Positions 1-64,000 of a DNA stretch of 64,000 nucleotides are shown here, piece after piece. Position 1 is the stretch's first letter; the number at the start of each line of letters is the position of its first letter. Source of the DNA: Niveispirillum irakense DSM 11586 (lineage in GTDB: Bacteria > Pseudomonadota > Alphaproteobacteria > Azospirillales > Azospirillaceae); the NCBI RefSeq assembly GCF_000429645.1, contig NZ_AUCG01000005.1, positions 1-64,000 on the forward strand. The letters are read 5' to 3'. The translations under genes were made by a program, and so were the position numbers. The notes under the pieces are model-generated. The model saw only the letters and a program-made list of their open reading frames with translations, was not told the origin of the DNA and ran no database searches.

Positions 1-663
1 GCCTATGACGTTGCCGGGCTAGTCAATGGTGACAGTGCCAGTGTCGTCTCCGGTGTCGCCTTCAACACCAGCGCTACACAAGCCAGCGGCGTCGGCACCT
101 ATGCCGTCACCGCCAGCGGCGGCACTGCGGCCAACTATACCATCCAGTATCAGGCCGGCAGTCTGACCATCGATCCGGCGGCCTTGACCCTCCAGGTCAA
201 CAACACCCGCCGCACTTATGGGCAGGCCAATCCCACCTTCACCTATGACGTTTCAGGGTTCGTGAATGGAGATACTGCCAGCGTCGTTTCCGATGTCACC
301 TTCAATACTGGCGCCACGCAGGCCAGCGGCGTCGGCACCTATGCCGTTACCGCCAGCGGCGGCACGGCAGCAAACTACACCATCCAGTATCAGGCCGGCA
401 GCCTTACCATCGATCCCGCGACCCTGACCGTCCGCATCAATGATGCCAGTCGCAGTATCGGTGCGGAAAACCCGGTCTTCAGTGCTCAATATGAGGGGCT
501 GGTTAATGGTGATAGCGGAAATGTGGTGACGGGCCTTGCCTTCAGCACCAGCGCGACCAGCGCGTCGCCAACAGGGGCCTATGCAATCACTGGCAGCGGC
601 GGAACGGCGGCGAATTATGTCGTGACGATTGTCGCTGGTACGCTGACCATTCTGCCTGCCACG
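1..663 (+). repeat. 240-bp tandem repeat encoding MBG modules
   Basis: Units run 1-183 (partial), 184-423 and 424-663, an 80-codon period. The first two are nearly identical at DNA level over their last ~100 bases (compare 82-180 with 322-420). The third is diverged. This pattern is expected for modules that expand and contract by recombination. Confidence 0.85.
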
Positions 664-1146
664 ACATTGCCGCCGGTGACGGGGGGTGGGGAAAGCGTGC
701 CCCCGATCACCGTTGTCAACGTTATCGCCCAACCCCGTCAGCCGGTTATCTCAACCCCCACGGCGACGGCGCCCGTCTCTCTTGGCACCACGGCCCCATC
801 GGCATCGACGACGGTTGAACCCTCAACCGCCACAACCGCTGCCAATAGCCCGCCCACCAGCCAGCAGGTCGCCGCCGTGGCGACCGGCGCAAGTGCCACC
901 AGCAGCAGCGCAAGCGGACCTGCCAGCGGCACCGAAGGAAACACCTCCCCGGCCGACACTGAAACCGTGGCCGCCATCGTGGCAGCGGAACCGCCACCCG
1001 CTTCCGGGCGGGCGACTGATAGCGCCACGGTACCAGAAGTGATCATCCCCGGCCTGTTGTCCTTACAGACGGTGCGGACACCTGCGGTTTCCAGCAGCGG
1101 CCAACCGGTCGATCAAAATTATCCCGCTATGGGACGCGCCTGGTGA
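1..1146 (+). CDS. MBG-repeat surface adhesin, C-terminal part (5' end outside window)
   Basis: The frame is open from base 1, so this is the 3' end of a larger gene. About 220 residues form tandem MBG-type (bacterial Ig-like) modules, each carrying a conserved GLVNGD or GFVNGD stretch and an AGSLTID / AGTLTIL strand. A low-complexity Thr/Ser/Ala/Pro-rich tail of about 165 residues follows. Such modules are typical of large secreted filamentous-haemagglutinin-like adhesins exported by two-partner secretion. The expected N-terminal secretion domain would lie off the left edge. The stop overlaps the start of the CHAT lipoprotein gene (GTGA), so the two are probably co-translated. Module class is fairly sure; the export route is inferred. 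Confidence 0.75.
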   Translation, partial: AYDVAGLVNGDSASVVSGVAFNTSATQASGVGTYAVTASGGTAANYTIQYQAGSLTIDPAALTLQVNNTRRTYGQANPTFTYDVSGFVNGDTASVVSDVTFNTGATQASGVGTYAVTASGGTAANYTIQYQAGSLTIDPATLTVRINDASRSIGAENPVFSAQYEGLVNGDSGNVVTGLAFSTSATSASPTGAYAITGSGGTAANYVVTIVAGTLTILPATTLPPVTGGGESVPPITVVNVIAQPRQPVISTPTATAPVSLGTTAPSASTTVEPSTATTAANSPPTSQQVAAVATGASATSSSASGPASGTEGNTSPADTETVAAIVAAEPPPASGRATDSATVPEVIIPGLLSLQTVRTPAVSSSGQPVDQNYPAMGRAW

Positions 1147-4100
1147 CAAGGATGAAGCCCCGCATGGACCGCCGCCTGCTTTCATCCGCCGCCTTCGCAG
1201 CCGGCCTGACCCTTATCCTGTCCGGCTGTGCTGATCGTCCGACCACCTTGGCAGGTGCTACGGGGGGAGCCATTGCCGTTGGTCAGATCGGGGATGGGCT
1301 GCAATGCCGGGCCCAACCCGTCGCCATTCCTGGCCAATCGAAGCTCTATGATATTTTCTGCGGCGACTGGCAGGAACCGGGCGGCCAGATCCTGGTCAGC
1401 CCGCTTGGGAACATTTTGCCTGCCGGCGATGCCGGGCGGCAGGCCCTGCGTGAGCAATCCGACCGGTCCGCCTGGGCAAACCAGCTCGCCTTCAAGGCCA
1501 GTTGCCAGGAACCGGGTTGGGCCAGCACGCCGTCAGGCGAAGTCATGGTCCAGTCCTGCATGCTGCGCGAGGGCGGATGGCCGCATCTGGGCTTGGTGCT
1601 GGCCCATGATGGCCAGCTTTATCAGGCCGATATCATCCCCTCTCTGGCCGACCTTCTGCCACAGGCTGCCGCCGCCCTGGCCGGTCGTCCCCTGCCCGCA
1701 CCAGAAACCAGTATCAGCACCACCCTCGGGCCCAGCGTCACCCCGTTCGGCCCTGGGGAGATCAAGCGGTTTGAAGGCGCGGCGACACAGGGGCGGTTAG
1801 CCAACAGCCTGGAAAATTTCGCCGAAGCCGAAGCCTCCTATCGGCGCGCGTTGGAGACGCAAAGCCGTATTCTGGGATCGGATTCTCCGGCCCTGGGCGA
1901 AACCTTGATGAATCTGGCTTTGGAAGTATCCAACCAGGGCCGGTATGAGGAAGCCGATGGACTGTTCGCCAGGGCCGAGGCGCTGGTTTTGCGATCGTTT
2001 GACCGCACAATGCGGGCGCGGTTGACCGCCTATCGCGGGTTCCACGCCCTGTCCGCCGGACGCACCACGGAAGCCCTGGGTCTGGCCCGTGACGCCACCG
2101 CTGCCCGCCGCGCCCTGGTGGCGGAGTTGGAGGGCAACGACCCGACCGGCATGAACCGGTCTGTGCTGGGCAATCTGGCCGCCGCGCGGGCGGAGTTGAT
2201 CCATAGTCTGGTGCTGGAAGGAGCGATTGCCATCAAGCTGCGCCAGGCGGCCCCCGCTGAACGGGCGGCAACCGAAGCACAGGATATTTTCGACCGCACA
2301 CCAGGCCTGCCGGCCTGGTGGCAGAGCCGCCTTCTGGCACAGCGTGGACTGGCAGCGGCTGTGGCGGGCGATACGCGGCGCGGTGCCAACCTGCTGACAG
2401 TAGCACTGGAAACCAATCGCAAATTGTTCGGTGATGGCTGGCCGGTCGCGTCGTTACTGCTGGAACGGGGCCGGGTGGAGCAGGAAGGCGGCATGGCGGC
2501 AGAGGCTTTGGCCAGCTTCCGCAGTGCCTTCGCCATGATCCAGGCAGCCGACCAGCCGCCGGTTCAGTTGCCCATGGAGCGTATCGCCCCCTTCATGCGG
2601 GCAGCGCTGGCCATCGCTGCGCGCAATCCCGCATCGGCGCCCGCCCTGCATGCCGAGATGTTTGCTGCCAGCCAGTTGGTGCGCGAGGGGGCTGTCGGCC
2701 AGACCATTGGCCGGGCCAGCGCCCGTTTTGCCGCGGATGATCCGGCCATCGCCGCCATCATCCGCGACCAGCAGGATGCCAGCCGCATCCGCGACCGGCT
2801 TCGGCTGGAGCTGGCGACGGAAACCGCCAAGCCGGATAACCAGCGCGATGCGGCGCGGGAGCAGACGCTGCGCGCGCAACTGGATGACGCGGGACGCCGT
2901 GCGGCGCAACAGGATGCGCGGCTGTTGGAAGCCTTCCCTGATTATGCACGGTTGAGCCGGTTCAACACGGTGCCTGCTGACAAGCTGGCCGCCGCCTTGC
3001 GCGACAATGAAGTGATGGCCATCTTCGCCCTAGCGGAGAATGACGGCTTTGGTTTCCTGGTATCCCGGGAAGGGATCACCGCTTATCAGGTACCATTGGG
3101 CCAGACTGCCGCCACGCGGCAGGTGGGGGAATTGCGCCGCGCCTTCACCCCACGCCGGGATGGACTGCTGCCATTCGATCTTGCCCAGTCGCACGCGCTT
3201 TACCAGACGCTGTTCAGTCCGGTGGCCGAGCAGGTGAAGGCCGCCGGACGGATCGTATTCGTAAGCAATGGTGCCCTGTCTGCCCTGCCGCCGGCGGTGC
3301 TGGTGACGCAAGCCCCATCGGGACGGGATTATGCCCAAGCCGCATGGTTGATGCGGGATCATGCCATTGCCATTGCCCCGTCAGTTACCGCTTTCCTGTC
3401 GTTGCGGCAGACAGGGCGAAAAGCATCGGCGCCCCTGCCCTTCCTTGGGCTTGCCGCACCGCCGTTCCAGGGCAGCCCGGAAGATGGGATGGCGGCGTTG
3501 GGCCGGCAATGCCGCACGGGCGGCGGCGTCGATCCTGCTTTGTTGCGGGCTTTAACACCCCTGCCGGAAACCGCCGATGAAATTGCCCAAGTCGGCGCTT
3601 TGTTGAAAGCGGCACCGGCTGACCTGTTGACCGGCGCCACGGTGACCAAAGCAGCCCTTCGGCAACGTCCGCTGGCTGATTACCGCGTGCTTTATTTCGC
3701 CACCCACGGCCTGTTGCCAGGAGAATTGCGCTGCCAGTCGGAACCGGGATTGGCCCTGGCCCCGCCGACCACCGCCACCCCGGACCCCGCCAATGACGGG
3801 CTGCTGACAGCATCGGACGTAGCCATGTTACGGCTGAATGCCGAACTGGTCGTGCTGTCCGCCTGCAATACGGCGGGCGGGGATGGCCGTTTCGGCGGCG
3901 AGGCACTGACCGGGCTGGCGGAATCCTTCTTCTTCGCCGGCGCGCGCAACATGCTGGTCACCCATTGGCAGGTGCCCTCACGCCCGACCGTGACCTTGAT
4001 GACGGGCACATTCGCTGCAATGGCCCGGTCCGCACAGGATCGTGACGCCGCCGCAGCCCTGGCCGCAGCCCAGCGTGCTGCCCTGGGCCTGCCGGGACAG

Positions 4101-4166
4101 GCACATCCCTATTTCTGGGGCGCCTTTACCTTGATCGGGGATGGTATATTGCCGGCGGGGGGCTGA
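1143..4166 (+). CDS. CHAT-domain (caspase-like) lipoprotein with TPR-like repeats
   Basis: A 1007-residue protein with a lipoprotein signal: a positively charged start, a hydrophobic stretch and lipobox LSGC (Cys29). Residues ~210-480 are helical and TPR-like, with recurring motifs such as AEASYRRALE. The C-terminal ~370 residues form a CHAT domain with the predicted peptidase dyad His855 (in YFATHGLL) and Cys908 (in VVLSACNTA), both intact. CHAT proteins are caspase-HetF-related proteases often encoded beside filamentous adhesins. Here the gene overlaps the adhesin by 4 bases, implying a shared transcript. The start is GTG 1143; ATG 1152 or ATG 1164 would leave an equally good signal peptide. 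The substrate is unknown. Confidence 0.85.
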   Translation: MTRMKPRMDRRLLSSAAFAAGLTLILSGCADRPTTLAGATGGAIAVGQIGDGLQCRAQPVAIPGQSKLYDIFCGDWQEPGGQILVSPLGNILPAGDAGRQALREQSDRSAWANQLAFKASCQEPGWASTPSGEVMVQSCMLREGGWPHLGLVLAHDGQLYQADIIPSLADLLPQAAAALAGRPLPAPETSISTTLGPSVTPFGPGEIKRFEGAATQGRLANSLENFAEAEASYRRALETQSRILGSDSPALGETLMNLALEVSNQGRYEEADGLFARAEALVLRSFDRTMRARLTAYRGFHALSAGRTTEALGLARDATAARRALVAELEGNDPTGMNRSVLGNLAAARAELIHSLVLEGAIAIKLRQAAPAERAATEAQDIFDRTPGLPAWWQSRLLAQRGLAAAVAGDTRRGANLLTVALETNRKLFGDGWPVASLLLERGRVEQEGGMAAEALASFRSAFAMIQAADQPPVQLPMERIAPFMRAALAIAARNPASAPALHAEMFAASQLVREGAVGQTIGRASARFAADDPAIAAIIRDQQDASRIRDRLRLELATETAKPDNQRDAAREQTLRAQLDDAGRRAAQQDARLLEAFPDYARLSRFNTVPADKLAAALRDNEVMAIFALAENDGFGFLVSREGITAYQVPLGQTAATRQVGELRRAFTPRRDGLLPFDLAQSHALYQTLFSPVAEQVKAAGRIVFVSNGALSALPPAVLVTQAPSGRDYAQAAWLMRDHAIAIAPSVTAFLSLRQTGRKASAPLPFLGLAAPPFQGSPEDGMAALGRQCRTGGGVDPALLRALTPLPETADEIAQVGALLKAAPADLLTGATVTKAALRQRPLADYRVLYFATHGLLPGELRCQSEPGLALAPPTTATPDPANDGLLTASDVAMLRLNAELVVLSACNTAGGDGRFGGEALTGLAESFFFAGARNMLVTHWQVPSRPTVTLMTGTFAAMARSAQDRDAAAALAAAQRAALGLPGQAHPYFWGAFTLIGDGILPAGG

Positions 4167-4182
4167 TCCCCCGTCCGGGCTG

Positions 4183-5037
4183 TCAGCCGGCGATTGCAAG
4201 GCGCTGGTGGATGGAGTTCAGATGCTCCTCCCGCAGCAGGTGCAGCCGCATGGAAGCCAACCGGTCACGGCCATGGTTGGTATATTCCAGCAACTCGATC
4301 CCCTCGCAGATAAGCGGGTTCAGCATCTGCCAGAACAGGGAGACGTAATTGGCGCGGAACTCCACCGCATCGGTCACGCCCAACTGGCGCAGCATGCCGG
4401 ACTCAGCCAGCTCCAGCGTCAAGAGCTTGATCTTTTTCATGAAATAGGGATCGGCCACCATACCGATCACCCTGGCCGCCCGCACCAGCCCGGCAAAACC
4501 CAGCATATCGGGCTGACGATCCGGTGAAGGGGGGAACCGAGTATAGTCGATATAGGTCGCCAGCAACTCCGCATCCAGGACCCTGGACGTGCCGAACTGG
4601 GCCCGCACGAACATCATCCCCCGATCCGGTGCATAGGGACGCAGATAGCCATCCGTCGCCCCTGGTGGCAGATCGATGCGCGTGCCGTCCGCGGCGATGA
4701 CCACACTATCTGCCGTATCTTCAGGCAGCAGGCGACGGTTGAAGCCAATGGCAAAAAGCAGAAGGGCGGCGATGAAATGCATCGCCTCATGCGCGTCGAC
4801 ATCCCCGTCACGCAGCATCTTGCCTTTCAGCATCTCCATCCCGACACAGACCACCTGAACCGTATGGTCCAGATTATGGTACAGCGCGTCGGTACGGGCC
4901 GCATGGGTGGCGCCGGTACGGCAGGCCCGCTGTAAGGCCTCGCAATATTCAGCCGGGGCCAGTGGGAACAGACTTACATAATCGTCGGCGATCCGCTTCA
5001 GCAGCGCCTCGATCACGATATCGGCGGGACGGAACAT
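4183..5037 (-). CDS. Degenerate HD-domain protein (probable pseudoenzyme)
   Basis: A 284-residue paralogue of the next gene upstream on this strand. It keeps the first HD-family motif (YHNLDHTVQV), but the metal-binding His-Asp pair seen in the paralogue as ALLCHDIGY is ALLLFAIGF here. A downstream His (PYHVERG in the paralogue) is Ala (PYAPDRG). Catalysis therefore looks lost although the fold is conserved (LPPGATDGYLRPY, YIDYTRFP). The start is ATG 5037, preceded by GGGGAAGGG and separated from the upstream stop by one base, so translation is probably coupled. It is the last gene of the operon GNAT-HD-pseudoHD that diverges from the NHLP precursor. A structural or regulatory partner of the active HD protein is likely but unproven. 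Confidence 0.65.
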   Translation of the reverse strand: MFRPADIVIEALLKRIADDYVSLFPLAPAEYCEALQRACRTGATHAARTDALYHNLDHTVQVVCVGMEMLKGKMLRDGDVDAHEAMHFIAALLLFAIGFNRRLLPEDTADSVVIAADGTRIDLPPGATDGYLRPYAPDRGMMFVRAQFGTSRVLDAELLATYIDYTRFPPSPDRQPDMLGFAGLVRAARVIGMVADPYFMKKIKLLTLELAESGMLRQLGVTDAVEFRANYVSLFWQMLNPLICEGIELLEYTNHGRDRLASMRLHLLREEHLNSIHQRLAIAG

Positions 5038-5038
5038 G

Positions 5039-5905
5039 TTACACCCTTCCCCGACCATGATGTTCTTGCACAAAGACATGCGACATCAGGCTGGATATCC
5101 ATTTACGCCCCTCCAGCGTCACTTCCAGGAAGGACAGGCCGCCCAGAATGTGATGATGGACATGGTTCCAGAAAAAGGCCGGATATGTGCGGCGCAAATC
5201 AGCCGGGGACTGGTTGCCCATCTTCTCATTAGCGCCAATCTCGGCAAACTCCTGAAACAGGGCCGGCAATTTGCGCAGATAATCCGGATCGGCCATCTGG
5301 CCGATCAGATCGGCAGCGGATACCAGGCCCGGCCAGCTTTCCAGCGCCTTTTCCCCGCTGGCGGGTACAGGAAACCGTGTATTTTCAATACAAGTGCAGA
5401 CAAAGTCGCTATCAATAATGCGATCATCCTTGAAACGCCAGCTGACAAACAGCTTCCCCCGCTCCACATGATAGGGGGTCAGATAGGCATCCGTCATACC
5501 GGGCGGAACGGTCACCGTATCGCCGGCGGCATTGATCACCGCGATATTGCCCCGATCGCCGGGGCACACACCCTGCAGGTAGCCGATATCATGGCACAGC
5601 AGGGCAACCAGATAATTCACCCATTCAGTCGGGCTGACATTGCCTTCGCGCAGCATCTTGCCATGCACGATCTCCTGCCCGACCATGGTCACCATGATCG
5701 AATGTTCGTAATCATGATAAGGGGCGGTGGAATTGACCAGCGCTTCCATCGCCAGAACGGCGGTGGTGGAAAGGGCGTTGGTATGTTCGGGATACAGGCT
5801 GCCATAAACGCGGTGGAACCCATCCAGCAGACGGGCGACAAACGCATCAATCACAATCTGCCTGCTGTCAAATCCATGCATCCTGAGACCGGTCCTCCTG
5901 TTCAT
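5039..5905 (-). CDS. HD-domain metal-dependent protein, possible RiPP tailoring enzyme
   Basis: 288 residues with intact HD-superfamily ligands: YHDYEH, ALLCHDIGY and a further His in PYHVERG. HD proteins are usually phosphohydrolases or phosphodiesterases; a minority (MIOX/PhnZ type) are di-iron oxygenases. The sequence alone does not tell which. The start ATG 5905 overlaps the GNAT stop (ATGA) and follows GGAGGGG. An alternative ATG lies at 5881. Co-transcription with a double-GNAT and position beside the NHLP precursor suggest a role in peptide maturation or its control. Confidence 0.65.
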   Translation of the reverse strand: MNRRTGLRMHGFDSRQIVIDAFVARLLDGFHRVYGSLYPEHTNALSTTAVLAMEALVNSTAPYHDYEHSIMVTMVGQEIVHGKMLREGNVSPTEWVNYLVALLCHDIGYLQGVCPGDRGNIAVINAAGDTVTVPPGMTDAYLTPYHVERGKLFVSWRFKDDRIIDSDFVCTCIENTRFPVPASGEKALESWPGLVSAADLIGQMADPDYLRKLPALFQEFAEIGANEKMGNQSPADLRRTYPAFFWNHVHHHILGGLSFLEVTLEGRKWISSLMSHVFVQEHHGRGRV

Positions 5906-6906
5906 GCCGCGGCCCCTCCGGGCTTGGCGATCAGGTCGCACCGGCTGGCCAACAGATAATCCGCCATGGTGGCATGGGGGCGGAAGTGTTTTTCCAGCAT
6001 GTACCACATTGTTTTGTTGAGATGCGTCGTTTCGAACGCCGCTATGGCGTCCGGCCCCTGATTTTCAGCCAGCATGGCCGTGACGCGGGCAATCGCCGCC
6101 ATCAGCAGGCCGCGCCGCGCATGGTCGGGATGGATCCAGCCAATAGGGAAGAACCAGCGCCCCACCGCCACCTGATGTTCGCAGATGATCCAACCCAGGG
6201 GATTATCCTGCCCGTCAAGGATCAGCAGGCTGTAAAGCGGGTCAAGTTGCGCCAGCCAGGGCCTGGGGTCGCCCCAATCCGGCAGGGTACCGCCATCCCC
6301 CATCATTGTGGCAAGGGTAACTAGGCGCTCCTTCACCTGCGCCGGTGCGTGCCCCCAGGAAATGATGCAGATATTATCTCTTTCCAACCGGGCCAGAAGC
6401 TGATCCCGACGGGTGAAGACGCGCTCTGTGCGGTCCACGGTGCTTTGCAAGCGCAGACTGGCCTGCCGGGGTGGTGTCCAGCCCGACCGCGACAGCAGCG
6501 CCGCCAGCGCTGCGCTTCCCGGTAACCGGTCCGACCATTCCGTCACCAAAGCGCTATGCCCCTGCCTGGCTCCCCAATCGGCAAAGGCGGCCATGAGCCG
6601 GCCACCGGTGCCCAGGCGCCGCCAGCCAGAAGCCACAACGATGGAATAGAGTTGGGGCGGCGGTTCCCGCACCAGATTGGGACCGGCCAGCAACAGGCCC
6701 ACCGGCCGGTCATCGGTCCAGGCGGCGAAGGCAACGTGACGGACTTGATCCAGCCCACTCAACAAACCCGCCATGGAACGGAAGGTCAATGGGGCCAGGA
6801 TGGATGCCTCGGCCGCATCCGCCGGGCGGATGATGATGTCCCCATTGCCTTTGCCTTGCTGCAAAGGGCTGGCATCCAGGATCATGATGGAAAGGCCCCC
6901 CGGCAT
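5902..6906 (-). CDS. Tandem-domain GNAT acyltransferase (copy A, NHLP branch)
   Basis: 334 residues with two GNAT-like halves. The N-terminal half has a GNAT core around SIVVASGWRRLGTGGRLMAA (motif A-like acyl-CoA loop). The C-terminal half has GWIICEHQ and IHPDHARRGLLMAAI, followed by AFETTHLNKTMWYML. It is clearly homologous to the protein at 15926-16888 (shared GCLLLGP/GLLLAGP, GWII-E and A-ET---N--M patterns). GNAT enzymes move an acyl group from acyl-CoA to an amine. GNAT-family maturases that fatty-acylate lysine or ornithine side chains of NHLP- and Nif11-leader precursors (selidamides) are known. First gene of a three-gene operon divergent from the NHLP precursor. Start ATG 6906; ATG 6885 is possible. 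Confidence 0.75.
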   Translation of the reverse strand: MPGGLSIMILDASPLQQGKGNGDIIIRPADAAEASILAPLTFRSMAGLLSGLDQVRHVAFAAWTDDRPVGLLLAGPNLVREPPPQLYSIVVASGWRRLGTGGRLMAAFADWGARQGHSALVTEWSDRLPGSAALAALLSRSGWTPPRQASLRLQSTVDRTERVFTRRDQLLARLERDNICIISWGHAPAQVKERLVTLATMMGDGGTLPDWGDPRPWLAQLDPLYSLLILDGQDNPLGWIICEHQVAVGRWFFPIGWIHPDHARRGLLMAAIARVTAMLAENQGPDAIAAFETTHLNKTMWYMLEKHFRPHATMADYLLASRCDLIAKPGGAAA

Positions 6907-7160
6907 CTCTCATATAGAGACCGCACTTTGACATGTATGAGGTCCAGCGGCATCTGCCCAGCCGCCCCGCCTTCCGCCTTAATTCTATGCGAAAATGACT
7001 GGCGCGCTTTAGCCGGTTACGCGCGCGCATAGTAAAGTTGGAAAGAGAATTATCGCAAAGCGTCAAATCCTTTCCGCATAGCCCGGCCTGTTTGAAAAGA
7101 TCGGAAAGGAATATTAAACACTATACTTATCAGCGGGCGGTTCCGTTGATTGAAGGGATT

Positions 7161-7174
7161 ATGGTTTCAACCAT
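7161..7174. promoter_or_regulatory. Inverted repeat in the divergent GNAT/NHLP promoter region
   Basis: The 322-bp gap 6907-7228 carries no convincing gene. It is locally AT-richer than its surroundings and must hold both divergent promoters. It contains the perfect inverted repeat ATGGTT-TC-AACCAT, 55 bases before the NHLP start, and a TATACT -10-like hexamer at 7122-7127 without a well-spaced -35. The repeat could be an operator, but no regulator is assigned. Confidence 0.3.
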
Positions 7175-7228
7175 CCCCGGATCGAAGCGGCCGACCGGCC
7201 ATATTCTTCCACTTTCCCGGAGACAAAG

Positions 7229-7561
7229 ATGAGTGAGGAGAGCAATCCGCTCCAGAAGGTCCGTGACCAGACGGTCACAGCCCTGATCCATCGCGCACAG
7301 ACGGATGCGGAATTCCGCGATGTGCTGCTGAACGACCCGCACAAGGCGATTGAGCGCATCCTGGGCGTGGATCCGTTGCCGGGCCATAAGATCAATATCA
7401 TTCAGGAGCAGCCGGGAGAGATCAACATCGTCCTGCCGGCCAACCTGGACGAAAGCGAATTGCCGGATTCTCTGCTGGATCTCGCCTCTGGCGGCACATC
7501 TTTCTCCGCCTTCATCCTGTACGGCCCGCCGTACCCGGATAAGAAGCCGAAGAAGCGCTAA
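7229..7561 (+). CDS. NHLP-type RiPP precursor peptide
   Basis: 110 residues. Residues ~5-89 match the nitrile-hydratase-like leader: a helical start, then TDAEFRDVLLNDP, then ILGVDPLPG followed by INIIQEQPGEINIVLP, and an acidic DESELPDSLLDLASGG ending in a double-Gly site (Gly88-Gly89). C39 cleavage there would release a 21-residue core beginning TSFSAFILYGPPYP and ending in a basic tail KKPKKR. The core has no Cys, so lanthipeptide, thiazole and disulfide chemistry are unlikely. It has four Lys. The start ATG has CGGAGA six bases upstream, and a strong terminator follows. Genes for a C39 exporter and a double GNAT flank it. Confidence 0.88.
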   Translation: MSEESNPLQKVRDQTVTALIHRAQTDAEFRDVLLNDPHKAIERILGVDPLPGHKINIIQEQPGEINIVLPANLDESELPDSLLDLASGGTSFSAFILYGPPYPDKKPKKR

Positions 7562-7583
7562 ATATTACAAAATATATTTTTCC

Positions 7584-7601
7584 GGTGGAATATTATCCAC
7601 C
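7584..7601. other. Small stem-loop after the NHLP gene
   Basis: GGTGGA-ATATTA-TCCACC is a perfect 6-bp stem following an AT-rich tract. No T-run follows it on either strand, so it is not a terminator by itself. It might protect the 3' end of the short precursor mRNA. Confidence 0.35.
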
Positions 7602-7610
7602 TGACAACTG

Positions 7611-7645
7611 CGGCCTTTGACCATTACCGGTCAGAGGCCGTTTTT
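7611..7645 (+). terminator. Rho-independent terminator of the NHLP gene
   Basis: A 12-bp stem with one mismatch (CGGCCTTTGACC against GGTCAGAGGCCG), a 6-base loop and TTTTT. It separates the precursor transcript from the convergent exporter operon. Confidence 0.85.
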
Positions 7646-7704
7646 CTTTGCGGTCGTGACGGGCAAAATAAAGGCGGTGCCCGAAGACACCGCCTGTGCC
7701 GGGA

Positions 7705-8250
7705 TCAGCAGGTCGGGCAATCTGCGAGACGCTTCAGCAGCCTGTCAAACCGGTCACCCGCCAGGGAAACCGTGTCCAACAGCCCTTCATCCAGTTCATC
7801 GCCCTGCACCGTGTCTTCCTGCAAGGGCTGGTCGGCGCTGTAGCCCATACGCTGAACCGTGCCGCGCAAACGATCGGCCAGGAACAGGGCGATGGCGCGG
7901 TAAAAGCGCATGGCGAAACCAACATCGCTGGCCAGTTTGGCCGCCAGAACCTTCTTTTCCAGCATCAGGACCGATCCCGGCCCCGCCGCCGTGACGGAGG
8001 CGGAAGGCGGTGCACTGTCAACAAAGGACAGTTCGCCGATAATCTCGCCTGCGCCCAAGGCAGCGACATTGCCGACATTGCGCACCACCACATCCATGCG
8101 CCCGTCGAGAACGATGAACAGGTGGTCGCTCTGCTCGTTCTGGCGGACCAGAACATCCCCTGCATTCACGGCGCGGCGGCGGCCCTGGCGGGCCATCCAT
8201 TCCACATCCATGTCGTCGAGCTGCCCCAGAATATAGAGTACCTTACGCAT
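7705..8250 (-). CDS. Cyclic nucleotide-binding-domain protein of the bacteriocin-type export locus
   Basis: 181 residues. Residues ~5-120 form a Crp-type cNMP-binding beta-roll (GRRRAVNAGDVLVRQNE, DHLFIVLDGRMDVVV, LGAGEIIGELSFVD). There is no DNA-binding helix-turn-helix, so it is not a Crp/Fnr regulator; the C-terminus is helical and acidic. Proteins of this kind recur next to NHLM transporters and are described as bacteriocin-type transport-associated. It is the last gene of the exporter operon, 30 bases after the ABC gene, with GAGGGA before its ATG. It may gate export in response to a nucleotide. Whether it binds a nucleotide is unknown. Confidence 0.8.
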   Translation of the reverse strand: MRKVLYILGQLDDMDVEWMARQGRRRAVNAGDVLVRQNEQSDHLFIVLDGRMDVVVRNVGNVAALGAGEIIGELSFVDSAPPSASVTAAGPGSVLMLEKKVLAAKLASDVGFAMRFYRAIALFLADRLRGTVQRMGYSADQPLQEDTVQGDELDEGLLDTVSLAGDRFDRLLKRLADCPTC

Positions 8251-8280
8251 CTGTCCCTCGCCTTCTCAGCGGTGTCTCAA

Positions 8281-11193
8281 TCACAGCATCTGACGCCGCG
8301 CCAGCGCGGCAAAAACCCCATCATGGGCCAGAAGCTCGGCGAAGCTGCCCTGCTCCACCAGCCGGCCCCGGTCGATCACCAGAATACGGTCCACTTTCTG
8401 GATGGTGCTGAGCCGGTGGGCGATCATCACCCGCGTCACATCCAGCTTTTCCAATGATTGCATCACGGCGGCCTGGGTGCGGTTGTCCAGGGCGCTGGTC
8501 GCCTCGTCCAGCAGCAGCAGACGCGGATGGCGAACCAGGGCGCGAGCAATCATCACCCGCTGGCGCTGCCCACCGGACAAGGTGCCGCCACCTTCCGCCA
8601 GCACCGTATGCATGCCCATGGGCATGGCCTCGATATCGCCCGCCAGCCCCACCTGACGGGCGGCTTCCCACGCATCTTCCAACCGGCCATTTTCCGAGCC
8701 CAGAATGTTGGTCAGCATGGACCCGGCAAATATACGCCCGTTCTGAAGCACAGTGCCGATCTGGCGGCGCACACTGTCCGACGCCAGCCGGCTCATCGGC
8801 CGGTTATCATAGAAAATCTCGCCCTGATGCGGCCGGTCGAGGCCCAGCAACAGGCGGAACAGGGTAGATTTGCCACTGCCGGACGGGCCGACAATGGCCA
8901 CAAATTCCCCCGCCCGGATGGAGAAGGAGAGGTTTTCCAGCACCAGCGGGCCGTCCGCCGAATAGGCGAAGGAAACGCCGGAAAACTCCACACCCCCGCC
9001 GAGCCGACCGGCATCGACACCATCGGCCACTTCTTCCAGCGGCGTTTCCAGCAAAGGTTTAGACCGTTCCCAGATCGGGAAAATACCCATCACAGAGGTC
9101 AGCGTGGCGACAAGTTGCGTCATCGCCCCCTGAAACTGGCCAAAGGCGGTGAAAAAAGCCATGAAGCCGCCGGCCTGCAGGGCCGCAGTGCCACCACCAT
9201 CCACACCGGCCAGTGATTGCAGCGCCTGTTCAGCCATCAGCCCTTTGGCGATCAGCACCACCGATGCCATCAGCACCACGGTTGAGATGGGCGCGAAGAT
9301 GGATTGGAACACGGTCTGCGACCGGGCCACCGCTTCCCCCGCCAGGGAGTGACGGCGCTGGGCGCCATAGCGGTGCATCCAATGCACGGTGGCGCGTTGG
9401 ACAGCCGCCGCCACCTTCAGCTTGGCAATGCCGGTGATGAATTGCAGCACCAGCCCTTCGGCCATGCCGCGTTCCTTCGCCTCCCGCCTTTCATGACGAA
9501 GCTGGATCAGGCTGAGCCCGACCGTAATGGCAATGGAAAGCGCCACCAGTCCCATGGCGATGAAGGCAAGCTTCACCGAATAGAAAAACAAAACCACCAG
9601 ACTGGCCAGCGACATCACCCCGCCCAACAGGGCAGACAGGGCGGCCCCGGCCAGCATCTCCCGGATAGCATTGATGCCAAGCGCACGGTCGGACAGATCG
9701 CCAATCGTATAGCGTTTGAAAAAGGCTGCCGGCAACCGCAGCAGCCGGTCGACAATGGCGGCCTGCAGCTTCATGTCCAACCACGCCTGCAGGCGCAGCA
9801 CGGCATGGGTCTTGGTGAATTCCAGCGTACCGATGCACACGGCCACCGTCACCAGCCCCGCCACCAGCAGCCAGAGCTGATCAACCGCCGCCGCCGGCAC
9901 CACCTTATCCACCAGCAGGCCCGTCGCCACCGGCGTGAACAGGCCCAGCATGGCCGCACCGAAGGAGAGTAGCCCGATGCTGAGCCGGTCACGGCCGGTA
10001 CCATGCAGGCCCAGCCGCACAAAATCCAGCAGCCCGACCGGCCGGGCCGGCAGGGTGGGATAAATGGTCTGCGCGCGCGGCGTCAGCGTCAGGGCCAGCG
10101 CCTCCGTCACCGGGGTCAGGGTGCCGGCACGCGGGTCCCAGAGATCATAGCCCCGATCCCCCGGCAACAGGGCCACCGTCCGCCCCCCTTCCGCCAGTCG
10201 CGCCACCATGGGCAGGCCCGTGCGACACCACCAGCGATCCCGCAACAGAACCTCGCGCCCACGCAGACGCACGGCACGCAAGCTGTCTTCCAGGGACAAA
10301 GGCTCCGGTGTTTCCACCGCCAAAGGGGTGGAATCCACGCCCAGCAGATCGGCGATGCGCCGGATGATGGCGCTTTCCTCCCGCCCTGCCGGCGCCTGAT
10401 TGCCAACCCGGCCCTTCAGGGTCGGATCGACCAGCGTAGCCAGCAGGCCGTAAGCCTCCTCCACATTCTGGCGGGCGAGTTCTTCGCGCCGCCGTGCCGC
10501 ACCCGCCTGCTCCGCAGCTTCTGCCGATAACTGGGCCTCCACCTGCCGGCCCAGCATCTGACCCACCTGGGCCAGGGCGCTCTCCAGCAACCCCTCTTCC
10601 CGCATCTCGCGGGAACTGCGCAGGGACAGACGGGCCGCGCCATTGGCACGCAGCCACCGCCCGGCGATCAAAGGGATGGGCAAGGGGGGCATCGGGCCTT
10701 CCGGCCCTTCAACAACCCCTTCCTCCACCGTCACCCACAGGCAACCCTGGGACGGGTGCAGCGTCACCGCATCACCTTCCGCCAGATCATGCCGCCCCTG
10801 GGTCAATACGCGGGCAATCTGGCCGCCCGGCAAGTCCCGCGGGCGCAGGATGGCGCCGATCCATTGGTCGATATCGGGCAGCGGTGGCGGCCGGTCGGTC
10901 GCCAGTGTCTCCACCTGGGCATCCAGGCCCCCCACGGCCAGCAGGCCCAGCAGACCTGCTTCCCCGCCGCCGATCTGCGACACGGGCCAGATACAGCCCC
11001 CGGCGGAAACACGGGTGATGAAATGGCGGCGCCCCTGCTCCTGCCCATCCCGACAGCGCACGGCAAACAGATCAACAAATCCCGTCACCACGCGCAGGGG
11101 ACCGGGAAGCATCCATAGGGGCTGCGGCGCGTCGGCACGCAAGGCGCGCGCGGTACGGGAACGGGGCGGAACGGTCGTCACGGTTTCCTGCAT
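8281..11193 (-). CDS. NHLM system ABC transporter, ATP-binding/permease subunit
   Basis: 970 residues. The N-terminal ~400 form a soluble region with a cupin/cNMP-like start. A six-helix type I exporter membrane domain (~400-700) and an ATPase domain follow, with Walker [10 protein letters not shown], signature LSGGQRQR and Walker [13 protein letters not shown] all intact. This matches the second ABC subunit of NHLM microcin-type exporters, which lacks the C39 peptidase and pairs with the peptidase-bearing subunit. The start ATG 11193 has AGGCGGGAA upstream; a GTG at 11205 would overlap the upstream stop. Confidence 0.9.
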
Positions 11194-11201
11194 TTCCCGC
11201 C

Positions 11202-13439
11202 TCACCCTTCCGCCGCGACAAGGCCGGCATAGGGGCCCTCTTCCGCCACCAATGTCTCATGCGTGCCGCGCTGCACGACGCGGCCTTTTTCCAGCACGAT
11301 GATCTCGTCACAATCGCGGATCGTGGACAGGCGATGGGCAATGATCAGGCAAGTGCAGCCGCGCCGGCGGATATTCTCGTCAATCGCCTTTTCCGTGATC
11401 GGGTCAAGGGCGGCGGTTGCCTCGTCCAGCACCAGGATGGCCGGATCACGCACCAGCGCCCGCGCGATTTCCAGCCGCTGCCGCTGCCCGCCGGAGAAGT
11501 TCAGCCCGCCTTCCAGAACCTGGCTGTCATAGTGGCCGGGACGCTGGCTCACCTCGCCATGGATTTCCGCATCCTTCAACGCCTGGGTCAGTGCCGGTTC
11601 AGGCACCGTGCTGTCCCAGAGGCTGAGATTATCGCGCACCGTGCCGCCGAACAGGAAGACATCCTGATCCACATAGGCAACTGAACTGGCAAAAATATCG
11701 GGCGGAATTGCCTTTAACGGATAGCCATCAATCAGGATTTCCCCCGACCAGGGCTCCAGCAGGCCGCACACCATGCGCCCGATGGTGGATTTGCCGCTGC
11801 CGGAAGCCCCCACCAGGGCAACGCGGCGGCCCGGCGCCACGGTCAGGGAAAGGCCTTCCACCATCGCCGGCTCACAGGGGCTGTAGCCGAAGCTGATATC
11901 GCGCAGTTCCACCCGCCCTTCCAGCCGCGCGCCCGGCGGCGGGGCATGGCCAAGGGGCTGTTTGTCCGACCCATCGGCCTGATCAGCGACATAGACATCA
12001 GCGATACGGTCCAGATCACCCCTTATGGCCTGAATCTGGCCGGCAAGCTGCACCAGCCCGGTGATCGGTGTGGTGAAACTGGCCATCAGGGCCTGGATCG
12101 CAACTAGGGACCCGACCGTCAGGCTGCCATCAATCACGCGCCATCCGCCAATACCCAGCAAGGCCGCTGTCGACAAAGCCGCCAGCAAGGTGGGCGCCGC
12201 CCCCAGTGTCACATCCAGCGACCCCAAACGCTGGCGCGTGGCCAGCACACGGGCCTGGTAGCCGGTCCATTTGCCGAACATGTCGGCCTCGCCACCGGAA
12301 ACCTTGATGGTCTCGATCCCGCCGATCAGGCCGGCGGTGGCGGCCATCAACTTACCCTCGTCACCAGCCAGCTTGCGGTTCAGGTCAATGCGGCGCCGTT
12401 CCGCCAGTTTCAGCAGGGCAATGTTCCCCAGCACCAGCACAATAGCCACAAGGGCCAGCAGCGGATCGAAGGCCGCCATCGCCAGCCCATAAAACAGTAC
12501 GGCGGTGAGATTGAACATGTTGGTGGCAAGGCTGCCGGACAGCAGTTCTGCCACACGGTCCACCGCCGCTGCCCGGTTTGCCAGATCGCCCGCCATGCGC
12601 TGGGTGAAGAAATGCATGGGGCGGGAAAGAAGGTTGGTCAGATAGCGGGTGGAGAGGGCAAGCGCCAGCTTGGCCCGCAGCCGCATCAATTGCCGCTGCT
12701 GGAAGAAGGTCAGCATCCCCTGCATCAGACCGGACAGCAGGACGCCCAGGCACAGCGGCACCACCCAATCTTCCATCTGGTGGACCAGCACATTGTCGAT
12801 AAACACTTTCGACAAGCCCGGCAGCACAATGCCCGGCAACACAAGCAGCATGGAAAAAGCTGCCGTCACCGCCAGCGGCGGCCAGGAATTGCGCAGATAA
12901 AGGGCCGCCTGATCCACAATACGGGGTCGCCTGCCGCCCCGCTTGAACCCCTCACCAGGGGAGAAAGCCAGCACAACGCCGGTAAAGGCCTCGTCCAGTT
13001 CCGCCAGTGGAATGCGCGTCGGCCCGTGGCTGGGATCATTGATATGGGCATGGCCGTCCTTGATCCCTTCAAAGACGACATAATGGTTGAAATTCCAATG
13101 GATGATGGACGGCACCGGCAGGGAAGCAAGCTGACCCGGCTCTTTGCGGAAGCCCTTTGCCACCATGCCGCGCGCCCGGGCCGCCTTCAGGATATTGGAG
13201 GCCTTGGACCCGTCGCGCGACACACCGCAAGCGATGCGCAATTCTTCCAGCGTCGCCCATTGGCCATGATAGGCCAGGATCATGGCGAGGCAGGCCGCCC
13301 CGCATTCCACCGCCTCCATCTGCAGGAAGGTCGGCACCCGGGCCACCTTACCGGTCGGCTTGGACAGGGCTTCCGCCGGTTTACCCGTCTGTCCAGGGTT
13401 CGGGCGGGCGGCGGTCGTTGCTGCACTCATGCTGGCCAT
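11202..13439 (-). CDS. NHLM system C39 peptidase-containing ABC transporter
   Basis: 745 residues. An N-terminal C39 peptidase has the catalytic triad visible as Cys46 (AVECGAAC), His119 (NFNHYVVFEG) and Asp135 (INDPSHG). A membrane domain and an ATPase follow, with Walker A GASGSGKST, signature FSGGQRQR and Walker B LVLDEATAALD. It should cleave leaders after a double-Gly-type site and export the core. Both the NHLP and Nif11 precursors in this window are candidate substrates. Start chosen at ATG 13439; GTG 13448, overlapping the HlyD stop as GTGA, is an alternative. Confidence 0.92.
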   Translation of the reverse strand: MASMSAATTAARPNPGQTGKPAEALSKPTGKVARVPTFLQMEAVECGAACLAMILAYHGQWATLEELRIACGVSRDGSKASNILKAARARGMVAKGFRKEPGQLASLPVPSIIHWNFNHYVVFEGIKDGHAHINDPSHGPTRIPLAELDEAFTGVVLAFSPGEGFKRGGRRPRIVDQAALYLRNSWPPLAVTAAFSMLLVLPGIVLPGLSKVFIDNVLVHQMEDWVVPLCLGVLLSGLMQGMLTFFQQRQLMRLRAKLALALSTRYLTNLLSRPMHFFTQRMAGDLANRAAAVDRVAELLSGSLATNMFNLTAVLFYGLAMAAFDPLLALVAIVLVLGNIALLKLAERRRIDLNRKLAGDEGKLMAATAGLIGGIETIKVSGGEADMFGKWTGYQARVLATRQRLGSLDVTLGAAPTLLAALSTAALLGIGGWRVIDGSLTVGSLVAIQALMASFTTPITGLVQLAGQIQAIRGDLDRIADVYVADQADGSDKQPLGHAPPPGARLEGRVELRDISFGYSPCEPAMVEGLSLTVAPGRRVALVGASGSGKSTIGRMVCGLLEPWSGEILIDGYPLKAIPPDIFASSVAYVDQDVFLFGGTVRDNLSLWDSTVPEPALTQALKDAEIHGEVSQRPGHYDSQVLEGGLNFSGGQRQRLEIARALVRDPAILVLDEATAALDPITEKAIDENIRRRGCTCLIIAHRLSTIRDCDEIIVLEKGRVVQRGTHETLVAEEGPYAGLVAAEG

Positions 13440-13444
13440 TCCGG

Positions 13445-14701
13445 TCACGCCGTCTGGCCAAGCAGCTTGCGGAAGAAGGGCAGGATCAGTTCCACCGGCC
13501 GCTGCCGGCGAACCGTGATTTCCGCCGCCACCATCGTGCCGCTGGTCAGGTCAACCTCTGGCCCGGCACCGGATGTCCAGGTGAAGCCGCTGGGGGTGCT
13601 GGCCGGCACCAGATCCACCCTTGCCTCGTAAGGGGCCCCTTTCTTGGTAAATTCACGCACCAGCGTCTCATTCTGCACCACGGCGGCGATGCCGCTATCG
13701 GTGGAAGGATATGCTGACACAGAACGGACAGTGCCGATCAGCGTGCCGAATTCCTCCTTCTTCACCGTCGCCGGCGCGATACGGACCTGCATGCCCGGCT
13801 GTACCGTCTTGCCCTTGTCGGTTGGGATATAGAGAATGGCTTGCAGGCTTTCGCCCACCGTCTCAATGGACAGGATCGGGGCGCCGGTGCCGACCACACT
13901 TCCCGCCCCGACCTTCAGTTCCGTCACCCGACCACTGACCGGCGCGCGGACAGCAGCGGAATTGGCCAGTTGCAGGGACAATTCATCCACCCGCCTCCGC
14001 GTTTCCGTAACAGAATCCCGCAGACGGTTGATTTCACGCTCCCCCTCCAGATTGGCCTGCATGGACTGGCTGTCCAGACCCACAAGTTCGGCCTGCGCCT
14101 CTGCGAAGGTGCGCTGTGCCTCGCCCAGCGCCTCCTGTGCCTCCTGCACCCGGCTGCTGGTTGTGTAGCCCTGGGATTGCAGTTCCCGGCGACCGGCAAG
14201 CTGTTCCTCCAGGAAGCGGATTCGCCCACGCGCCGCTTCCGCCGCCTGGGCCAGGGCCTGACGCCGCCGGCTCAGGTTCTCCTGGCGCAGCGCCAGTTCC
14301 CGCTCCAGGGATTTTTCCCGTGCCGTCAGTTCGGCCTCCCGCTCCGCCAGCAGGGCGCGGGTATTGTTCAGGTCCAGTTCCGTTTCCGCTTGGGCAATGG
14401 TTGCAACCACCTGCCCCGCCTGCACCATGTCCCCGACGGCGACATCCAGTTCCGCCAGGGTGCCGGCGGAAAGAGTCATGGCCGTTACCACACGGCCACC
14501 CTGGTTGATCAGGATGCCCTGGCCCGGCGCGTCGGTGGGGATGGAACCAGCAAAGCCCCAGACGAGGGCGGCAACAGCCGCCAGTGCCAGCCCGCCAAGG
14601 GCGACCCGGGCACGCATGTCGGTGACGTTGACGACCAGATCAAGCTGCTCCGGCGACGCGATACGCTCCAGCGCAGCCTTGCGGAATATCTGCGTCGACA
14701 T
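13445..14701 (-). CDS. HlyD-family membrane fusion protein of the NHLM exporter
   Basis: 418 residues. A short cytoplasmic N-terminus (IFRKAALERIASPEQLD) precedes one membrane helix at ~33-55. A long coiled coil (~110-240, rich in Leu/Glu/Arg heptads such as AEREAELTAREKSLERELAL) and a beta-barrel/lipoyl region follow. It links the inner-membrane ABC pair to an outer-membrane channel, which is not encoded in this window. First gene of the operon HlyD-C39 ABC-ABC-cNMP. The ATG at 14701 fits the family start better than upstream in-frame codons. Confidence 0.88.
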   Translation of the reverse strand: MSTQIFRKAALERIASPEQLDLVVNVTDMRARVALGGLALAAVAALVWGFAGSIPTDAPGQGILINQGGRVVTAMTLSAGTLAELDVAVGDMVQAGQVVATIAQAETELDLNNTRALLAEREAELTAREKSLERELALRQENLSRRRQALAQAAEAARGRIRFLEEQLAGRRELQSQGYTTSSRVQEAQEALGEAQRTFAEAQAELVGLDSQSMQANLEGEREINRLRDSVTETRRRVDELSLQLANSAAVRAPVSGRVTELKVGAGSVVGTGAPILSIETVGESLQAILYIPTDKGKTVQPGMQVRIAPATVKKEEFGTLIGTVRSVSAYPSTDSGIAAVVQNETLVREFTKKGAPYEARVDLVPASTPSGFTWTSGAGPEVDLTSGTMVAAEITVRRQRPVELILPFFRKLLGQTA

Positions 14702-14774
14702 AGGTCCCCGTACGTCTTGTGTTAATGCAAATTCAATAGAAATAGGGCAAGGCACGCCTCGGCGCAGCCACCCC

Positions 14775-14916
14775 GAACAATGCGTTAGGGCTCTCCCGAA
14801 GGGATAATACAATGCGCAACGGACAGTCCGTTATAATTAATCCTCACATTGCATTCTTGTTTGCAATCCACGGGAATATGCGGAATTTGTCGTGGGTTGC
14901 AGCCTTGAACAATGCG
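14775..14916. promoter_or_regulatory. Regulator-binding candidates between exporter operon and AraC gene
   Basis: The 299-bp gap 14702-15000 contains a perfect inverted repeat AACGGAC-A-GTCCGTT at 14818-14832. It also has three direct copies of ACAATGCG (from 14777, 14809 and 14909), two of them in the longer form GAACAATGCG (14775-14784 and 14907-14916). AraC-type regulators often bind direct repeats in such divergent promoters. No clear -35/-10 pair was assigned. Confidence 0.5.
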
Positions 14917-15000
14917 ATGCCCACGCAGCGATGGGCATCCTGAAAAGCGGTTGAGGGACGGGATACCCGGTCCTGGGGCGGCAACTGGCACGCATGGGGG

Positions 15001-15924
15001 ATGACCTTGCCTTTACTGGCGATGACAGATCAACTCGACGGTCGGGCCGAGATTCTGGAACTGGGACCGGGTATCCGTCTGCAGCTTCTGGACGTCACGG
15101 CAGCGCGGGAGCTGGACATAACCGGAACAGGACCGGCAGATGGTCACTGCCTCAACCTGATTGGCCTGACCCATGGCGGGCTGCGTCTCTCCATGGATAA
15201 GGAAGCGCCGGAAGAAGGCTGGGTCAGCGTCAATGCAGGGCGTACGCACCGTTTCATGCCGGGTGACGGGCAAGTGCATATCCAGGTTCCGGCAGGGGAA
15301 AATCTGCGCGGGATCGGCCTGCAGGTCACCCCGCCAGCATTGGAAAATCTGTTCGGCGCGGCTGGCGTACCGCGCGTTCTGCAATGCTATCTGGAAACGG
15401 GACCGAAACCCGCCTTCTTTGAGAGCAGACTGCCCAGCGCCGGCACGTTACGGGTGGTAGACAGTATGCTGGCACAGGATATGGCCGATCCCGCCCTGCG
15501 CCGGTTACTGCTGCTGGCAAAGGCACTGGAATATCTGGCGCTCACCGTCTCTGACCTGGAAGCCCCGGATGATGATCCCTCCGGCCTGTCCGCACAGGAG
15601 GTGGAAATCCTGCGTACGGCCCGGGAAAAGCTGCTGGCAGATCTGATCAAGCCGCCTTCGCTGCGTCAGTTGGCAACCTCCGTAGGGCTGCATGAGAAGA
15701 AGCTGAATGAAGGGTTCAAGACCCTGTTCGGCGTCACCGTGTTCGAATGTTTGCGCAACGAACGTCTGGAACAGGCCCGGACATTGCTGTTCGATCTGGA
15801 CATGCCGTTGAAGACGATCGCGTGGAAGGTCGGCTACAGCCACGTCAATAATTTCATCACCGCCTATCGCAATCGCTTTGGCGAGCCGCCGCGCCGGCAT
15901 CTCTCCGGCACACGGGAAGGGTGA
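15001..15924 (+). CDS. AraC-family transcriptional regulator
   Basis: 307 residues. The C-terminal ~95 residues form the two-helix-turn-helix AraC domain: SLRQLATSVGLHEKKLNEGFKTLFG, then MPLKTIAWKVGYSHVNNFITAYRNRFGEPP. The N-terminal part is a PchR-like ligand or interaction region without recognisable ligand residues. It is divergent from the exporter operon across a gap with direct and inverted repeats, and convergent with the branch 2 GNAT gene (1-bp gap). It is the natural candidate controller of exporter 1. The start ATG 15001 follows a GGGGG tract; ATG 15022 is possible. Confidence 0.85.
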   Translation: MTLPLLAMTDQLDGRAEILELGPGIRLQLLDVTAARELDITGTGPADGHCLNLIGLTHGGLRLSMDKEAPEEGWVSVNAGRTHRFMPGDGQVHIQVPAGENLRGIGLQVTPPALENLFGAAGVPRVLQCYLETGPKPAFFESRLPSAGTLRVVDSMLAQDMADPALRRLLLLAKALEYLALTVSDLEAPDDDPSGLSAQEVEILRTAREKLLADLIKPPSLRQLATSVGLHEKKLNEGFKTLFGVTVFECLRNERLEQARTLLFDLDMPLKTIAWKVGYSHVNNFITAYRNRFGEPPRRHLSGTREG

Positions 15925-15925
15925 T

Positions 15926-16888
15926 TTACGCCGGCACCGGCTGGGGCGGCAGGTCCGCCCATTGCAGCCGGGCCTGGAAACGCCGGTCGGTCCAGGCCGC
16001 AAAAGGGGCCACATGGTCCAGGATGGTCCGGATCATGGCCTGATTGGTGCCCCGCGTCTCATAAGCGGCGGGGCTGTCAGGGCCATAGGCAGCAGCCTGA
16101 AGCCGCGTGACTTCCATCAGTCCCCGGAAAAGCCAACCCGCGCGGCGCAAGGATGGCACGACATAGCCCAGCGTATAATGGATACCCTCCATCCGCGGTG
16201 ACCGTTCCCCGATGATCCAGCCGACGATCCGCCCGTGATGCAGCAGCAGGATGCTGACCGCCGGATCGGCATGATCCATGATCCAGCCCACCGGGCGCAG
16301 CATTTCCTCCACCTGACCGCTCTCACAAAGGGCAGTGATCGCCGCGTCGGCGCCCGGCGGCCTGGTCGAATGAAGCATCAGGCCGAAGCCCTCATCATCC
16401 TGCCGGCGAAACAGGGCGGACCATTTGGCAGCAACCTTCTCGGCAAACGGCCCCGCCGGCCCACCGACCCGCACCTCTTCCAGCACTGGGGTCTGCCAAC
16501 CGGCATGCTGCAACAACGCTTCATAAGCGCCCCGCAAACGCATGCGGTCATTGTGATAGGCGATCAGCCCGGCATGGCCAGAGGCCAGCGCCACGCTGCG
16601 GGCCTGCGCCAACAGGGCCGCAGCCACCCCCCGGCGGCGCAGCGGCGGGGCCGTCATGATGGAAAAGACACGGGTAAGCCCCGGACGATCTGGCCCCAGC
16701 AGCAGGCACCCGGCCGGGACCCCGTCCAAAGCGGCCGTCAGCGCTGTAAAAACCTCTGGTGCGGGCTGCGCGACATCGTAATCGACAATCTCCCCCGTCA
16801 GGACATAGCGATGGCGGGGATAGAGAAAGCCGGCAAAGCCAGGGCGGATCGCCCCGCCCGGCAGATTTTCAATCTCAAGCACAGGCAT
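15926..16888 (-). CDS. Tandem-domain GNAT acyltransferase (copy B, Nif11 branch)
   Basis: 320 residues with two GNAT-like halves. The first shows IMTAPPLRRRGVAAALLAQARSV (acyl-CoA binding loop R-R-R-G-V-A). The second shows GWIIGERSP, YVVPSLRRAGWLFRGLMEV and AAYETRGTNQAMIRTIL. It is a paralogue of the GNAT at 5902-6906. It starts 11 bases after the Nif11 precursor stop and so is in the same transcript. A precursor directly followed by a GNAT makes a dedicated maturase likely; the probable target is the only lysine of the predicted core. Acyl donor unknown. Confidence 0.75.
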   Translation of the reverse strand: MPVLEIENLPGGAIRPGFAGFLYPRHRYVLTGEIVDYDVAQPAPEVFTALTAALDGVPAGCLLLGPDRPGLTRVFSIMTAPPLRRRGVAAALLAQARSVALASGHAGLIAYHNDRMRLRGAYEALLQHAGWQTPVLEEVRVGGPAGPFAEKVAAKWSALFRRQDDEGFGLMLHSTRPPGADAAITALCESGQVEEMLRPVGWIMDHADPAVSILLLHHGRIVGWIIGERSPRMEGIHYTLGYVVPSLRRAGWLFRGLMEVTRLQAAAYGPDSPAAYETRGTNQAMIRTILDHVAPFAAWTDRRFQARLQWADLPPQPVPA

Positions 16889-16899
16889 GCCCGAACCGG

Positions 16900-17193
16900 T
16901 CAGGGGCCCCAACCGCCCTTCGGCCCGCCCTGATCCGTGATGGCGGCACCAGCCGATACCAGTTCCAGTTCCAGGTCGGTCAGTTCATCATCATTGGCGA
17001 TATCGATGAAGCTCTTGATATCGCTCAAGGCCTCCCCCACCGTATCGGCCCCGATCTCAAACCCGCGCGATGATGCTTCCGCCCGCAGGGCCGTGATCAG
17101 CGTGCCGAGGTCGCGGCAGGAAGACAGACGCTGCATCAGCGCCTCATCCTCGCGCACCATACGGTAGAAATCGATCAGCGCATCTTCACTCAT
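16900..17193 (-). CDS. Nif11-type RiPP precursor peptide
   Basis: 97 residues. The leader has the Nif11 pattern: DALIDFYRMVREDEALMQRL, then RGFEIGADTVGEALSDIK, ending with an LTDLELELVSAG site that resembles the usual LSDEELE-V-GG cleavage region. Cleavage after Gly82 would leave a 15-residue core (AAITDQGGPKGGWGP) rich in Gly with one Lys (Lys92) and no Cys. The GA pair (82-83) makes cleavage one residue later also possible. The GNAT gene follows at once, and the fused C39-ABC exporter diverges upstream. The non-consensus SAGA may reflect co-evolution with that exporter's peptidase. Confidence 0.82.
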   Translation of the reverse strand: MSEDALIDFYRMVREDEALMQRLSSCRDLGTLITALRAEASSRGFEIGADTVGEALSDIKSFIDIANDDELTDLELELVSAGAAITDQGGPKGGWGP

Positions 17194-17230
17194 TGCAGTA
17201 TCCCGGAACGGGTTTGGCGTAAAGTTCGCC

Positions 17231-17259
17231 TAGAAAGCACTCACGGTGACGGGGGTCAA
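17231..17259 (-). promoter_or_regulatory. Weak candidate promoter for the Nif11-GNAT operon
   Basis: On the minus strand TTGACC (17259-17254) is followed after 17 bases by TTTCTA (17236-17231), 38 bases before the Nif11 ATG. The -35 is good and the -10 poor. The rest of the gap 17194-17556 holds the divergent promoter for the fused exporter and no gene I can support. Confidence 0.25.
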
Positions 17260-17556
17260 CATATACGGTCCAGAGCGCGAAAACTGTGAGGCAAAGCACA
17301 CCCTTGACCAGCCACCTTCCTTTCCATACCGGCCATGGCACGGAACCGGTCGGGAATGCGGCTTTATTCAACATTCCCGCGATGGCCAACAAAGGCAATA
17401 TGCGCCACCCTCTGCGAAACAGACCAACAACTATGCGGGCAGGCAAATATCGGAAAAGGCTCACGCATAGCATGTCGGGATCGACAAGCGCCGCCGCCAC
17501 ACCCTAGACCATTATCAGACGATGGACGCCAATCGACAGGGACAAGGGAAAGATCG

Positions 17557-20500
17557 GTGGCAAAAAGGCGGGGCCTGGGCCGGGTAACCACACCTTCCAT
17601 CCGGCAACGGCAGGATAGCGAATGTGCCGTCGCCGCCCTGGCGATCATCCTTGGACATTATGGCCGGCACGTACCGATGGAACAGTTACGCCACGAAACC
17701 GGCGTATCGCGCGATGGCAGCCGCCTTTCCATCATCGCCGCCACGGCACGCCGCCACGGGCTGGTGGTGCAAAGCTTCTCCCGCCCGCCGGAAACGCTGG
17801 CGGATCTGGGCTTTCCCCTGATCGTGCAGGTGGATTTCAACCATATGATCGTGGTGGAAGGGCTGGATGCGGAGAATGTGCGGGTGAACGACCCTGCACG
17901 CGGCCCTTATGTCATGCCGATGGCGGAGTTCGATGACCGTTTCACCGGCATTGTTCTGCGGATGCGGCCGGGGCCGGATTTCACACAGCTCGCCCCCACC
18001 CCCGGTGCAGGATCGGTCGTGGCCGACATGGCGCGGCGTCAGGCGGGGTGGCTGGCTTTCATCCTGGTCGCCACCCTGGGGGGCTGGACGGCAGCAGCCT
18101 ATGCCGCCCTTCAGCCGGAGCAAGCAGCCCTTCCCCTGGCAATGGCTGCCCTCCTGCTCACCCTCCGCATCTGGGGCCAGCGCCATCTCGCACGCACCAT
18201 CACCCTGGGAGAAGGGGACAGGCTGGCCCCGCGGCTGCTGGGCCAGCCCGATCTTTTTTACCGTTACCGCTTCGCCCGGACGCTGGCGGGAACGGCGGAA
18301 GCGCCTATGCGTCTTGCCCAATGGGTGGAAGGCAAGGCGGGATCGGCCCTGCTGGATATGATCGCGCTGGTGCCATGCCTGATCCTGCTGGCCCATCTTC
18401 ATCCATTGATCGGGACAGGTGCCCTCTTTCTCACCCTCTTATGCCTGGCACTTTTCTGGCGGCAGGCGGGCCGGCGGCAGGCCCCGGCCAGCGGTGGCGA
18501 CCGGTTCGGTGCAATGCCGGCCCTGCCGGCAGCCGAAAGCTTATGGTCCATCGGGCTGTTGAAGCTGGCCGGTCGTCACCATGCCTTTCTGGATGGAATG
18601 TTGAACCGGGAGGCCCAGCGGCTGGACCAGATGCAGCGGGCCGGGGCGGCCATGCTGCCCTGCCTGCTGGCACCTATCGCGTTGACACTGGCACCGACCA
18701 TGGCGGCGACATGGATAGCCCCGGCAGAGAGGGTGCCCATCGGCATGCTCTCGCTTCTGATCCTCTATCCCCTGGTCCGGCTGGCACTGTCCCACAGCCT
18801 GTTGCGCGCGCCTGTGGAAGAAGCACAGGCCATGGCCGATCCGGGCCCGCCCGCCCTGGCAACACTGACGACCGGTATAAAAGCGGGAAAAGCGGCAGAC
18901 GCAGAAGCCGCAAGACTGGATCGGGTCAGTTTCGGCCATGTCATCGGCCAGCCAGCGGTGATCCATGATCTGTCACTGGTCCTGCCCACCGGTTCCCAGA
19001 CCGGACTGACGGGGGAACGCGGGGCCGGGTGCAGCACCCTTGGCCTGCTGCTGACGGGGCTGGCCTTACCCTGGCAGGGTACGGTCACCATCCCCGCGGC
19101 GGCGGCCCTGGTAACGCGCCATGGCCTGCTGCCCGGCACAGTGCGGGACAATATCAGCCTGTTCGACCCGACAGTGACTGATGCGGCCATCATGGCTGCA
19201 CTGGGACAGGCCTGCATCGACAGGGCCGTACTGGCCAAACCAGGGGGGCTGGATGCCCAGGTTACCGGGGATGACGGGCTGTTCAGTGGCGGGGAACGGC
19301 GACGGCTTCTTTTAGCCCGTGCCCTGGTTCGCCAGCCCCGCCTGCTGGTGCTGGACGGCATCCTTGACGGGCTGGACCTGCCGCTGGAACGGCGCCTGCG
19401 TGAGGGGCTTCGCCATGCCGGCATCACCCTTGTGATCATCAGCCAGCGGGGTGAAACCCTGGCGGCCTGTGATCAGTGTTTCCACCTGAAAGGGGGGGCT
19501 TTGGCACCGTGGCAGGCCGTGGCGGACCTTTCCACCCCGCCCCCCTTGCCGCAGATTGAAACCGTCCCCCTCCCCCCATTGGCCGCCCCCGCCCCCTGCA
19601 CAGCAGCGGAATGGCATGCCCTGTCCCTTCTTGCCGGGAATGGTACTGCAACCCCGCCCCTGCCAGGGCAAACGCTGATGGCCGCGGCCCGGCATCTGGG
19701 GCTGCATCTGCGACCGGTGCGCCTTACCAGCGGCTGGATGGCACGCGACCACGGGCCCTTGCTGCTGTTTGCCGATGATGGCCGGATATTGCCCCTCCGC
19801 CCCATCGCAGGCACTTATGGCGAGGTGACGGCAGGGGGGATGAAGAAACTCACCTCTCTTCCAGCACTGACCGACCGCCAGCCTTATTCAGTGCAGCCAA
19901 TCGCCGATAGTGATCCTACTGCTTTCCGCGCCGGGCGCGATTTGGCGGCGGCCCTGTTGCTGCTGATCCTGGCCGCGGCATCCTTGCTGATGGCTGGATA
20001 TGGCCCCCCAGGCCTGATGGCGGCACTGGCGGGGCTGGTCCTGGCGCTGGCGGCGGGCGGCTACTGGCTGCGGGCGCTGGGTATCGTCGCATGGCAACAA
20101 CAGGCAGGTACTGCCGCACGGCTGTTGCGTCTGCCTGCCTGGCATTATCGCGGGTTGGGACAGGACACACTCACCCGGGGGCTGAGCGGGCTTTCCACCC
20201 TGCTGCTGGACAGGCCGCCGGCCTCGATGATGGCGGTGGCAGGGGGGCTGCTGATGCTGGCTGGCGTGATGGCTGGTGCCCTGCAAACCCTCCCCGTGGC
20301 AGGGACGATGGTGGCGGGCGGCCTCCTGTTTGGCTGGTGCCGGGCGAGGGGCGAAGCGGCACGGCAAAAGGACCATGTGGCATGGGAAAAATTCACCTTC
20401 GCCATGATGAGCCATTTTCCCGTTCTGCGGCGTCTGGGGGCGACCGGGGCACTTCAGCAGCATGCCCGTCTGCTGGCGTTGGCTTCAGATAGAAGCCATG

Positions 20501-21384
20501 GCCGGACGCAAGTCCCGATCAATCTCTACCGCGCTTTGTTGCCCCTTCTGCTGGTGGCAGGCGCAAGCTTTGCCGGGGGCATCGGGCTGCCAGGCCTGCT
20601 GGCCTTGATCGGGGGCACCCTGGCGGCGGAGGGTACGTTCATCCTCATGGCGTCATCCCCTGCGAAAAGAGCGGCGCACCCCCTGCTCGCCGCCACACCG
20701 GAGGCCCTGTTCCACCAGGAAGGGGACGATGATTTTTCCGGCAGCCTCGCTTTGGAGGCGGTGCGCTTCACCTATCCAGGACAGGCCCGGCCCGCCGTGG
20801 ACGGGGCCAGCCTGATGGTGGCGCCGGGGCAGGTTGTGGCGCTGACCGGGCCATCCGGCTGCGGCAAGTCCACCCTGCTGCGGCTGCTGCTGGGGTTCCA
20901 GCCGCCAGACCAAGGAACAATCCTGATCGATGGCGTGCCCTGTCCCATCTCCCGCCTGTTCGCGCTGCGCCAGCGGATGGACGCTGTGGAGCAGGATATG
21001 CCCCTGCCCCTGGCAACCGTGCGCCACCATCTGACCGGCACCTTTCCCCGCCCGCTGGAGGAGTTGGAGGCTGTGTTGAGGCTGGTGGGATTGTGGGACG
21101 ATATCGCAGCCCTGCCCATGGGGCTGCAATCGCTGGTCTCTGACAGCAATCTGGCTGCCAGTCAGGTGCAGCGCCTGCATCTGGCCCGATGCCTGCTGAC
21201 ACGGCCGCGCCTGCTGGTGCTGGATGAGGCGACCGCCGCCCTGGACCCGGAAACGGAACGCACCCTGGTTGCCACCATCCGTGCCATGGGCAGCGCCCTG
21301 CTGCTGGTCACCCATCGCCCGCGCACGCTGGCCCTGGCCGACCATGTTTACAGGATGGAAGGCGGAAGGATGGTCACAGCATGA
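17557..21384 (+). CDS. Single-chain C39 peptidase-ABC-ABC exporter
   Basis: 1275 residues from GTG 17557, which has AAGGGAAAG upstream. C39 peptidase with intact Cys23, His96 and Asp112; membrane domain 1 (~165-440); ATPase 1; soluble linker; membrane domain 2 (~790-1000); ATPase 2. ATPase 1 has a broken Walker A (GERGAGCST, Cys492 for Lys) and Gly601 in place of the catalytic Glu, but a good signature (FSGGE). ATPase 2 has an intact Walker A (GPSGCGKST, Lys1104) and Walker B-Glu (LVLDEAT) but a broken signature (LAASQ). By the usual head-to-tail pairing one composite site is complete and the other dead. It appears to be the two NHLM ABC subunits fused. Presumed exporter of the Nif11 product. 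Confidence 0.85.
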   Translation: MAKRRGLGRVTTPSIRQRQDSECAVAALAIILGHYGRHVPMEQLRHETGVSRDGSRLSIIAATARRHGLVVQSFSRPPETLADLGFPLIVQVDFNHMIVVEGLDAENVRVNDPARGPYVMPMAEFDDRFTGIVLRMRPGPDFTQLAPTPGAGSVVADMARRQAGWLAFILVATLGGWTAAAYAALQPEQAALPLAMAALLLTLRIWGQRHLARTITLGEGDRLAPRLLGQPDLFYRYRFARTLAGTAEAPMRLAQWVEGKAGSALLDMIALVPCLILLAHLHPLIGTGALFLTLLCLALFWRQAGRRQAPASGGDRFGAMPALPAAESLWSIGLLKLAGRHHAFLDGMLNREAQRLDQMQRAGAAMLPCLLAPIALTLAPTMAATWIAPAERVPIGMLSLLILYPLVRLALSHSLLRAPVEEAQAMADPGPPALATLTTGIKAGKAADAEAARLDRVSFGHVIGQPAVIHDLSLVLPTGSQTGLTGERGAGCSTLGLLLTGLALPWQGTVTIPAAAALVTRHGLLPGTVRDNISLFDPTVTDAAIMAALGQACIDRAVLAKPGGLDAQVTGDDGLFSGGERRRLLLARALVRQPRLLVLDGILDGLDLPLERRLREGLRHAGITLVIISQRGETLAACDQCFHLKGGALAPWQAVADLSTPPPLPQIETVPLPPLAAPAPCTAAEWHALSLLAGNGTATPPLPGQTLMAAARHLGLHLRPVRLTSGWMARDHGPLLLFADDGRILPLRPIAGTYGEVTAGGMKKLTSLPALTDRQPYSVQPIADSDPTAFRAGRDLAAALLLLILAAASLLMAGYGPPGLMAALAGLVLALAAGGYWLRALGIVAWQQQAGTAARLLRLPAWHYRGLGQDTLTRGLSGLSTLLLDRPPASMMAVAGGLLMLAGVMAGALQTLPVAGTMVAGGLLFGWCRARGEAARQKDHVAWEKFTFAMMSHFPVLRRLGATGALQQHARLLALASDRSHGRTQVPINLYRALLPLLLVAGASFAGGIGLPGLLALIGGTLAAEGTFILMASSPAKRAAHPLLAATPEALFHQEGDDDFSGSLALEAVRFTYPGQARPAVDGASLMVAPGQVVALTGPSGCGKSTLLRLLLGFQPPDQGTILIDGVPCPISRLFALRQRMDAVEQDMPLPLATVRHHLTGTFPRPLEELEAVLRLVGLWDDIAALPMGLQSLVSDSNLAASQVQRLHLARCLLTRPRLLVLDEATAALDPETERTLVATIRAMGSALLLVTHRPRTLALADHVYRMEGGRMVTA

Positions 21385-21545
21385 AGGAACGCAAACCGCT
21401 TTACCGCCAACGGGCGCTGGAACGGCTGACCGTTCCCGACCATACGGACACACCGCCCCGCTTCACGCCACCACCCCGCATTCTGGCACAGGCCGGGCTG
21501 GCCCTTGCCGGACTGTGGCTGGCCCTCTGGCTGGCAGGGTTTTGA
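21381..21545 (+). CDS. 54-residue HlyD N-terminus-like membrane protein
   Basis: It overlaps the exporter stop (ATGA). The sequence is a basic N-terminus LYRQRALERLTVPD, a Pro-rich linker and one C-terminal hydrophobic helix ending LWLAGF-stop. It lines up with the start of the full HlyD protein here (IFRKAALERIASPE, then its membrane helix), but the coiled coil and periplasmic part are absent. It is either a remnant of a truncated membrane fusion protein or a stand-alone adaptor. The stop lies four bases before the convergent kinase gene's end. Confidence 0.6.
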   Translation: MKERKPLYRQRALERLTVPDHTDTPPRFTPPPRILAQAGLALAGLWLALWLAGF

Positions 21546-21549
21546 CCCG

Positions 21550-23433
21550 TCAGACGTGACAGGGGCGCAGATCCGGCCCCAAGGGGATTTCCAACCGGCA
21601 ACGCAACCCATCGGGCTCGAACAGCAGGGAGGATTTGCCCTGAAGCTCATACGCCACGCTTTGCCGGATCAAGGTGGACCCAAAACCGGCATGGGCCGGC
21701 TGGCTGGCGGGCGGCCCGCCGCTTTCCTTCCATTCCAGATGGATGGTGGGGCGATTGGTGGCGGGTGGCTCCACCACCTGCCATGTCACCGCCAGATGCC
21801 CGCCACCCCGCAGGAAGGCGCCATATTTGGCAGCATTTGTTGCCAGTTCATGGAAGACCAGGGCTAGGGCGAGCGCGGCACGGGGCCGCAATTCAATCGC
21901 AGGGCCTTCCAGGGTCACATCCTGCGGCTCCTGGGCATAGGGTGTCACCTCATGGCCGATCACGTCGCCCAGCTTGACCCATTCCCAGAAATGTTCGGCC
22001 AGCAGATTGTGGGTTTCCGACAAGGCGCGCAGGCGCCCTTCAAAGGAAGACCAGAAACCGTCAATGGTCGTGTGCCGGCGACGCGTCTGCGAGCCGATGG
22101 ACAAGACGGTCGCCAATGTATTCTTCACGCGGTGCGACAGTTCCGCCATCAGCAATGCCTGGCGTTCTTCCGCCTGTCGCCGCTCGGTCACATCCACGAT
22201 CTGGATCACGGCACCGGAAGGGCCATGTCCACCATCAAGGGGCGTTACAGAGAACAAGACCGGCACGACACGGCCTTCCGGCGTGGTCACCGTACAGGCC
22301 TGGTCGGTAACGGCGCGGGCCGGATGTCCCGGCACCAGGGGGGCACCCAGACGCTCAAACAGGCATTGCCCCCCCGTGGCGCCAGAGATCGGCCCCAGCA
22401 AGGCCTCCGCCGGAGGGTTGATATAGGTAACGGCGCCCGCCTCGTCCGTCAGGATCAGGCCGGTTCGCACATTATGGGTGATGGTGCTGGTGATCAGCGC
22501 CTGATCGGCCAGCCGCTTATTGGCGGCGGCAAGCTGATCGGCCAACGCGGCGCGGGCCTGGGCGGCATTGCGCTCCGCCTCCAGCATCAGGGCCCTGCCC
22601 TCACGCTCCCGGAAGTCAGCCAGCAGACGCCGGTTCTGTTCCTCCAGGAAGCGACGGCGCATGATGGCGCGCAGCCGGGCGCGCAACGGCGCCAGGGGGC
22701 CGCCCTGGACATACAGATCGTTGACACCGGCCTGGAGCATGTCGTGCGTCATCTGCGTGCCGGGCACGCTGCGCAGCACCAGGATGACAGCCGGGGCAGG
22801 CCCGCCGGGGACCGCCAGATTACGGCAGAATTCCACGCCGGGCATGTCGGGCAGACGCTCTGCCACCAGCACACCGTCAGCAGGCGATGCTTCCAGCAGC
22901 TTCATGGCCTGACGGCCGTCAACGCTGCGCTGGATCAAGCATCCTTCATCCAGCAGCAAAGCCTCCAGTTCACGCGCGTCACTGGCCGGGAACCCGACCA
23001 GCAGCGCACGCGGCTGGCGGAAAGTGGTCTGGGGCAGGACATCGACATCGGCATCACGGCGGGCATGGCGCAGCAGGTTGCGCACCCGCAGCATCAACAC
23101 CGCCGGGTCCGTGGATTTCGGCAAGAAATCATCAGCGCCGCTGTCCAGCCCTTCACGCTGGCGCATCGGCGTCTCGTCCGCCGTCAATACCAGAATCGGC
23201 ATTGAAAGGGTCGCCACATGCAGGCGCACCTGACGGCACAGGTCAGCCCCTTGAAGGCCTGGCAAATGATGATCGACGATCAGCAGATGCGGCACTGTAC
23301 GATTGAGAACCCGTAGCGCCTCTTCCGCACTGTCCACATGCTCAACCTCGTACCCCTGCTCTTCCAGGAGGAACAAAAGGCGCATGGCCTGGGTGGGGCT
23401 GTCCTCCACCAGAAGGATGCGTTGCCGGCTCAT
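21550..23433 (-). CDS. Receiver-PAS-HWE histidine kinase hybrid
   Basis: 627 residues. Receiver 1 (1-125) has the phosphoacceptor Asp54 (LLIVDHHLPG) and Lys in FLPKS. Receiver 2 (~140-265) lacks the Asp (LVAERLPDMPG) and the Lys, so it cannot be phosphorylated in the usual way. A coiled coil (~270-320) and a PAS domain follow. The HWE kinase has His434 (AELSHRVKNTLATV), an N-box HELATNAAKYGAF and the WKE motif. HWE kinases usually phosphorylate a separate response regulator; a single-domain regulator gene lies just upstream. The ATG at 23433 has GGGGAA upstream. Signal unknown. Confidence 0.85.
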   Translation of the reverse strand: MSRQRILLVEDSPTQAMRLLFLLEEQGYEVEHVDSAEEALRVLNRTVPHLLIVDHHLPGLQGADLCRQVRLHVATLSMPILVLTADETPMRQREGLDSGADDFLPKSTDPAVLMLRVRNLLRHARRDADVDVLPQTTFRQPRALLVGFPASDARELEALLLDEGCLIQRSVDGRQAMKLLEASPADGVLVAERLPDMPGVEFCRNLAVPGGPAPAVILVLRSVPGTQMTHDMLQAGVNDLYVQGGPLAPLRARLRAIMRRRFLEEQNRRLLADFREREGRALMLEAERNAAQARAALADQLAAANKRLADQALITSTITHNVRTGLILTDEAGAVTYINPPAEALLGPISGATGGQCLFERLGAPLVPGHPARAVTDQACTVTTPEGRVVPVLFSVTPLDGGHGPSGAVIQIVDVTERRQAEERQALLMAELSHRVKNTLATVLSIGSQTRRRHTTIDGFWSSFEGRLRALSETHNLLAEHFWEWVKLGDVIGHEVTPYAQEPQDVTLEGPAIELRPRAALALALVFHELATNAAKYGAFLRGGGHLAVTWQVVEPPATNRPTIHLEWKESGGPPASQPAHAGFGSTLIRQSVAYELQGKSSLLFEPDGLRCRLEIPLGPDLRPCHV

Positions 23434-23476
23434 CTCTGTGTTCCCCGGTTGCGCCGGGGCCCCCTCACCGCCGGGT

Positions 23477-23857
23477 TCAATCAACAACGGCCACCGCCAT
23501 TTCACCCTGGCCAAAAACGCTGCTGGCAAGCTTTGCCAGTTCACGCTCAATCACCGGCTTGCGCAGATGGGGACGGTCACGCCAGACAGGCGGCAACCCC
23601 GTCGCTTCATAACCGCTGGTCAGGATAAACGGAATGTCACGGGCAGCCAGTTCCTCCGCCAGTGGAAAGACCAGGGTACCTGACAGGTTCACATCCAGGA
23701 TGGCCCCATCAAATTGTTCGGCACGCACCATATCCAGCGCCTGATCAACCGTCGCGACAGGACCGCCGACACGGAAACCCAATCCCTCCATCACGTCTGC
23801 CGCATGGATCGCGATCAGGAACTCGTCCTCCACGATCAGGATATGTTTGCCCTGCAT
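23477..23857 (-). CDS. Single-domain response regulator
   Basis: 126 residues forming one receiver domain: acidic pair Glu10-Asp11, phosphoacceptor Asp55 (AILDVNLSG), TSGY and RKPV (Lys). No output domain. It is encoded 43 bases upstream of the HWE kinase on the same strand, so it is likely that kinase's partner in a phosphorelay or a phosphate sink. ATG 23857 is chosen; the longer frame would need a TTG. Confidence 0.85.
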   Translation of the reverse strand: MQGKHILIVEDEFLIAIHAADVMEGLGFRVGGPVATVDQALDMVRAEQFDGAILDVNLSGTLVFPLAEELAARDIPFILTSGYEATGLPPVWRDRPHLRKPVIERELAKLASSVFGQGEMAVAVVD

Positions 23858-23983
23858 GCCCAACCATTCCAATCCACTGCTGTCGCAGACGCGCAACGAT
23901 GCCAATTTTTAGGCGGGAACGGACAGGATTTCGCTAGTCGTTGCGCCCTAACCCGAAAGCCATAGGCATAGCAAAGGACTATC

Positions 23984-24007
23984 CCCCTCCCCCGATTGGG
24001 GGAGGGG
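23984..24007. repeat. Perfect 10-bp GC hairpin after the carboxylase gene
   Basis: CCCCTCCCCC-GATT-GGGGGAGGGG lies 35 bases beyond the biotin carboxylase stop. It has no T-run, so it is either a repeat element or a Rho-assisted 3' end. The gap 23858-24041 otherwise holds only the response regulator promoter. Confidence 0.6.
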
Positions 24008-24041
24008 CGGGATTTTCCCAGCAGACGACATCACATCGTAG

Positions 24042-26030
24042 TCAGGCGGCTTCAAACCCAACCAGCTCCACACCTTCCGCCACCTGATCACCAACCTGAT
24101 AGCGCAGATCAGTGACTTTCCCATCCGCAGGCGCTTTGAGGGTGTGTTCCATCTTCATTGCTTCCAGAACAATGATGGGTTGCCCCTTGGTAACGTCTGC
24201 TCCCTCCGTCACCAATAGGGCAATCACCTTGCCCGGCATGGGGGAGATAAGGCGGCCATGGCCAGAGGCCTCTCCGTCCCTCCCCGCGTGGGGATCTGAG
24301 AGGAGGAGCCGGTATGTGCCGCCGGCATAGAACAGATTGACCTCACGCCCCTGGCAGACCCAGCGGGCGTTGACACGGGTACCTTCCAGTGTCGCCCGCA
24401 ATATTCCATCCGCTGGATCAAGTTGACCACTGGTCTTGATGGACCGGCCATCCTGCTTGAGAAGAAAACCATCGCGCTGCCATTCCACCTCCACCGGATG
24501 AGTCGTGCCGCCCTCTCCCGGCTCCCGCCATGCCAGCCGGTCCACCGCAGGCAGATTCAGCGCCAAACCGCCCACCGCGCCCCAGGGATCAGCATTAGCC
24601 GGTTCACGACGTGACAGCACCAGCCCCAGGCTGGCCAGTGCCAGCACATCCGCCGCCGGGGCCGCGTGTGGCGGCAGAAGATCGTCGCCATAACGCTCGA
24701 TAAAGCGCGTATCCAGATCCGCCGCCAGAAAGCCCGGATGGGCGGCGATAGCGGACAGGAACGGCACGTTCGCATTCAGCCCGGCAATTTCCGTTTCCGC
24801 CAGCGCCCGTCGCAACCGCTGCACGGCGGACGCGCGGTCACGGTCCCAGACGATCAGCTTGGCGATCATCGGGTCGTAATGGATGGAAATAGCGTCGCCT
24901 GCCCGCACGCCCGTATCCACCCGCACATGCGGCCCCGCCTCGGGGAAGCGCAGATGGCTCAGCCGGCCCGTCTGTGGCAGGAAGCCCTTGGCCGGGTCTT
25001 CGGCATATAACCGAACCTCAATGGCATGGCCGTTGATGGCCAACTGTTCCTGCGTCAGTGGCAACGGCTCCCCTGCCGCCACCCGCAATTGCCATTCAAC
25101 CAGATCCTGGCTGGTAATCGCCTCCGTTACCGGATGCTCCACTTGAAGACGGGTATTCATCTCCATGAAATAAAAGGAATTATCGCTATCCAGCAAAAAT
25201 TCCACCGTGCCGGCGCCGACATAGCCGATGGCCAGGGCCGCCGCCACCGCCGCCGCCCCCATGCGGGCGCGAATGGCGGGGTCCATGCCGGGGGCCGGCG
25301 CCTCCTCCACCACCTTCTGGTGCCGGCGCTGGATGGAGCAATCGCGTTCAAACAGATAGACGCAATCGCCCTGACTGTCGGCAAAGACCTGGATTTCCAC
25401 ATGGCGCGGGCGGGCCAGATATTTTTCGATCAGCACCCGGTCATCGCCAAAGCTGGCCTTGGCCTCCCGTTTGGCCGAAGCCAGCGCAGCGGGGAACTCC
25501 GCCGCTGTCTCCGCCACCTTCATTCCCTTGCCGCCACCGCCGGCAGAGGCCTTGATCAGCACGGGGAAGCCAATGCGCGCCGCCTCTGCCGCCAGCAGGG
25601 CTTCATCCTGATCAGCGCCATGATAGCCCGGCACCAGCGGCACACCCGCCTGCTCCATCAAGGCCTTGGCCTCTGACTTGCCGCCCATGGCGCGGATGGC
25701 GCTGGCCGGCGGGCCGATGAAGACCAGCCCGGCAGCGGCCACCGCCTCGGCAAAAGCGGCATTTTCCGACAGGAAGCCATAGCCGGGATGGATGGCATCC
25801 GCGCCCGCCGCTTTGGCCGCCGCAATGATGCGGTCACCCAGCAAATAGCTTTCACGCGCCGGGGCCGGGCCGATATGCACCGCCCGGTCGGCCATCGCCA
25901 CATGCATTGCATCGGCATCCGCATCGGAATAGACGGCCACGGTGGACAGGCCCAACCGGCGGGCGGTGCGCATCACCCGGCAGGCGATTTCACCCCGGTT
26001 GGCGATCAGAACTGATGTGATCCGGCTCAT
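24042..26030 (-). CDS. mccA: Methylcrotonyl-CoA carboxylase, biotin carboxylase/carrier subunit
   Basis: 662 residues. Biotin carboxylase at 1-450 (ILIANRGEIACRV-like start, ATP-grasp glycine loop SAGGGGKGMK, EMNTRLQVEH) and a C-terminal biotinyl domain with LEAMKMEH carrying the biotinylated Lys. It carboxylates biotin with ATP and bicarbonate for transfer to 3-methylcrotonyl-CoA. Acetyl- and propionyl-CoA carboxylases share the fold; the neighbours (isovaleryl-CoA dehydrogenase, methylglutaconyl-CoA hydratase) point to leucine catabolism. ATG 26030 overlaps the hydratase stop (ATGA); ATG 26039 is also possible. Confidence 0.88.
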   Translation of the reverse strand: MSRITSVLIANRGEIACRVMRTARRLGLSTVAVYSDADADAMHVAMADRAVHIGPAPARESYLLGDRIIAAAKAAGADAIHPGYGFLSENAAFAEAVAAAGLVFIGPPASAIRAMGGKSEAKALMEQAGVPLVPGYHGADQDEALLAAEAARIGFPVLIKASAGGGGKGMKVAETAAEFPAALASAKREAKASFGDDRVLIEKYLARPRHVEIQVFADSQGDCVYLFERDCSIQRRHQKVVEEAPAPGMDPAIRARMGAAAVAAALAIGYVGAGTVEFLLDSDNSFYFMEMNTRLQVEHPVTEAITSQDLVEWQLRVAAGEPLPLTQEQLAINGHAIEVRLYAEDPAKGFLPQTGRLSHLRFPEAGPHVRVDTGVRAGDAISIHYDPMIAKLIVWDRDRASAVQRLRRALAETEIAGLNANVPFLSAIAAHPGFLAADLDTRFIERYGDDLLPPHAAPAADVLALASLGLVLSRREPANADPWGAVGGLALNLPAVDRLAWREPGEGGTTHPVEVEWQRDGFLLKQDGRSIKTSGQLDPADGILRATLEGTRVNARWVCQGREVNLFYAGGTYRLLLSDPHAGRDGEASGHGRLISPMPGKVIALLVTEGADVTKGQPIIVLEAMKMEHTLKAPADGKVTDLRYQVGDQVAEGVELVGFEAA

Positions 26031-26806
26031 TTCACCCATCCCGGTTTGCGCTTGTCAAAGAAACTGGCCAGTCCTTCGCGGCCTTCTGCCCCCGCCCTGG
26101 CATTGGCGATGCGGGCGGCTGTATCGGCCATCATCGCATCACTCACTGGACCATCAACCGCGCGGATCAGGTCTTTGGCCGCTGCCAGAGCCATCGGCCC
26201 GCCGGCCAGCAGATGGGCAATATGCCGTTCGGTGGCAGCGTCCAGATCGTCCGGCCCCACCACCTCATGCACCAGCCCCAACCGATGGGCTTCCGCGGCA
26301 CCGAACCGTTCCGCGGTCAGGAAATAGCGGCGGCAGGCCCTGGCACCCATGGCAGCCACCACATAGGGGCCGATGGTGGCGGGGATCAGGCCCAGCCGCA
26401 CTTCCGTCAGCGCGAACTGCACGGCATCGGCGGCGATTGCGATATCGCAAGCCGCCACCAGCCCCACCGCCCCGGCAAAGCAATGGCCATGGATCACAGC
26501 CAGGGTCGGCTTGGGGCATTCATTCAGGGTGCGCAGCATGGTCGCCAAGCCCATGGCGTCGGCGACATTTTCCTCCTGGCTGTAGCCGGCCATCCGGCGC
26601 ATCCAGTTCAGATCGCCACCAGCAGAAAAACTTTTGCCATTACCGCGCAGCACCAGAATGCGGACCGCCGGATCATCGCCCAGCCGGCGGAAAATGCCGG
26701 CCAGGTCGGCGATCACCGTATCATTAAACGCATTGTGGATTTCCGGTCGGTTCAGCGTGACGGTTGCCACACCGCGCGGGTCGATGGAGGTGAGGATATC
26801 GCTCAT
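26027..26806 (-). CDS. liuC: Enoyl-CoA hydratase, probably methylglutaconyl-CoA hydratase
   Basis: 259 residues with the crotonase fold: LNRPEIHNAFND, GNGKSFSAGGDL (oxyanion region), VIHGHCFAGAVGLVAACD and TEVRLGLIPATIGPYV (catalytic Glu). It hydrates 3-methylglutaconyl-CoA to HMG-CoA, the step after the carboxylase. Located between the two carboxylase subunits, the usual liu arrangement. The start ATG 26806 follows GAGGAGGG, with only 11 bases after the beta-subunit stop. No HMG-CoA lyase gene is visible in the window. Confidence 0.85.
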   Translation of the reverse strand: MSDILTSIDPRGVATVTLNRPEIHNAFNDTVIADLAGIFRRLGDDPAVRILVLRGNGKSFSAGGDLNWMRRMAGYSQEENVADAMGLATMLRTLNECPKPTLAVIHGHCFAGAVGLVAACDIAIAADAVQFALTEVRLGLIPATIGPYVVAAMGARACRRYFLTAERFGAAEAHRLGLVHEVVGPDDLDAATERHIAHLLAGGPMALAAAKDLIRAVDGPVSDAMMADTAARIANARAGAEGREGLASFFDKRKPGWVK

Positions 26807-26817
26807 AATCGCCCTCC

Positions 26818-28425
26818 TCACATCCGGAACACGCCGAACTTCGCCGGCGGAATGGGCGCGTTCAGCGCCGCCGACAAAGACAGACCCAGCACATTGCGGG
26901 TATCGGCAGGGTCGATGATGCCATCATCCCACAGCCGGGCAGAGGCGTAATAGGGGTGGCCCTGGCGTTCATATTGCTCCCGGATCGGGGATTTGAATGC
27001 TTCTTCGTCTTCGGCACTCCAGTCCCTGCCCTGTGCCTCCAGCCCGTCGCGGCGCACGGTGGCCAGCACATTGGCCGCCTGCTCACCGCCCATCACGGAG
27101 ATGCGGGCATTGGGCCACATGAACAGGAAGCGCGGGTTGAAGGCACGGCCACACATGCCGTAATTACCGGCCCCAAAACTGCCGCCAATGATCAGCGTCA
27201 GTTTCGGCACATTGGCACAGGCCACCGCCGTCACCAGCTTGGCCCCATCCTTGGCGATGCCGGCATTCTCATATTTCCGGCCCACCATGAAGCCGGTGAT
27301 GTTCTGCAAGAACAGCAGCGGGATTTTGCGCTGGCAGCACAGTTCGATGAAATGCGCGCCCTTCACCGCACTTTCGCTGAACAGAATGCCATTATTGGCG
27401 ATGATGCCCACCGGCATCCCCCATAGCCGGGCAAAGCCGCAGACCAGCGTGGTGCCATAGTTCGCCTTGAACTCATCCAGTTCAGAGCCATCGACGATGC
27501 GGGCAATGATCTCCCGCACATCATAGGGTTTGCGGGTGTCGGTGGGGATGATGCCGTACAGGTCTTCCGCCGGATAAAGCGGTTCGCGCACCGGCTTGAT
27601 ATCCATCTCCGGCTGCTTCACCCGGTTCAGGTTGCCGACAATGCGCCGCGCAATGCCCAGCGCGTGGCCATCATCGCTAGCCAGATGGTCGGCCACGCCA
27701 GAGATGCGGGTGTGAACGTCGCCACCGCCCAGATCCTCCGCCGACACCACCTCCCCCGTGGCCGCCTTTACCAAAGGCGGGCCGCCCAGAAAGATGGTGC
27801 CCTGGTTCTTCACGATGATGCTTTCATCCGCCATGGCGGGCACATAGGCCCCGCCCGCCGTACAGGACCCCATCACCACGGCGATCTGCGGCACCCCATT
27901 GGCCGACAGGGTGGCCTGATTATAGAAGATGCGCCCGAAATGGTCGCGGTCGGGAAATACCTCATCCTGATTGGGCAGGTTGGCCCCGCCGCTATCCACC
28001 AGATAGACGCAGGGCAGGTTGTTTTCCTGGGCGATATCCTGGGCGCGCAGGTGCTTTTTCACCGTCAGCGGGTAATAGGTGCCGCCCTTCACGGTGGCAT
28101 CATTGGCGACGATGACGCATTCCTGGCCGCTGATCCGACCGATGCCGGTGATGATGCCAGCAGCGGGCACATCATCGGCATAGACCTGATATGCCGCCAA
28201 CTGGCTGAATTCCAGGAAGGGCGTGCCGGGGTCCAGCAATGTGCGAACCCTGTCACGCGGCGATAGCTTGCCGCGCGCAAGATGCTTGGCCATGGCCTTC
28301 TCCCCTCCGCCTTGGGCGATGCGGGCAACGGTGGCGCGCAAATCATCCACCTGGGCGCGCATGGCGGCGGTGTTTTCCGCAAAGGCCGGGCTGCGCGGGT
28401 CGATGGCGGTGGAGAGGATGGGCAT
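26818..28425 (-). CDS. mccB: Methylcrotonyl-CoA carboxylase, carboxyltransferase subunit
   Basis: 535 residues of the crotonase-like carboxyltransferase family, with both halves present: [34 protein letters not shown], then [19 protein letters not shown] and [19 protein letters not shown]. It transfers the carboxyl group from biotin to 3-methylcrotonyl-CoA and acts with the alpha subunit two genes downstream. ATG 28425 is preceded by GAGG; an in-frame GTG lies at 28437. Confidence 0.9.
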
Positions 28426-28463
28426 GGGGGGCCTCACAAATGACCGCGCTTGCCTTTTTTCCC

Positions 28464-28548
28464 ACCGTCACCCCGGCGAAGGCCGGGGTCCAGTATCGTA
28501 GGGCACAGCGCTTGTGAACTGGACCCCGGCCTTCGCCGGGGTGACGGT
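28464..28548. repeat. 31-bp perfect inverted repeat (REP/BIME-like pair)
   Basis: Arms at 28464-28494 and 28518-28548 are exact reverse complements around a 23-base spacer. Each arm is itself nearly palindromic (CCCCGGCGAAGGCCGGGG core). It lies in the gap between isovaleryl-CoA dehydrogenase and the carboxylase subunit, inside an operon. Cores like this are typical of dispersed extragenic palindromes. Confidence 0.9.
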
Positions 28549-28573
28549 AGGGAGGGGACTTAAAGCCTCACCC

Positions 28574-29746
28574 TCAAACCGTCTCGCGGAACAACTCCCG
28601 CCCGATCAACATCCGGCGGATTTCGCTGGTACCGGCGCCGATCTCATACAGCTTGGCGTCACGCAGCAGACGGCCGGTGGCGTAATCATTGATATAGCCA
28701 TTGCCACCGAGAATTTGGATCGCATCCAGCGCCACCTGGGTGGCCTTTTCCGCCGCCAGCAGGATGGCGCCGGCAGCATCCTTGCGGGTGATGCGCTTGG
28801 CATCCGCCGCCCGGCCCACGGCATAGACATAGGCGCGGCAGGAATTCAGCGCGACATACATGTCCGCCACCTTGCCCTGGATCAACTGGAACTCACCGAT
28901 CGGCTGGCCGAACTGCTGGCGTTCATGGATATAGGGCACGACGATATCCAATGCGGCCTGCATGATGCCCAGCGGCCCCGCCGCCAGCACCGCGCGTTCA
29001 TAATCCAGGCCAGACATCAGCACGCGCACGCCGCCATTCACCTGGCCCAGCACATTCTCTTCCGGAATTTCGCAATCCTGAAAGACCAGCTCGCCTGTGT
29101 GGCTGCCGCGCATCCCCAGCTTGTCCAGCTTCTGCGCGCAGGAGAAACCCTTGAAGCCCCTTTCCACCAGAAAGGCGGTGATGCCCTTCGGCCCCGCCGC
29201 CGGGTCGGTCTTGGCATAGACCACCAGCACATCGGCATCCGGGCCATTGGTGATCCACATCTTGGTGCCGTTCAGCACATAGCGATCGCCACGCTTATCG
29301 GCCCGCAGCTTCATGGACACCACGTCCGACCCCGCCCCCGGCTCGCTCATCGCCAGGGCACCGACGAAATCACCGGAAACCAGCTTGGGCAGGTAGCGCG
29401 CCTTCTGATCCACATTACCGTTCAGGCGGATCTGGTTGACGCAGAGGTTGGAATGCGCGCCATAGGACAGGCCGACGGAGGCCGAGGCGCGGGAGATTTC
29501 CTCCATCGCAACCATGTGTTCAACATAGCCCATGGCGGCCCCGCCATATTCCTCCTCCACCGTCACGCCCAGCACACCCAGGTCACCCATCTTCTTCCAC
29601 AGGTCCATGGGGAACTGGTCGGTGCGGTCGATCTCCGCGGCACGCGGGGCAATCTCGTCATTTGCGAAGGACGAAACGGCGTCGCGCAGCGCATCCGCCG
29701 TCTCGCCAAGGCCGAAATCGAACGGGGCAAGGCTGTTGCTCGGCAT
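28574..29746 (-). CDS. liuA: Isovaleryl-CoA dehydrogenase
   Basis: 390 residues of the acyl-CoA dehydrogenase family: [15 protein letters not shown] (FAD/substrate loop), [11 protein letters not shown], and the catalytic Glu in the isovaleryl-specific position ([15 protein letters not shown]), rather than near the C-terminus as in short-chain enzymes. It oxidises isovaleryl-CoA to 3-methylcrotonyl-CoA and passes electrons to ETF. First gene of the leucine-degradation operon, divergent from a TetR regulator. Confidence 0.92.
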
Positions 29747-29774
29747 GGGCGTTTCCTCCGGTTCTGGCTTTTAT

Positions 29775-29794
29775 AAAAACGGTCATACGTTTTT
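29775..29794. promoter_or_regulatory. Candidate operator for the divergent TetR regulator
   Basis: AAAAACG-GTCATA-CGTTTTT is a perfect 7-bp inverted repeat, 28 bases before the isovaleryl-CoA dehydrogenase start and 130 before the TetR start. Position and symmetry fit a TetR-type dimer site. Confidence 0.55.
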
Positions 29795-29923
29795 TTAATG
29801 GCGAAATCAACCCGTATCCGCGCGGGCCTCGCGCCGCCGGGAATGCAGCAAAACCCATTGACGCCAGCGCGCCGGAACAGCAGGTTTGGCGCCCGTTGCG
29901 TACCTGATGGGGAGAAAAAGCGG

Positions 29924-30517
29924 ATGGCCCGCACTGCCGGCAGCCACGGCCCGAAGACGATGGAAGCCATCCGCAAGGCGGCGCTGACCCTGATCTTCAA
30001 GAAAGGGTATGAAGCGATCACCTTGCGCCAGTTGGCTGATGCCGTCGGCATTCAGCCCGGCTCGCTCTACAATCATGTCCGCAACAAGCAGGACATCCTG
30101 TTCGATCTGGTGCATGACCATATGACGGTCCTGCTGTCAGAGGCGACGGCGGCAATCCCGGCGGATGCCACCCCCAGGGCGCAGTTGGAAGCTTTTATCA
30201 GCTTCCACGTCATGTACCATATCACCCGGCGGGAACAGGTGTTCATCGCCAATTCCGAGTTACGCAGCCTGGAACCGGATAATCACGCCACCATCGTAGC
30301 GTTACGACGGGAATATGAAGGGCTGTTGATCGGTATTCTACGCCGGGGCCGGGAGGATGGCAGCCTGCGGGCCGAGGAGCCGACCATCGCCGCCTATGCC
30401 ATCCTGTCCATGCTGACTGGTATCTGCACCTGGTATCAGCCGGGCGGCCGCAAATCGGCAGAGCAACTGGTGGCCTTGCACCGGGATTTGATTCTAGACG
30501 GAATCGCCGTTCGCTGA
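29924..30517 (+). CDS. TetR-family regulator, probable liu operon repressor
   Basis: 197 residues with an N-terminal TetR helix-turn-helix: MEAIRKAALTLIFKKGYEAITLRQLADAVGIQPGSLYNHVRNKQDIL. The C-terminal part is helical, for ligand binding and dimerisation. LiuQ-type TetR proteins control leucine-degradation genes in some proteobacteria and are encoded divergently, as here; acyl-CoA or isovaleryl-CoA would be a plausible inducer. ATG 29924 with GGGGAG upstream is preferred to in-frame starts back to 29798. Confidence 0.8.
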   Translation: MARTAGSHGPKTMEAIRKAALTLIFKKGYEAITLRQLADAVGIQPGSLYNHVRNKQDILFDLVHDHMTVLLSEATAAIPADATPRAQLEAFISFHVMYHITRREQVFIANSELRSLEPDNHATIVALRREYEGLLIGILRRGREDGSLRAEEPTIAAYAILSMLTGICTWYQPGGRKSAEQLVALHRDLILDGIAVR

Positions 30518-30584
30518 ACGGGTGGCCGGTATCCGCGCCGACGGGCGCGGCGGCGGCACGGGCATCAGAGAGAGACCGGCAGCA

Positions 30585-31580
30585 TCAACAATGGCGCCAG
30601 CCGCCCTCGCCCAGGGATAATTCCGTCCCGTCGGCGCCGATCACGCTGACGCCCGGCTCCCCTTCCACCACCCGGCCAATACGGGTGACGGTGATGCCGG
30701 CGCTGGCGGCAGCGGCGGCAATATCGTCACCCTTATCCGCCGGGGCGGTGAAGGCGACTTCATAATCGTCACCGCCAGTCAGGATGGGGATAAGCAGGTC
30801 CGGTTCCGCCACAACCAGCCGGGCAGCGGCGGGGGAAAGCGGGACCGCCGGCACATCCAGGCGCAGGCGTACAGCGCTGGCCTTGGCCAGATGCCCGATA
30901 TCGGCCACCAGCCCGTCGGACACGTCCAGGGCGGCGGTGGCGAAGACCCGCAGGGAAGCGACAAGGTCCAGGCGCGGGGTCGGCCGGCGCAACCTTCCCA
31001 GCAGATAGGTCTTGTCCGCGTCCGGCACAGGGCGGGTCAGCGTACCGAGGGCCAGTTTCAGGCCCAGCGCAGCGTCGCCAATGGTCCCGGTCACGAACAG
31101 GGCATCGCCTGCCTTAGCCCCCTTGCGGCGGATCATGTGACCGCGCGGCACGATACCCAGTGCATTGATGGTCAGCGACATCGGCCCATGGGTGGACACA
31201 CTGTCACCGCCCAGAAGATTGATGCGGAAAAGGCGCTGCGCCTCCCCCAGCCCCTGGGTAAAGGCGGCCACCCAATCATCGCCTATTGCACGCGGCAGGG
31301 CCATGACCAGGCTATAGGCCAGCGGCTCCGCCCCCTTGGCAGCAAGGTCAGACATGTTGACGGCCAGGATCTTGTGCGCCAGTTCCGCCGGATCATCACC
31401 GGGCAGGAAATGGACACCGGCCACCATCCCATCCGCCGTGACCACCAGTTGCTGGTCATGCGGGATATCCAGGATGGCGGCGTCATCCGTCAGGTCGAAG
31501 GCGCCGGGAACGCCCACAGCCAGCGGCCGGAAGTAAGTGGCGATCCGGCCAAATTCACCCAGGCGACTGCCTGCGCTCAC
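30585..31580 (-). CDS. thiL: Thiamine-monophosphate kinase
   Basis: 331 residues of the AIR-synthase/ThiL fold. LGEFGRIATYF at the start, DDAAIL (metal/ATP), VVTADGMVAGVHF, NMSDLAAKGAEPLAYSL, LLGGDSVS and DVSDGLVADIGHLA are visible. It phosphorylates thiamine monophosphate to the diphosphate. The start is GTG 31580, overlapping the nusB stop (GTGA). Last gene of the rib-nusB-thiL operon. A GC hairpin (30533-30550) lies in the short convergent gap before the TetR gene. Confidence 0.93.
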   Translation of the reverse strand: MSAGSRLGEFGRIATYFRPLAVGVPGAFDLTDDAAILDIPHDQQLVVTADGMVAGVHFLPGDDPAELAHKILAVNMSDLAAKGAEPLAYSLVMALPRAIGDDWVAAFTQGLGEAQRLFRINLLGGDSVSTHGPMSLTINALGIVPRGHMIRRKGAKAGDALFVTGTIGDAALGLKLALGTLTRPVPDADKTYLLGRLRRPTPRLDLVASLRVFATAALDVSDGLVADIGHLAKASAVRLRLDVPAVPLSPAAARLVVAEPDLLIPILTGGDDYEVAFTAPADKGDDIAAAAASAGITVTRIGRVVEGEPGVSVIGADGTELSLGEGGWRHC

Positions 31581-32128
31581 TGGTCACCCTTCCGGGCGGC
31601 GGCCTTGGCGGCCATCTCTTCCGGGCGCAGGGCACGGGCCAGCTTGTCCAGCACGCCATTCACCATGCCCGGCTCGCGCCCGGCGAAGAAGGCATGGGTC
31701 ACGTCGATATAATCATTGATGATGATGTGCGGGGCCACGGCGGGATTGGCCAGCAATTCCCAGGCGCCAGCCCGCAGGATGGCGCGCAGCAACAATTCCA
31801 TGCGCTCCAGCGACCATTGCCGGTCCAGCAGGTCACCCAGCAACCCGTCCACATCGGCCAGCCGGCCCTGGACACCGCGCACGATCTCCGCGAACAGGGT
31901 CGGCTCGGCCGTCACAAACTGCTCGCCATCCTGTTCCTGGCCGATGCGGTGACGGACAAATTCCATGATCACCGTCTCGCTGGACACGCCGGCAAGGTCG
32001 ATCTGATAAAGCCCCTGAACGGCGGCCAAACGGGCAGCACTGCGGCGCGCCTTGGCGGAACCGGTGGGCTTTATCTTGGGGGTCGGCTCCGGCTGGGTCG
32101 GAGCGACGATCTTCTTACGCGGCGGCAT
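31577..32128 (-). CDS. nusB: Transcription antitermination factor NusB
   Basis: 183 residues. A basic N-terminal extension of ~25 residues (Lys/Pro-rich) precedes the helical NusB domain: AARLAAVQGLYQIDLAG, LLLRAILRAGAWELL, IIINDYIDVTHAFF and GMVNGVLDKLAR. It binds boxA RNA with S10 (NusE) for rRNA antitermination. It lies between ribH and thiL, the common proteobacterial order. Confidence 0.95.
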   Translation of the reverse strand: MPPRKKIVAPTQPEPTPKIKPTGSAKARRSAARLAAVQGLYQIDLAGVSSETVIMEFVRHRIGQEQDGEQFVTAEPTLFAEIVRGVQGRLADVDGLLGDLLDRQWSLERMELLLRAILRAGAWELLANPAVAPHIIINDYIDVTHAFFAGREPGMVNGVLDKLARALRPEEMAAKAAARKGDQ

Positions 32129-32146
32129 GATCTGGAACCTGGAACT

Positions 32147-32611
32147 TCAACGGGAATAAAGACGGAACTGCTTTTTCAGATCGATCATCTGCAAGCAGGC
32201 ATTGGCGGCGAAGCCGCCCTTGTTCTTCTGGTTGACGGCGGCGCGAACCCAGGCCTGTTCCCGGTTCTCCGTCGTCAGGATGCCATTGCCGATGGCCAGC
32301 GTATAGCGCAGCGCCAGATCCTGAAGACCACGCGCGCTTTCGGTGCAGACATAATCGTAATGGGTCGTCTCACCCCGGATCACACAGCCCAGTGCGACAT
32401 AACCGTCAAACCGGCGGCGACCGGAATAGAAATCCATGGAGCGGACGGCGAACTGGATGGCCGCCGGCACTTCATAGACACCCGGCACCTGGAAGATTTC
32501 ATAGGTCGCGCCGGCCTTCTCCAGCTCGGCGACAGCCCCCTTCACCAGTTCATCGGCAAGATCATCATAGAAGCGGGCTTCCACGATCATGATATGGGGG
32601 CTGTCAGCCAT
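32147..32611 (-). CDS. ribH: 6,7-dimethyl-8-ribityllumazine synthase
   Basis: 154 residues of the lumazine synthase fold: IMIVEARFYDDLADELVKGA, FQVPGVYEVPAAIQ, ALGCVIRGETTHYDYVC (catalytic His in the THYDY segment) and TLAIGNGILTTENREQAW. It condenses the ribBA-derived dihydroxybutanone phosphate with the pyrimidine to give lumazine, the substrate of ribE. Confidence 0.95.
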   Translation of the reverse strand: MADSPHIMIVEARFYDDLADELVKGAVAELEKAGATYEIFQVPGVYEVPAAIQFAVRSMDFYSGRRRFDGYVALGCVIRGETTHYDYVCTESARGLQDLALRYTLAIGNGILTTENREQAWVRAAVNQKNKGGFAANACLQMIDLKKQFRLYSR

Positions 32612-32650
32612 AGGTCCGGTTCCTTGAAAGCAGGCGGTTCTATGCGGGGA

Positions 32651-33793
32651 TCAAGAGGCGGACGGTATCGCGCGCTGGCCGACAATGGTCAACCCATAGC
32701 CTTCGAGGCCCACCACCGTCTTTTTGGTATTGCTCAGCAACACCATCTCCTTGACGCCGAGATCATTCAGGATCTGGGCACCGATACCATAGTCGCGCAA
32801 CTCGCCACCCGGTTCCAGATTGCCATTATCGACATTGCGCAGCCGGTCGGACAGGGAGAAGGGCTGTGCATCACGCATGATGACGACAACGCCCCGCTCT
32901 TCCCCGGCAATTGTGCGCATCGCCCCTTCCAGGCCGCCGCGCGGACCATGACGGGTATCCCCCAGCAGATCTTTGACGATATCCAGCGCATGCATACGCA
33001 CCGGCACCGGGCCGGAAGCGGCCACATCACCCTTCACCAGGGCGATATGCTCAGCGCCGCTCATGCGGTTACGATAAACAACCAGCTCGAACCGGCCACC
33101 GAAATGGCTTTCCAGCGTGGTGCGATAGCTGCGCTCGATGATGGTTTCAGTACGGCGGCGATAAGCGATCAGATCAGCGATGGTGCCGACCTTCAGCCCA
33201 TGCAACTGGGCGAACTTCACCAGGTCCGGCATGCGGGCCATGGTGCCATCATCATTCATGATCTCGCAGATCACGCCGGACGGGTTCAACCCGGCCAGCC
33301 GGGCGAAATCGACCGAGGCTTCCGTATGGCCGGCGCGGACCAGCGTGCCGCCATCGCGGGCCAGCAGCGGGAAGACATGACCCGGCGTCACGATATCGCG
33401 CGGATCGACCTGACGGTCGATGGCGACCTGGATGGTACGGGCACGGTCCGCGGCGGAAATACCCGTCGTCACCCCTTCCCGCGCCTCGATGGAGACGGTG
33501 AAGGCAGTCTGGTGGCGGGTGCCGTTCTGCTGCGCCATCAGCGGCAAGCGCAGCCGCTCAATCTGCTGGCTGTCCATGGTCAGGCAGATCAGGCCGCGGC
33601 CATAGCGGGCCATGAAATTGATCGCCTCAGGCGTTGCCATCTGGGCAGGGATAACCAGATCACCCTCATTCTCCCGGTCTTCATCATCAACCAGGATGAA
33701 CATGCGGCCCTGGCGGGCTTCCTCAATCAGTTCTTCGGTCGTGCTCAACACGGGCTGGTCTTCCGCCGACAGGCGGCTCTCATGGCCGGACAT
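32651..33793 (-). CDS. ribB: 3,4-dihydroxy-2-butanone-4-phosphate synthase with degenerate GTP cyclohydrolase II domain
   Basis: 380 residues. The RibB domain (~15-215) is complete: VDDEDRENEGDL acidic motif, ARYGRGLICL, DIVTPGHVFPL and RAGHTEASVD. The C-terminal ~165 residues resemble GTP cyclohydrolase II, but the three zinc-binding Cys of the usual C-x2-G-x7-C-x-C region are absent (here HALDIVKDLLGDTRHGPRGG). Cyclohydrolase activity is therefore unlikely, and a separate ribA elsewhere is expected. Alphaproteobacterial RibB proteins of this kind are known. Confidence 0.9.
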   Translation of the reverse strand: MSGHESRLSAEDQPVLSTTEELIEEARQGRMFILVDDEDRENEGDLVIPAQMATPEAINFMARYGRGLICLTMDSQQIERLRLPLMAQQNGTRHQTAFTVSIEAREGVTTGISAADRARTIQVAIDRQVDPRDIVTPGHVFPLLARDGGTLVRAGHTEASVDFARLAGLNPSGVICEIMNDDGTMARMPDLVKFAQLHGLKVGTIADLIAYRRRTETIIERSYRTTLESHFGGRFELVVYRNRMSGAEHIALVKGDVAASGPVPVRMHALDIVKDLLGDTRHGPRGGLEGAMRTIAGEERGVVVIMRDAQPFSLSDRLRNVDNGNLEPGGELRDYGIGAQILNDLGVKEMVLLSNTKKTVVGLEGYGLTIVGQRAIPSAS

Positions 33794-33798
33794 TGTTA

Positions 33799-34392
33799 TT
33801 ACGCCTCTTTTCCCACCAGACGCGCCACGTAGCGCGCCAGCATATCGACTTCCAGGTTGATGCTGTCACCAGCGGCCGTCTGACCAAATGTAGTCTGCTG
33901 CGCCGTATGGGGAATGATGTTGACGCCGAAAATATCGCCATCGACCTCGTTCACGGTCAGTGACACGCCATTCAGCGCCACGGACCCCTTGGCCGCGATG
34001 AAGCGCGACAGGCTGGGCGGGGCCTGGAAACGCCAGCGGTGGCTGTCCCCGTCCGGCGTGACCGACACAACCTTGATGACGCCATCGACATGGCCATAAA
34101 CCAGATGGCCGCCCAGTTCATCACCCAGCTTCAGCGACCGTTCCAGATTGACCGGGGTGCCGACCTTCCAGTCCCCTACCGTCGTCTTGGCGATGGTTTC
34201 CGCCGATACATCGACACGGTAGGCACCGGGCAGTTTCTCAATCATAGTCAGGCAGACGCCATTGGACGCGATGGAAGCGCCAAGCGCCACATCATCCAGG
34301 TCGAACGACGTCGCAATCGTCAGGCGCAGGTCGCCACGACGATCGTCAATTTCGGCGATGCGGCCGATATCGGTGATGATTCCCGTAAACAT
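33799..34392 (-). CDS. ribE: Riboflavin synthase alpha subunit
   Basis: 197 residues with two homologous lumazine-binding barrels, beginning with the family hallmark MFTGIITDIGRI. Internal repeats include ASIASNGVCLTMIE in half 1 and GSVALNGVSLTVNE in half 2. It dismutates two lumazines into riboflavin. It heads the ribE-ribBA-ribH-nusB-thiL run. The usual upstream ribD is missing; the 34393-34555 gap shows no gene and no recognisable FMN riboswitch. Confidence 0.94.
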   Translation of the reverse strand: MFTGIITDIGRIAEIDDRRGDLRLTIATSFDLDDVALGASIASNGVCLTMIEKLPGAYRVDVSAETIAKTTVGDWKVGTPVNLERSLKLGDELGGHLVYGHVDGVIKVVSVTPDGDSHRWRFQAPPSLSRFIAAKGSVALNGVSLTVNEVDGDIFGVNIIPHTAQQTTFGQTAAGDSINLEVDMLARYVARLVGKEA

Positions 34393-34555
34393 GCTGCTTA
34401 ACCTAGGCGGTGGAGGTCGCTTTCGCGAGGGCTAGATGGTTGCGCCGCGCGCATGGCACGCGGGCGCACCGGCACGGCCCCAGACCATGCGCCGGGGCAC
34501 GGGGGAAAACAAGCCTGGAGGTGGAGCCATCCGCGGGCTGGAGGCGACCTTGTCG

Positions 34556-36481
34556 CTACTGAATGGCGGGCACGCCCAGATTGATGGAATCGGCCGGTGT
34601 GCCCGCCTGGGACGCCGCGGCGCGGCGGTCCGTGGGGGCAAGCGTGCCGGCATGGATACCCGCGACACGGCCAGCAATCTCTTTCGATGCGGCAACCAGG
34701 GCAGGATAGGGCTGATCCGTCACATCCACCCAGCCGATATTGTAATTCTCCCCATCACTACGCCCGGTGGCCGGCTGATCCACCCATTGGAACCAGTGCG
34801 TCCCCACCACGAACGAATGGGCAGCGGCATTTTCCACATAATAGCGATAGGCCTGCGCCCGCTCCTGCTGGTTCATCGCCTGGACCAGACCGGGGGCGAG
34901 ACCCCGCTCCGGCACGCCGATATGGAATTCCCCGATCAGGATGGGCAGCTTCAGGTCGGTAGCAATCTCATCCAGCATATCGGTGGGCGGGGCCCAGCGA
35001 TATTTGTTCATGCTGTAGACATCAAAGTCCTTGGCCAGCCGCACCACATCCATCGGGGGCGTGCCACCGAAACGGATGCCAAGATTGAGATGGTGGGGAT
35101 CATGCCGTTTCACGGCCTTGTTGATCACCTCCAGATAGCGGGCAAAGGCCGCCAGCACCAGTTCGCGCCGCTTTTCCGGCGTATCGCCCTGCTTCAGCCC
35201 GTCACGAAACCGCTGTTGCAGGGCCGAGGGCGGGCCGGCCAGCACCATATCCACCAATTGCGCCTCGCGCGCCGGCCAGGGCGGTTCATTCCCGATGAAA
35301 TAGCCCAGCAGCCAGGGATCATCCCGCCGGGGGGCAAGCTGTTCGGCCGCAATCCTGTCCACCCGCTGTTCAAAGACGGGGGAATAGACATCCGGCATCC
35401 CCATGATGGAATTTTCCGTCTGCCAGCCATGGAGCGTGATGACATAGGGCACCTTGGCATCACCGGCGCCATGATCGGCGATCAGCGTCCCGTAGGTCGT
35501 ATTGATGCCCCAGGACCGCAGGCGCCGCACCGTATCAACGGCCCAGGGCGCCTGCCATTGGTCGCCATAGCGGCGGATCAGATTAAGCCGGTGGAAACTG
35601 ACGGGCTTGTCGCCCGGCGGCACTCCCTCGAACATGGCTTGCCGGCCCGCGATCCGGGTACTGGGGCCGGGGCCGATGCCATTGATACCAGCCGACCAGA
35701 ACAAGGCCCCTTCCGGGTCCACAAACCACCAGCGTCCGTCAATCTTTTCCACCCGGAAAAAGCCGGTCGCCTTGGCCCGCTTATCGGCAAAGCCGCCATA
35801 GCGGGTACGGTCCGCCGGCGCCGGGGTCTGGGCCAGATTTGCGCTTTCCGCCTGCCAGGCTTGGCGCAAACCCGCCTCATCATGCGCCTTGCCCGGCCAG
35901 TCCAGCCGGGCATATTGACCGAACCGGTCCAGGACCGGCTGACCATCCAGGATCGCATCGCCGGGATCTTCGGTCGCCAGACGCACGGCGCGTATTTCCA
36001 GGGTCGGCGCATCAACCGGATAGCGCATGGTCAGGCGCATGCCCGTCACCTTGCGCACTGGGCCATGGCCGCCCGCCTCCACATTGATCCAATAGGAATC
36101 GCGCGGCTTGTTCACTGTGGCCGCCAGATCGACCCCATCCCCAAGCCCCTGGCGGAAGAAATGCAGCGGGATGGACGCCCGCACCCAGACATTGGCCAGC
36201 GGGTGGATACGCTTGGAGACAAAGCCGTCCGCCGTCTCCAACCCCAGTTCAAACCGCTGGCTGGTGCTGGCCTTCATTTCCAGGATCAGGAATTTCGCCC
36301 CCGACCAGTCTTCCGGTACGCTTGGCGCCACCTGCGCCAAGGGCCAGGATTGCGTGGCCACCGCTTCGGTAAAGCGGGTGGATAGGGCAGCCGAAGGGCC
36401 GTCAGCGGCCAGCGCCCCTCCCCCCGTCAAAGCCAGTGTGAGAAGCCCGACAGCAACAGCATAAGGACGACGCAGCAGCAT
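34556..36481 (-). CDS. Secreted clan GH-A glycoside hydrolase, agarase/beta-galactosidase-like
   Basis: 641 residues with an N-terminal signal peptide ending near ALAA-DG. A beta-sandwich-like region (~30-190) precedes a TIM-barrel catalytic domain. Signs are FFRVEKIDGRWWFVDPEGALFWSAGING, the probable acid/base Glu in GYFIGNEPPW and the probable nucleophile Glu in LPILIGEFHIG. The combination resembles GH50-type agarases and related enzymes, but the substrate cannot be told by eye. Divergent from a PL22-like lyase gene, so both may serve extracellular or periplasmic polysaccharide breakdown. Confidence 0.7.
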   Translation of the reverse strand: MLLRRPYAVAVGLLTLALTGGGALAADGPSAALSTRFTEAVATQSWPLAQVAPSVPEDWSGAKFLILEMKASTSQRFELGLETADGFVSKRIHPLANVWVRASIPLHFFRQGLGDGVDLAATVNKPRDSYWINVEAGGHGPVRKVTGMRLTMRYPVDAPTLEIRAVRLATEDPGDAILDGQPVLDRFGQYARLDWPGKAHDEAGLRQAWQAESANLAQTPAPADRTRYGGFADKRAKATGFFRVEKIDGRWWFVDPEGALFWSAGINGIGPGPSTRIAGRQAMFEGVPPGDKPVSFHRLNLIRRYGDQWQAPWAVDTVRRLRSWGINTTYGTLIADHGAGDAKVPYVITLHGWQTENSIMGMPDVYSPVFEQRVDRIAAEQLAPRRDDPWLLGYFIGNEPPWPAREAQLVDMVLAGPPSALQQRFRDGLKQGDTPEKRRELVLAAFARYLEVINKAVKRHDPHHLNLGIRFGGTPPMDVVRLAKDFDVYSMNKYRWAPPTDMLDEIATDLKLPILIGEFHIGVPERGLAPGLVQAMNQQERAQAYRYYVENAAAHSFVVGTHWFQWVDQPATGRSDGENYNIGWVDVTDQPYPALVAASKEIAGRVAGIHAGTLAPTDRRAAASQAGTPADSINLGVPAIQ

Positions 36482-36609
36482 ATTCCCATCCCATTCATCT
36501 TTTTATTTATATGACTAATAACATGGTGGGTGGCGCATAACAATCATTGCCGGTAAAATCCCATTTCATAAGTTTTTGTTTCAAAATATGAGATTAAAGG
36601 GAGAAACGC

Positions 36610-37815
36610 ATGCGGAAGATGGCATTGGCCCTGATGCTGACGGCCCTGCCGCTACAAGCGGCCTATGCGGAAGTGGGACAGCGCTTCCCATCGGAAAAGC
36701 GGGAGATCGTGGACCCGATCACCAAGGCGACGCTGACCGTGCTGACAAGCAATCCAGGCGGCGATTCCAAAATCTACCAGACCCACCCGCAATGGACGTC
36801 GGATGGGCGGCATATCATCTTCCGGTCGTCGAAACGGGCAGCAGATGGCAACGGGCAAGCATTCGCCGTAGAACAGGCAACCGGCACCATCATCCAGTTG
36901 ACCGAGGGGCCGGGCGTGAATATCGGTACGCTGAATGTGGCCCGCCGGTCCAACAAGCTCTATTACCTGCGGACACAGGATGGCCGCACCCGGCTGATTG
37001 AACTGGACCTGGACAAACTGTTCGCGGACAGCGCCGCCGGTAAGGTCACCAAGGGCGGCTATGAGCGGGAAATGGCGCTGCTGCCGGCTGACTATCGTGA
37101 TTCCGGCGGCTTCACGCTGGATGCGGATGAGAAGACCGCCTATCTGGGTGTGGTACTGGAAGACCCGCCGCCCCGCCCGCAAGGCGGCCCCGTTCCCCAG
37201 GTTCCCAGTGGCATCCGCGCCGTCGATCTGCAAACCGGTGAGTATCGCAAAGTGATCGACGTGCCCTTCCGCATGGGCCATGTCCAGGCCAACCCGTTCG
37301 TCCCCGGCGAGATCATTTATTGTCAGGAAACCGGCGGCGATGCCCCGCAGCGCATGCATGTGGTCAAGGCCGACGGTACGGGCAACCGTCCCCTGTTCCC
37401 GGAAGCACCGACAGATTGGGTGACGCATGAGGTGGTGGTCGATGCCGACCATGTCATGTTCAACCTGATGGGCCATACGCCGGAACTGCGCCAGCGCCCC
37501 ACCGGTATCATGGTGATCAATCTGCGGGATGGATCGGTGCAGAATCTGGGGCAGAACGAGGGGCGCGGCTTCTGGCACAGCGACGGCACCCCGGATGGAC
37601 GCTGGGCCGTGGGCGATGATTTCGATGGCACTATCACCCTGATCGACCGCAAGACCGGTGCGCGCACCGTCTTAAGCAGCGGCCATTTCATGCGGCCCGA
37701 CCATACCCATCCCAATTTCAGCCCGGACGGAAAACACATCCTGATCCAGTCCGGCATGCTGTCCCAGGGCAAGAAACTGGACCTTATGCTGGTGCCGATT
37801 CCGGCCACCCGGTAA
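36610..37815 (+). CDS. PL22-like oligogalacturonate lyase family protein, periplasmic
   Basis: 401 residues with a signal peptide (MRKMALALMLTALPLQAAYA). Beta-propeller-type repeats include HPQWTSDGRHIIFRSS and HTHPNFSPDGKHILIQS. The motif GHVQANPFVPGEIIYCQETGG followed by WVTHEVV resembles the metal-binding His/Gln region of oligogalacturonate lyases. These cleave unsaturated galacturonate disaccharides. The RBS GGGAGAAA is good. The 128-bp gap to the divergent hydrolase gene must hold both promoters. Confidence 0.7.
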   Translation: MRKMALALMLTALPLQAAYAEVGQRFPSEKREIVDPITKATLTVLTSNPGGDSKIYQTHPQWTSDGRHIIFRSSKRAADGNGQAFAVEQATGTIIQLTEGPGVNIGTLNVARRSNKLYYLRTQDGRTRLIELDLDKLFADSAAGKVTKGGYEREMALLPADYRDSGGFTLDADEKTAYLGVVLEDPPPRPQGGPVPQVPSGIRAVDLQTGEYRKVIDVPFRMGHVQANPFVPGEIIYCQETGGDAPQRMHVVKADGTGNRPLFPEAPTDWVTHEVVVDADHVMFNLMGHTPELRQRPTGIMVINLRDGSVQNLGQNEGRGFWHSDGTPDGRWAVGDDFDGTITLIDRKTGARTVLSSGHFMRPDHTHPNFSPDGKHILIQSGMLSQGKKLDLMLVPIPATR

Positions 37816-37825
37816 CCCAGGCTGA

Positions 37826-37855
37826 TCCCCTTGCGGGTTCCTGCCCGCAAGGGGA
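37826..37855 (+). terminator. Stem-loop after the PL22-like gene
   Basis: A 12-bp perfect stem (TCCCCTTGCGGG / CCCGCAAGGGGA) with a 6-base loop lies 10 bases after the stop. No T-run follows, so termination here is likely but atypical. Confidence 0.55.
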
Positions 37856-37874
37856 CATATCCAACGCCGCAAAG

Positions 37875-37915
37875 CACAAAAGAAAAAGGGCGCCCCCACA
37901 TGGGGAGCGCCCTTT
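37875..37915 (-). terminator. Rho-independent terminator of the rplM-rpsI operon
   Basis: On the minus strand AAAGGGCGC pairs with GCGCCCTTT, with an inner CCCC/GGGG stem, followed by a T-rich tail (TTTTTCTTTT). It lies 37 bases past the rpsI stop. Confidence 0.88.
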
Positions 37916-37952
37916 CTCCGTACAAACCCGGCGAACCGGGAACCAAACGCGA

Positions 37953-38435
37953 TTAGCGCTTGGAGAACTGGAAGCTACGACGGGCCTTGGCCTTACCGTA
38001 CTTCTTACGCTCGACGACGCGCGGATCGCGGGTCAGCAGGCCAGCGGCCTTGAGCGCCGGACGCAGGCCCGGCTCGAAGTAGGTCAGAGCCTTGGACAGG
38101 CCGTGGCGCAGGGCGCCAGCCTGACCGGACAGACCACCGCCGGAGACCGTGGCAACCACATCGAACTGCTCGACGCGGCTGGTGATCTGGAACGGCTGGT
38201 TGATCATCATGCGCAGCACGGGGCGGGCGAAATAAACCGCCAGCTCACGACCGTTCACGGTGATCTTGCCGGTGCCGGGCTTCACCCACACGCGGGCGAC
38301 GGCGTCCTTGCGCTTGCCGGTAGCGTAAGCGCGACCGAAGCTGTCCAGCTTCGGCTCAACCGGGGCGGCCGGCTCGGCGGCGACGGCAGCAGCGGCGCCG
38401 GCCTTCAGATCAGCGAGGCTGTTGATGGTGGCCAT
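37953..38435 (-). CDS. rpsI: Small ribosomal subunit protein uS9
   Basis: 160 residues. The S9 core starts at about residue 35 ([21 protein letters not shown]) and ends with the universal basic tail [11 protein letters not shown] that reaches the P-site tRNA. The N-terminal ~30 residues are an Ala/Pro-rich extension common in alphaproteobacteria. Encoded directly after rplM. Confidence 0.97.
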
Positions 38436-38439
38436 GATA

Positions 38440-38904
38440 TTAGGCGCTCCGCTTGTTCTTGGCGTTCATGGCAGCGATGTCCAGCACTTCCGGCGCCTGG
38501 GCTTCGTGCGGGTGAGCCGCACCAGCATAGACGCGCAGATTGCCCATCTGGCGACGACCCAGCGGGCCGCGCGGAACCATGCGCTCAACGGCCTTCAGGA
38601 TCACGCGCTCGGGGAAGCGACCGTCCAGGATCTGGCCAGCGGAACGGCCCTTGATGCCGCCCGGGAAGCCAGTGTGCCAGTAGAACATGGCATCGTCCCG
38701 CTTGTTGCCGGTCAGGACGACCTTCTCGGCATTGATAACGATGACATTGTCACCGCAATCCAGGAACGGGGTATAGGTGGGCTTGGTCTTGCCGCGCAGA
38801 ATCATAGCGATCTGGCTGGCGAGACGACCCAGGACAACGCCTTCCGCATCGATGAGAATCCACTTCTTCTCGATCTCGGACGGCTTCAGGTTAAAGGTCT
38901 TCAT
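38440..38904 (-). CDS. rplM: Large ribosomal subunit protein uL13
   Basis: 154 residues beginning [22 protein letters not shown], with [27 protein letters not shown] and [20 protein letters not shown]. The start at 38904 fits the family; the upstream open frame lies in the leader. Four bases separate it from rpsI. Confidence 0.97.
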
Positions 38905-38936
38905 CGGAGCACTCGGGCTTGAACGGATGAAGGCGC

Positions 38937-38968
38937 CACCCACCGGGGCAGCACCGAAGCGGTGGGTG
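38937..38968 (-). promoter_or_regulatory. Leader hairpin upstream of rplM
   Basis: CACCCACCG / CGGTGGGTG, a 9-bp stem with a 14-base loop, starts 33 bases before the rplM ATG. Ribosomal operons are often autoregulated through such leaders. No established L13 leader motif was recognised. Confidence 0.4.
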
Positions 38969-39031
38969 ATGTACGTCGATACGCCTTCCACCGCAAGCAA
39001 AAAAAGACGTAAAGCCAATATGCTACAAAAC

Positions 39032-39045
39032 GGTATTATAATACC
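39032..39045. promoter_or_regulatory. Palindromic -10 region upstream of rplM
   Basis: GGTATTATAATACC is a perfect palindrome containing TATAAT on both strands, about 130 bases before the rplM ATG, inside an AT-rich patch. It could be the rplM -10 box. No consensus -35 was found. The remaining gap 38969-39252 shows nothing else. Confidence 0.4.
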
Positions 39046-39252
39046 TCATATTCAAACCATTTGATTTATAACGATAATTTGGCACACCCAATCATAGATC
39101 AGACCCTATCGGTCCGACGCATGCGGGCAGGGCATGGGGCCGTTGCAGCAGCAATACCACCAACATGGCGGAGCAGGCCGGGAACCCAACAGGGTCAGAA
39201 CCGTTCATTCAGCGGGGTGCGTGATTTTGCGTGAATGATGAAGGAGCGAACC

Positions 39253-39474
39253 ATGCACAAGCATAAGAAACTGGGGATCGCCGGCGCCATGGCTGCGGCC
39301 GCCCTGCTTTTGTCGGCCTGTGGCAACTCGATGGAAGAGCGCGCCGGCAGCGGCGCCCTGATTGGCGCCGGCACAGGCGCGGTGCTGGGTGGCAATGTCG
39401 GCAGCACGGTTGCCGGTGGCCTGGTAGGCGCCGGCGCTGGTGCCGTCCTGCACGAAACCAAGAAGCGGAACTGA
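39253..39474 (+). CDS. Small glycine-zipper lipoprotein
   Basis: 73 residues: basic start MHKHKK, hydrophobic stretch, lipobox LSAC (Cys23). It is followed by a Gly/Ala-rich double segment (GSGALIGAGTGAVLGGNVGS and a related GGLVGAGAGAVL) typical of glycine-zipper membrane-associated lipoproteins. RBS AAGGAG six bases before the ATG. Likely outer-membrane or periplasmic envelope component; precise role unknown. Confidence 0.8.
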   Translation: MHKHKKLGIAGAMAAAALLLSACGNSMEERAGSGALIGAGTGAVLGGNVGSTVAGGLVGAGAGAVLHETKKRN

Positions 39475-39521
39475 TCCGGACAAAGGGCGGCGGCCAGAGT
39501 ATGGCCCCTCCCTTTTCCTGT

Positions 39522-40004
39522 TCACGCCCTTTCCATTTTCTCTTTTTCTGCCGATAGCGTGCTGGGGATTGCGTAATTTCCCGTGGCGTGGGCCACAAGC
39601 TCGCCGGCCTCTTCCCCCTCCCCTTCGGAATGGATCAGCACCTCGCCATAAGCGAGTTTGCGGCCCAGTTTCAGGATACGGGCCTCTGCCACCAGCGGCC
39701 GGATCGGGGGCTTGCGCAGAAATGTGATCGTCATATTGCTGGTGACGGCCAAGGGCTCCGGCCCGATCATGCTCAACACCGCGCCATAAAGCGCGACATC
39801 GGCCAGCGCGAACATGGTCGGTCCCGACAAGGTGCCACCGGCCCGCACCATGTCCGGCTGCGGGGTCGCGACCATGGTGCAAAGGCCCCGCTCCATGGCA
39901 CGGACGCTTAATCCCCCCTGGCGGACCTGCGGCATATGTTCATCCAGCAGCGCGATGAAATCATCGCGGCGGATGGCTGCTTTTGCCTGATTTTCCATCC
40001 CCAT
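39522..40004 (-). CDS. PaaI-like hotdog-fold thioesterase
   Basis: 160 residues. The hotdog motif has GGTLSGPTMFALADVALYGAVL around the central helix, with SNMTITFLRKPP and EARILKLGRKLAYGEVLI strands. Such enzymes hydrolyse acyl-CoA or aryl-CoA thioesters. The substrate is not evident and no paa or other CoA pathway genes adjoin. Divergent from the sulfhydrylase gene. Confidence 0.8.
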   Translation of the reverse strand: MGMENQAKAAIRRDDFIALLDEHMPQVRQGGLSVRAMERGLCTMVATPQPDMVRAGGTLSGPTMFALADVALYGAVLSMIGPEPLAVTSNMTITFLRKPPIRPLVAEARILKLGRKLAYGEVLIHSEGEGEEAGELVAHATGNYAIPSTLSAEKEKMERA

Positions 40005-40027
40005 ACCGGCCCTCCCGTGAAAGTCCT

Positions 40028-40056
40028 TTTCGACAGCGCGACATAAAATGTCGAAA
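40028..40056. promoter_or_regulatory. Inverted repeat in the thioesterase/sulfhydrylase divergent gap
   Basis: TTTCGACA and TGTCGAAA form a perfect 8-bp inverted repeat around 13 bases. A nested CGACAT-AAA-ATGTCG repeat overlaps it. Possible operator. The known SAM-II riboswitch pattern is not present. Confidence 0.35.
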
Positions 40057-40151
40057 TCTTCTCGTTGAAACCTGAAGTCGTTTCGCGTTTCCTAAGCCCG
40101 ATTTCGCGTCGCTGGCAGCATAAGCCGGCATAAAGAAACAGGAAACGCCCC

Positions 40152-41444
40152 ATGAGCGATCAATCCTCCCGTCCCCAGGGTTTTGAAACCCGCGCCATCC
40201 ATGCCGGTGCCGCACCCGATCCGGCGACCGGTGCCCGGGCCACGCCGATCTATCAGACCTCCAGCTTCGTCTTTGACGATGTGGAGGATGCGGCCACCCT
40301 GTTCAATCTGGAGAAGGTCGGCTTCATCTATTCCCGCCTGACCAACCCGACCGTCGCCACGCTGGAGGCCCGGCTGGCCGATCTGGAAGGCGGTGCGGGT
40401 GCAACCTGCACGGCCTCCGGCCATTCGGCACAGATGCTGGCCCTGTTCCCGCTTCTGGGGCCGGGAGACGAATTCATCGCCGCCCGTAAACTTTATGGCG
40501 GCTCGCTGAATCAGTTTGCCAACAGTTTCCCCCGCGCCTTCGGCTGGAAGTGCCATTTCGTCGATGGTGATGATGCGGAGAATTTCCGCCGGGCGCTGAC
40601 GCCGCGGACCAAGGCCATCTTTATTGAAAGCCTGGCCAATCCCGGTGGCGTGGTCAGCGATATCGCCGCCATCGCCAAGGTGGCGGACGAGGCGGGCATC
40701 CCGCTGATCGTCGATAATACGCTGGCCACCCCTTATCTCTGCCGCCCGATTGAGCACGGGGCGACGCTGGTTGTCCATTCCACCACCAAGTTCCTGACCG
40801 GCCACGGCACCTCTGTCGGCGGGGTGGTGATCGACAGCGGCAAATTCGATTGGGCCAAGGATGGCAAGTTCCCAGCCTTGAGCGAGCCCGAACCCGGCTA
40901 TCACGGCAAGCGCTTTACTGAAACGTTCGGCCCCGCCGCCTTCACCATCTATGGTCATGCCATCGGCCTGCGCGATCTGGGACCTTCCATGGCGCCGCTG
41001 AATGCCTTCCTGGGCATCAACGGGGCAGAGACGCTGGCCCTGCGGATGGAGCGGCATTGCGCCAACGCGCAGCGCGTTGCGGAATATCTCTCCCGTCACC
41101 CGGCCGTGGCCTGGGTGAATTATGCCGGCCTGCCGGACAGCCCCTATCACACGCTGGCACAGCGCTATCTGCCCAAGGGGGCCGGGGCCGTCTTCACCTT
41201 CGGCCTGAAGGGCGGCTATGAAGCGGGCGTGAAGCTGGTGGAAGCGGTCAAGCTGTTCAGCCATCTCGCCAATATCGGCGATACACGGTCGCTGATCATC
41301 CACCCGGCCAGCACCACACATCGTCAGCTTTCCCCGGAAGCACAGGTGGCCGCCGGTGCCGGACCGGATGTGGTGCGCCTGTCCATCGGCCTGGAAAGCA
41401 TCGACGATATCATCGCCGATCTGGAAGCCGCCCTGACAGCGTAA
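40152..41444 (+). CDS. O-acetylhomoserine sulfhydrylase-type PLP enzyme
   Basis: 430 residues of the Cys/Met metabolism PLP family: FETRAIHAGAAPDPATGARATPIYQTSSF, YSRLTNPTVATLEARLA, VDNTLATPYLCRP and the PLP Lys213 in HSTTKFLTGHG. Length and motifs fit MetY-type enzymes, which make homocysteine from O-acetylhomoserine and sulfide. A MetZ-type role on O-succinylhomoserine cannot be excluded. RBS AGGAAA. Confidence 0.88.
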   Translation: MSDQSSRPQGFETRAIHAGAAPDPATGARATPIYQTSSFVFDDVEDAATLFNLEKVGFIYSRLTNPTVATLEARLADLEGGAGATCTASGHSAQMLALFPLLGPGDEFIAARKLYGGSLNQFANSFPRAFGWKCHFVDGDDAENFRRALTPRTKAIFIESLANPGGVVSDIAAIAKVADEAGIPLIVDNTLATPYLCRPIEHGATLVVHSTTKFLTGHGTSVGGVVIDSGKFDWAKDGKFPALSEPEPGYHGKRFTETFGPAAFTIYGHAIGLRDLGPSMAPLNAFLGINGAETLALRMERHCANAQRVAEYLSRHPAVAWVNYAGLPDSPYHTLAQRYLPKGAGAVFTFGLKGGYEAGVKLVEAVKLFSHLANIGDTRSLIIHPASTTHRQLSPEAQVAAGAGPDVVRLSIGLESIDDIIADLEAALTA

Positions 41445-41490
41445 TGAAGGAGAATCGGCCCGGCACCCCATGGTGCCGGGCCGACATTTT

Positions 41491-42711
41491 TCAATCCGCG
41501 CCCGCCATCCGCGCGGTATCAGCCATCGCGACCTTTTTCTGCTCCCGTGGCAGGCCCAGGGCCGCCAGCAAAATCAGCAGTGCCAGCCCGGACAGGGCGA
41601 TGAACACCAGTTCCGGCCCGCCCGTCCGGCCATAGGCCCAAGCCACAAGCTGGACCGCAACCGGGGCCATGCCAAAGCTCAGCACGAATTTGGAACCATA
41701 GGCGATGCCGCGATATTTCGCCGGCGTGTACCGGGCCAGCAGCAGATTCTCCGCCGGGATCTGCATATTCATCAGCGACACGACAATGGCCGCCAACAGC
41801 ACCGACGACCAACCCAGCGTGACATAGCACAGCAGATAAAGCGGGATCTGCCCCAGCGCACAGAACAAATAGATACGGCGCACAGACAGCCGGTCGGCCA
41901 GTACGCCGCCCAGGAACTGCGGCAAGGCCCCCAGCAGATAGATGAAGGTCACCAGACCGCCCACCCCCAGCACACTGCCGGCCATGGCGGGACCGACGGC
42001 GATGTCGAACCATTTCGGCACGATGGTGACCAGGGCGTTGAAGATCAGGCCACCGCACATCATCGTCACCGACAGCAGGATGAAGGCGCGCACCGCCTGA
42101 TCCCGGGCCGGCGCGGCGCTGGTGGTCAGGTCCGCCTTGCGGTCCACCACGGCACCGGTCGCAATGTGGAACAGCAGCACGGCTCCAAACGCCAGGGACA
42201 CCAGCCCCGGCACCAGGAAAGCCAGATGCCAGCCGCCCAACTCCGTCAGCCCGCCGGCGATCAGCGCGCCAGCGGCCACGCCAGCACTGCCGAAAATCCC
42301 CATGATTCCCATCGCCCGACCGCGATTAACCGCGTTCTTGACGATCCAGGAAATGCCAACCGGATGATAGATCGATCCGCCCAGACCGATGACCGCCAGG
42401 GACCACATCAGTTGGTCCGGCGTATCGGACAAGGCCGCCCCCAGCGCGCCCAGCCCGGACAGGATGAACATGGCCACCATCATCTTGGCATCCGACCAGC
42501 GATCCCCCAGCCAGCCGGCCAGCGGCGCGCCCACGGCGACCAGCAGCGACCCGAAGGTCCAGAGTTGGATCAGCGTGTCGTAATCCATCCGCCATTCGCG
42601 CTCCAACTCCAGCACCACGGTCAGGTACAGCACCGTCATGACATGCATGGTGGCGTGGCCGATGCAGGAATAGGTGATGGATAATCGGGCGGAACGCTGA
42701 TCGGCGACCAT
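41491..42711 (-). CDS. MFS transporter
   Basis: 406 residues with about 12 hydrophobic segments. The MFS motif GWLGDRWSDAKMM lies between helices 2 and 3. GGSIYHPVGISWIVKN resembles the YHP region of fosmidomycin-resistance-like (FSR) exporters. The second half has GGVLADRLSVRRIYLF. Substrate unknown. AAAGGAGGG lies upstream of ATG 42711. Confidence 0.82.
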   Translation of the reverse strand: MVADQRSARLSITYSCIGHATMHVMTVLYLTVVLELEREWRMDYDTLIQLWTFGSLLVAVGAPLAGWLGDRWSDAKMMVAMFILSGLGALGAALSDTPDQLMWSLAVIGLGGSIYHPVGISWIVKNAVNRGRAMGIMGIFGSAGVAAGALIAGGLTELGGWHLAFLVPGLVSLAFGAVLLFHIATGAVVDRKADLTTSAAPARDQAVRAFILLSVTMMCGGLIFNALVTIVPKWFDIAVGPAMAGSVLGVGGLVTFIYLLGALPQFLGGVLADRLSVRRIYLFCALGQIPLYLLCYVTLGWSSVLLAAIVVSLMNMQIPAENLLLARYTPAKYRGIAYGSKFVLSFGMAPVAVQLVAWAYGRTGGPELVFIALSGLALLILLAALGLPREQKKVAMADTARMAGAD

Positions 42712-42764
42712 GGCGTCACCCTCCTTTCAACGGCAATACATATATATAAGTGGGGAAGAGACTC

Positions 42765-43079
42765 TTAGAGACCGTCCCCCGCCAGCCAGGCCAGATAGGC
42801 TGGAAGACCGTGGGTAATGGGCAAGGCGATGATACAGGGGACCTGATAGGGATGCAGTGCCTGTACCCTGTCCGACAAGGCCTGGAACCCGTCAGCAGGC
42901 AATTTGGCGATCAATACCAGTTCATCCGCCCGTTCCACCTTACCCTGCCAGCGATAGATACTCTCCATGCCGGGCAGAAGATTCACGCAGGTTGCCAGCC
43001 CCTCCGCCACCAGGGCCTCACCGATCCGGCGGCCCGTCTCCAAATCCGGCACCGTGATATAAGCCAGGATCATCGCCAT
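42765..43079 (-). CDS. cutA: CutA-family divalent-cation tolerance protein
   Basis: 104 residues with the PII-like ferredoxin fold of CutA: LAYITVPDLETGRRIGEALV, GLATCVNLLPGMESIYRWQG, VERADELVLIAKL and HPYQVPCIIALPI. Trimeric cytosolic protein; its physiological role is uncertain. RBS GAGGGG before ATG 43079. Confidence 0.92.
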   Translation of the reverse strand: MAMILAYITVPDLETGRRIGEALVAEGLATCVNLLPGMESIYRWQGKVERADELVLIAKLPADGFQALSDRVQALHPYQVPCIIALPITHGLPAYLAWLAGDGL

Positions 43080-43290
43080 TTACCCCTCCACGATGGTTGG
43101 GACTGTAGCGCGCTTGCAGGAGCCCGCTTCCAGCGGAAATGACAAGGCCGCTTCCCATCTGCACAGGCAAAAAATCGGCCTCAGAAAAAAAGTTAAAAGA
43201 ATGCGATATCTTCATTGCATCCCCGGAACGTCGTGGATATAGTCCGCGCCCGAACGACGGCGGGTCAAACGCCGGTTGTTCCAGAGAGGT

Positions 43291-43367
43291 CGGAGCGTGG
43301 CGCAGCCTGGTAGCGCACTAGACTGGGGGTCTAGGGGTCGCAGGTTCGAATCCTGTCGCTCCGACCA
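43291..43367 (+). tRNA. tRNA-Pro (anticodon GGG)
   Basis: 77 nt forming a full cloverleaf: acceptor CGGAGCG / CGCTCCG, D arm with AGCCTGGTAGCG, anticodon stem CTAGA / TCTAG around loop CTGGGGG (anticodon GGG), T arm GCAGG-TTCGAAT-CCTGT, and encoded ACCA 3' end. A TATAGT -10-like box lies about 50 bases upstream. Confidence 0.97.
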
Positions 43368-43403
43368 TTCTCTCTCCCTTGTACCCCAAGGGCTTACAGC
43401 GAA

Positions 43404-43440
43404 AAGCCGCCGTCAGACATGACGGCGGCTTTCGTGTTTT
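43404..43440 (+). terminator. Terminator downstream of tRNA-Pro
   Basis: An 11-bp perfect stem AAGCCGCCGTC / GACGGCGGCTT with a 6-base loop, followed by a T-rich tail. A direct repeat GGGTGTAA twice within 25 bases follows. Confidence 0.85.
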
Positions 43441-43516
43441 CTGGCTTGGGTGTAAATTTTGGGTGTAAGTCGCGCAGGCACCTACGCTCTCAAAGCCCCC
43501 CGCGATCAGCCAAGAT

Positions 43517-43853
43517 GATCGCCGCCCCGCCAAAGCCGTGGGCCTGGTTCACCACAGCGACCGTGGGTCCCAATATCTGTTCATTCGCTAAAAGAGCGGC
43601 TGGCAGAAGCCGGCATCGAACCTTCGGTCGGAAGCGTCGGTGACAGTTACGACAATGCCCTGGCGGAGACGGTCAACGGACTGGTCAAGACCGAAATTAT
43701 CCACCGTCGCGGGCCGTGGGGCAGTGTCGAGGCCGTGTAATACGCCACGCTGGAATGGGTCAATTGGTTCAACAACCGACACCTGCTCGAGCCAATCGGA
43801 AACATCCCACCCGCAGAAGCCGAAGCCAACTTCTATGCATACAGGATAACACA
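43517..43853 (+). pseudogene. IS3-family transposase (OrfB) C-terminal remnant
   Basis: Translation gives DRRPAKAVGLVHHSDRGSQYLFIR, then a one-base deletion at about 43589-43591. The next frame reads ERLAEAGIEPSVGSVGDSYDNALAETVNGLVK, then a TAA at 43738, then YATLEWVNWFNNRHLLEPIG-NIPPAEAEANFYAY. The second Asp (HHSDRG) and the Glu (NALAET) of the DDE triad are recognisable. The N-terminal half, OrfA and terminal repeats are gone. It is a decayed insertion sequence between the tRNA gene and the T6SS locus, consistent with past mobile-element activity there. Confidence 0.88.
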
Positions 43854-43881
43854 GGTATCGCCGTGGGAGGCTCCCGGCGAT

Positions 43882-43917
43882 GCAAACAGAAAGGGCGGGT
43901 GGCATTGCGCCACCCGC
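43882..43917 (-). terminator. Rho-independent terminator after hcp
   Basis: On the minus strand GCGGGTGGC pairs with GCCACCCGC (9 bp, 5-base loop), followed by CCTTTCTGTTTG. It lies 32 bases past the hcp stop. Confidence 0.8.
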
Positions 43918-43949
43918 TCCCGAAATTGCTAAACGTCCGTTTTCACGGA

Positions 43950-44426
43950 TCAGGCTGACTTGGTGGTCGCCAGGTCGTAGGAGGCGATGATCGGCGACTG
44001 CGGATTGTGCTGGCTGTCGTACGGGATGTACTTCATCTCCACCTTGGTGAAGTTCAGCGTGATCTCCTCTTCCGGGCGATCGTTGGTGGCAACGATGTTG
44101 TAGGAGGAGATCAAGGTGTTGGTTAGGGTGAACTCGATATAGGTGTCGCCCGGATTGCCGGAAGACACGATATGGATCTTCGTCGTCACGCCGTTGCGGC
44201 CCGAGCAGGCCTGGGAGAACAGCTTGACCGAGGAACTGTCGCTGGTCTTGGTCAGCTTCACCTCACCCACCGAGGGCTCGGAGCCTTCACGGTTGTTGGT
44301 GGCACCGGCCAGCGTGTTCATGTGGCGGGACACACCCCATTCCAGGGTCTTGATGTCCGTCCACTGCTGATGGTTCTGATGGGTGGCATCGCCGGCGATA
44401 CCCTCGATCTGCACGTAAATGGGCAT
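43950..44426 (-). CDS. hcp: T6SS tube protein Hcp (TssD)
   Basis: 158 residues starting MPIYVQIEGIAGDATHQNHQQW, with SRHMNTLAG (lysine- or arginine-rich tube loop region), VKLTKTSDSSSVKLFSQAC and a C-terminal beta strand IPYDSQHNPQSP. It forms the hexameric rings of the secreted T6SS tube and may carry effectors. RBS GAGGAGCG before ATG 44426. Encoded 50 bases after clpV. Confidence 0.95.
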   Translation of the reverse strand: MPIYVQIEGIAGDATHQNHQQWTDIKTLEWGVSRHMNTLAGATNNREGSEPSVGEVKLTKTSDSSSVKLFSQACSGRNGVTTKIHIVSSGNPGDTYIEFTLTNTLISSYNIVATNDRPEEEITLNFTKVEMKYIPYDSQHNPQSPIIASYDLATTKSA

Positions 44427-44476
44427 GAGACGCTCCTCGTTTGATGAAAAGGACAAGATGAAAGGGTGACCGATGC

Positions 44477-47143
44477 TCAGGCCGCCGAACTGGCCGGTCG
44501 GCTATCCCAGCCGAGCTGGGGCACCATGTCGAGGTCGATGCGGAAGTCGCCGGCGGCGTCATCCCAATCGACTTTGGCGGCGGCAATGCTTTGCCGCGCG
44601 GCCAAGCTTTCCAGCAGGCGCCGCGACAGGGCCGGCATAAGCGAACGCGACAGCACATGCTCGATGGCACGCGCCCCCATGTCGCCTTCACCGCAGCGGG
44701 CCAGCAGCCGTTCCACGACGGCGGTGGAAACGGTGAGGCCGGCGCCATAGGTCTGGCGCACACGGGCCCGCAGCCGTTCCAACTGGATATCGATGATGGC
44801 GCGCAACTGATCGCCGCTCAGCGGCAGATAGGGCACCAGCGTGACGCGGCCCAGGAAAGCCGCCTTGTAATGTTTCAGCAATTCCGGGTGCAGCATCCCG
44901 GCCAGCCCATGCGCATCGGGCAGCGTGTCGGGATCGCCCCCTAGCGCCATCAGCAGGTCGGCACCGGCATTGGATGCCATCAGGATGGTGGTGTTGCGGA
45001 AATCGATGTCGCGCCCTTCGCCGTCGCGCAGGATGCCTTTGTCGAACACCTGATAGAACACGTCCTGCACGCCGGGATGGGCCTTCTCCATCTCGTCCAG
45101 CAGAAGCACACCATAGGGACGGCGGCGCACGGCTTCGGTCAGCACCCCGCCCTCGCCATAACCGACATAGCCCGGCGGGGAACCCATCAGGAGGGACACC
45201 TTGTGCTCTTCCTTGAATTCCGACATGTTGATGACGGTCAGGCTCTGTTCCCCGCCATAGAGCATGTCGGCCAGCGCCAGGGCTGTTTCCGTTTTGCCGA
45301 CGCCGCTGGGGCCGGCCAGCAGGAACACGGCCGGCGGCTTGCGCGGATCATGGATGCCGGCGCGCGCTGTGTGCAGCACATCGGCGATCAGACCCAGCGC
45401 GCCATCCTGGCCCACCACCCGCTTACGCAGCCGGTCTTCCAGGCCCAGCACATTCTCCACCTCCGAGGACAGCATCCGGCCGACCGGGATGCCGGTCCAG
45501 CGGGCGACGACGCTGGCCACGGCGGCGGCCGTCACATCATCATGCAGCAGCGGGGTTTCCCCCTGCAGGGCGGCCAGTTCGCGGCGCAAGGTCGCATGCC
45601 GCTCCCGCAGGCCCATCGCCTCGTCCTCGTCCAGAACTGCGGCATCCGGGTCCTCCAACCTGGCGCCGGTATCGGCAATCTTGCCGATCAGAGCCTGTTC
45701 GGCCTCCCAGCGTCCGGTCAGTTCCGCCTTGCGGGCCCGCACGTCCGCCAGCCGTTCGGCCAGCGCATCCAGGGCGTTATCATGGTCGGTACCCAGGCGG
45801 GTTTCCCGCATCAGCACGGCCTGTTCGGCCTCGATGGTTTCAACGTCGCGGCCCAAGGCTTCCAGTGCCTCCGGCGTGCCGGCCCGGCTCATGGCAACCA
45901 TGGCGCAGGCGGTGTCCAGCAGGCTGACGCATTTGTCGGGCAATTGCCGGCCGCTGATATAGCGGTGAGAGAGATGTACGGATGCCCGCACCGCCTCATC
46001 CAGGATGCGCACACCATGGTGGCGCTCCAGGGTCGGCACCAGACCGCGCATCATGGCGATGGCCATCCTGGGATCCGGCTCCTCCACCTTCACCGGCTGG
46101 AAGCGGCGGGTCAGGGCGGCGTCGCGCTCGACATAGCGCTTATACTCGCTCCAGGTGGTAGCGGCGATCATGCGCAGCGCACCGCGGGCCAGGTCGGGCT
46201 TCAGCAGGTTGGCAGCATCGCCCTGCCCAGCCTGTCCGCCGGCACCAATCAGGGTATGCGCCTCGTCCACGAACAGGATCACCGGCTTGGGCGATCCCTT
46301 CACCTCGTCGATCACGCCTTTCAGGCGGTTCTCGAACTCCCCCTTCACTCCGGCCCCGGCCTGCAACAGCCCCAGATCCAGGGTGCGAATGGAAACCTCG
46401 CGCAATGCGGCAGGCACGTCACCGGCTGCGATGCGCAGGGCCAGGCTTTCCACAACGGCAGTCTTGCCGACGCCCGCCTCGCCCACCAGGATCGGGTTGT
46501 TCTGGCGGCGACGGGTCAGAATATCCACCACCTGCCGCACTTCGGCATCGCGGCCGATGATCGGGTCGATGCGACCGTCACGGGCCTCCTGGGTCAGGTC
46601 GATCGTATAGGCGTCCAGGTTGGGCATACGGCCACCGGTGTGCGGCGGTGCCGCGCCGCCCTCGGCGCCCGTCTGGCGGGCTGGATCGACGGCGGCCATG
46701 GCTTCAAGCCCGGCGCGGTCCAGATCGGCTAGCCATCCAGCCAGATCACCCATCGCCAAATTGCCCCGCTCATCCTGGCAGAGCGCCAACAGCAGGTGCA
46801 GTGGGCTGACGGAAGCAGCCTTGAAACGCAGCGATGCGACCAGCCACGCCTCGCGCATGAGCGTCACCACGCGCGGGGAAAAGGCCGGCGGTCGGCTACT
46901 GCCCGTGCGGCAGCGTTCCAGGGCGCGTTCCAGAACCCGGCGGAGCGCATCTTCGGTCACCCCCAGACGGCGCAGCGCCGGCGCCAGCACGCCATCGGGC
47001 CGATCCAGCAGAGCCAGCAACCAATGCTCGATCTCAATCTCATAATGGCTGCGGGCCATGGCGGTACCGGCTGCAGCCTCAAGCGCACGGCGCGAATATT
47101 CATCCAGGCTTGCCACCAGGGTTCTCAAATCCATCGCATCCAT
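44477..47143 (-). CDS. clpV: T6SS sheath-disassembly ATPase ClpV (TssH)
   Basis: 888 residues. N-domain (1-160) with the helix that binds the contracted sheath, AAA+ domain 1 (GEAGVGKTAVVE, IRTLDLGLLQAG), coiled-coil middle domain (~400-510) and AAA+ domain 2 (GPSGVGKTETAL, GSPPGYVGYGEGGVLT). Both Walker A/B sets are intact. ClpV recycles contracted TssB/TssC sheaths. Preceded by an AT-rich 189-bp gap that probably holds its own promoter for a clpV-hcp unit. Starts ATG 47143 or 47134. Confidence 0.95.
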   Translation of the reverse strand: MDAMDLRTLVASLDEYSRRALEAAAGTAMARSHYEIEIEHWLLALLDRPDGVLAPALRRLGVTEDALRRVLERALERCRTGSSRPPAFSPRVVTLMREAWLVASLRFKAASVSPLHLLLALCQDERGNLAMGDLAGWLADLDRAGLEAMAAVDPARQTGAEGGAAPPHTGGRMPNLDAYTIDLTQEARDGRIDPIIGRDAEVRQVVDILTRRRQNNPILVGEAGVGKTAVVESLALRIAAGDVPAALREVSIRTLDLGLLQAGAGVKGEFENRLKGVIDEVKGSPKPVILFVDEAHTLIGAGGQAGQGDAANLLKPDLARGALRMIAATTWSEYKRYVERDAALTRRFQPVKVEEPDPRMAIAMMRGLVPTLERHHGVRILDEAVRASVHLSHRYISGRQLPDKCVSLLDTACAMVAMSRAGTPEALEALGRDVETIEAEQAVLMRETRLGTDHDNALDALAERLADVRARKAELTGRWEAEQALIGKIADTGARLEDPDAAVLDEDEAMGLRERHATLRRELAALQGETPLLHDDVTAAAVASVVARWTGIPVGRMLSSEVENVLGLEDRLRKRVVGQDGALGLIADVLHTARAGIHDPRKPPAVFLLAGPSGVGKTETALALADMLYGGEQSLTVINMSEFKEEHKVSLLMGSPPGYVGYGEGGVLTEAVRRRPYGVLLLDEMEKAHPGVQDVFYQVFDKGILRDGEGRDIDFRNTTILMASNAGADLLMALGGDPDTLPDAHGLAGMLHPELLKHYKAAFLGRVTLVPYLPLSGDQLRAIIDIQLERLRARVRQTYGAGLTVSTAVVERLLARCGEGDMGARAIEHVLSRSLMPALSRRLLESLAARQSIAAAKVDWDDAAGDFRIDLDMVPQLGWDSRPASSAA

Positions 47144-47332
47144 GATTACCGCCTGTGTTCGATAAGGTTAGATGGCGCAGAGCCGAACGAAGCGTCACAA
47201 TTCGTAAATAATTGCATCATTTAAAAGAATCAAAATTGAATAACGTTATAGATACTGAAATTTTCAACCATATAAACCCGATATTGGGATTACCACTTCT
47301 GAACCAAGATATTTTTTATTTCTAAAGTACAG
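47144..47332 (-). promoter_or_regulatory. AT-rich gap and probable clpV-hcp promoter
   Basis: This is the longest untranslated stretch within the T6SS cluster and is strikingly AT-rich against its surroundings. It contains the short palindrome TGAAATTTTCA (47256-47266). No gene is evident. It likely carries the promoter and regulator site for clpV-hcp. Confidence 0.45.
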
Positions 47333-48388
47333 TCAACACTCATCAATACCACTAACATCGATCACTGTATCATCCGGATCTCTTACCATCGGAAATGCGC
47401 TCAGCCAGCCGTCGTACCCCAAACGCACCCCGGCAGTCGGGTGGCTATCCAAGACACAGTCGGGAACGTCATCGCGGCGCAGAATCAGCTGTACGTCAAA
47501 ATCCAGCCCGGCTCCGACATAGAGCCGGGTCAGTTCGACCAGACGCTTAAGGCCTGCCGCGCCGGGTAGGTGGTCCTGGAACTGTCGCCGTGACAGCGGG
47601 CCCAGGATCAGACGAAAACGCCCCTGCACATCCCACATGCGGGCACCAGCCACGCTATCCACGCCCAGACGGTTGTAACCGCCCAACTGTCCGAAGCTAC
47701 CCTGCAGGCAGGTCTGTTCGGACGCCGGAATGGCGATCCAGCGGCCATGAAACTGGCGTACCTGAACGGGCACCCCGCAGGCATCGGCCAGCATCCGTTC
47801 CAGGGAAACGGCGGCACGTGGCTGCTGGCTGAACAGACCGGCGAAATAGACCATCACCTCGTCACGCACCGACAAGCGTCCGCGCAGATGGGCGGTGCCG
47901 AAACCGGCCATGGACAGCAGCGCCATGGTGGCGGGATCACTGCCCGAGAGACCATGACGCTCGTAGAGCGCTGGCAGCCGATAGCGCCGCCAAGCCTGGA
48001 AGAACAGCGCCCCGATCCGGTCGTTAAACAGGTCCAGGAAAGCAGCGAACCCCGGCGTACGGTCCTTCAGGCTGCGGATGATGGTTTCGGTATAGACCTG
48101 CGGCAAGGCGGATACCGGGCCGGTCAGGGTCATCAGGTTCAGTGCCATGCCGGCCCGACCATCCCCCTCCTCCCCTGGACCCGGCAGTGAAAGCCGCTGG
48201 ATTTCATGGGCGGGGAAACTAAGCGAGGCATTGGCGGAAAACCGAACCGGAAGGTCGGAATCGTTTCCATCCTCGTTCGCCGCCGTCAATTGCCGTTCAA
48301 GCAATTGCACGGCGCGGAACAGATCAAACCGCTGCGGCTGATCGCGCAGCAGATCGATGAGCGGGGGTGGGTTGGTGGCGTGGCTCAT
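47333..48388 (-). CDS. tssG: T6SS baseplate protein TssG (ImpH)
   Basis: 351 residues of the VasB/ImpH family: PPLIDLLRDQPQRFDLFRAVQLLER at the start, then RFSANASLSFPAHEIQRL and FLDLFNDRIGALFFQAWRRYRLP. TssG joins TssF, TssE and TssK in baseplate wedges. The start ATG overlaps the tssF stop (ATGA). Confidence 0.94.
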   Translation of the reverse strand: MSHATNPPPLIDLLRDQPQRFDLFRAVQLLERQLTAANEDGNDSDLPVRFSANASLSFPAHEIQRLSLPGPGEEGDGRAGMALNLMTLTGPVSALPQVYTETIIRSLKDRTPGFAAFLDLFNDRIGALFFQAWRRYRLPALYERHGLSGSDPATMALLSMAGFGTAHLRGRLSVRDEVMVYFAGLFSQQPRAAVSLERMLADACGVPVQVRQFHGRWIAIPASEQTCLQGSFGQLGGYNRLGVDSVAGARMWDVQGRFRLILGPLSRRQFQDHLPGAAGLKRLVELTRLYVGAGLDFDVQLILRRDDVPDCVLDSHPTAGVRLGYDGWLSAFPMVRDPDDTVIDVSGIDEC

Positions 48389-50202
48389 ACCACCAACCCG
48401 CCACCGATCCGCGCCGGCCAGCGCGCCGTCAGTTCGCTGCGTCCCTTGGCGCGCAGGCCCAGTCGAGTGAAGGAATTGATGCTGGCATAGAGGGAGAAGA
48501 AACGCTCCAGCACGGCTGCCAGCAGAAAGATGCCAGTGGTGCCCACGCGCTCAGGATCCAACACCAGCTCGATATCCAGGCCCCGGCACAGGGTGGCGAC
48601 ATCGGTATGTGGGGCTCGCGCCGTCGCTCGTTTGGCGCTGACCGAGATGACGGCATCGACCAGGGCACGCGTTTCCGGCGTATCCTTCAGATCGTAAAGC
48701 CGCAGGATGGAACGCAGCGCATCAGCCCCATTCGGCCCCTCGACCAGTGATAGATGGTTCAGGGACAGGTGGGATATCAGCCGCCAGCGCGCGCCATTGC
48801 CCGTCTCTGGCCGGATCACCGGCGTCGGCGGCGTCAGGCAGACGATGGATTGCAGCGGGCCGCCATTGGACAGGATGAATTGCGGATGCCCGCCCCCGAA
48901 GGGAAGCTGGGCTGGCAGGTCGCGATTGAAGCACAGCGTCTCCACGCTCACCGTCCAGTCGGCGGGGACCGAAGGGTTCAGGCCCAGATCGACCAGGGAC
49001 AGGAACATATCTGTGCTGGGATCACGGCTGGATCGCGGACGGCGCATCGCGTGCCAGAAATGCTGCTGCCGGTCGGGGCGGGCCGACTGGTGGCTGCCAT
49101 AGAGCGGGGTGATTTCCACCTTTTCCCCGCGTGGGGAAGAGGCAGTGACGCGGTTGATAGCGTAGATTTCTCGCGCCTCCGGCCGCCTTGCATCCGGCTG
49201 CACCAGATATTCATTGACCTCATGGCCCAGGATGATCGGCTCCGCTGCCTGGCGGAACAGGTTGACCACCGGCACGCAACCCAGCGCGAACACGGCCGGG
49301 CGGACAAGTTTTTCCCCCTCCGGCCAAGCGCGGTCCAGATAGAGATAGATCTCCATCTCCTTGCCCACGCCCCGTAGGATACGTGCCGACAGGCCGCGCA
49401 AATCGACGAACAGGAACTTTTCCGGAAAGGCGAACAGCTCCGACAACAGACGGTAGCCGATGAAGGATTGCGGGCCATAGGGGACCATGCCGTCGTCGGG
49501 CTCGAACCCCACCGCCGACAGATGATCTGGCCCCAGCGTCACTGGCATCGGATCATTCACATCCTCCACCAGCGCCATGCCGATCACATTGTTCAGCAGC
49601 AGTTCATGCAGCCGGTACACCACCTCGGGCGCGCCGTTCAGGAAGAAGCGCAGCCGATCCGGACCCAGTTCCGTCAGGCTCATGCCCTGGGCGGTCGAGG
49701 CGATTTTCAGGCGCAGCACGGACTTGGCCTGACGCGCGACCGGCACCAGAGGTGCGGCGGCTGGCATGGAGGCCAAGCTGGCCGCCGTCACATGGATCGG
49801 CCAGATTTCCGTGGGCATGGTGGTGCGGAAACGGCAGGGCTCGCCGCGCACCGGCTCCGTTTCCAGCGCCGCGCCGCGCGGCACGGCATGGCTGCCGGTC
49901 AGTTCCGGTGCCGCCTTCATCTGCACCACGGCCATGGAGGGCATGGGCGTCACGTAATGCGGATACAGCATGCCCAGCAGGGCGTCGGTCAGTTCCGGGA
50001 AATCATCATCCAGCTTCTGGCGCACGCGCGCTGTCAGATAGGCAAAGCTTTCGATCAGCCGAGCGACATGCGGGTCGTCCACGGCATTCGGGCTGACACG
50101 CAGATTGCCGGCGACCTTAGGATTGTCGGACGCGAACTGCGCGGCGGATCGCCGGATGGAGGCCAGTTCCTGGGAATAGAAGGAAAGGAACGTATCAGGC
50201 AT
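48385..50202 (-). CDS. tssF: T6SS baseplate protein TssF (ImpG)
   Basis: 605 residues of the VasA/ImpG family: LSFYSQELASIRRSAAQFASDNPKVAGNL, VARLIESFAYLTARVRQKLDDDFPELTDALLGMLYPHY and RVTASSPRGEKVEITPLY. Forms the TssF2-TssG wedge core. ATG 50202 lies inside the tssE 3' end (8-base overlap); a GTG at 50211 is the alternative. Confidence 0.95.
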   Translation of the reverse strand: MPDTFLSFYSQELASIRRSAAQFASDNPKVAGNLRVSPNAVDDPHVARLIESFAYLTARVRQKLDDDFPELTDALLGMLYPHYVTPMPSMAVVQMKAAPELTGSHAVPRGAALETEPVRGEPCRFRTTMPTEIWPIHVTAASLASMPAAAPLVPVARQAKSVLRLKIASTAQGMSLTELGPDRLRFFLNGAPEVVYRLHELLLNNVIGMALVEDVNDPMPVTLGPDHLSAVGFEPDDGMVPYGPQSFIGYRLLSELFAFPEKFLFVDLRGLSARILRGVGKEMEIYLYLDRAWPEGEKLVRPAVFALGCVPVVNLFRQAAEPIILGHEVNEYLVQPDARRPEAREIYAINRVTASSPRGEKVEITPLYGSHQSARPDRQQHFWHAMRRPRSSRDPSTDMFLSLVDLGLNPSVPADWTVSVETLCFNRDLPAQLPFGGGHPQFILSNGGPLQSIVCLTPPTPVIRPETGNGARWRLISHLSLNHLSLVEGPNGADALRSILRLYDLKDTPETRALVDAVISVSAKRATARAPHTDVATLCRGLDIELVLDPERVGTTGIFLLAAVLERFFSLYASINSFTRLGLRAKGRSELTARWPARIGGGLVV

Positions 50203-50683
50203 GGCTGCCACTCTTGATGGAGAAGGTCTGGCTGACCGGATCGAAGACGGATTCGAACACGATGGGCTCCGGCGACGGCTCCACCCGGATCACCGCCTCC
50301 ACCCGGAAACGCAGGGTACGGTCAAGCGCATGGTCGCTGGAAATGACGGAAACAGAGACGGCAGCCAGACGCGGTTCGAAATGGCGGATCGCCGTTTCCA
50401 GGGCGCGACCGAACAGGACGTGTCGCTCGGCTGTCGCCATGTTGATGGCTGTGAAGTCGGGGATACCGTAGCGCAGGGGACTGCGCGCCAGTTCCCCGAT
50501 CTCCCCGCCCGGCACGCCGGGCCGGCGGCGGGTGTTCAGCAGTGCCTCCAAGTCGCGACGGATCGCCTGCTTCAACTGGGCCAGTGCGGTGTTCCAGCCA
50601 ACCTGACGCAGGGCCGGGCCTTCCACTGGCTGCAACAGACGGTCCAGGACGGAGGGGGTGATGGTGACGGGGGCCGGCGGCAT
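50195..50683 (-). CDS. tssE: T6SS baseplate protein TssE (ImpF, gp25-like)
   Basis: 162 residues of the gp25/lysozyme-like baseplate family. The conserved patch SPLRYGIPDFTAIN and the later IRHFEPRL are characteristic. It starts sheath polymerisation at the baseplate. ATG 50683 is four bases after the tagJ stop. Confidence 0.93.
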   Translation of the reverse strand: MPPAPVTITPSVLDRLLQPVEGPALRQVGWNTALAQLKQAIRRDLEALLNTRRRPGVPGGEIGELARSPLRYGIPDFTAINMATAERHVLFGRALETAIRHFEPRLAAVSVSVISSDHALDRTLRFRVEAVIRVEPSPEPIVFESVFDPVSQTFSIKSGSHA

Positions 50684-50687
50684 GGTC

Positions 50688-51485
50688 TTACGCGGCCTCA
50701 CGGCTTTGGAAGCGCAGACCCGTCAGTTCCATCACCGGTACGGCACGGTCGCCGACGAGGAAACAGCGCTGCCCCTTGCCTCGTACCAGCCCGTCGCAGT
50801 CGTCGATCCAGTCGGTGGCGCGGCCCAGCTTGAAGCCGGCACTGTCCGGCGCGATGCCGGCATAGATTGCGGGCATGTAGAGGGTGCCAGCGGTGCCGTC
50901 ATTCATGGTCACCCGCACCTCCCGCCAGATCAAATCCAGCAGGTGCTTGCCCGGCACGAAATCCAGCCCCGCCACATCACCCTGATCGACCCACAGATAG
51001 CGGCCATCCATGGTCAGCAGTTCCAGCAGGCCACCGATACTGTCATCCAAATCACGAAAATCGTCGAACCCCTGGCCGGTGGCGGGAATACGCGCCACCT
51101 CCGCCTGGGCATAGAGATCGGCAGCAGCCTTCGCGTCTCCTTCCCGCCACTTCACCCCCGCCTCCAGATGCAGGCGCACGCTCTGCGTCGCCTCACGCAG
51201 CAGTTCCGGCGGGCGACCGGCGCGATACCAGTCCTGGCGCGCCGTCTCTGCCCGGATCAGGTGACGGACGACGCTGACCCGGCGCTGGAACTCCGGTGCC
51301 TGGTTCAGCAGGATGGCGAGCTGCGCATCGGCGCGCTCCAGGTCACCATTGATGCAGAACAGTTCGGCCAGCCGGAAACGGACGGCACGGTCGGTCGGCG
51401 ACTGGCGCACCTTGTCGGTGGCGGTGGCGATGGCGCCGGGCAGGTCATCGGCATCGATGCGGTCTTGCAGGGCGGTGGCGGTCAT
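50688..51485 (-). CDS. tagJ: T6SS accessory protein TagJ (ImpE/SciE)
   Basis: 265 residues. The helical N-terminal region has tetratricopeptide-like character (RFRLAELFCINGDLERADAQLAILLNQAPEF). The C-terminal part with FVPGKHLLDLIWREVRVTMNDG is typical of ImpE/SciE. TagJ proteins bind TssB and can modulate ClpV-sheath interaction. ATG 51485 with AAGGA upstream. A 97-base leader with two overlapping hairpins precedes it. Confidence 0.9.
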   Translation of the reverse strand: MTATALQDRIDADDLPGAIATATDKVRQSPTDRAVRFRLAELFCINGDLERADAQLAILLNQAPEFQRRVSVVRHLIRAETARQDWYRAGRPPELLREATQSVRLHLEAGVKWREGDAKAAADLYAQAEVARIPATGQGFDDFRDLDDSIGGLLELLTMDGRYLWVDQGDVAGLDFVPGKHLLDLIWREVRVTMNDGTAGTLYMPAIYAGIAPDSAGFKLGRATDWIDDCDGLVRGKGQRCFLVGDRAVPVMELTGLRFQSREAA

Positions 51486-51510
51486 GGACGTTAATTCCTT
51501 ACAGGAAAAA

Positions 51511-51566
51511 GACTTGCAGCTTGGCTTCGACAAGCTGCCTCCCCCCGCGAAAAGGGGGGAAGGCAG
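51511..51566 (-). promoter_or_regulatory. Attenuator-like pair of alternative hairpins before tagJ
   Basis: On the minus-strand transcript, hairpin 1 is CTGCC-TT-CCCCCC / GGGGGG-A-GGCAG. Hairpin 2 is GCAGCTTG / CAAGCTGC (7-base loop) followed by AAGTCTTTTT. They share the GCAG segment (51535-51538) and so exclude each other. Hairpin 2 plus its T-run resembles an intrinsic terminator. Confidence 0.5.
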
Positions 51567-51582
51567 GAAGAAACTTCACGCG

Positions 51583-53037
51583 TCACGCCTGCGGCCCCAC
51601 CAGTTCCGTCACCAGGCGGAAACTGGTCTGGATGTCGTCAAGTTGAAAATGCGGCTTCAGATGAATGACGCAGCCGAAGGCGCCGGGCCGGCCGGCAATG
51701 TCGCGCACCTGCACCTCCGCCTCGCGCAGCGGATAGCGGGCCTTGAAGGCGGTGGCAGCATCATCATTGCCCAGGCAATAGCTGCGCAGCCAGTTGCGCA
51801 GGTGATCCTCGAAATCCGAGGCGGTCGCGAAGGAGCCGATCTTGTCGCGGCCGATCAGCTTGATGTAATGGGCGAAGCGTGAGGCGCAGAGGACATATTG
51901 CAGCATCGCCGACAGCCGCGCATTCGACGTGGCCGTGGCCCGGTCATATGTCTTGGCATTGTGCAGGGATTGGGTACTGTAGAAGACGCAGGCATCCAGG
52001 TAGCCGACGCGCGACAGCGGCACCATGCCCATCTCACTCAACTGCTTTTCCTGGGTATCAGAGAGATAGACCTCCAGCGGTGCTGCCGTCGGGCCAGAAT
52101 GGCCAAAGGATGGGAAGGCGTGGCCGGGGAAGTCCATGACGACGCCGCCCGTATCCATCTCCTCCGGCGCGCCCCGGATATCGGCGAACCAGCCATAATG
52201 ATGGTAGGCCCGCATCGCCACCGTGGCGAAGGCGAAGGCGGCATTGCCCCAAAGATAATCTCTCGCACCCGGCCGCCCGGCATGTTCGGCGAAGCGGAAC
52301 CCGTCGACACGGGACGGATCGTGGCCATAGGGCCGGCGCATCAGGATGCGCGGCAGGGCCAAACCGACGAACCGTGCATCGTCGGCATCGCGCAAGGCCC
52401 GCCAGCGGATGAAATCCGGCCCGTCGAAGGACCGCGACAGGTCCGCCGTGCCGCCCATGTCGCTGAAACTGTCCAGCCCGAACAGAGCCGGCGAGCAACT
52501 GGTGACGAAGGGGCAGAAGGCTGCCGCCGCCACGGCGGCGATGGATTTCAGCGTTCCCACATCGTCGGTCGGGTGATCGGCGCTGCGATTATGGCGGACA
52601 TAGTAATCGCCGATCAGCAGGCCGAATGGCTCCCCACCCGGCGTGCCAAATTCCTCATTGTAGACCTTGGCGAAAAGCTGGCTCTGGTCGAACTCGATCG
52701 ATCGTTCCAAATCGCGCGCCAGTTCCCGCCAGGCCACGTCCAGCATGCGGATCTTCACCGCCCGCGCCGACGCCGCCGTCTCGACAAGCTGAAGCAGGCC
52801 CCGCCAGGAGGCCTCCAACTGCTGAAAGCGCGGATGATGCAGGATGGCGTTCACCTGCGCCGTCAGCAGCCGGTCAATGGCGGCGATCATCTGGTCAATG
52901 ATCAGCCGCTTGTCGGGATGGCGACGCAAGGACGCGCGCCAGTCGGCGCCCCCCGTGGCCGGGGCGGGGTGCCGGACGGGTGAGTTACCCGCCGGCGCCG
53001 CCTTGGTCGGGGGCGTCAACTCCAGGGTTTGATGCAT
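51583..53037 (-). CDS. Second TssC-like sheath protein (ImpD, TssC40 type)
   Basis: 484 residues paralogous to the adjacent TssC: KRLIIDQMIAAIDRLLTAQVNAILHHPRFQQLEASWRGL, then [21 protein letters not shown] and PRILMRRPYGHDPSRVDGFRF. Two TssC proteins in tandem are characteristic of Agrobacterium/Rhizobium-type imp loci. ATG 53037 overlaps the tssC stop (TAATG). The special role of the second copy is unsettled. Confidence 0.9.
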   Translation of the reverse strand: MHQTLELTPPTKAAPAGNSPVRHPAPATGGADWRASLRRHPDKRLIIDQMIAAIDRLLTAQVNAILHHPRFQQLEASWRGLLQLVETAASARAVKIRMLDVAWRELARDLERSIEFDQSQLFAKVYNEEFGTPGGEPFGLLIGDYYVRHNRSADHPTDDVGTLKSIAAVAAAAFCPFVTSCSPALFGLDSFSDMGGTADLSRSFDGPDFIRWRALRDADDARFVGLALPRILMRRPYGHDPSRVDGFRFAEHAGRPGARDYLWGNAAFAFATVAMRAYHHYGWFADIRGAPEEMDTGGVVMDFPGHAFPSFGHSGPTAAPLEVYLSDTQEKQLSEMGMVPLSRVGYLDACVFYSTQSLHNAKTYDRATATSNARLSAMLQYVLCASRFAHYIKLIGRDKIGSFATASDFEDHLRNWLRSYCLGNDDAATAFKARYPLREAEVQVRDIAGRPGAFGCVIHLKPHFQLDDIQTSFRLVTELVGPQA

Positions 53038-54530
53038 TATTGCTTGCTCGGGATGCGGGCCACCATGCGCAGGGACGTGGTCAGCTCTTCCATCTGCAGC
53101 CAAGGCCGCAACCAGGCGATGGCGTTATAGGAGCCGGGCTTGCCGGGGATTTCCTTCACCGTGATCTTCGCCTCACGCAGCGGATAGGCGGCCTTCATCT
53201 CCTGGCCGGCCCCTTCGTTGGCGTTGACATAATTGTTGATCCAGCGGTTCAGCCAAGCCTCGCAATCCTCGACCTCCAGGAAGGAGCCGATCTTGTCGCG
53301 CGCCATCACCTTCAGGTAATGGGCGAACCGCGAGGTCGCCATCATATAGGGGAGGCGGGCGGAGATGGCGGCGTTGGCCGTCGCGTCAGGCCGGTCGTAC
53401 TTCTTGGGCTTCTGTACGGTCTGGGCGCCGAAGAACACGGCATAGTCAGTGTTCTTGTAATGGCAGAGCGGCAGGAAGCCCAGCTTGCCCAATTCGGCGT
53501 CGCGACGGTCGGTGATGCCGATCTCCGTCGGGCATTTCTGGTCCGGATCGCCATCATCGCTGGTGAAGATATAGGTTGGCAGGCTTTCCACCTTGCCCCC
53601 ACCTTCCGCACCGCGGATGGCGGTGCACCAGCCATACTTGGCGAACGCCTCCGTCATGCGCGCACCCATAACGTAGGACGCGTTCATCCAGCAATAATGG
53701 TCATGCTCCTGCGACTGGTTGCGCCCGTCCCTGCCGGGCGGCGTTTCCTCGTAATTGAACTCATCGATGGTCAGCGTGTTCGACCCATAGGGCAGGCGCG
53801 CCAGGACGCGCGGCATGGTCAGGGTGACGAAACGACTGTCCTCGCTGTCCCGGAAGCTGCGCCACTGGGTATATTCGACCGTGTCGAAGATCTTCTCCAG
53901 ATCGCGCGGCTTGGCCAGATCCCGGAAATCCTGAAAACCGAAAAGCTTCGGGCTGGCAGCCGACACGAAGGGCGCGAAGGCGGCGGCCGAGATGGACGAG
54001 ATGCTGGTCAGCATCTGCACATCCTCGGGATGGTTGGTGAATTCATAATCACCGATCAGCATGCCATAGGGCTCACCGCCCGGCGTGCCGAACTCGTTCT
54101 CGTAGAGCTTCTTGAACAGTTCGCTCTGGTCGAACTCCACCGCCTTGGACAGATCCTTCATCAGTTCGCGCTTGCGCACGTTCAGGACGCGGATTTTCAG
54201 GTTGGCGCTGGTCTCAGTATTCATCACCATGTGATGCAAACCGCGCCAGCTTCCTTCCAATTTCAGGAAGTCAGGGTGGTGCATGATGGCGGCAAGCTGC
54301 TTGGACAGCTTGGCGTCCAGCGCCTTAACCGCCTCATTGATGGTCAAGGTCAAGTTACGGCTGTAGGTGACGGTGCCGTTCAGCGCCTCCTGCGTCAGGG
54401 TGCGCAGCAGTTCCTCAACACGGGACGGCTCGGTCTGCTTGGTGGCGCTGATGGCCTGGTCCAGCAGCGACAAGCCGCCTTCCAGGGTTTCCGCCTCGGA
54501 ACGGGGGGAGACAAGCGTTTGGGCGGACAT
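53037..54530 (-). CDS. tssC: T6SS sheath protein TssC (ImpC)
   Basis: 497 residues of the VipB family: [75 protein letters not shown] and a C-terminal [15 protein letters not shown]. Forms the contractile sheath with TssB. ATG 54530 overlaps the tssB stop by one base (TGATG). Confidence 0.96.
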
Positions 54531-55039
54531 CACTTCACCTCTTCGGGCTGGGCGGTCAGTTGCTCGGACAGCTTGCGCAGTTGCGCATCGTCCTGAAGGA
54601 TCTGCTCCAGCAGGTCCTCAAGCTGGGTGGAACGGTCGGCCTTGGTCAGCAGATCGCGGAGCTGGTTGCGGGTTTCCAGCAGTTCGCGCAAGGCCGGCAC
54701 CTGCTGAACGATCTGGCCGGGCTCCATATCCTCAAGGGAGGCGAATTTAAGCTCCACGGCCATTTCACTGCCGTCGCCGGCCAGTTCGTTGGCCACGCGC
54801 AGGCGAAGCTGCGGCGCCATGCGGGCCAGGATGTCGTTGAAATTGTCGCGGTCGATCTGGATGAACTTGCGGTCCTTCAGCGGCTTCACGTCGTCGGACG
54901 GATCGCCGGAGAAATCGCCCAGGACGCCGACGACGAAGGGAAGCTCCTTCTCCACCATCGCGCCATCGGTCTCGACCTCGTACTTGATATGTACCCGGGG
55001 CTTACGGACCCGCTCCAGCTTGTCATGCACACTGGCCAT
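54530..55039 (-). CDS. tssB: T6SS sheath protein TssB (ImpB)
   Basis: 169 residues of the VipA family: [51 protein letters not shown] and [22 protein letters not shown], with a C-terminal helix expected to contact ClpV in expanded/contracted states. Upstream of tssC in the usual order. Confidence 0.96.
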
Positions 55040-55093
55040 TTCACTTCTCCTGAGAACTAAAGGGTTGGATCAGAGCGTGGTCATCGGGGTGGG

Positions 55094-56230
55094 TCAGGAA
55101 GGGGGCGGCGGCACCCTGATTCCAGCCGCCGTCAGCATGGCACTGCGCACCGCCGGGTCGGCGACCAGTTCAGCCAGCAATTCCGGCAAAGTCATCTGGC
55201 CGCGCCGTACCAAATCCTCGATCGTGTAGGAGATCGGGGAATGCGGCTCGGTACGGCGAAAGAAGCGGCCGATATCCGCCAGCAGGCGCAATGCCTCCTC
55301 CCGGCTGGGAATACCTTCAGGCCCGGTCATGGCCGGCAGAGACGGCGACTGGATCGGGGTGCCGCGTGCATCCGTTTCCAAGATCGAGGCGCTGTTATCG
55401 GCATAGGCCTTCTCCGTTGCTTCCGCCGTCACCTCCTCCTCGGCCAAGCCGGTAAGGTAGAGGGCGGCCCGTTCGATCTCTTCCAGCAGATTGGCGATGG
55501 TGGAGGTGGGAGGACCCTCGGCGCCGCAGCGCTGTAACAGGATCCGATCCAGCGCGGTGAATGCATCGCGGCAGGCGCGGATATCGGACAGCAGCCGCCG
55601 TCGTTCCTCCATCGGTACCTGCGCCATGCGCAGGCGCAGCGTGTCGGGCGTGTCGGGCGCCGGGCGACCGGGGCGTGAGCGGGTATCCGGCGTCTGCACG
55701 GTCCGCTGCGCCAGCTCGAAATGCCAGAAAGCGAAGGGCGCCACACCGGCATCGGTGCGGATCAGCCCCACCTTGCGGATGGGCTGGATCAGGGTGCCTT
55801 CCGCGCCAATGCCGTTCAAACCGGCAACGGCGGCCATACGCACGCCCACACCATCCTCGTCCAGCTCCGGATGCACGCTGTCCCAGTAATCCCCAGCCAG
55901 GCCCGCCAGCAGCCGGAACCCGTCGGCCAGTCCGGCGAAACCGCCCAGCCGTACTGCCGCCTCCACCACCCAGACGGCGATCTCCATATCCTTGGACCGT
56001 TCAGCCAGGACGGTGCTGCCGGTTTCCAGTATCTGCTGCCATTCCTTGGTGGGCGCCTGGGCCTCGTCGTCACTGTCGGCCCGCCGTTCCACGGCGCGCG
56101 CGGTGGCCCGCATGTCCTTTAATTGATAATAGACAGCGTCACCGCCGCCCTGGCTGCGCAGGTCGACACCGCAGGGGGGGCGCTCCCCTTCCACCGGCGC
56201 CAGCAATTTTCCTAGATCGAGAAAGCCCAT
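55094..56230 (-). CDS. tssA: T6SS protein TssA (ImpA)
   Basis: 378 residues with the N-terminal ImpA domain: APVEGERPPCGVDLRSQG, TKEWQQILETGSTVLAERSKDMEIAVWVVEAAVRLGGFAGL and DYWDSVHPELDEDGVGVRMAAVAGLNG. The C-terminal part is helical with Pro/Gly linkers. TssA caps or primes the tail during tube/sheath assembly. The preferred start is ATG 56230, two bases after the kinase gene's stop; GTG 56236 is possible. Confidence 0.9.
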   Translation of the reverse strand: MGFLDLGKLLAPVEGERPPCGVDLRSQGGGDAVYYQLKDMRATARAVERRADSDDEAQAPTKEWQQILETGSTVLAERSKDMEIAVWVVEAAVRLGGFAGLADGFRLLAGLAGDYWDSVHPELDEDGVGVRMAAVAGLNGIGAEGTLIQPIRKVGLIRTDAGVAPFAFWHFELAQRTVQTPDTRSRPGRPAPDTPDTLRLRMAQVPMEERRRLLSDIRACRDAFTALDRILLQRCGAEGPPTSTIANLLEEIERAALYLTGLAEEEVTAEATEKAYADNSASILETDARGTPIQSPSLPAMTGPEGIPSREEALRLLADIGRFFRRTEPHSPISYTIEDLVRRGQMTLPELLAELVADPAVRSAMLTAAGIRVPPPPS

Positions 56231-56232
56231 GC

Positions 56233-57597
56233 TCACCCCCTGCCCCTGGCGAACAGGCCGGAAAGGCGGGATAGCAGGCCGGGTTGGGCGACGGCCGCGG
56301 GATTGTCCAGGGCACGCACCAGTGCCGAGAGGTCGGATGCGCGATGTCTGGGATCGGGATGCAGCATGGATTTCACCACCGGGCGCAGCCGGTCGGGAAC
56401 GGCATCCAGCGGCGGCACGCCGCTGCGGGCTTCCACCGCTTGTTCCATGGTCTGGCCCATGGGCAGCTTCTCGCCGCGTGCGGCGGCAGCGATGACCAGA
56501 CCCAGGCTGTAGATGTCGGACGCCACACCGATGGCCCCGCCATGCATGCCAAGCTGTTCGGGCGAGGCGAAGGAAAATTTGCCGGCAAAATCCAGCCCGT
56601 CGCGTGGCGTCACGCCACCCCGCAGTTCCGCAGCCACCCCGAAATCGATGATCTTGGCAGCCGCCGGATTATCGTCGGGCAGCAGGATATTGTCCGGCGA
56701 CACGTCGCGATGCACCAGACCGGCGGCATGGATGGCGGACAAACCTCCTGCCAGCCGGCGCAGCAGCGCCTCCAATGCCGACAGCCGCAGCGGTCCGCGC
56801 CGAATGAGCTGCGACAGCGACGGCCCATCAACATATTCCAGCAACAGCATGGAACGACCGTCATTGTCGCGGTACAACCCGGCGCAATCGACCACAGCCT
56901 CATGCCGCACCCTGCGCAGCAATCGCCCTTCGGAATGGAACAGCCCGACAATGCGCGGGTCATCGCGATAAGAAGGAATGATCACCTTGATGGCATGATC
57001 GGTCTTCAGGTCGCGGTGGCGGACGCGGTAGATCTCACCCATGCCGCCACGGGCCAACAGGGTACGCACCTTGAACGTGTTCAGCATCACCGCGCCTGGC
57101 GCGAGCGACCAGCCGCTGCTGTCGGGCGGTGCCTCACCGGCCTCATCGTCCCGCCCGTCGATGGATTTGGCAATGTAGCGTTCCAGCACGCCGCGCGCCG
57201 TGCGCAGCAGGTCAACCGTTTCCGCCTCAGCCAACCCGGTGCGCCTGGCCTCCGCCCGGATGGCACCGATCAGGCCGGCAAGATGGGTTTCCACCACCTC
57301 ACGCGTCTTGGCCTTGGCCAGCGGCCCGGGTGTGGCTTTGATGGCGGTGAACTCGACGGGTTCCACCAGCGGGGAGGCGTCCCCAGGCATGCAAAGGGTC
57401 GGTTCGTCGGGAATGACGGGCTTCTGACCCAGCAGGAGGGAGGTTTCCTCGTCCGGGATGACGGGCGGCGCCAGCAGCAGGGACGTTTCCTCGTCCGGCA
57501 CGACGGGTTCACCCAGCATCAGCGAGGTCATCTCGTCGGGAACCTGCTCCATCGGCTGATCCTCCTCCCGCACGGAGGCACGGATAGCTTGGCTCAT
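56233..57597 (-). CDS. T6SS Ser/Thr kinase (PpkA/TagE, ImpN) with N-terminal Thr-motif repeats
   Basis: 454 residues. Kinase domain ~165-430 with the Gly loop ARGGMGEIYR, Lys in HAIKVII, HRDVSPDNILL, DFG (IIDFGVA) and SPEQLG, all intact. Residues 19-70 carry four copies of a P-D-E-x-T motif: VPDEMTSLML, VPDEETSLLL, IPDEETSLLL and IPDEPTLCM, with Thr24, Thr38, Thr52 and Thr67. Threonine phosphorylation by PpkA-type kinases activates T6SS via an FHA-domain protein. A final RGRG tail replaces any transmembrane helix. Coupled to tagF-pppA by ATGA. Confidence 0.88.
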   Translation of the reverse strand: MSQAIRASVREEDQPMEQVPDEMTSLMLGEPVVPDEETSLLLAPPVIPDEETSLLLGQKPVIPDEPTLCMPGDASPLVEPVEFTAIKATPGPLAKAKTREVVETHLAGLIGAIRAEARRTGLAEAETVDLLRTARGVLERYIAKSIDGRDDEAGEAPPDSSGWSLAPGAVMLNTFKVRTLLARGGMGEIYRVRHRDLKTDHAIKVIIPSYRDDPRIVGLFHSEGRLLRRVRHEAVVDCAGLYRDNDGRSMLLLEYVDGPSLSQLIRRGPLRLSALEALLRRLAGGLSAIHAAGLVHRDVSPDNILLPDDNPAAAKIIDFGVAAELRGGVTPRDGLDFAGKFSFASPEQLGMHGGAIGVASDIYSLGLVIAAAARGEKLPMGQTMEQAVEARSGVPPLDAVPDRLRPVVKSMLHPDPRHRASDLSALVRALDNPAAVAQPGLLSRLSGLFARGRG

Positions 57598-59117
57598 GCC
57601 CCCACCTCCCCGGCGGGTTCGGCCGGTTGCTCCATCTTCACCGGCACGGCATCGGCCGGGATATCGACGATGATGGCGGTCAGGTTGTCGGGGGCGCCGG
57701 AGACCAGGATATTCTCCACCAGCGCATCCACCGCCTCACGCGGGGGGAGGCTGGTGATGATCTGGCCGATCTCCGCATCGCGGAGAACCTTGGTCACGCC
57801 ATCACTGCACAGCAGAAACCGGTCACCAGGCTGCAACGTGTCATGCACCATGTCCACCTCCAACCCGTCAGCGGCACCGACAGCCCGGGTTACCAACATC
57901 GTGCTACGCTGGTTGTTCCCCAGCCCGGCGGCAACATGGTCGGAGGTGAGTTGGCGCAACGCCCCATCGCGCAGCAGATAGATGCGGCTATCGCCGGCCC
58001 ACAGGCAGGAGAAGCGGTTGGCGTAGACCAGCAACACGACGGCTGTGGATGCGATCACCGCCTGGTCGTCTAGCAGCCGCGCCCGGTCGCGCAGCATGCT
58101 GTTGGCATCCTTCAGCGCGTCACGGACATCATCCACGAAGCCAGCATAGGAAAGCGGCGGCAGCACGTTTTCCAGGATGTTGACGATGGTAGCGCTGGCC
58201 ACCTCGCCATCGGAATGGCCGCCCAGCCCATCGGCCACGCACCACAGCCCGATCTCCTCGCGCAGCAGCAGGGCGTCCTGGTTCACGGGACGACGGGTGC
58301 CTGGATGGGTACGGCCATGGGCCGGCATCGGTGCCACGGGACGCAGCAGCAGGATCGGCAGAGCGGTCTCGTCCAGATGCAACACACTGTCCGCCGGCCG
58401 CTCCCAGCCCCATTCCTCCCAATGCCCGTCCATGAAGGCGGCGAAGTTCTGCGGAGCTGGCAGGCCGGGCGCGATCAGCAGGGAGGAGGCGACCCGGTCG
58501 GAACCGGTGGTCCACCACAGGCTGAAACTGTTATTAAAGCCGATCAGCACCTGATCCAGCAGCCGTCCATAGGTGTCGGCCAGGGGGCCTCCGCCCTGCC
58601 CTTCCAGCCCAACGCGCAGGCCGTGATTGCCGACCGCACCGCGCGTTGTGTCATAGGGCGGGGCACCCAGGGCCGACAGGGCGTGATCGAATTGCTCGAA
58701 CACGAACCCATCCTCCAGGGAAGACAGCGCCAGGTTCTCCACCTTATCGAACCAGCCGCGCGCCGTCTCGATCAGGCGGATCGGGGCGACGCAGCCTGGC
58801 AGCGGCGCCGCCAGCACCAGCGGGAAATAGCGGCCCACCCGGTCGACGGACGGCATCAGCACGCCGGCTAGCGGCGTCTCGCCGCAAACGCCCGGCCCCA
58901 ACACGAAGCGCCAGATCGGGGTTTCCAGGTAGGAGGGCAGCCAGGCTTCCCCCATCTGGCGGCGCGAGGTGGCGATAGAGGCTTGCAGCCACTCGTCAAG
59001 CGGACGCACCAGCCCCGGCCCCAGCCGGCGCGAGACGAAGTCACCCCGCGCCGGGATCTTGCCGAAGAAACCCGGCTCATGCGCCGAAGCGCCGGTATTT
59101 AGAACGAGGTTGGACAA
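57594..59117 (-). CDS. TagF-PppA fusion: T6SS repressor domain joined to PP2C phosphatase
   Basis: 507 residues. Residues ~15-230 are the TagF/ImpM domain (GFFGKIPARGDFVSRRLGPGLVRPLDEWLQ). Residues ~260-495 are a PP2C phosphatase with metal-binding NQD (RRPVNQDALL), DGLGGHSDGE, AGDSRIYLL, LLCSDGVT and GAPDNLTAII. It should reverse the neighbouring kinase's phosphorylation and repress T6SS. TagF-PppA fusions are known in Agrobacterium. The only good start is TTG 59117, 19 bases inside tssM; no in-frame ATG exists before the conserved domain. Confidence 0.88.
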   Translation of the reverse strand: MSNLVLNTGASAHEPGFFGKIPARGDFVSRRLGPGLVRPLDEWLQASIATSRRQMGEAWLPSYLETPIWRFVLGPGVCGETPLAGVLMPSVDRVGRYFPLVLAAPLPGCVAPIRLIETARGWFDKVENLALSSLEDGFVFEQFDHALSALGAPPYDTTRGAVGNHGLRVGLEGQGGGPLADTYGRLLDQVLIGFNNSFSLWWTTGSDRVASSLLIAPGLPAPQNFAAFMDGHWEEWGWERPADSVLHLDETALPILLLRPVAPMPAHGRTHPGTRRPVNQDALLLREEIGLWCVADGLGGHSDGEVASATIVNILENVLPPLSYAGFVDDVRDALKDANSMLRDRARLLDDQAVIASTAVVLLVYANRFSCLWAGDSRIYLLRDGALRQLTSDHVAAGLGNNQRSTMLVTRAVGAADGLEVDMVHDTLQPGDRFLLCSDGVTKVLRDAEIGQIITSLPPREAVDALVENILVSGAPDNLTAIIVDIPADAVPVKMEQPAEPAGEVGA

Positions 59118-62100
59118 CGGAACTCCCTCAATTCTTTGAGGACCAGGGGATTGAGTGCGGTGCTGGACCGGATCTCGAAAACGGCGTTGTGACCGTCGGC
59201 GGCGAAGGAGACGCGGGCCGTGTCGGTGCCCGTGGCGGAAACCCCGCCCTTGTCGGCCAGCCGGAACAGGGCCCAGGGACCGGTTTGGGTCAGGCCCTGC
59301 GGAGTGCCGGAAGTCGTTTCGAACACCACGCGCGCCACGCCGTCGGCCTCACCCGCCGGCCATTTCAGGCCGGTCGGCCATTGCGGGCCGTGGCGGTACT
59401 CCACCTCCTGCCCGCCGCTGGACAGGCGCACGCCCGTGGCCTTAGGGTCCAGCATTATCGGCGTCACCTGCAGGGTGACATTCGGGGACTGGCCACCATC
59501 GGGGAAGAAAGCGTCGCGGATTTGCGCTGCGTTCTGGAAGGCGACCAGCACAGAGCCGGGAATGCCCAAGCCCGTACCGCCAACGCGGTTCCACTTCCAC
59601 CGTGCGCTGGACGTATCGACCAGCGGTCGCAGGTGGGTGTTGAAGAACTTGTCCATCATGCCGTTGGGCGCGAACAGGCGGGTGAAGTCGCCCACGGAGA
59701 TTTCCGTGTCGGCGCCGGCATCGAACGGGTAGCGGCCCCGCACGGCCCGCCGGCAGAAACCGCCAACCTCCCCACCCCACAGGTTGGCAAGCTGGGCGCG
59801 TGCCCCGCCCACAGACTGCTGCGATATGCCGTCGGAGAAGGCGCCGACCCAGGCAGCCACGGGCTGCGGCAGTTGCGGCACCTGGGCACTCAACCGCTGG
59901 ATCGGCCCGCCGCTGCCTCCGCGTGAGGCGCGGGCATACATGTCAAGCTGACCATTAGCGGGGCCGGAGGCAACCGCACTCAGTTCCTCATAAGCGTTGG
60001 ACAGCAGGCGCAGCAAATCCTCCACGCGGGCGGGCGCGCCATCCACCGGCGTCACGAAATCAGCGATGGGCTGGAAATGCTGGGTGACGCCGTTGGCCCC
60101 GACCGGCACGTTGGCCGCCGCAGCCGCCACGGCCGCCGCATCGTTGGGATCGACGCCGGGTGGCACCGACAGGCGCGTCTCATCCGCCACCGCGCGCAGC
60201 AGCTTCAGCATCGGCATGTCGGGACCGGAGACCATGTTCAGGACGGTGACGGTCTGCTGCACATCTTCCATCGGCACGATGCGGATATCGTTCAGCATCT
60301 CGTCCCAGACCCGGACATAATCGGCGAAGTAGAGTTCCAGGACGCGGGCGCGCACCTGCTCCATCTGCGGGGCGGCCGGACCTTCCTTGTCACCCATCAC
60401 CCAGCTTTGCTCCTGCACCTCCTTCTGCACGGCATCCAGTGCCGGCAGGAAGGCCTTGTAGAAGCCTTCACGGGTGTAGACGCCCGGAATGCCATCATTC
60501 AACGGCTGGCCGGACAGGCGGGTGAAGACACGCTCGCCGGTGCCACCAGCATGGTTGACGGGCAGCCACTGCTTCTGCTGGGCGACGTCGCCGCGCTGGC
60601 GAACCAGGGCGTAGACACGCTCGGCCGGGGTCAGCTTTTCCAGGCTGCGGCGGGACTGGTCGATCAAGTTGGCATCCAACGCGATGGGCGCCAGGTTGCC
60701 GGCCAGCAGGCTGTTCAGATGACGGCCAAGGCTGTCGCGCACCGCCTGGTTGGACGGGCCGGGATAGCGGCTGCTCCAGTCATTGACCATCCAGGTGCGG
60801 ACAGCAGTCGTGTCAAGCGGGCCATGGCTACCCAGCATCAGATAGATGCGCAAGGCGGCGGCGGTGAAATCATCTTCGCCCTGGCGCTCGCGGATCTGGT
60901 TCTGCAACCGGACCAGCAGGCGCGGCAGCAGCAGGCCATTCAGCGCGTTATGATAGGCATTGCCATGTACGGCGGTCAGCTTATCGCCCTGATACAGGCC
61001 GAAGGTCAGCCAGCTACCCGCATCCTTGCCTTCCTCGGTCAGGCCGGTGGGCAAGGCGCGCAGGATGTCCAGCGGCTTGACCACGCGAGGCAGGTCGTCA
61101 TCGGCGACATTCTGCGTCGGGATGCCTTCCACCGCCTTCTCATAGTCGGCCAGTTGCTCGTTGATCTGCGCCACCTGGCGCTCATTGGTGCGATAGCCCG
61201 TGGTCCAGGCGTAGGCCATCACCGCCAGCATCGTGAAGGCCAGGGCATAGGCGGCGATGCGCAGGCGGCGGCGGCGTTCCTCTTCCTTGGGATTGAGGCT
61301 GACGACGGCGGCCTCCGCGAACATCACTTCGCGGAACAGTTTGTTCAGGAAATAGGCGCGGCCCTGGCGGTTATGCGCTGGCAAGCGCACGGGCTCCAGC
61401 CCGAAGGTCGAGGTGATGGTGGCCATCGTCCGGTCAATGGGCATGCCCTGCTGGACCGAACTGGTGAAATAGACGCCACGCAGCAACGGACGGCCATCAT
61501 AGGCGCTGGACCGGAAGATCTCGGTCAAGACTTCCAGCATGGCGTCGCCCAGGCTGGCCACCTGATTGGGGAAGTTGAACACCAGACCGCGGCGGTCGAT
61601 ATCGCTTTCCTGCTGCACCCGTTCGAGCAGCCGTTCGTTCAGGCGCGCGATCAGGGCTTCCAGTTCCTGCGGGAACAGGGTGACAACGCCAGCATTCTCC
61701 GCCGAGCCATCATCCAGCGGATAGGTCATGCCCCAGACCTGCTCACGGTCGGCCTTGCCCAGCCCGTCGAAATATTCAACGAAGCCCGGCACCAGATCGA
61801 CCTTCGTGAACAGCACATAGACCGGCACGCGGATGCCGAAACTGTCATACAGTTCGTTCAGGCGCTGGCGAATGGCACGGGCATGGTTCAGGCGCTCGGT
61901 AGGGTCCGGCGACATCAGGTCGGCCAGGCTGATCACGACGATGGCGCCATTTACCGGCTGGCGGGTGCGATAGGTCTTAAGCAGGTCCAGGAAGCCCAGC
62001 CATGCCTTCTGGTCGGCCTGCGGGTCGCTGTCCTGGGTGGTGTAGCGACCGGCCGTGTCCAGCAGGATGGCTTGGTCGGTGAACCACCAGTCGCAGTTGC

Positions 62101-62647
62101 GGGTGCCGCCGATACCCTTCAGCGGGTCGCGGCCCATGGTGTTGGACAAGGGGAAATTCAGGCCCGAGGTCAGCAGGGCCGTGCTTTTGCCCGAACCCGG
62201 CGGTCCGATCATCATGTACCAGGGAAGCTGGTAGAGATGCGACCGGCCCATGCCGCCGCCACCGGCTTTCTTGCGCAGGGTGGACAAGGCCTCCATCAGG
62301 CGCTCGCGCAACTGGCGCAGCTCATCGGCCGACGTGTCACCGCGTTTGTCGGCCTCCCCCGCCTGGGTCAGGTCGCGCATCATACGGTCATCGGTCTTGC
62401 GGGCCTTGAAATTGACCTGAAGGTTGAAAGCGGCCCAGACGACGAAGATTGCGACACAGGCGACCATGCGCGCCATGTCGCTTTCCAGCGGACGGTAATC
62501 GCCGATAGCCACCAGCGCGCCGAAATACCAGACGATCAGCGCAAAGCCGACGGCCCAGATCAGCGACCAGACCCAGCGCGCGCGAAAGGGGCGGCCCAGC
62601 ATCGACACATAGGGCTGGACCTGCATGGGAAGATATTGGGTGATCAT
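59099..62647 (-). CDS. tssM: T6SS membrane complex protein TssM (IcmF, ImpL)
   Basis: 1182 residues. Two N-terminal membrane helices (~27-50, ~60-80), a cytoplasmic domain with an intact Walker A (GPPGSGKSTALL), a third membrane helix (~470-490, RIAAYALAFTMLAVMAYAW) and a long periplasmic domain. It spans the envelope together with TssJ and TssL. Presence of the Walker A places it with ATP-binding TssM proteins such as that of Agrobacterium. ATG 62647 overlaps tssL stop (ATGA). Confidence 0.95.
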   Translation of the reverse strand: MITQYLPMQVQPYVSMLGRPFRARWVWSLIWAVGFALIVWYFGALVAIGDYRPLESDMARMVACVAIFVVWAAFNLQVNFKARKTDDRMMRDLTQAGEADKRGDTSADELRQLRERLMEALSTLRKKAGGGGMGRSHLYQLPWYMMIGPPGSGKSTALLTSGLNFPLSNTMGRDPLKGIGGTRNCDWWFTDQAILLDTAGRYTTQDSDPQADQKAWLGFLDLLKTYRTRQPVNGAIVVISLADLMSPDPTERLNHARAIRQRLNELYDSFGIRVPVYVLFTKVDLVPGFVEYFDGLGKADREQVWGMTYPLDDGSAENAGVVTLFPQELEALIARLNERLLERVQQESDIDRRGLVFNFPNQVASLGDAMLEVLTEIFRSSAYDGRPLLRGVYFTSSVQQGMPIDRTMATITSTFGLEPVRLPAHNRQGRAYFLNKLFREVMFAEAAVVSLNPKEEERRRRLRIAAYALAFTMLAVMAYAWTTGYRTNERQVAQINEQLADYEKAVEGIPTQNVADDDLPRVVKPLDILRALPTGLTEEGKDAGSWLTFGLYQGDKLTAVHGNAYHNALNGLLLPRLLVRLQNQIRERQGEDDFTAAALRIYLMLGSHGPLDTTAVRTWMVNDWSSRYPGPSNQAVRDSLGRHLNSLLAGNLAPIALDANLIDQSRRSLEKLTPAERVYALVRQRGDVAQQKQWLPVNHAGGTGERVFTRLSGQPLNDGIPGVYTREGFYKAFLPALDAVQKEVQEQSWVMGDKEGPAAPQMEQVRARVLELYFADYVRVWDEMLNDIRIVPMEDVQQTVTVLNMVSGPDMPMLKLLRAVADETRLSVPPGVDPNDAAAVAAAAANVPVGANGVTQHFQPIADFVTPVDGAPARVEDLLRLLSNAYEELSAVASGPANGQLDMYARASRGGSGGPIQRLSAQVPQLPQPVAAWVGAFSDGISQQSVGGARAQLANLWGGEVGGFCRRAVRGRYPFDAGADTEISVGDFTRLFAPNGMMDKFFNTHLRPLVDTSSARWKWNRVGGTGLGIPGSVLVAFQNAAQIRDAFFPDGGQSPNVTLQVTPIMLDPKATGVRLSSGGQEVEYRHGPQWPTGLKWPAGEADGVARVVFETTSGTPQGLTQTGPWALFRLADKGGVSATGTDTARVSFAADGHNAVFEIRSSTALNPLVLKELREFRCPTSF

Positions 62648-63987
62648 TGCGGCGATCCTTCCACCGGGCTGCTGCGCAGGATCACGTCGATGCGACGGTT
62701 CGCTTCGCGACCGGCTTCGTCATCGTTGGAAGCGACGGGTTGGGTATCGGCCATGCCCTGGGCCTTCAGGCGCGCGGGGTCCTTCAGATGGGCGGCGATA
62801 ACCGCCGTCACGGATTCCGCGCGCGCCTGCGACAGGTGCCAGTTGGACGGGAAGCGGATGGTACGGATGGGCACATTGTCGGTATGGCCGGTGATGGTCA
62901 CCTGGCCGGCGCGCGTATCCAGCGCCTGGCCGATGCGGGTCAGCAGCCCGTCGTAACTGCCCTCCACCTGGGCGGAGCCGGACGGGAACATGCCGGCATT
63001 GCGGATGCGCACCACTGTGTCCGTACCCTGTGCCACCACCGACACCAGACCTGCCTTGATCTCTGGCGCCAGGAAGGCGGTGAAATGATCGACATCGCGG
63101 GCCTGGGCCTGCACCGGCGGGGCCGGATCGGCGATCTTGATGCTGGGCGCGCCCGCTGGCGGCAGGGTCGCCATCTTCTCCAGCGTGGCATCGGACTGGC
63201 CGTTCAGCGCGAAGCTGAAACCGGTGGCCATCAGGGTGATGAGGATCAGCATCACCGCCATGACAGTCCAGAACTCGATACCCGGCACCAGCGGCCGGTG
63301 CGGTGCCTCCACCCCACGCCAATGCGGTGCCAGTTCACGCTCCGGTTCACCCCGCAACTGCATCAGCGTGCGGTAGAGATTGTCGCGGATGCGGGAATGC
63401 TCCAGCGCCCCTTGGGCCAGAATGCGCAGCCGTCCCTCGAACCCCAGCGACAGGCAGAGATACATCAGTTCCAGGACATGGGCATTGCTGGCCGCATCCT
63501 TCAGAAGATGGTTCAGTAGGTCGTAGAAACGCTCGCCCCCCGTCACGTCGACATGGAAGGTGATGACCATGCTGGAGCGGGCCCAGGTGCTGCTGGCGCC
63601 CCAGGGCGTGTTCAGCACGACATCGTCCACGGTGGCGCACAGCGCGTAATGCGCGGCGCGCGCCGCCTCCGCCGACACGGGCGTGCCGTGGATGCGCTTC
63701 TCAAAGGTCTTGATCTCGTTGGCCACACGGTCGCGCAGATCGGTGATGTTGGGCTGGCTGGCTGACACCCGCAAACGACGGATCAGGTTCAGGAGCGGCC
63801 CGGCCGCGGCCACCACCGGGTTCAGCCCACCCAGCGTCAGGTCGATCGTATCGCTGGCGGCGAAATCTGACGGCGGCGGCACCACCGGTGCTGTGGCACC
63901 ACCCGACGACGGGCGGCGACCGCCCGGTGTCGGCTTGATGATGGTTTCCTCATGCGTGGTTTGGCCGTAACTGGCATAGCCGGACAT
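62644..63987 (-). CDS. tssL: T6SS membrane protein TssL with C-terminal OmpA-like domain (ImpK)
   Basis: 447 residues. Pro-rich N-terminus, cytoplasmic DotU domain (~45-240, RAAHYALCATVDDVVLNTPWG), one membrane helix (~250-272) and a periplasmic OmpA-type peptidoglycan-binding domain (ITGHTDNVPI and NWHLSQARAESV, matching the N-x2-L-S-x2-R-A pattern). It anchors the secretion apparatus to the cell wall. The start overlaps the stop of a further gene (TGATG) that continues off the right edge. Confidence 0.93.
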   Translation of the reverse strand: MSGYASYGQTTHEETIIKPTPGGRRPSSGGATAPVVPPPSDFAASDTIDLTLGGLNPVVAAAGPLLNLIRRLRVSASQPNITDLRDRVANEIKTFEKRIHGTPVSAEAARAAHYALCATVDDVVLNTPWGASSTWARSSMVITFHVDVTGGERFYDLLNHLLKDAASNAHVLELMYLCLSLGFEGRLRILAQGALEHSRIRDNLYRTLMQLRGEPERELAPHWRGVEAPHRPLVPGIEFWTVMAVMLILITLMATGFSFALNGQSDATLEKMATLPPAGAPSIKIADPAPPVQAQARDVDHFTAFLAPEIKAGLVSVVAQGTDTVVRIRNAGMFPSGSAQVEGSYDGLLTRIGQALDTRAGQVTITGHTDNVPIRTIRFPSNWHLSQARAESVTAVIAAHLKDPARLKAQGMADTQPVASNDDEAGREANRRIDVILRSSPVEGSPQ

Positions 63988-64000
63988 CAGGCGCTCCCCT
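63986..64000 (-). CDS. 3' tip of a further T6SS gene (probably tssK)
   Basis: On the minus strand the last bases read AGCGCC-TGA overlapping tssL's ATG by two bases. By analogy with other imp loci the gene upstream would be tssK/impJ. Only the last few codons fall in the window, so the identity is positional inference. Confidence 0.25.

Follow-up and report, generated by a model that had tools for sequence, protein, structure and literature searches.

The window, which is the whole stretch of 64,000 nucleotides analysed here (Niveispirillum irakense DSM 11586, contig NZ_AUCG01000005.1, positions 1 to 64,000), contains a short open reading frame with an NHLP-type leader that lies divergently from a gene for a tandem GNAT. 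The question raised by this locus is whether the two genes form a pathway of their own and, if they do, what kind of peptide they make. The features around the two genes are as follows.

5902..6906, minus strand: GNAT1, an acyltransferase with tandem GNAT domains and the candidate maturase for the NHLP precursor (Pfam, AlphaFold2, Foldseek, P-loop, co-occurrence)
6907..7228, no strand: divergent intergenic region of 322 bp between GNAT1 and the precursor (sequence)
7229-7561, plus strand: NHLP precursor ORF, 110 aa, with GGAG ahead of the ATG
7229..7495, plus strand: NHLP leader, 89 aa, ending in LDLASGG (TIGR03793, below cut-off)
7496..7561, plus strand: core TSFSAFILYGPPYPDKKPKKR, 21 aa, plus stop codon (sequence; conservation in relatives)
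7610..7641, plus strand: intrinsic-terminator-like hairpin of 13 pairs followed by a T-rich tail, 3' of the precursor

The precursor gene and GNAT1

The leader_NHLP profile TIGR03793 matched the precursor at E 1.4e-12 and 47.3 bits, slightly missing the curated cut-off of 50.9, and nothing else in the 5.45-Mb genome matched it at E ≤ 0.001. With its score just under the cut-off, the ORF has the layout of a proteusin precursor (a long NHLP-type leader with a GG end, then a short core) and also the leader type of selidamides (NHLP or Nif11, with a GG-type cleavage site). The preliminary description had read a leader ending in LDLASGG, a Cys-free core of 21 residues and a KKPKKR tail, and all of these were borne out by the sequence. 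A chance ORF was rejected because the core persists in relatives from other genera, where the changes are only or mainly silent. No promoter-like site was detected by a promoter scan of the divergent region. The terminator scan gave 3 hits vs. 0.9 expected, and an Rfam search of 4000-21500 found no match.

GNAT1 gave a Pfam Acetyltransf_1 match (E 2e-8) in the N-domain alone. The AlphaFold2 model (pLDDT 90.4) has a two-domain fold and its top Foldseek matches are tandem GNATs (TM-scores of ∼0.5), which agrees with the two-domain, divergently encoded GNAT described earlier. The P-loop R96-R-L-G-T-G101 was found in the N-domain only; across the GNATs compared, an intact CoA-binding P-loop was present in 26/26 N-domains and 0/26 C-domains. 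Two HD-domain genes lie next to GNAT1 at 4183-5079 and 5039-5905 (the start of the latter was set by us at its overlap with GNAT1). Their relatives (90-92% identical) are on other contigs than GNAT1 and the precursor in two genomes (G071 and G075), and a 73% identical relative occurs in a genome that has neither (G067); the HD-domain genes were therefore placed outside the system.

Pairing of precursor and GNAT1

Among 82 genomes of the family, the precursor (E < 1e-50) and GNAT1 (E < 1e-40) were both found in the identical eight, with a naive p of 2.8e-11 that is inflated by relatedness. A GNAT conserved without precursor genes would have spoken against the pairing proposed in the preliminary description; GNAT1 at this threshold occurred without the precursor in 0/82 genomes. 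Weaker best GNAT matches (E 3e-12 to 6e-8) in four genomes (G003, G013, G025, and G026) each adjoin another NHLP-like match.

Mining for this core type, suggested earlier as a check, was done with the motif F[SC][AS]F as the collection criterion and yielded 28 distinct cores from 23 genomes, counts that include the motif-bearing cores of loci L088, L090, L091, and L164. A GNAT1 relative was located ≤2 kb from the core in 19 of these 23 genomes and somewhere in all of them (in Ensifer the distance is 2.4 kb). A scan with the precursor only gave 25 loci, of which 20 (19 genomes) have an F[SC][AS]F core; 15/20 have a GNAT1 relative ≤2 kb away, and all 19 genomes have one somewhere. Four Azospirillum-type genomes carry the precursor and GNAT1 as a pair with no NHLM exporter nearby. 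In Ensifer, cores of the FSAF or FSSF type follow Nif11-like leaders and lie next to GNAT genes. In the GNAT tree the labels for precursor type need 5 changes, the lowest number possible, vs. a shuffled mean of 17.7. Co-occurrence, the usual adjacency, the exporter-less pairs and GNAT clades that track precursor type support GNAT1 as the partner of the NHLP precursor, and the pairing noted earlier is real. GNAT1 fits the place of the GNAT-family maturase that is encoded with a selidamide precursor, in presence and pairing, as a candidate.

In a class-wide sample of 385 genomes searched at E ≤ 1e-10, the GNAT1 profile matched in 4 genomes including this one (at most the best 5 candidates per genome) and the precursor profile in 6, where this genome alone reached the level of the FSAF group (at most the best 12 scored). 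The GNAT match in G471 adjoins NHLM genes, and a pattern search for a precursor there found none; those in G300 and G446 lie ∼2 kb from Nif11-like ORFs. The NHLP trio on Tistrella mobilis pTM2 (H3) has no annotated GNAT in the 20-kb stretch inspected.

Conservation of the core and its lysines

In relatives with a GPPYP core, the core is kept better than the leader in 8/8 comparisons; over all 28 comparisons core identity exceeds leader identity in only 14. The Novispirillum core is identical, with 7 silent and 0 replacement changes, and the GPPYP type is nearly invariant in ten genomes, which belong to several groups of Alphaproteobacteria and include one betaproteobacterial MAG. Judging from sequence, this near-invariance suggests a conserved target or a physiological role in the carriers, more than a weapon that varies. 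The NHLP systems of Haft et al. (2010; PMC2887384, accessible part) have the same leader family and ABC1/ABC2/HlyD exporter as found here. The cores in that report are hypervariable after GG, whereas in the GPPYP-type relatives the core is the best-conserved part; the reported leader/core pattern would thus be inverted in one subgroup.

All 28 distinct cores have a lysine within the last five residues (shuffled tails gave a mean of 23.4 and reached 28 in 16/5000 trials), and 21 have one at position 16 or 17 (shuffle mean 13.2; 21 reached in 9/5000). The three cores with a single lysine carry it at 17, 17, and 16; such cores occur in Shinella and Pleomorphomonas. The core family is not uniform, since the 7/28 cores that lack K16/K17 every one end in Cys followed by lysine. 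Cys is present in 8/28 cores.

Exporter genes and a second precursor-GNAT pair

The genes following the precursor were annotated as listed below.

7705..8250, minus strand: cyclic-nucleotide-binding, bacteriocin-transport-associated protein (TIGR03896-like, E 8.8e-46, 156.7 bits, cut-off 161.05)
8281..11205, minus strand: NHLM_micro_ABC2 exporter subunit (TIGR03797, 779 bits, over cut-off)
11202..13448, minus strand: NHLM_micro_ABC1 exporter with C39 peptidase (TIGR03796, 981 bits, over cut-off; Peptidase_C39 E 8e-35)
13445..14812, minus strand: NHLM_micro_HlyD membrane-fusion protein (TIGR03794, 299 bits, over cut-off)
15001..15924, plus strand: AraC-family regulator, candidate cluster regulator (HTH_18, E 6e-19)
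15926..16912, minus strand: GNAT2, second tandem GNAT (AlphaFold2 pLDDT 88.0)
16900..17193, minus strand: second RiPP precursor, Nif11 leader ending in LELVSAG, putative core AAITDQGGPKGGWGP (Pfam Nif11, TIGR03798)
17335..21384, plus strand: second exporter, a fused C39 peptidase-ABC-ABC protein whose membership in the system is less certain

An NHLM exporter is encoded, with ABC1 carrying the C39 peptidase, ABC2 and HlyD all over the curated cut-offs. ABC1 over its cut-off was found in 8/8 genomes with precursor and GNAT1 vs. 26/82 overall. Relatives of the AraC-family regulator lie beside NHLM/GNAT2 at two loci (L066 and L067), and a sequence like the second exporter lies beside GNAT/NHLP at L076-L078 and L093.

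GNAT2 is 25-28% identical to GNAT1, and the ORF of the second precursor overlaps its start by 13 bases. This precursor scored 29.2 bits with Pfam Nif11 (cut-off 23.8) and 27.9 bits with TIGR03798 (cut-off 32.3); its leader ends in AG, not GG. The Nif11 precursor and GNAT2 lie beside the same NHLM exporter and probably make a second acylated peptide. The preliminary description had missed this pair, the NHLM exporter and the conservation of the core.

No LanM, YcaO or radical-SAM enzyme was detected by Pfam and/or NCBIfam scan among 14 genes from 184 to 21384, in line with the earlier statement that standard RiPP modifying enzymes are absent nearby. A LANC_like domain was found nowhere in the genome. 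A lanthionine route for TSFSAFILYGPPYPDKKPKKR was rejected because the core has no Cys and the genome no LANC_like domain; the lanthionine synthetase and ring feature is absent, and the locus is not a class II lanthipeptide locus, which has a LanM with a LanC-like domain.

Comparison with known systems

The nostolysamides are products of the npu cluster of Nostoc punctiforme (NpuA/NpuM/NpuN), in which NpuN, accession WP_012412981.1, is a lysine-acylating tandem GNAT with the CoA-binding P-loop intact in the N-domain only (accessible part of PMC13060382). They resemble the NHLP/GNAT1 pair in a leader of the Nif11/NHLP kind, a tandem GNAT with an N-domain-only P-loop, and a core lysine, the GNATs being compared by description only. 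A lanthionine synthetase is present in the npu cluster but none accompanies the NHLP/GNAT1 pair with its Cys-free core. In the accessible account, the npu leader is Nif11 and NpuN acylates the lysine at the first core position of its substrate, whereas the main pair here has an NHLP leader and lysines in the C-terminal tail. Two matches met in looking at kinship to NpuN were set aside. One, on a Nostoc plasmid (H13), is a protein that carries a TIGR03032 annotation and has no precursor annotated in its vicinity; the other, from Microcoleus, is unannotated and seemingly split across two frames.

Phaeornamide and kamptornamide are selidamides with an acylated (hydroxy)ornithine; phaeornamide has an NHLP leader and GG cleavage, as here, and requires a peptide arginase. 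The three described selidamides are lanthipeptides, lanthionine being outside the definition (PMC9505594, PMC13060382, and PMC12703449, accessible parts). Phaeornamide and kamptornamide share with the NHLP/GNAT1 pair a GNAT maturase (here a candidate) acylating a side-chain amine; they differ in using (hydroxy)ornithine, where the core here offers lysine and neither arginase nor LanM was found among the scanned genes.

Plasmid p1 of Shinella sp. H4-D48 (NZ_CP093338.1) likewise holds NHLP-GNAT and Nif11-GNAT pairs, a cNMP-binding protein and NHLM ABC2/ABC1/HlyD in one stretch. Unlike the present locus it also encodes a radical SAM protein as well as an adenylate/guanylate cyclase, and its core is IGFSAFVLYGPNDAPPKPRR rather than TSFSAFILYGPPYPDKKPKKR.

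Proposed product

By analogy with these systems we lean towards the view that the NHLP precursor and GNAT1 make a putative lanthionine-free, selidamide-like acylated RiPP. The precursor is made from an ORF that is under selection. The N-domain of GNAT1, with the sole intact P-loop, would bind acyl-CoA and acylate one of the lysines in the C-terminal tail. K17 of TSFSAFILYGPPYPDKKPKKR is the likeliest of these, a choice based on lysine conservation and the single-lysine relatives. The C39 peptidase of ABC1 is expected to cleave after GG, and ABC1/ABC2/HlyD would export the peptide, as suggested by family membership and co-occurrence. The product would be amphiphilic, hydrophobic in its FSAFILYGP half and basic in its tail.

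If NpuN, PhaN, and kamptornamide are a guide, the acyl group may well be a fatty one and not acetyl. It is unlikely that GNAT1 instead transfers a short-chain acetyl group to a lysine of the core and so removes charge, whether for self-protection or for tuning. The PDB neighbours of GNAT1 by sequence and fold are mostly acetyltransferases, and among the best 60 profile matches the best-matching stretch is its N-terminal CoA-binding part; against this, the three characterised products carry C10, C12, and C16 chains in the accessible reports, and the Foldseek matches also include 9emp, a GNAT with an N-myristoyl product.

Acylation at another site, such as Ser4 of FSAF (O-acyl) or a leader residue, with the lysines providing charge only, appears quite improbable. 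Ser4 is present in 27/28 cores, an argument that is partly circular because the motif was the collection criterion, and FSAF also recurs after Nif11-like leaders in Ensifer. However, position 4 is a Cys in one relative (TLFCAFLEYGPARPPKKR), and array loci pair related GNATs with cores that lack the motif. A RiPP GNAT that O-acylates Ser is, to our knowledge, without precedent. An immunity or regulatory function of the GNAT, with export of a core that is otherwise unmodified, is highly improbable: self-resistance is a possible role for GNATs in the accessible literature and the peptide has amphiphilic and cationic character of its own, but among the gene families shared between the 22 compared loci GNAT and precursor alone attain a count of 19 each (ABC exporters, 9), the GNAT clade tracks precursor type, and a preprint, in its accessible part, deems a resistance role of NpuN unlikely.

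Returning to the acylated product, a wider role can be put forward tentatively, though we rate it as somewhat unlikely. The two genes might make a lipopeptide of conserved function, the near-invariant GPPYP product serving its carriers in common as a signal, a surfactant or an envelope molecule. In some genomes this product and the Nif11-derived acylated peptide might constitute a two-component system that shares a single NHLM exporter, and the FSAF motif would have passed from one leader type to another along with the GNAT.

If acylation is real, the pair would represent a minimal lipopeptide pathway of one precursor and one enzyme, free of lanthionine chemistry, and would help to work out what determines the acyl chain and the lysine that a tandem GNAT selects. 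Paired NHLP and Nif11 GNAT systems beside one exporter would offer a natural test of leader-GNAT matching, and the conserved core of one subgroup makes a non-antibiotic role of such peptides directly testable.

Organization of the locus

The genes of a compact RiPP locus lie in the window, among them two precursor genes that are each accompanied by a tandem GNAT gene.

Features of the locus and its flanks
184-4166, + strand: MBG-domain protein, then TPR/CHAT protein
4183-5905, - strand: tandem pair of HD-domain genes, Npun_R2479 family match that falls under the family cut-off
5902-6906, - strand: GNAT1, tandem GNAT gene, from sequence
7229-7561, + strand: NHLP precursor, ORF, from sequence
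Adjoining the precursor, - strand: four-gene block of cyclic-nucleotide-binding protein, NHLM ABC2, NHLM ABC1 and NHLM HlyD
Beyond the NHLM block: AraC regulator, domain match
15926-16912, - strand: GNAT2, second tandem GNAT
16900-17193, - strand: second precursor, Nif11 type, overlapping the GNAT2 start
17335-21384, + strand: fused C39-ABC-ABC exporter, a single 1349-aa polypeptide

GNAT1 and the NHLP precursor are divergent, with a spacing of 322 bp. The preliminary description recognized this pair and overlooked the Nif11 precursor and GNAT2. NHLM ABC2, ABC1 (with C39 peptidase) and HlyD each scored above the curated cut-off, and the cyclic-nucleotide-binding protein slightly below its own. 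In the fused exporter a C39 peptidase-ABC half is joined to a second ABC half, resembling NHLM ABC1 and ABC2 as one gene.

The HD-domain genes lie downstream of GNAT1 with overlapping gene ends, and the first shows weak likeness to cyclic-nucleotide phosphodiesterase. They were rejected as GNAT1 partners; they occur independently of GNAT1 in three genomes (G067, G071 and G075). Cyclase genes are present in the Shinella and Ensifer clusters. Together with the cyclic-nucleotide-binding protein of the window, these make a cyclic-nucleotide link to the exporter possible. A CHAT relative is found close to GNAT2 in G075 (locus L067), and an MBG-domain and ShlB-type secretion pair adjoins the GNAT genes on the Ensifer plasmid (L164).

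Co-occurrence of precursor, GNAT1 and exporter

The pairing was checked in both directions. Among 82 Azospirillaceae genomes, the GNAT1 search matched 12 at E ≤ 1e-5, eight of them at E < 1e-40 and none of the others stronger than 1e-21. The precursor profile matched 19 at E ≤ 1e-5, eight of them at E < 1e-50 and none of the others stronger than 1e-12. The two strong sets are identical; relatedness among the genomes makes the naive Fisher probability of 2.8e-11 too small. When only the precursor alignment was used, in an independent scan of a contig collection of 84,980 species, 25 loci were recovered, 20 of which (19 genomes) carry a core with the motif F[SC][AS]F. Of these 20 loci, 15 have a GNAT1 relative no more than 2 kb away, and 19/19 genomes have one somewhere. 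The NHLP-GNAT pairing proposed earlier was thus borne out by genome mining. The other five loci (L092, L095-L098) lack the motif and had no GNAT in the stretch retrieved; their genomes possess one elsewhere.

When loci found via GNAT1 or plasmid searches were added, 19 of 23 genomes with F[SC][AS]F cores had a GNAT1 relative within 2 kb of such a core, including Novispirillum DSM 11590, where it adjoins only two variant precursors. The GNAT is at another genome site in G071, G075 and Novispirillum ATCC 12639; in Ensifer the GNAT1 relative is 2.4 kb from the core and a different GNAT gene is nearer. Of the gene families that recur among 22 compared loci, GNAT and precursor reached 19 loci apiece and ABC exporters 9, antisense ORFs set aside. 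On a tree of 37 GNATs, precursor-type labels changed five times, the minimum possible (shuffled mean 17.7), a low count favored by near-copies among the sequences; labels of L053, L055 and L101 were taken from the genome, not the neighboring gene, and "array" loci received a single label, though each also has a motif-bearing core.

NHLM ABC1 was above cut-off in 26/82 family genomes, including all eight with the pair, even where it is not adjacent (naive Fisher 4e-5), and was found in 17/17 positive genomes tested. Four Azospirillum-type genomes have the pair with no NHLM exporter within the 20 kb examined. The co-occurrence lends support, short of proof, to the idea that NHLM exports the precursor and cleaves its leader.

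Core conservation and candidate acylation site

NHLP cores are hypervariable past GG, according to Haft et al. (2010; PMC2887384). Novispirillum itersonii ATCC 12639 has exactly the core of the window, TSFSAFILYGPPYPDKKPKKR, with seven silent and no replacement differences over 21 codons, whereas 39/75 leader codons change the residue (Fisher 2.7e-6). In the comparison with a Rhizobiales bacterium, residue-changing codons were 0/19 in the core and 47/75 in the leader (1.9e-7). Seven of ten chosen relatives were given this test, and the core was more constrained in all seven (p 0.0064 to 1.9e-7). In the other three of the ten, core residues differing from the window numbered 14/21 (second copies of L054 and of L058) and 7/21 (L080). 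Across all 28 distinct motif-bearing relatives, identity to the window was higher in core than leader for 14 (GPPYP type 8/8, ILYGPNDAPP type 3/3, three others) and not for the remaining 14. Strong core constraint is therefore a property of these core types, not of the motif family in its entirety. Ten genomes, the window genome counted, have the GPPYP type; one is a MAG named Azonexus, a betaproteobacterium.

A lysine is among the last five residues in 28/28 distinct cores (tail shuffles: mean 23.4; 28 reached in 16/5000) and at position 16 or 17 in 21/28 (mean 13.2; 21 reached in 9/5000), statistics that ignore relatedness among the cores. In all seven cores lacking lysine at 16/17, the last six residues include a Cys with lysine after it, and so two subtypes of motif-bearing cores seem to exist. 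The three single-lysine cores carry it at 17, 17 and 16. These positions favor K17 as the putative acylation site in the window core. Modification of Ser4 instead could draw on its high count across the collected cores, a count that is partly circular because the motif served to collect them, but one relative has Cys in its place. We favor K17 as the site, with FSAF as a recognition or function motif; the predicted acylation by GNAT1 is likely.

Structure of the GNATs

AlphaFold2, with an alignment of 26 relatives, modeled GNAT1 as two GNAT domains (mean pLDDT 90.4), as the preliminary description had claimed; GNAT2 also gave two (88.0). Foldseek placed tandem GNATs among the best PDB matches of GNAT1, at TM-scores of ∼0.5 (clavulanic-acid tandem GNAT 2wpw, MAB_4324, VipF and mycothiol synthase); 9emp, a histidine acetyltransferase solved with N-myristoyl-histidine, was further down. 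An intact P-loop [QR]xxGx[GA] is present in the N-domain of 26/26 GNAT1 relatives and the C-domain of 0/26, and in 20/20 and 0/20, respectively, of a wider set sharing nine rows with the first. GNAT1 resembles in this respect NpuN of the nostolysamide cluster, which, according to the nostolysamide preprint (PMC13060382), has an intact P-loop solely in the N-domain and acylates Lys1 of NpuA.

The second pair and other leader types

Two short ORFs precede GNAT2 in G071 and G075. In G071, one is Nif11-like with 22.2 bits, slightly short of Pfam's 23.8 cut-off, and its companion had no match. Shinella sp. H4-D48 carries NHLP and GNAT, Nif11 and GNAT, and NHLM genes in a single stretch. On the Ensifer plasmid, NHLM genes and two GNAT genes are accompanied by two precursors whose leaders are Nif11-like (L164, 8522-9352), the first annotated Nif11-like (17.9 bits, below cut-off) and the second lacking a Pfam match and resembling the first by eye. 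Their cores, TMFSSFVEHRTTKTLSCK and LGFSAFLFYNDRDRPSTPACKK, bear the FSAF/FSSF motif. The motif therefore occurs with another leader, GNATs again being present, and seems to pass from one leader type to another. In Mesorhizobium sp. L-2-11, a plasmid cluster (L193) combines a Nif11 precursor with a GNAT, two radical-SAM enzymes (an epimerase and a C-methyltransferase) and NHLM exporter genes.

Each of four Rhizobium and Pannonibacter loci (L087, L088, L090 and L091) combines two tandem GNATs with six to eight NHLP-like stretches whose cores are very dissimilar (ISFSSFLPPGGFHGETSWKNLCPNK, NAKECWWKFNQWAYKQDWMP, ...CKGDGWT...); combinatorial acylation is possible there. Precursors at L062, L068 and L070 seemingly contain two tandem NHLP-like stretches (core APSPCNSRAG...), and the adjoining GNAT forms a separate clade. 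In small alphaproteobacterial genomes, Nif11-like ORFs with histidine-rich cores (KGHHHHHHHHGST...) lie ∼2 kb from a GNAT1/GNAT2-like gene (L155, ∼11820; L156, ∼5899), and their products may be metal-binding peptides.

Relation to known systems

Selidamides are RiPPs acylated by GNATs, as described in PMC9505594, PMC13060382 and PMC12703449. Judged by titles, abstract openings and passages, no paper on this precursor type was found in the open-access full-text literature. The kind of system is already known; the new elements are a lanthionine-free member, a core type that is conserved, and the presence of two pairs.
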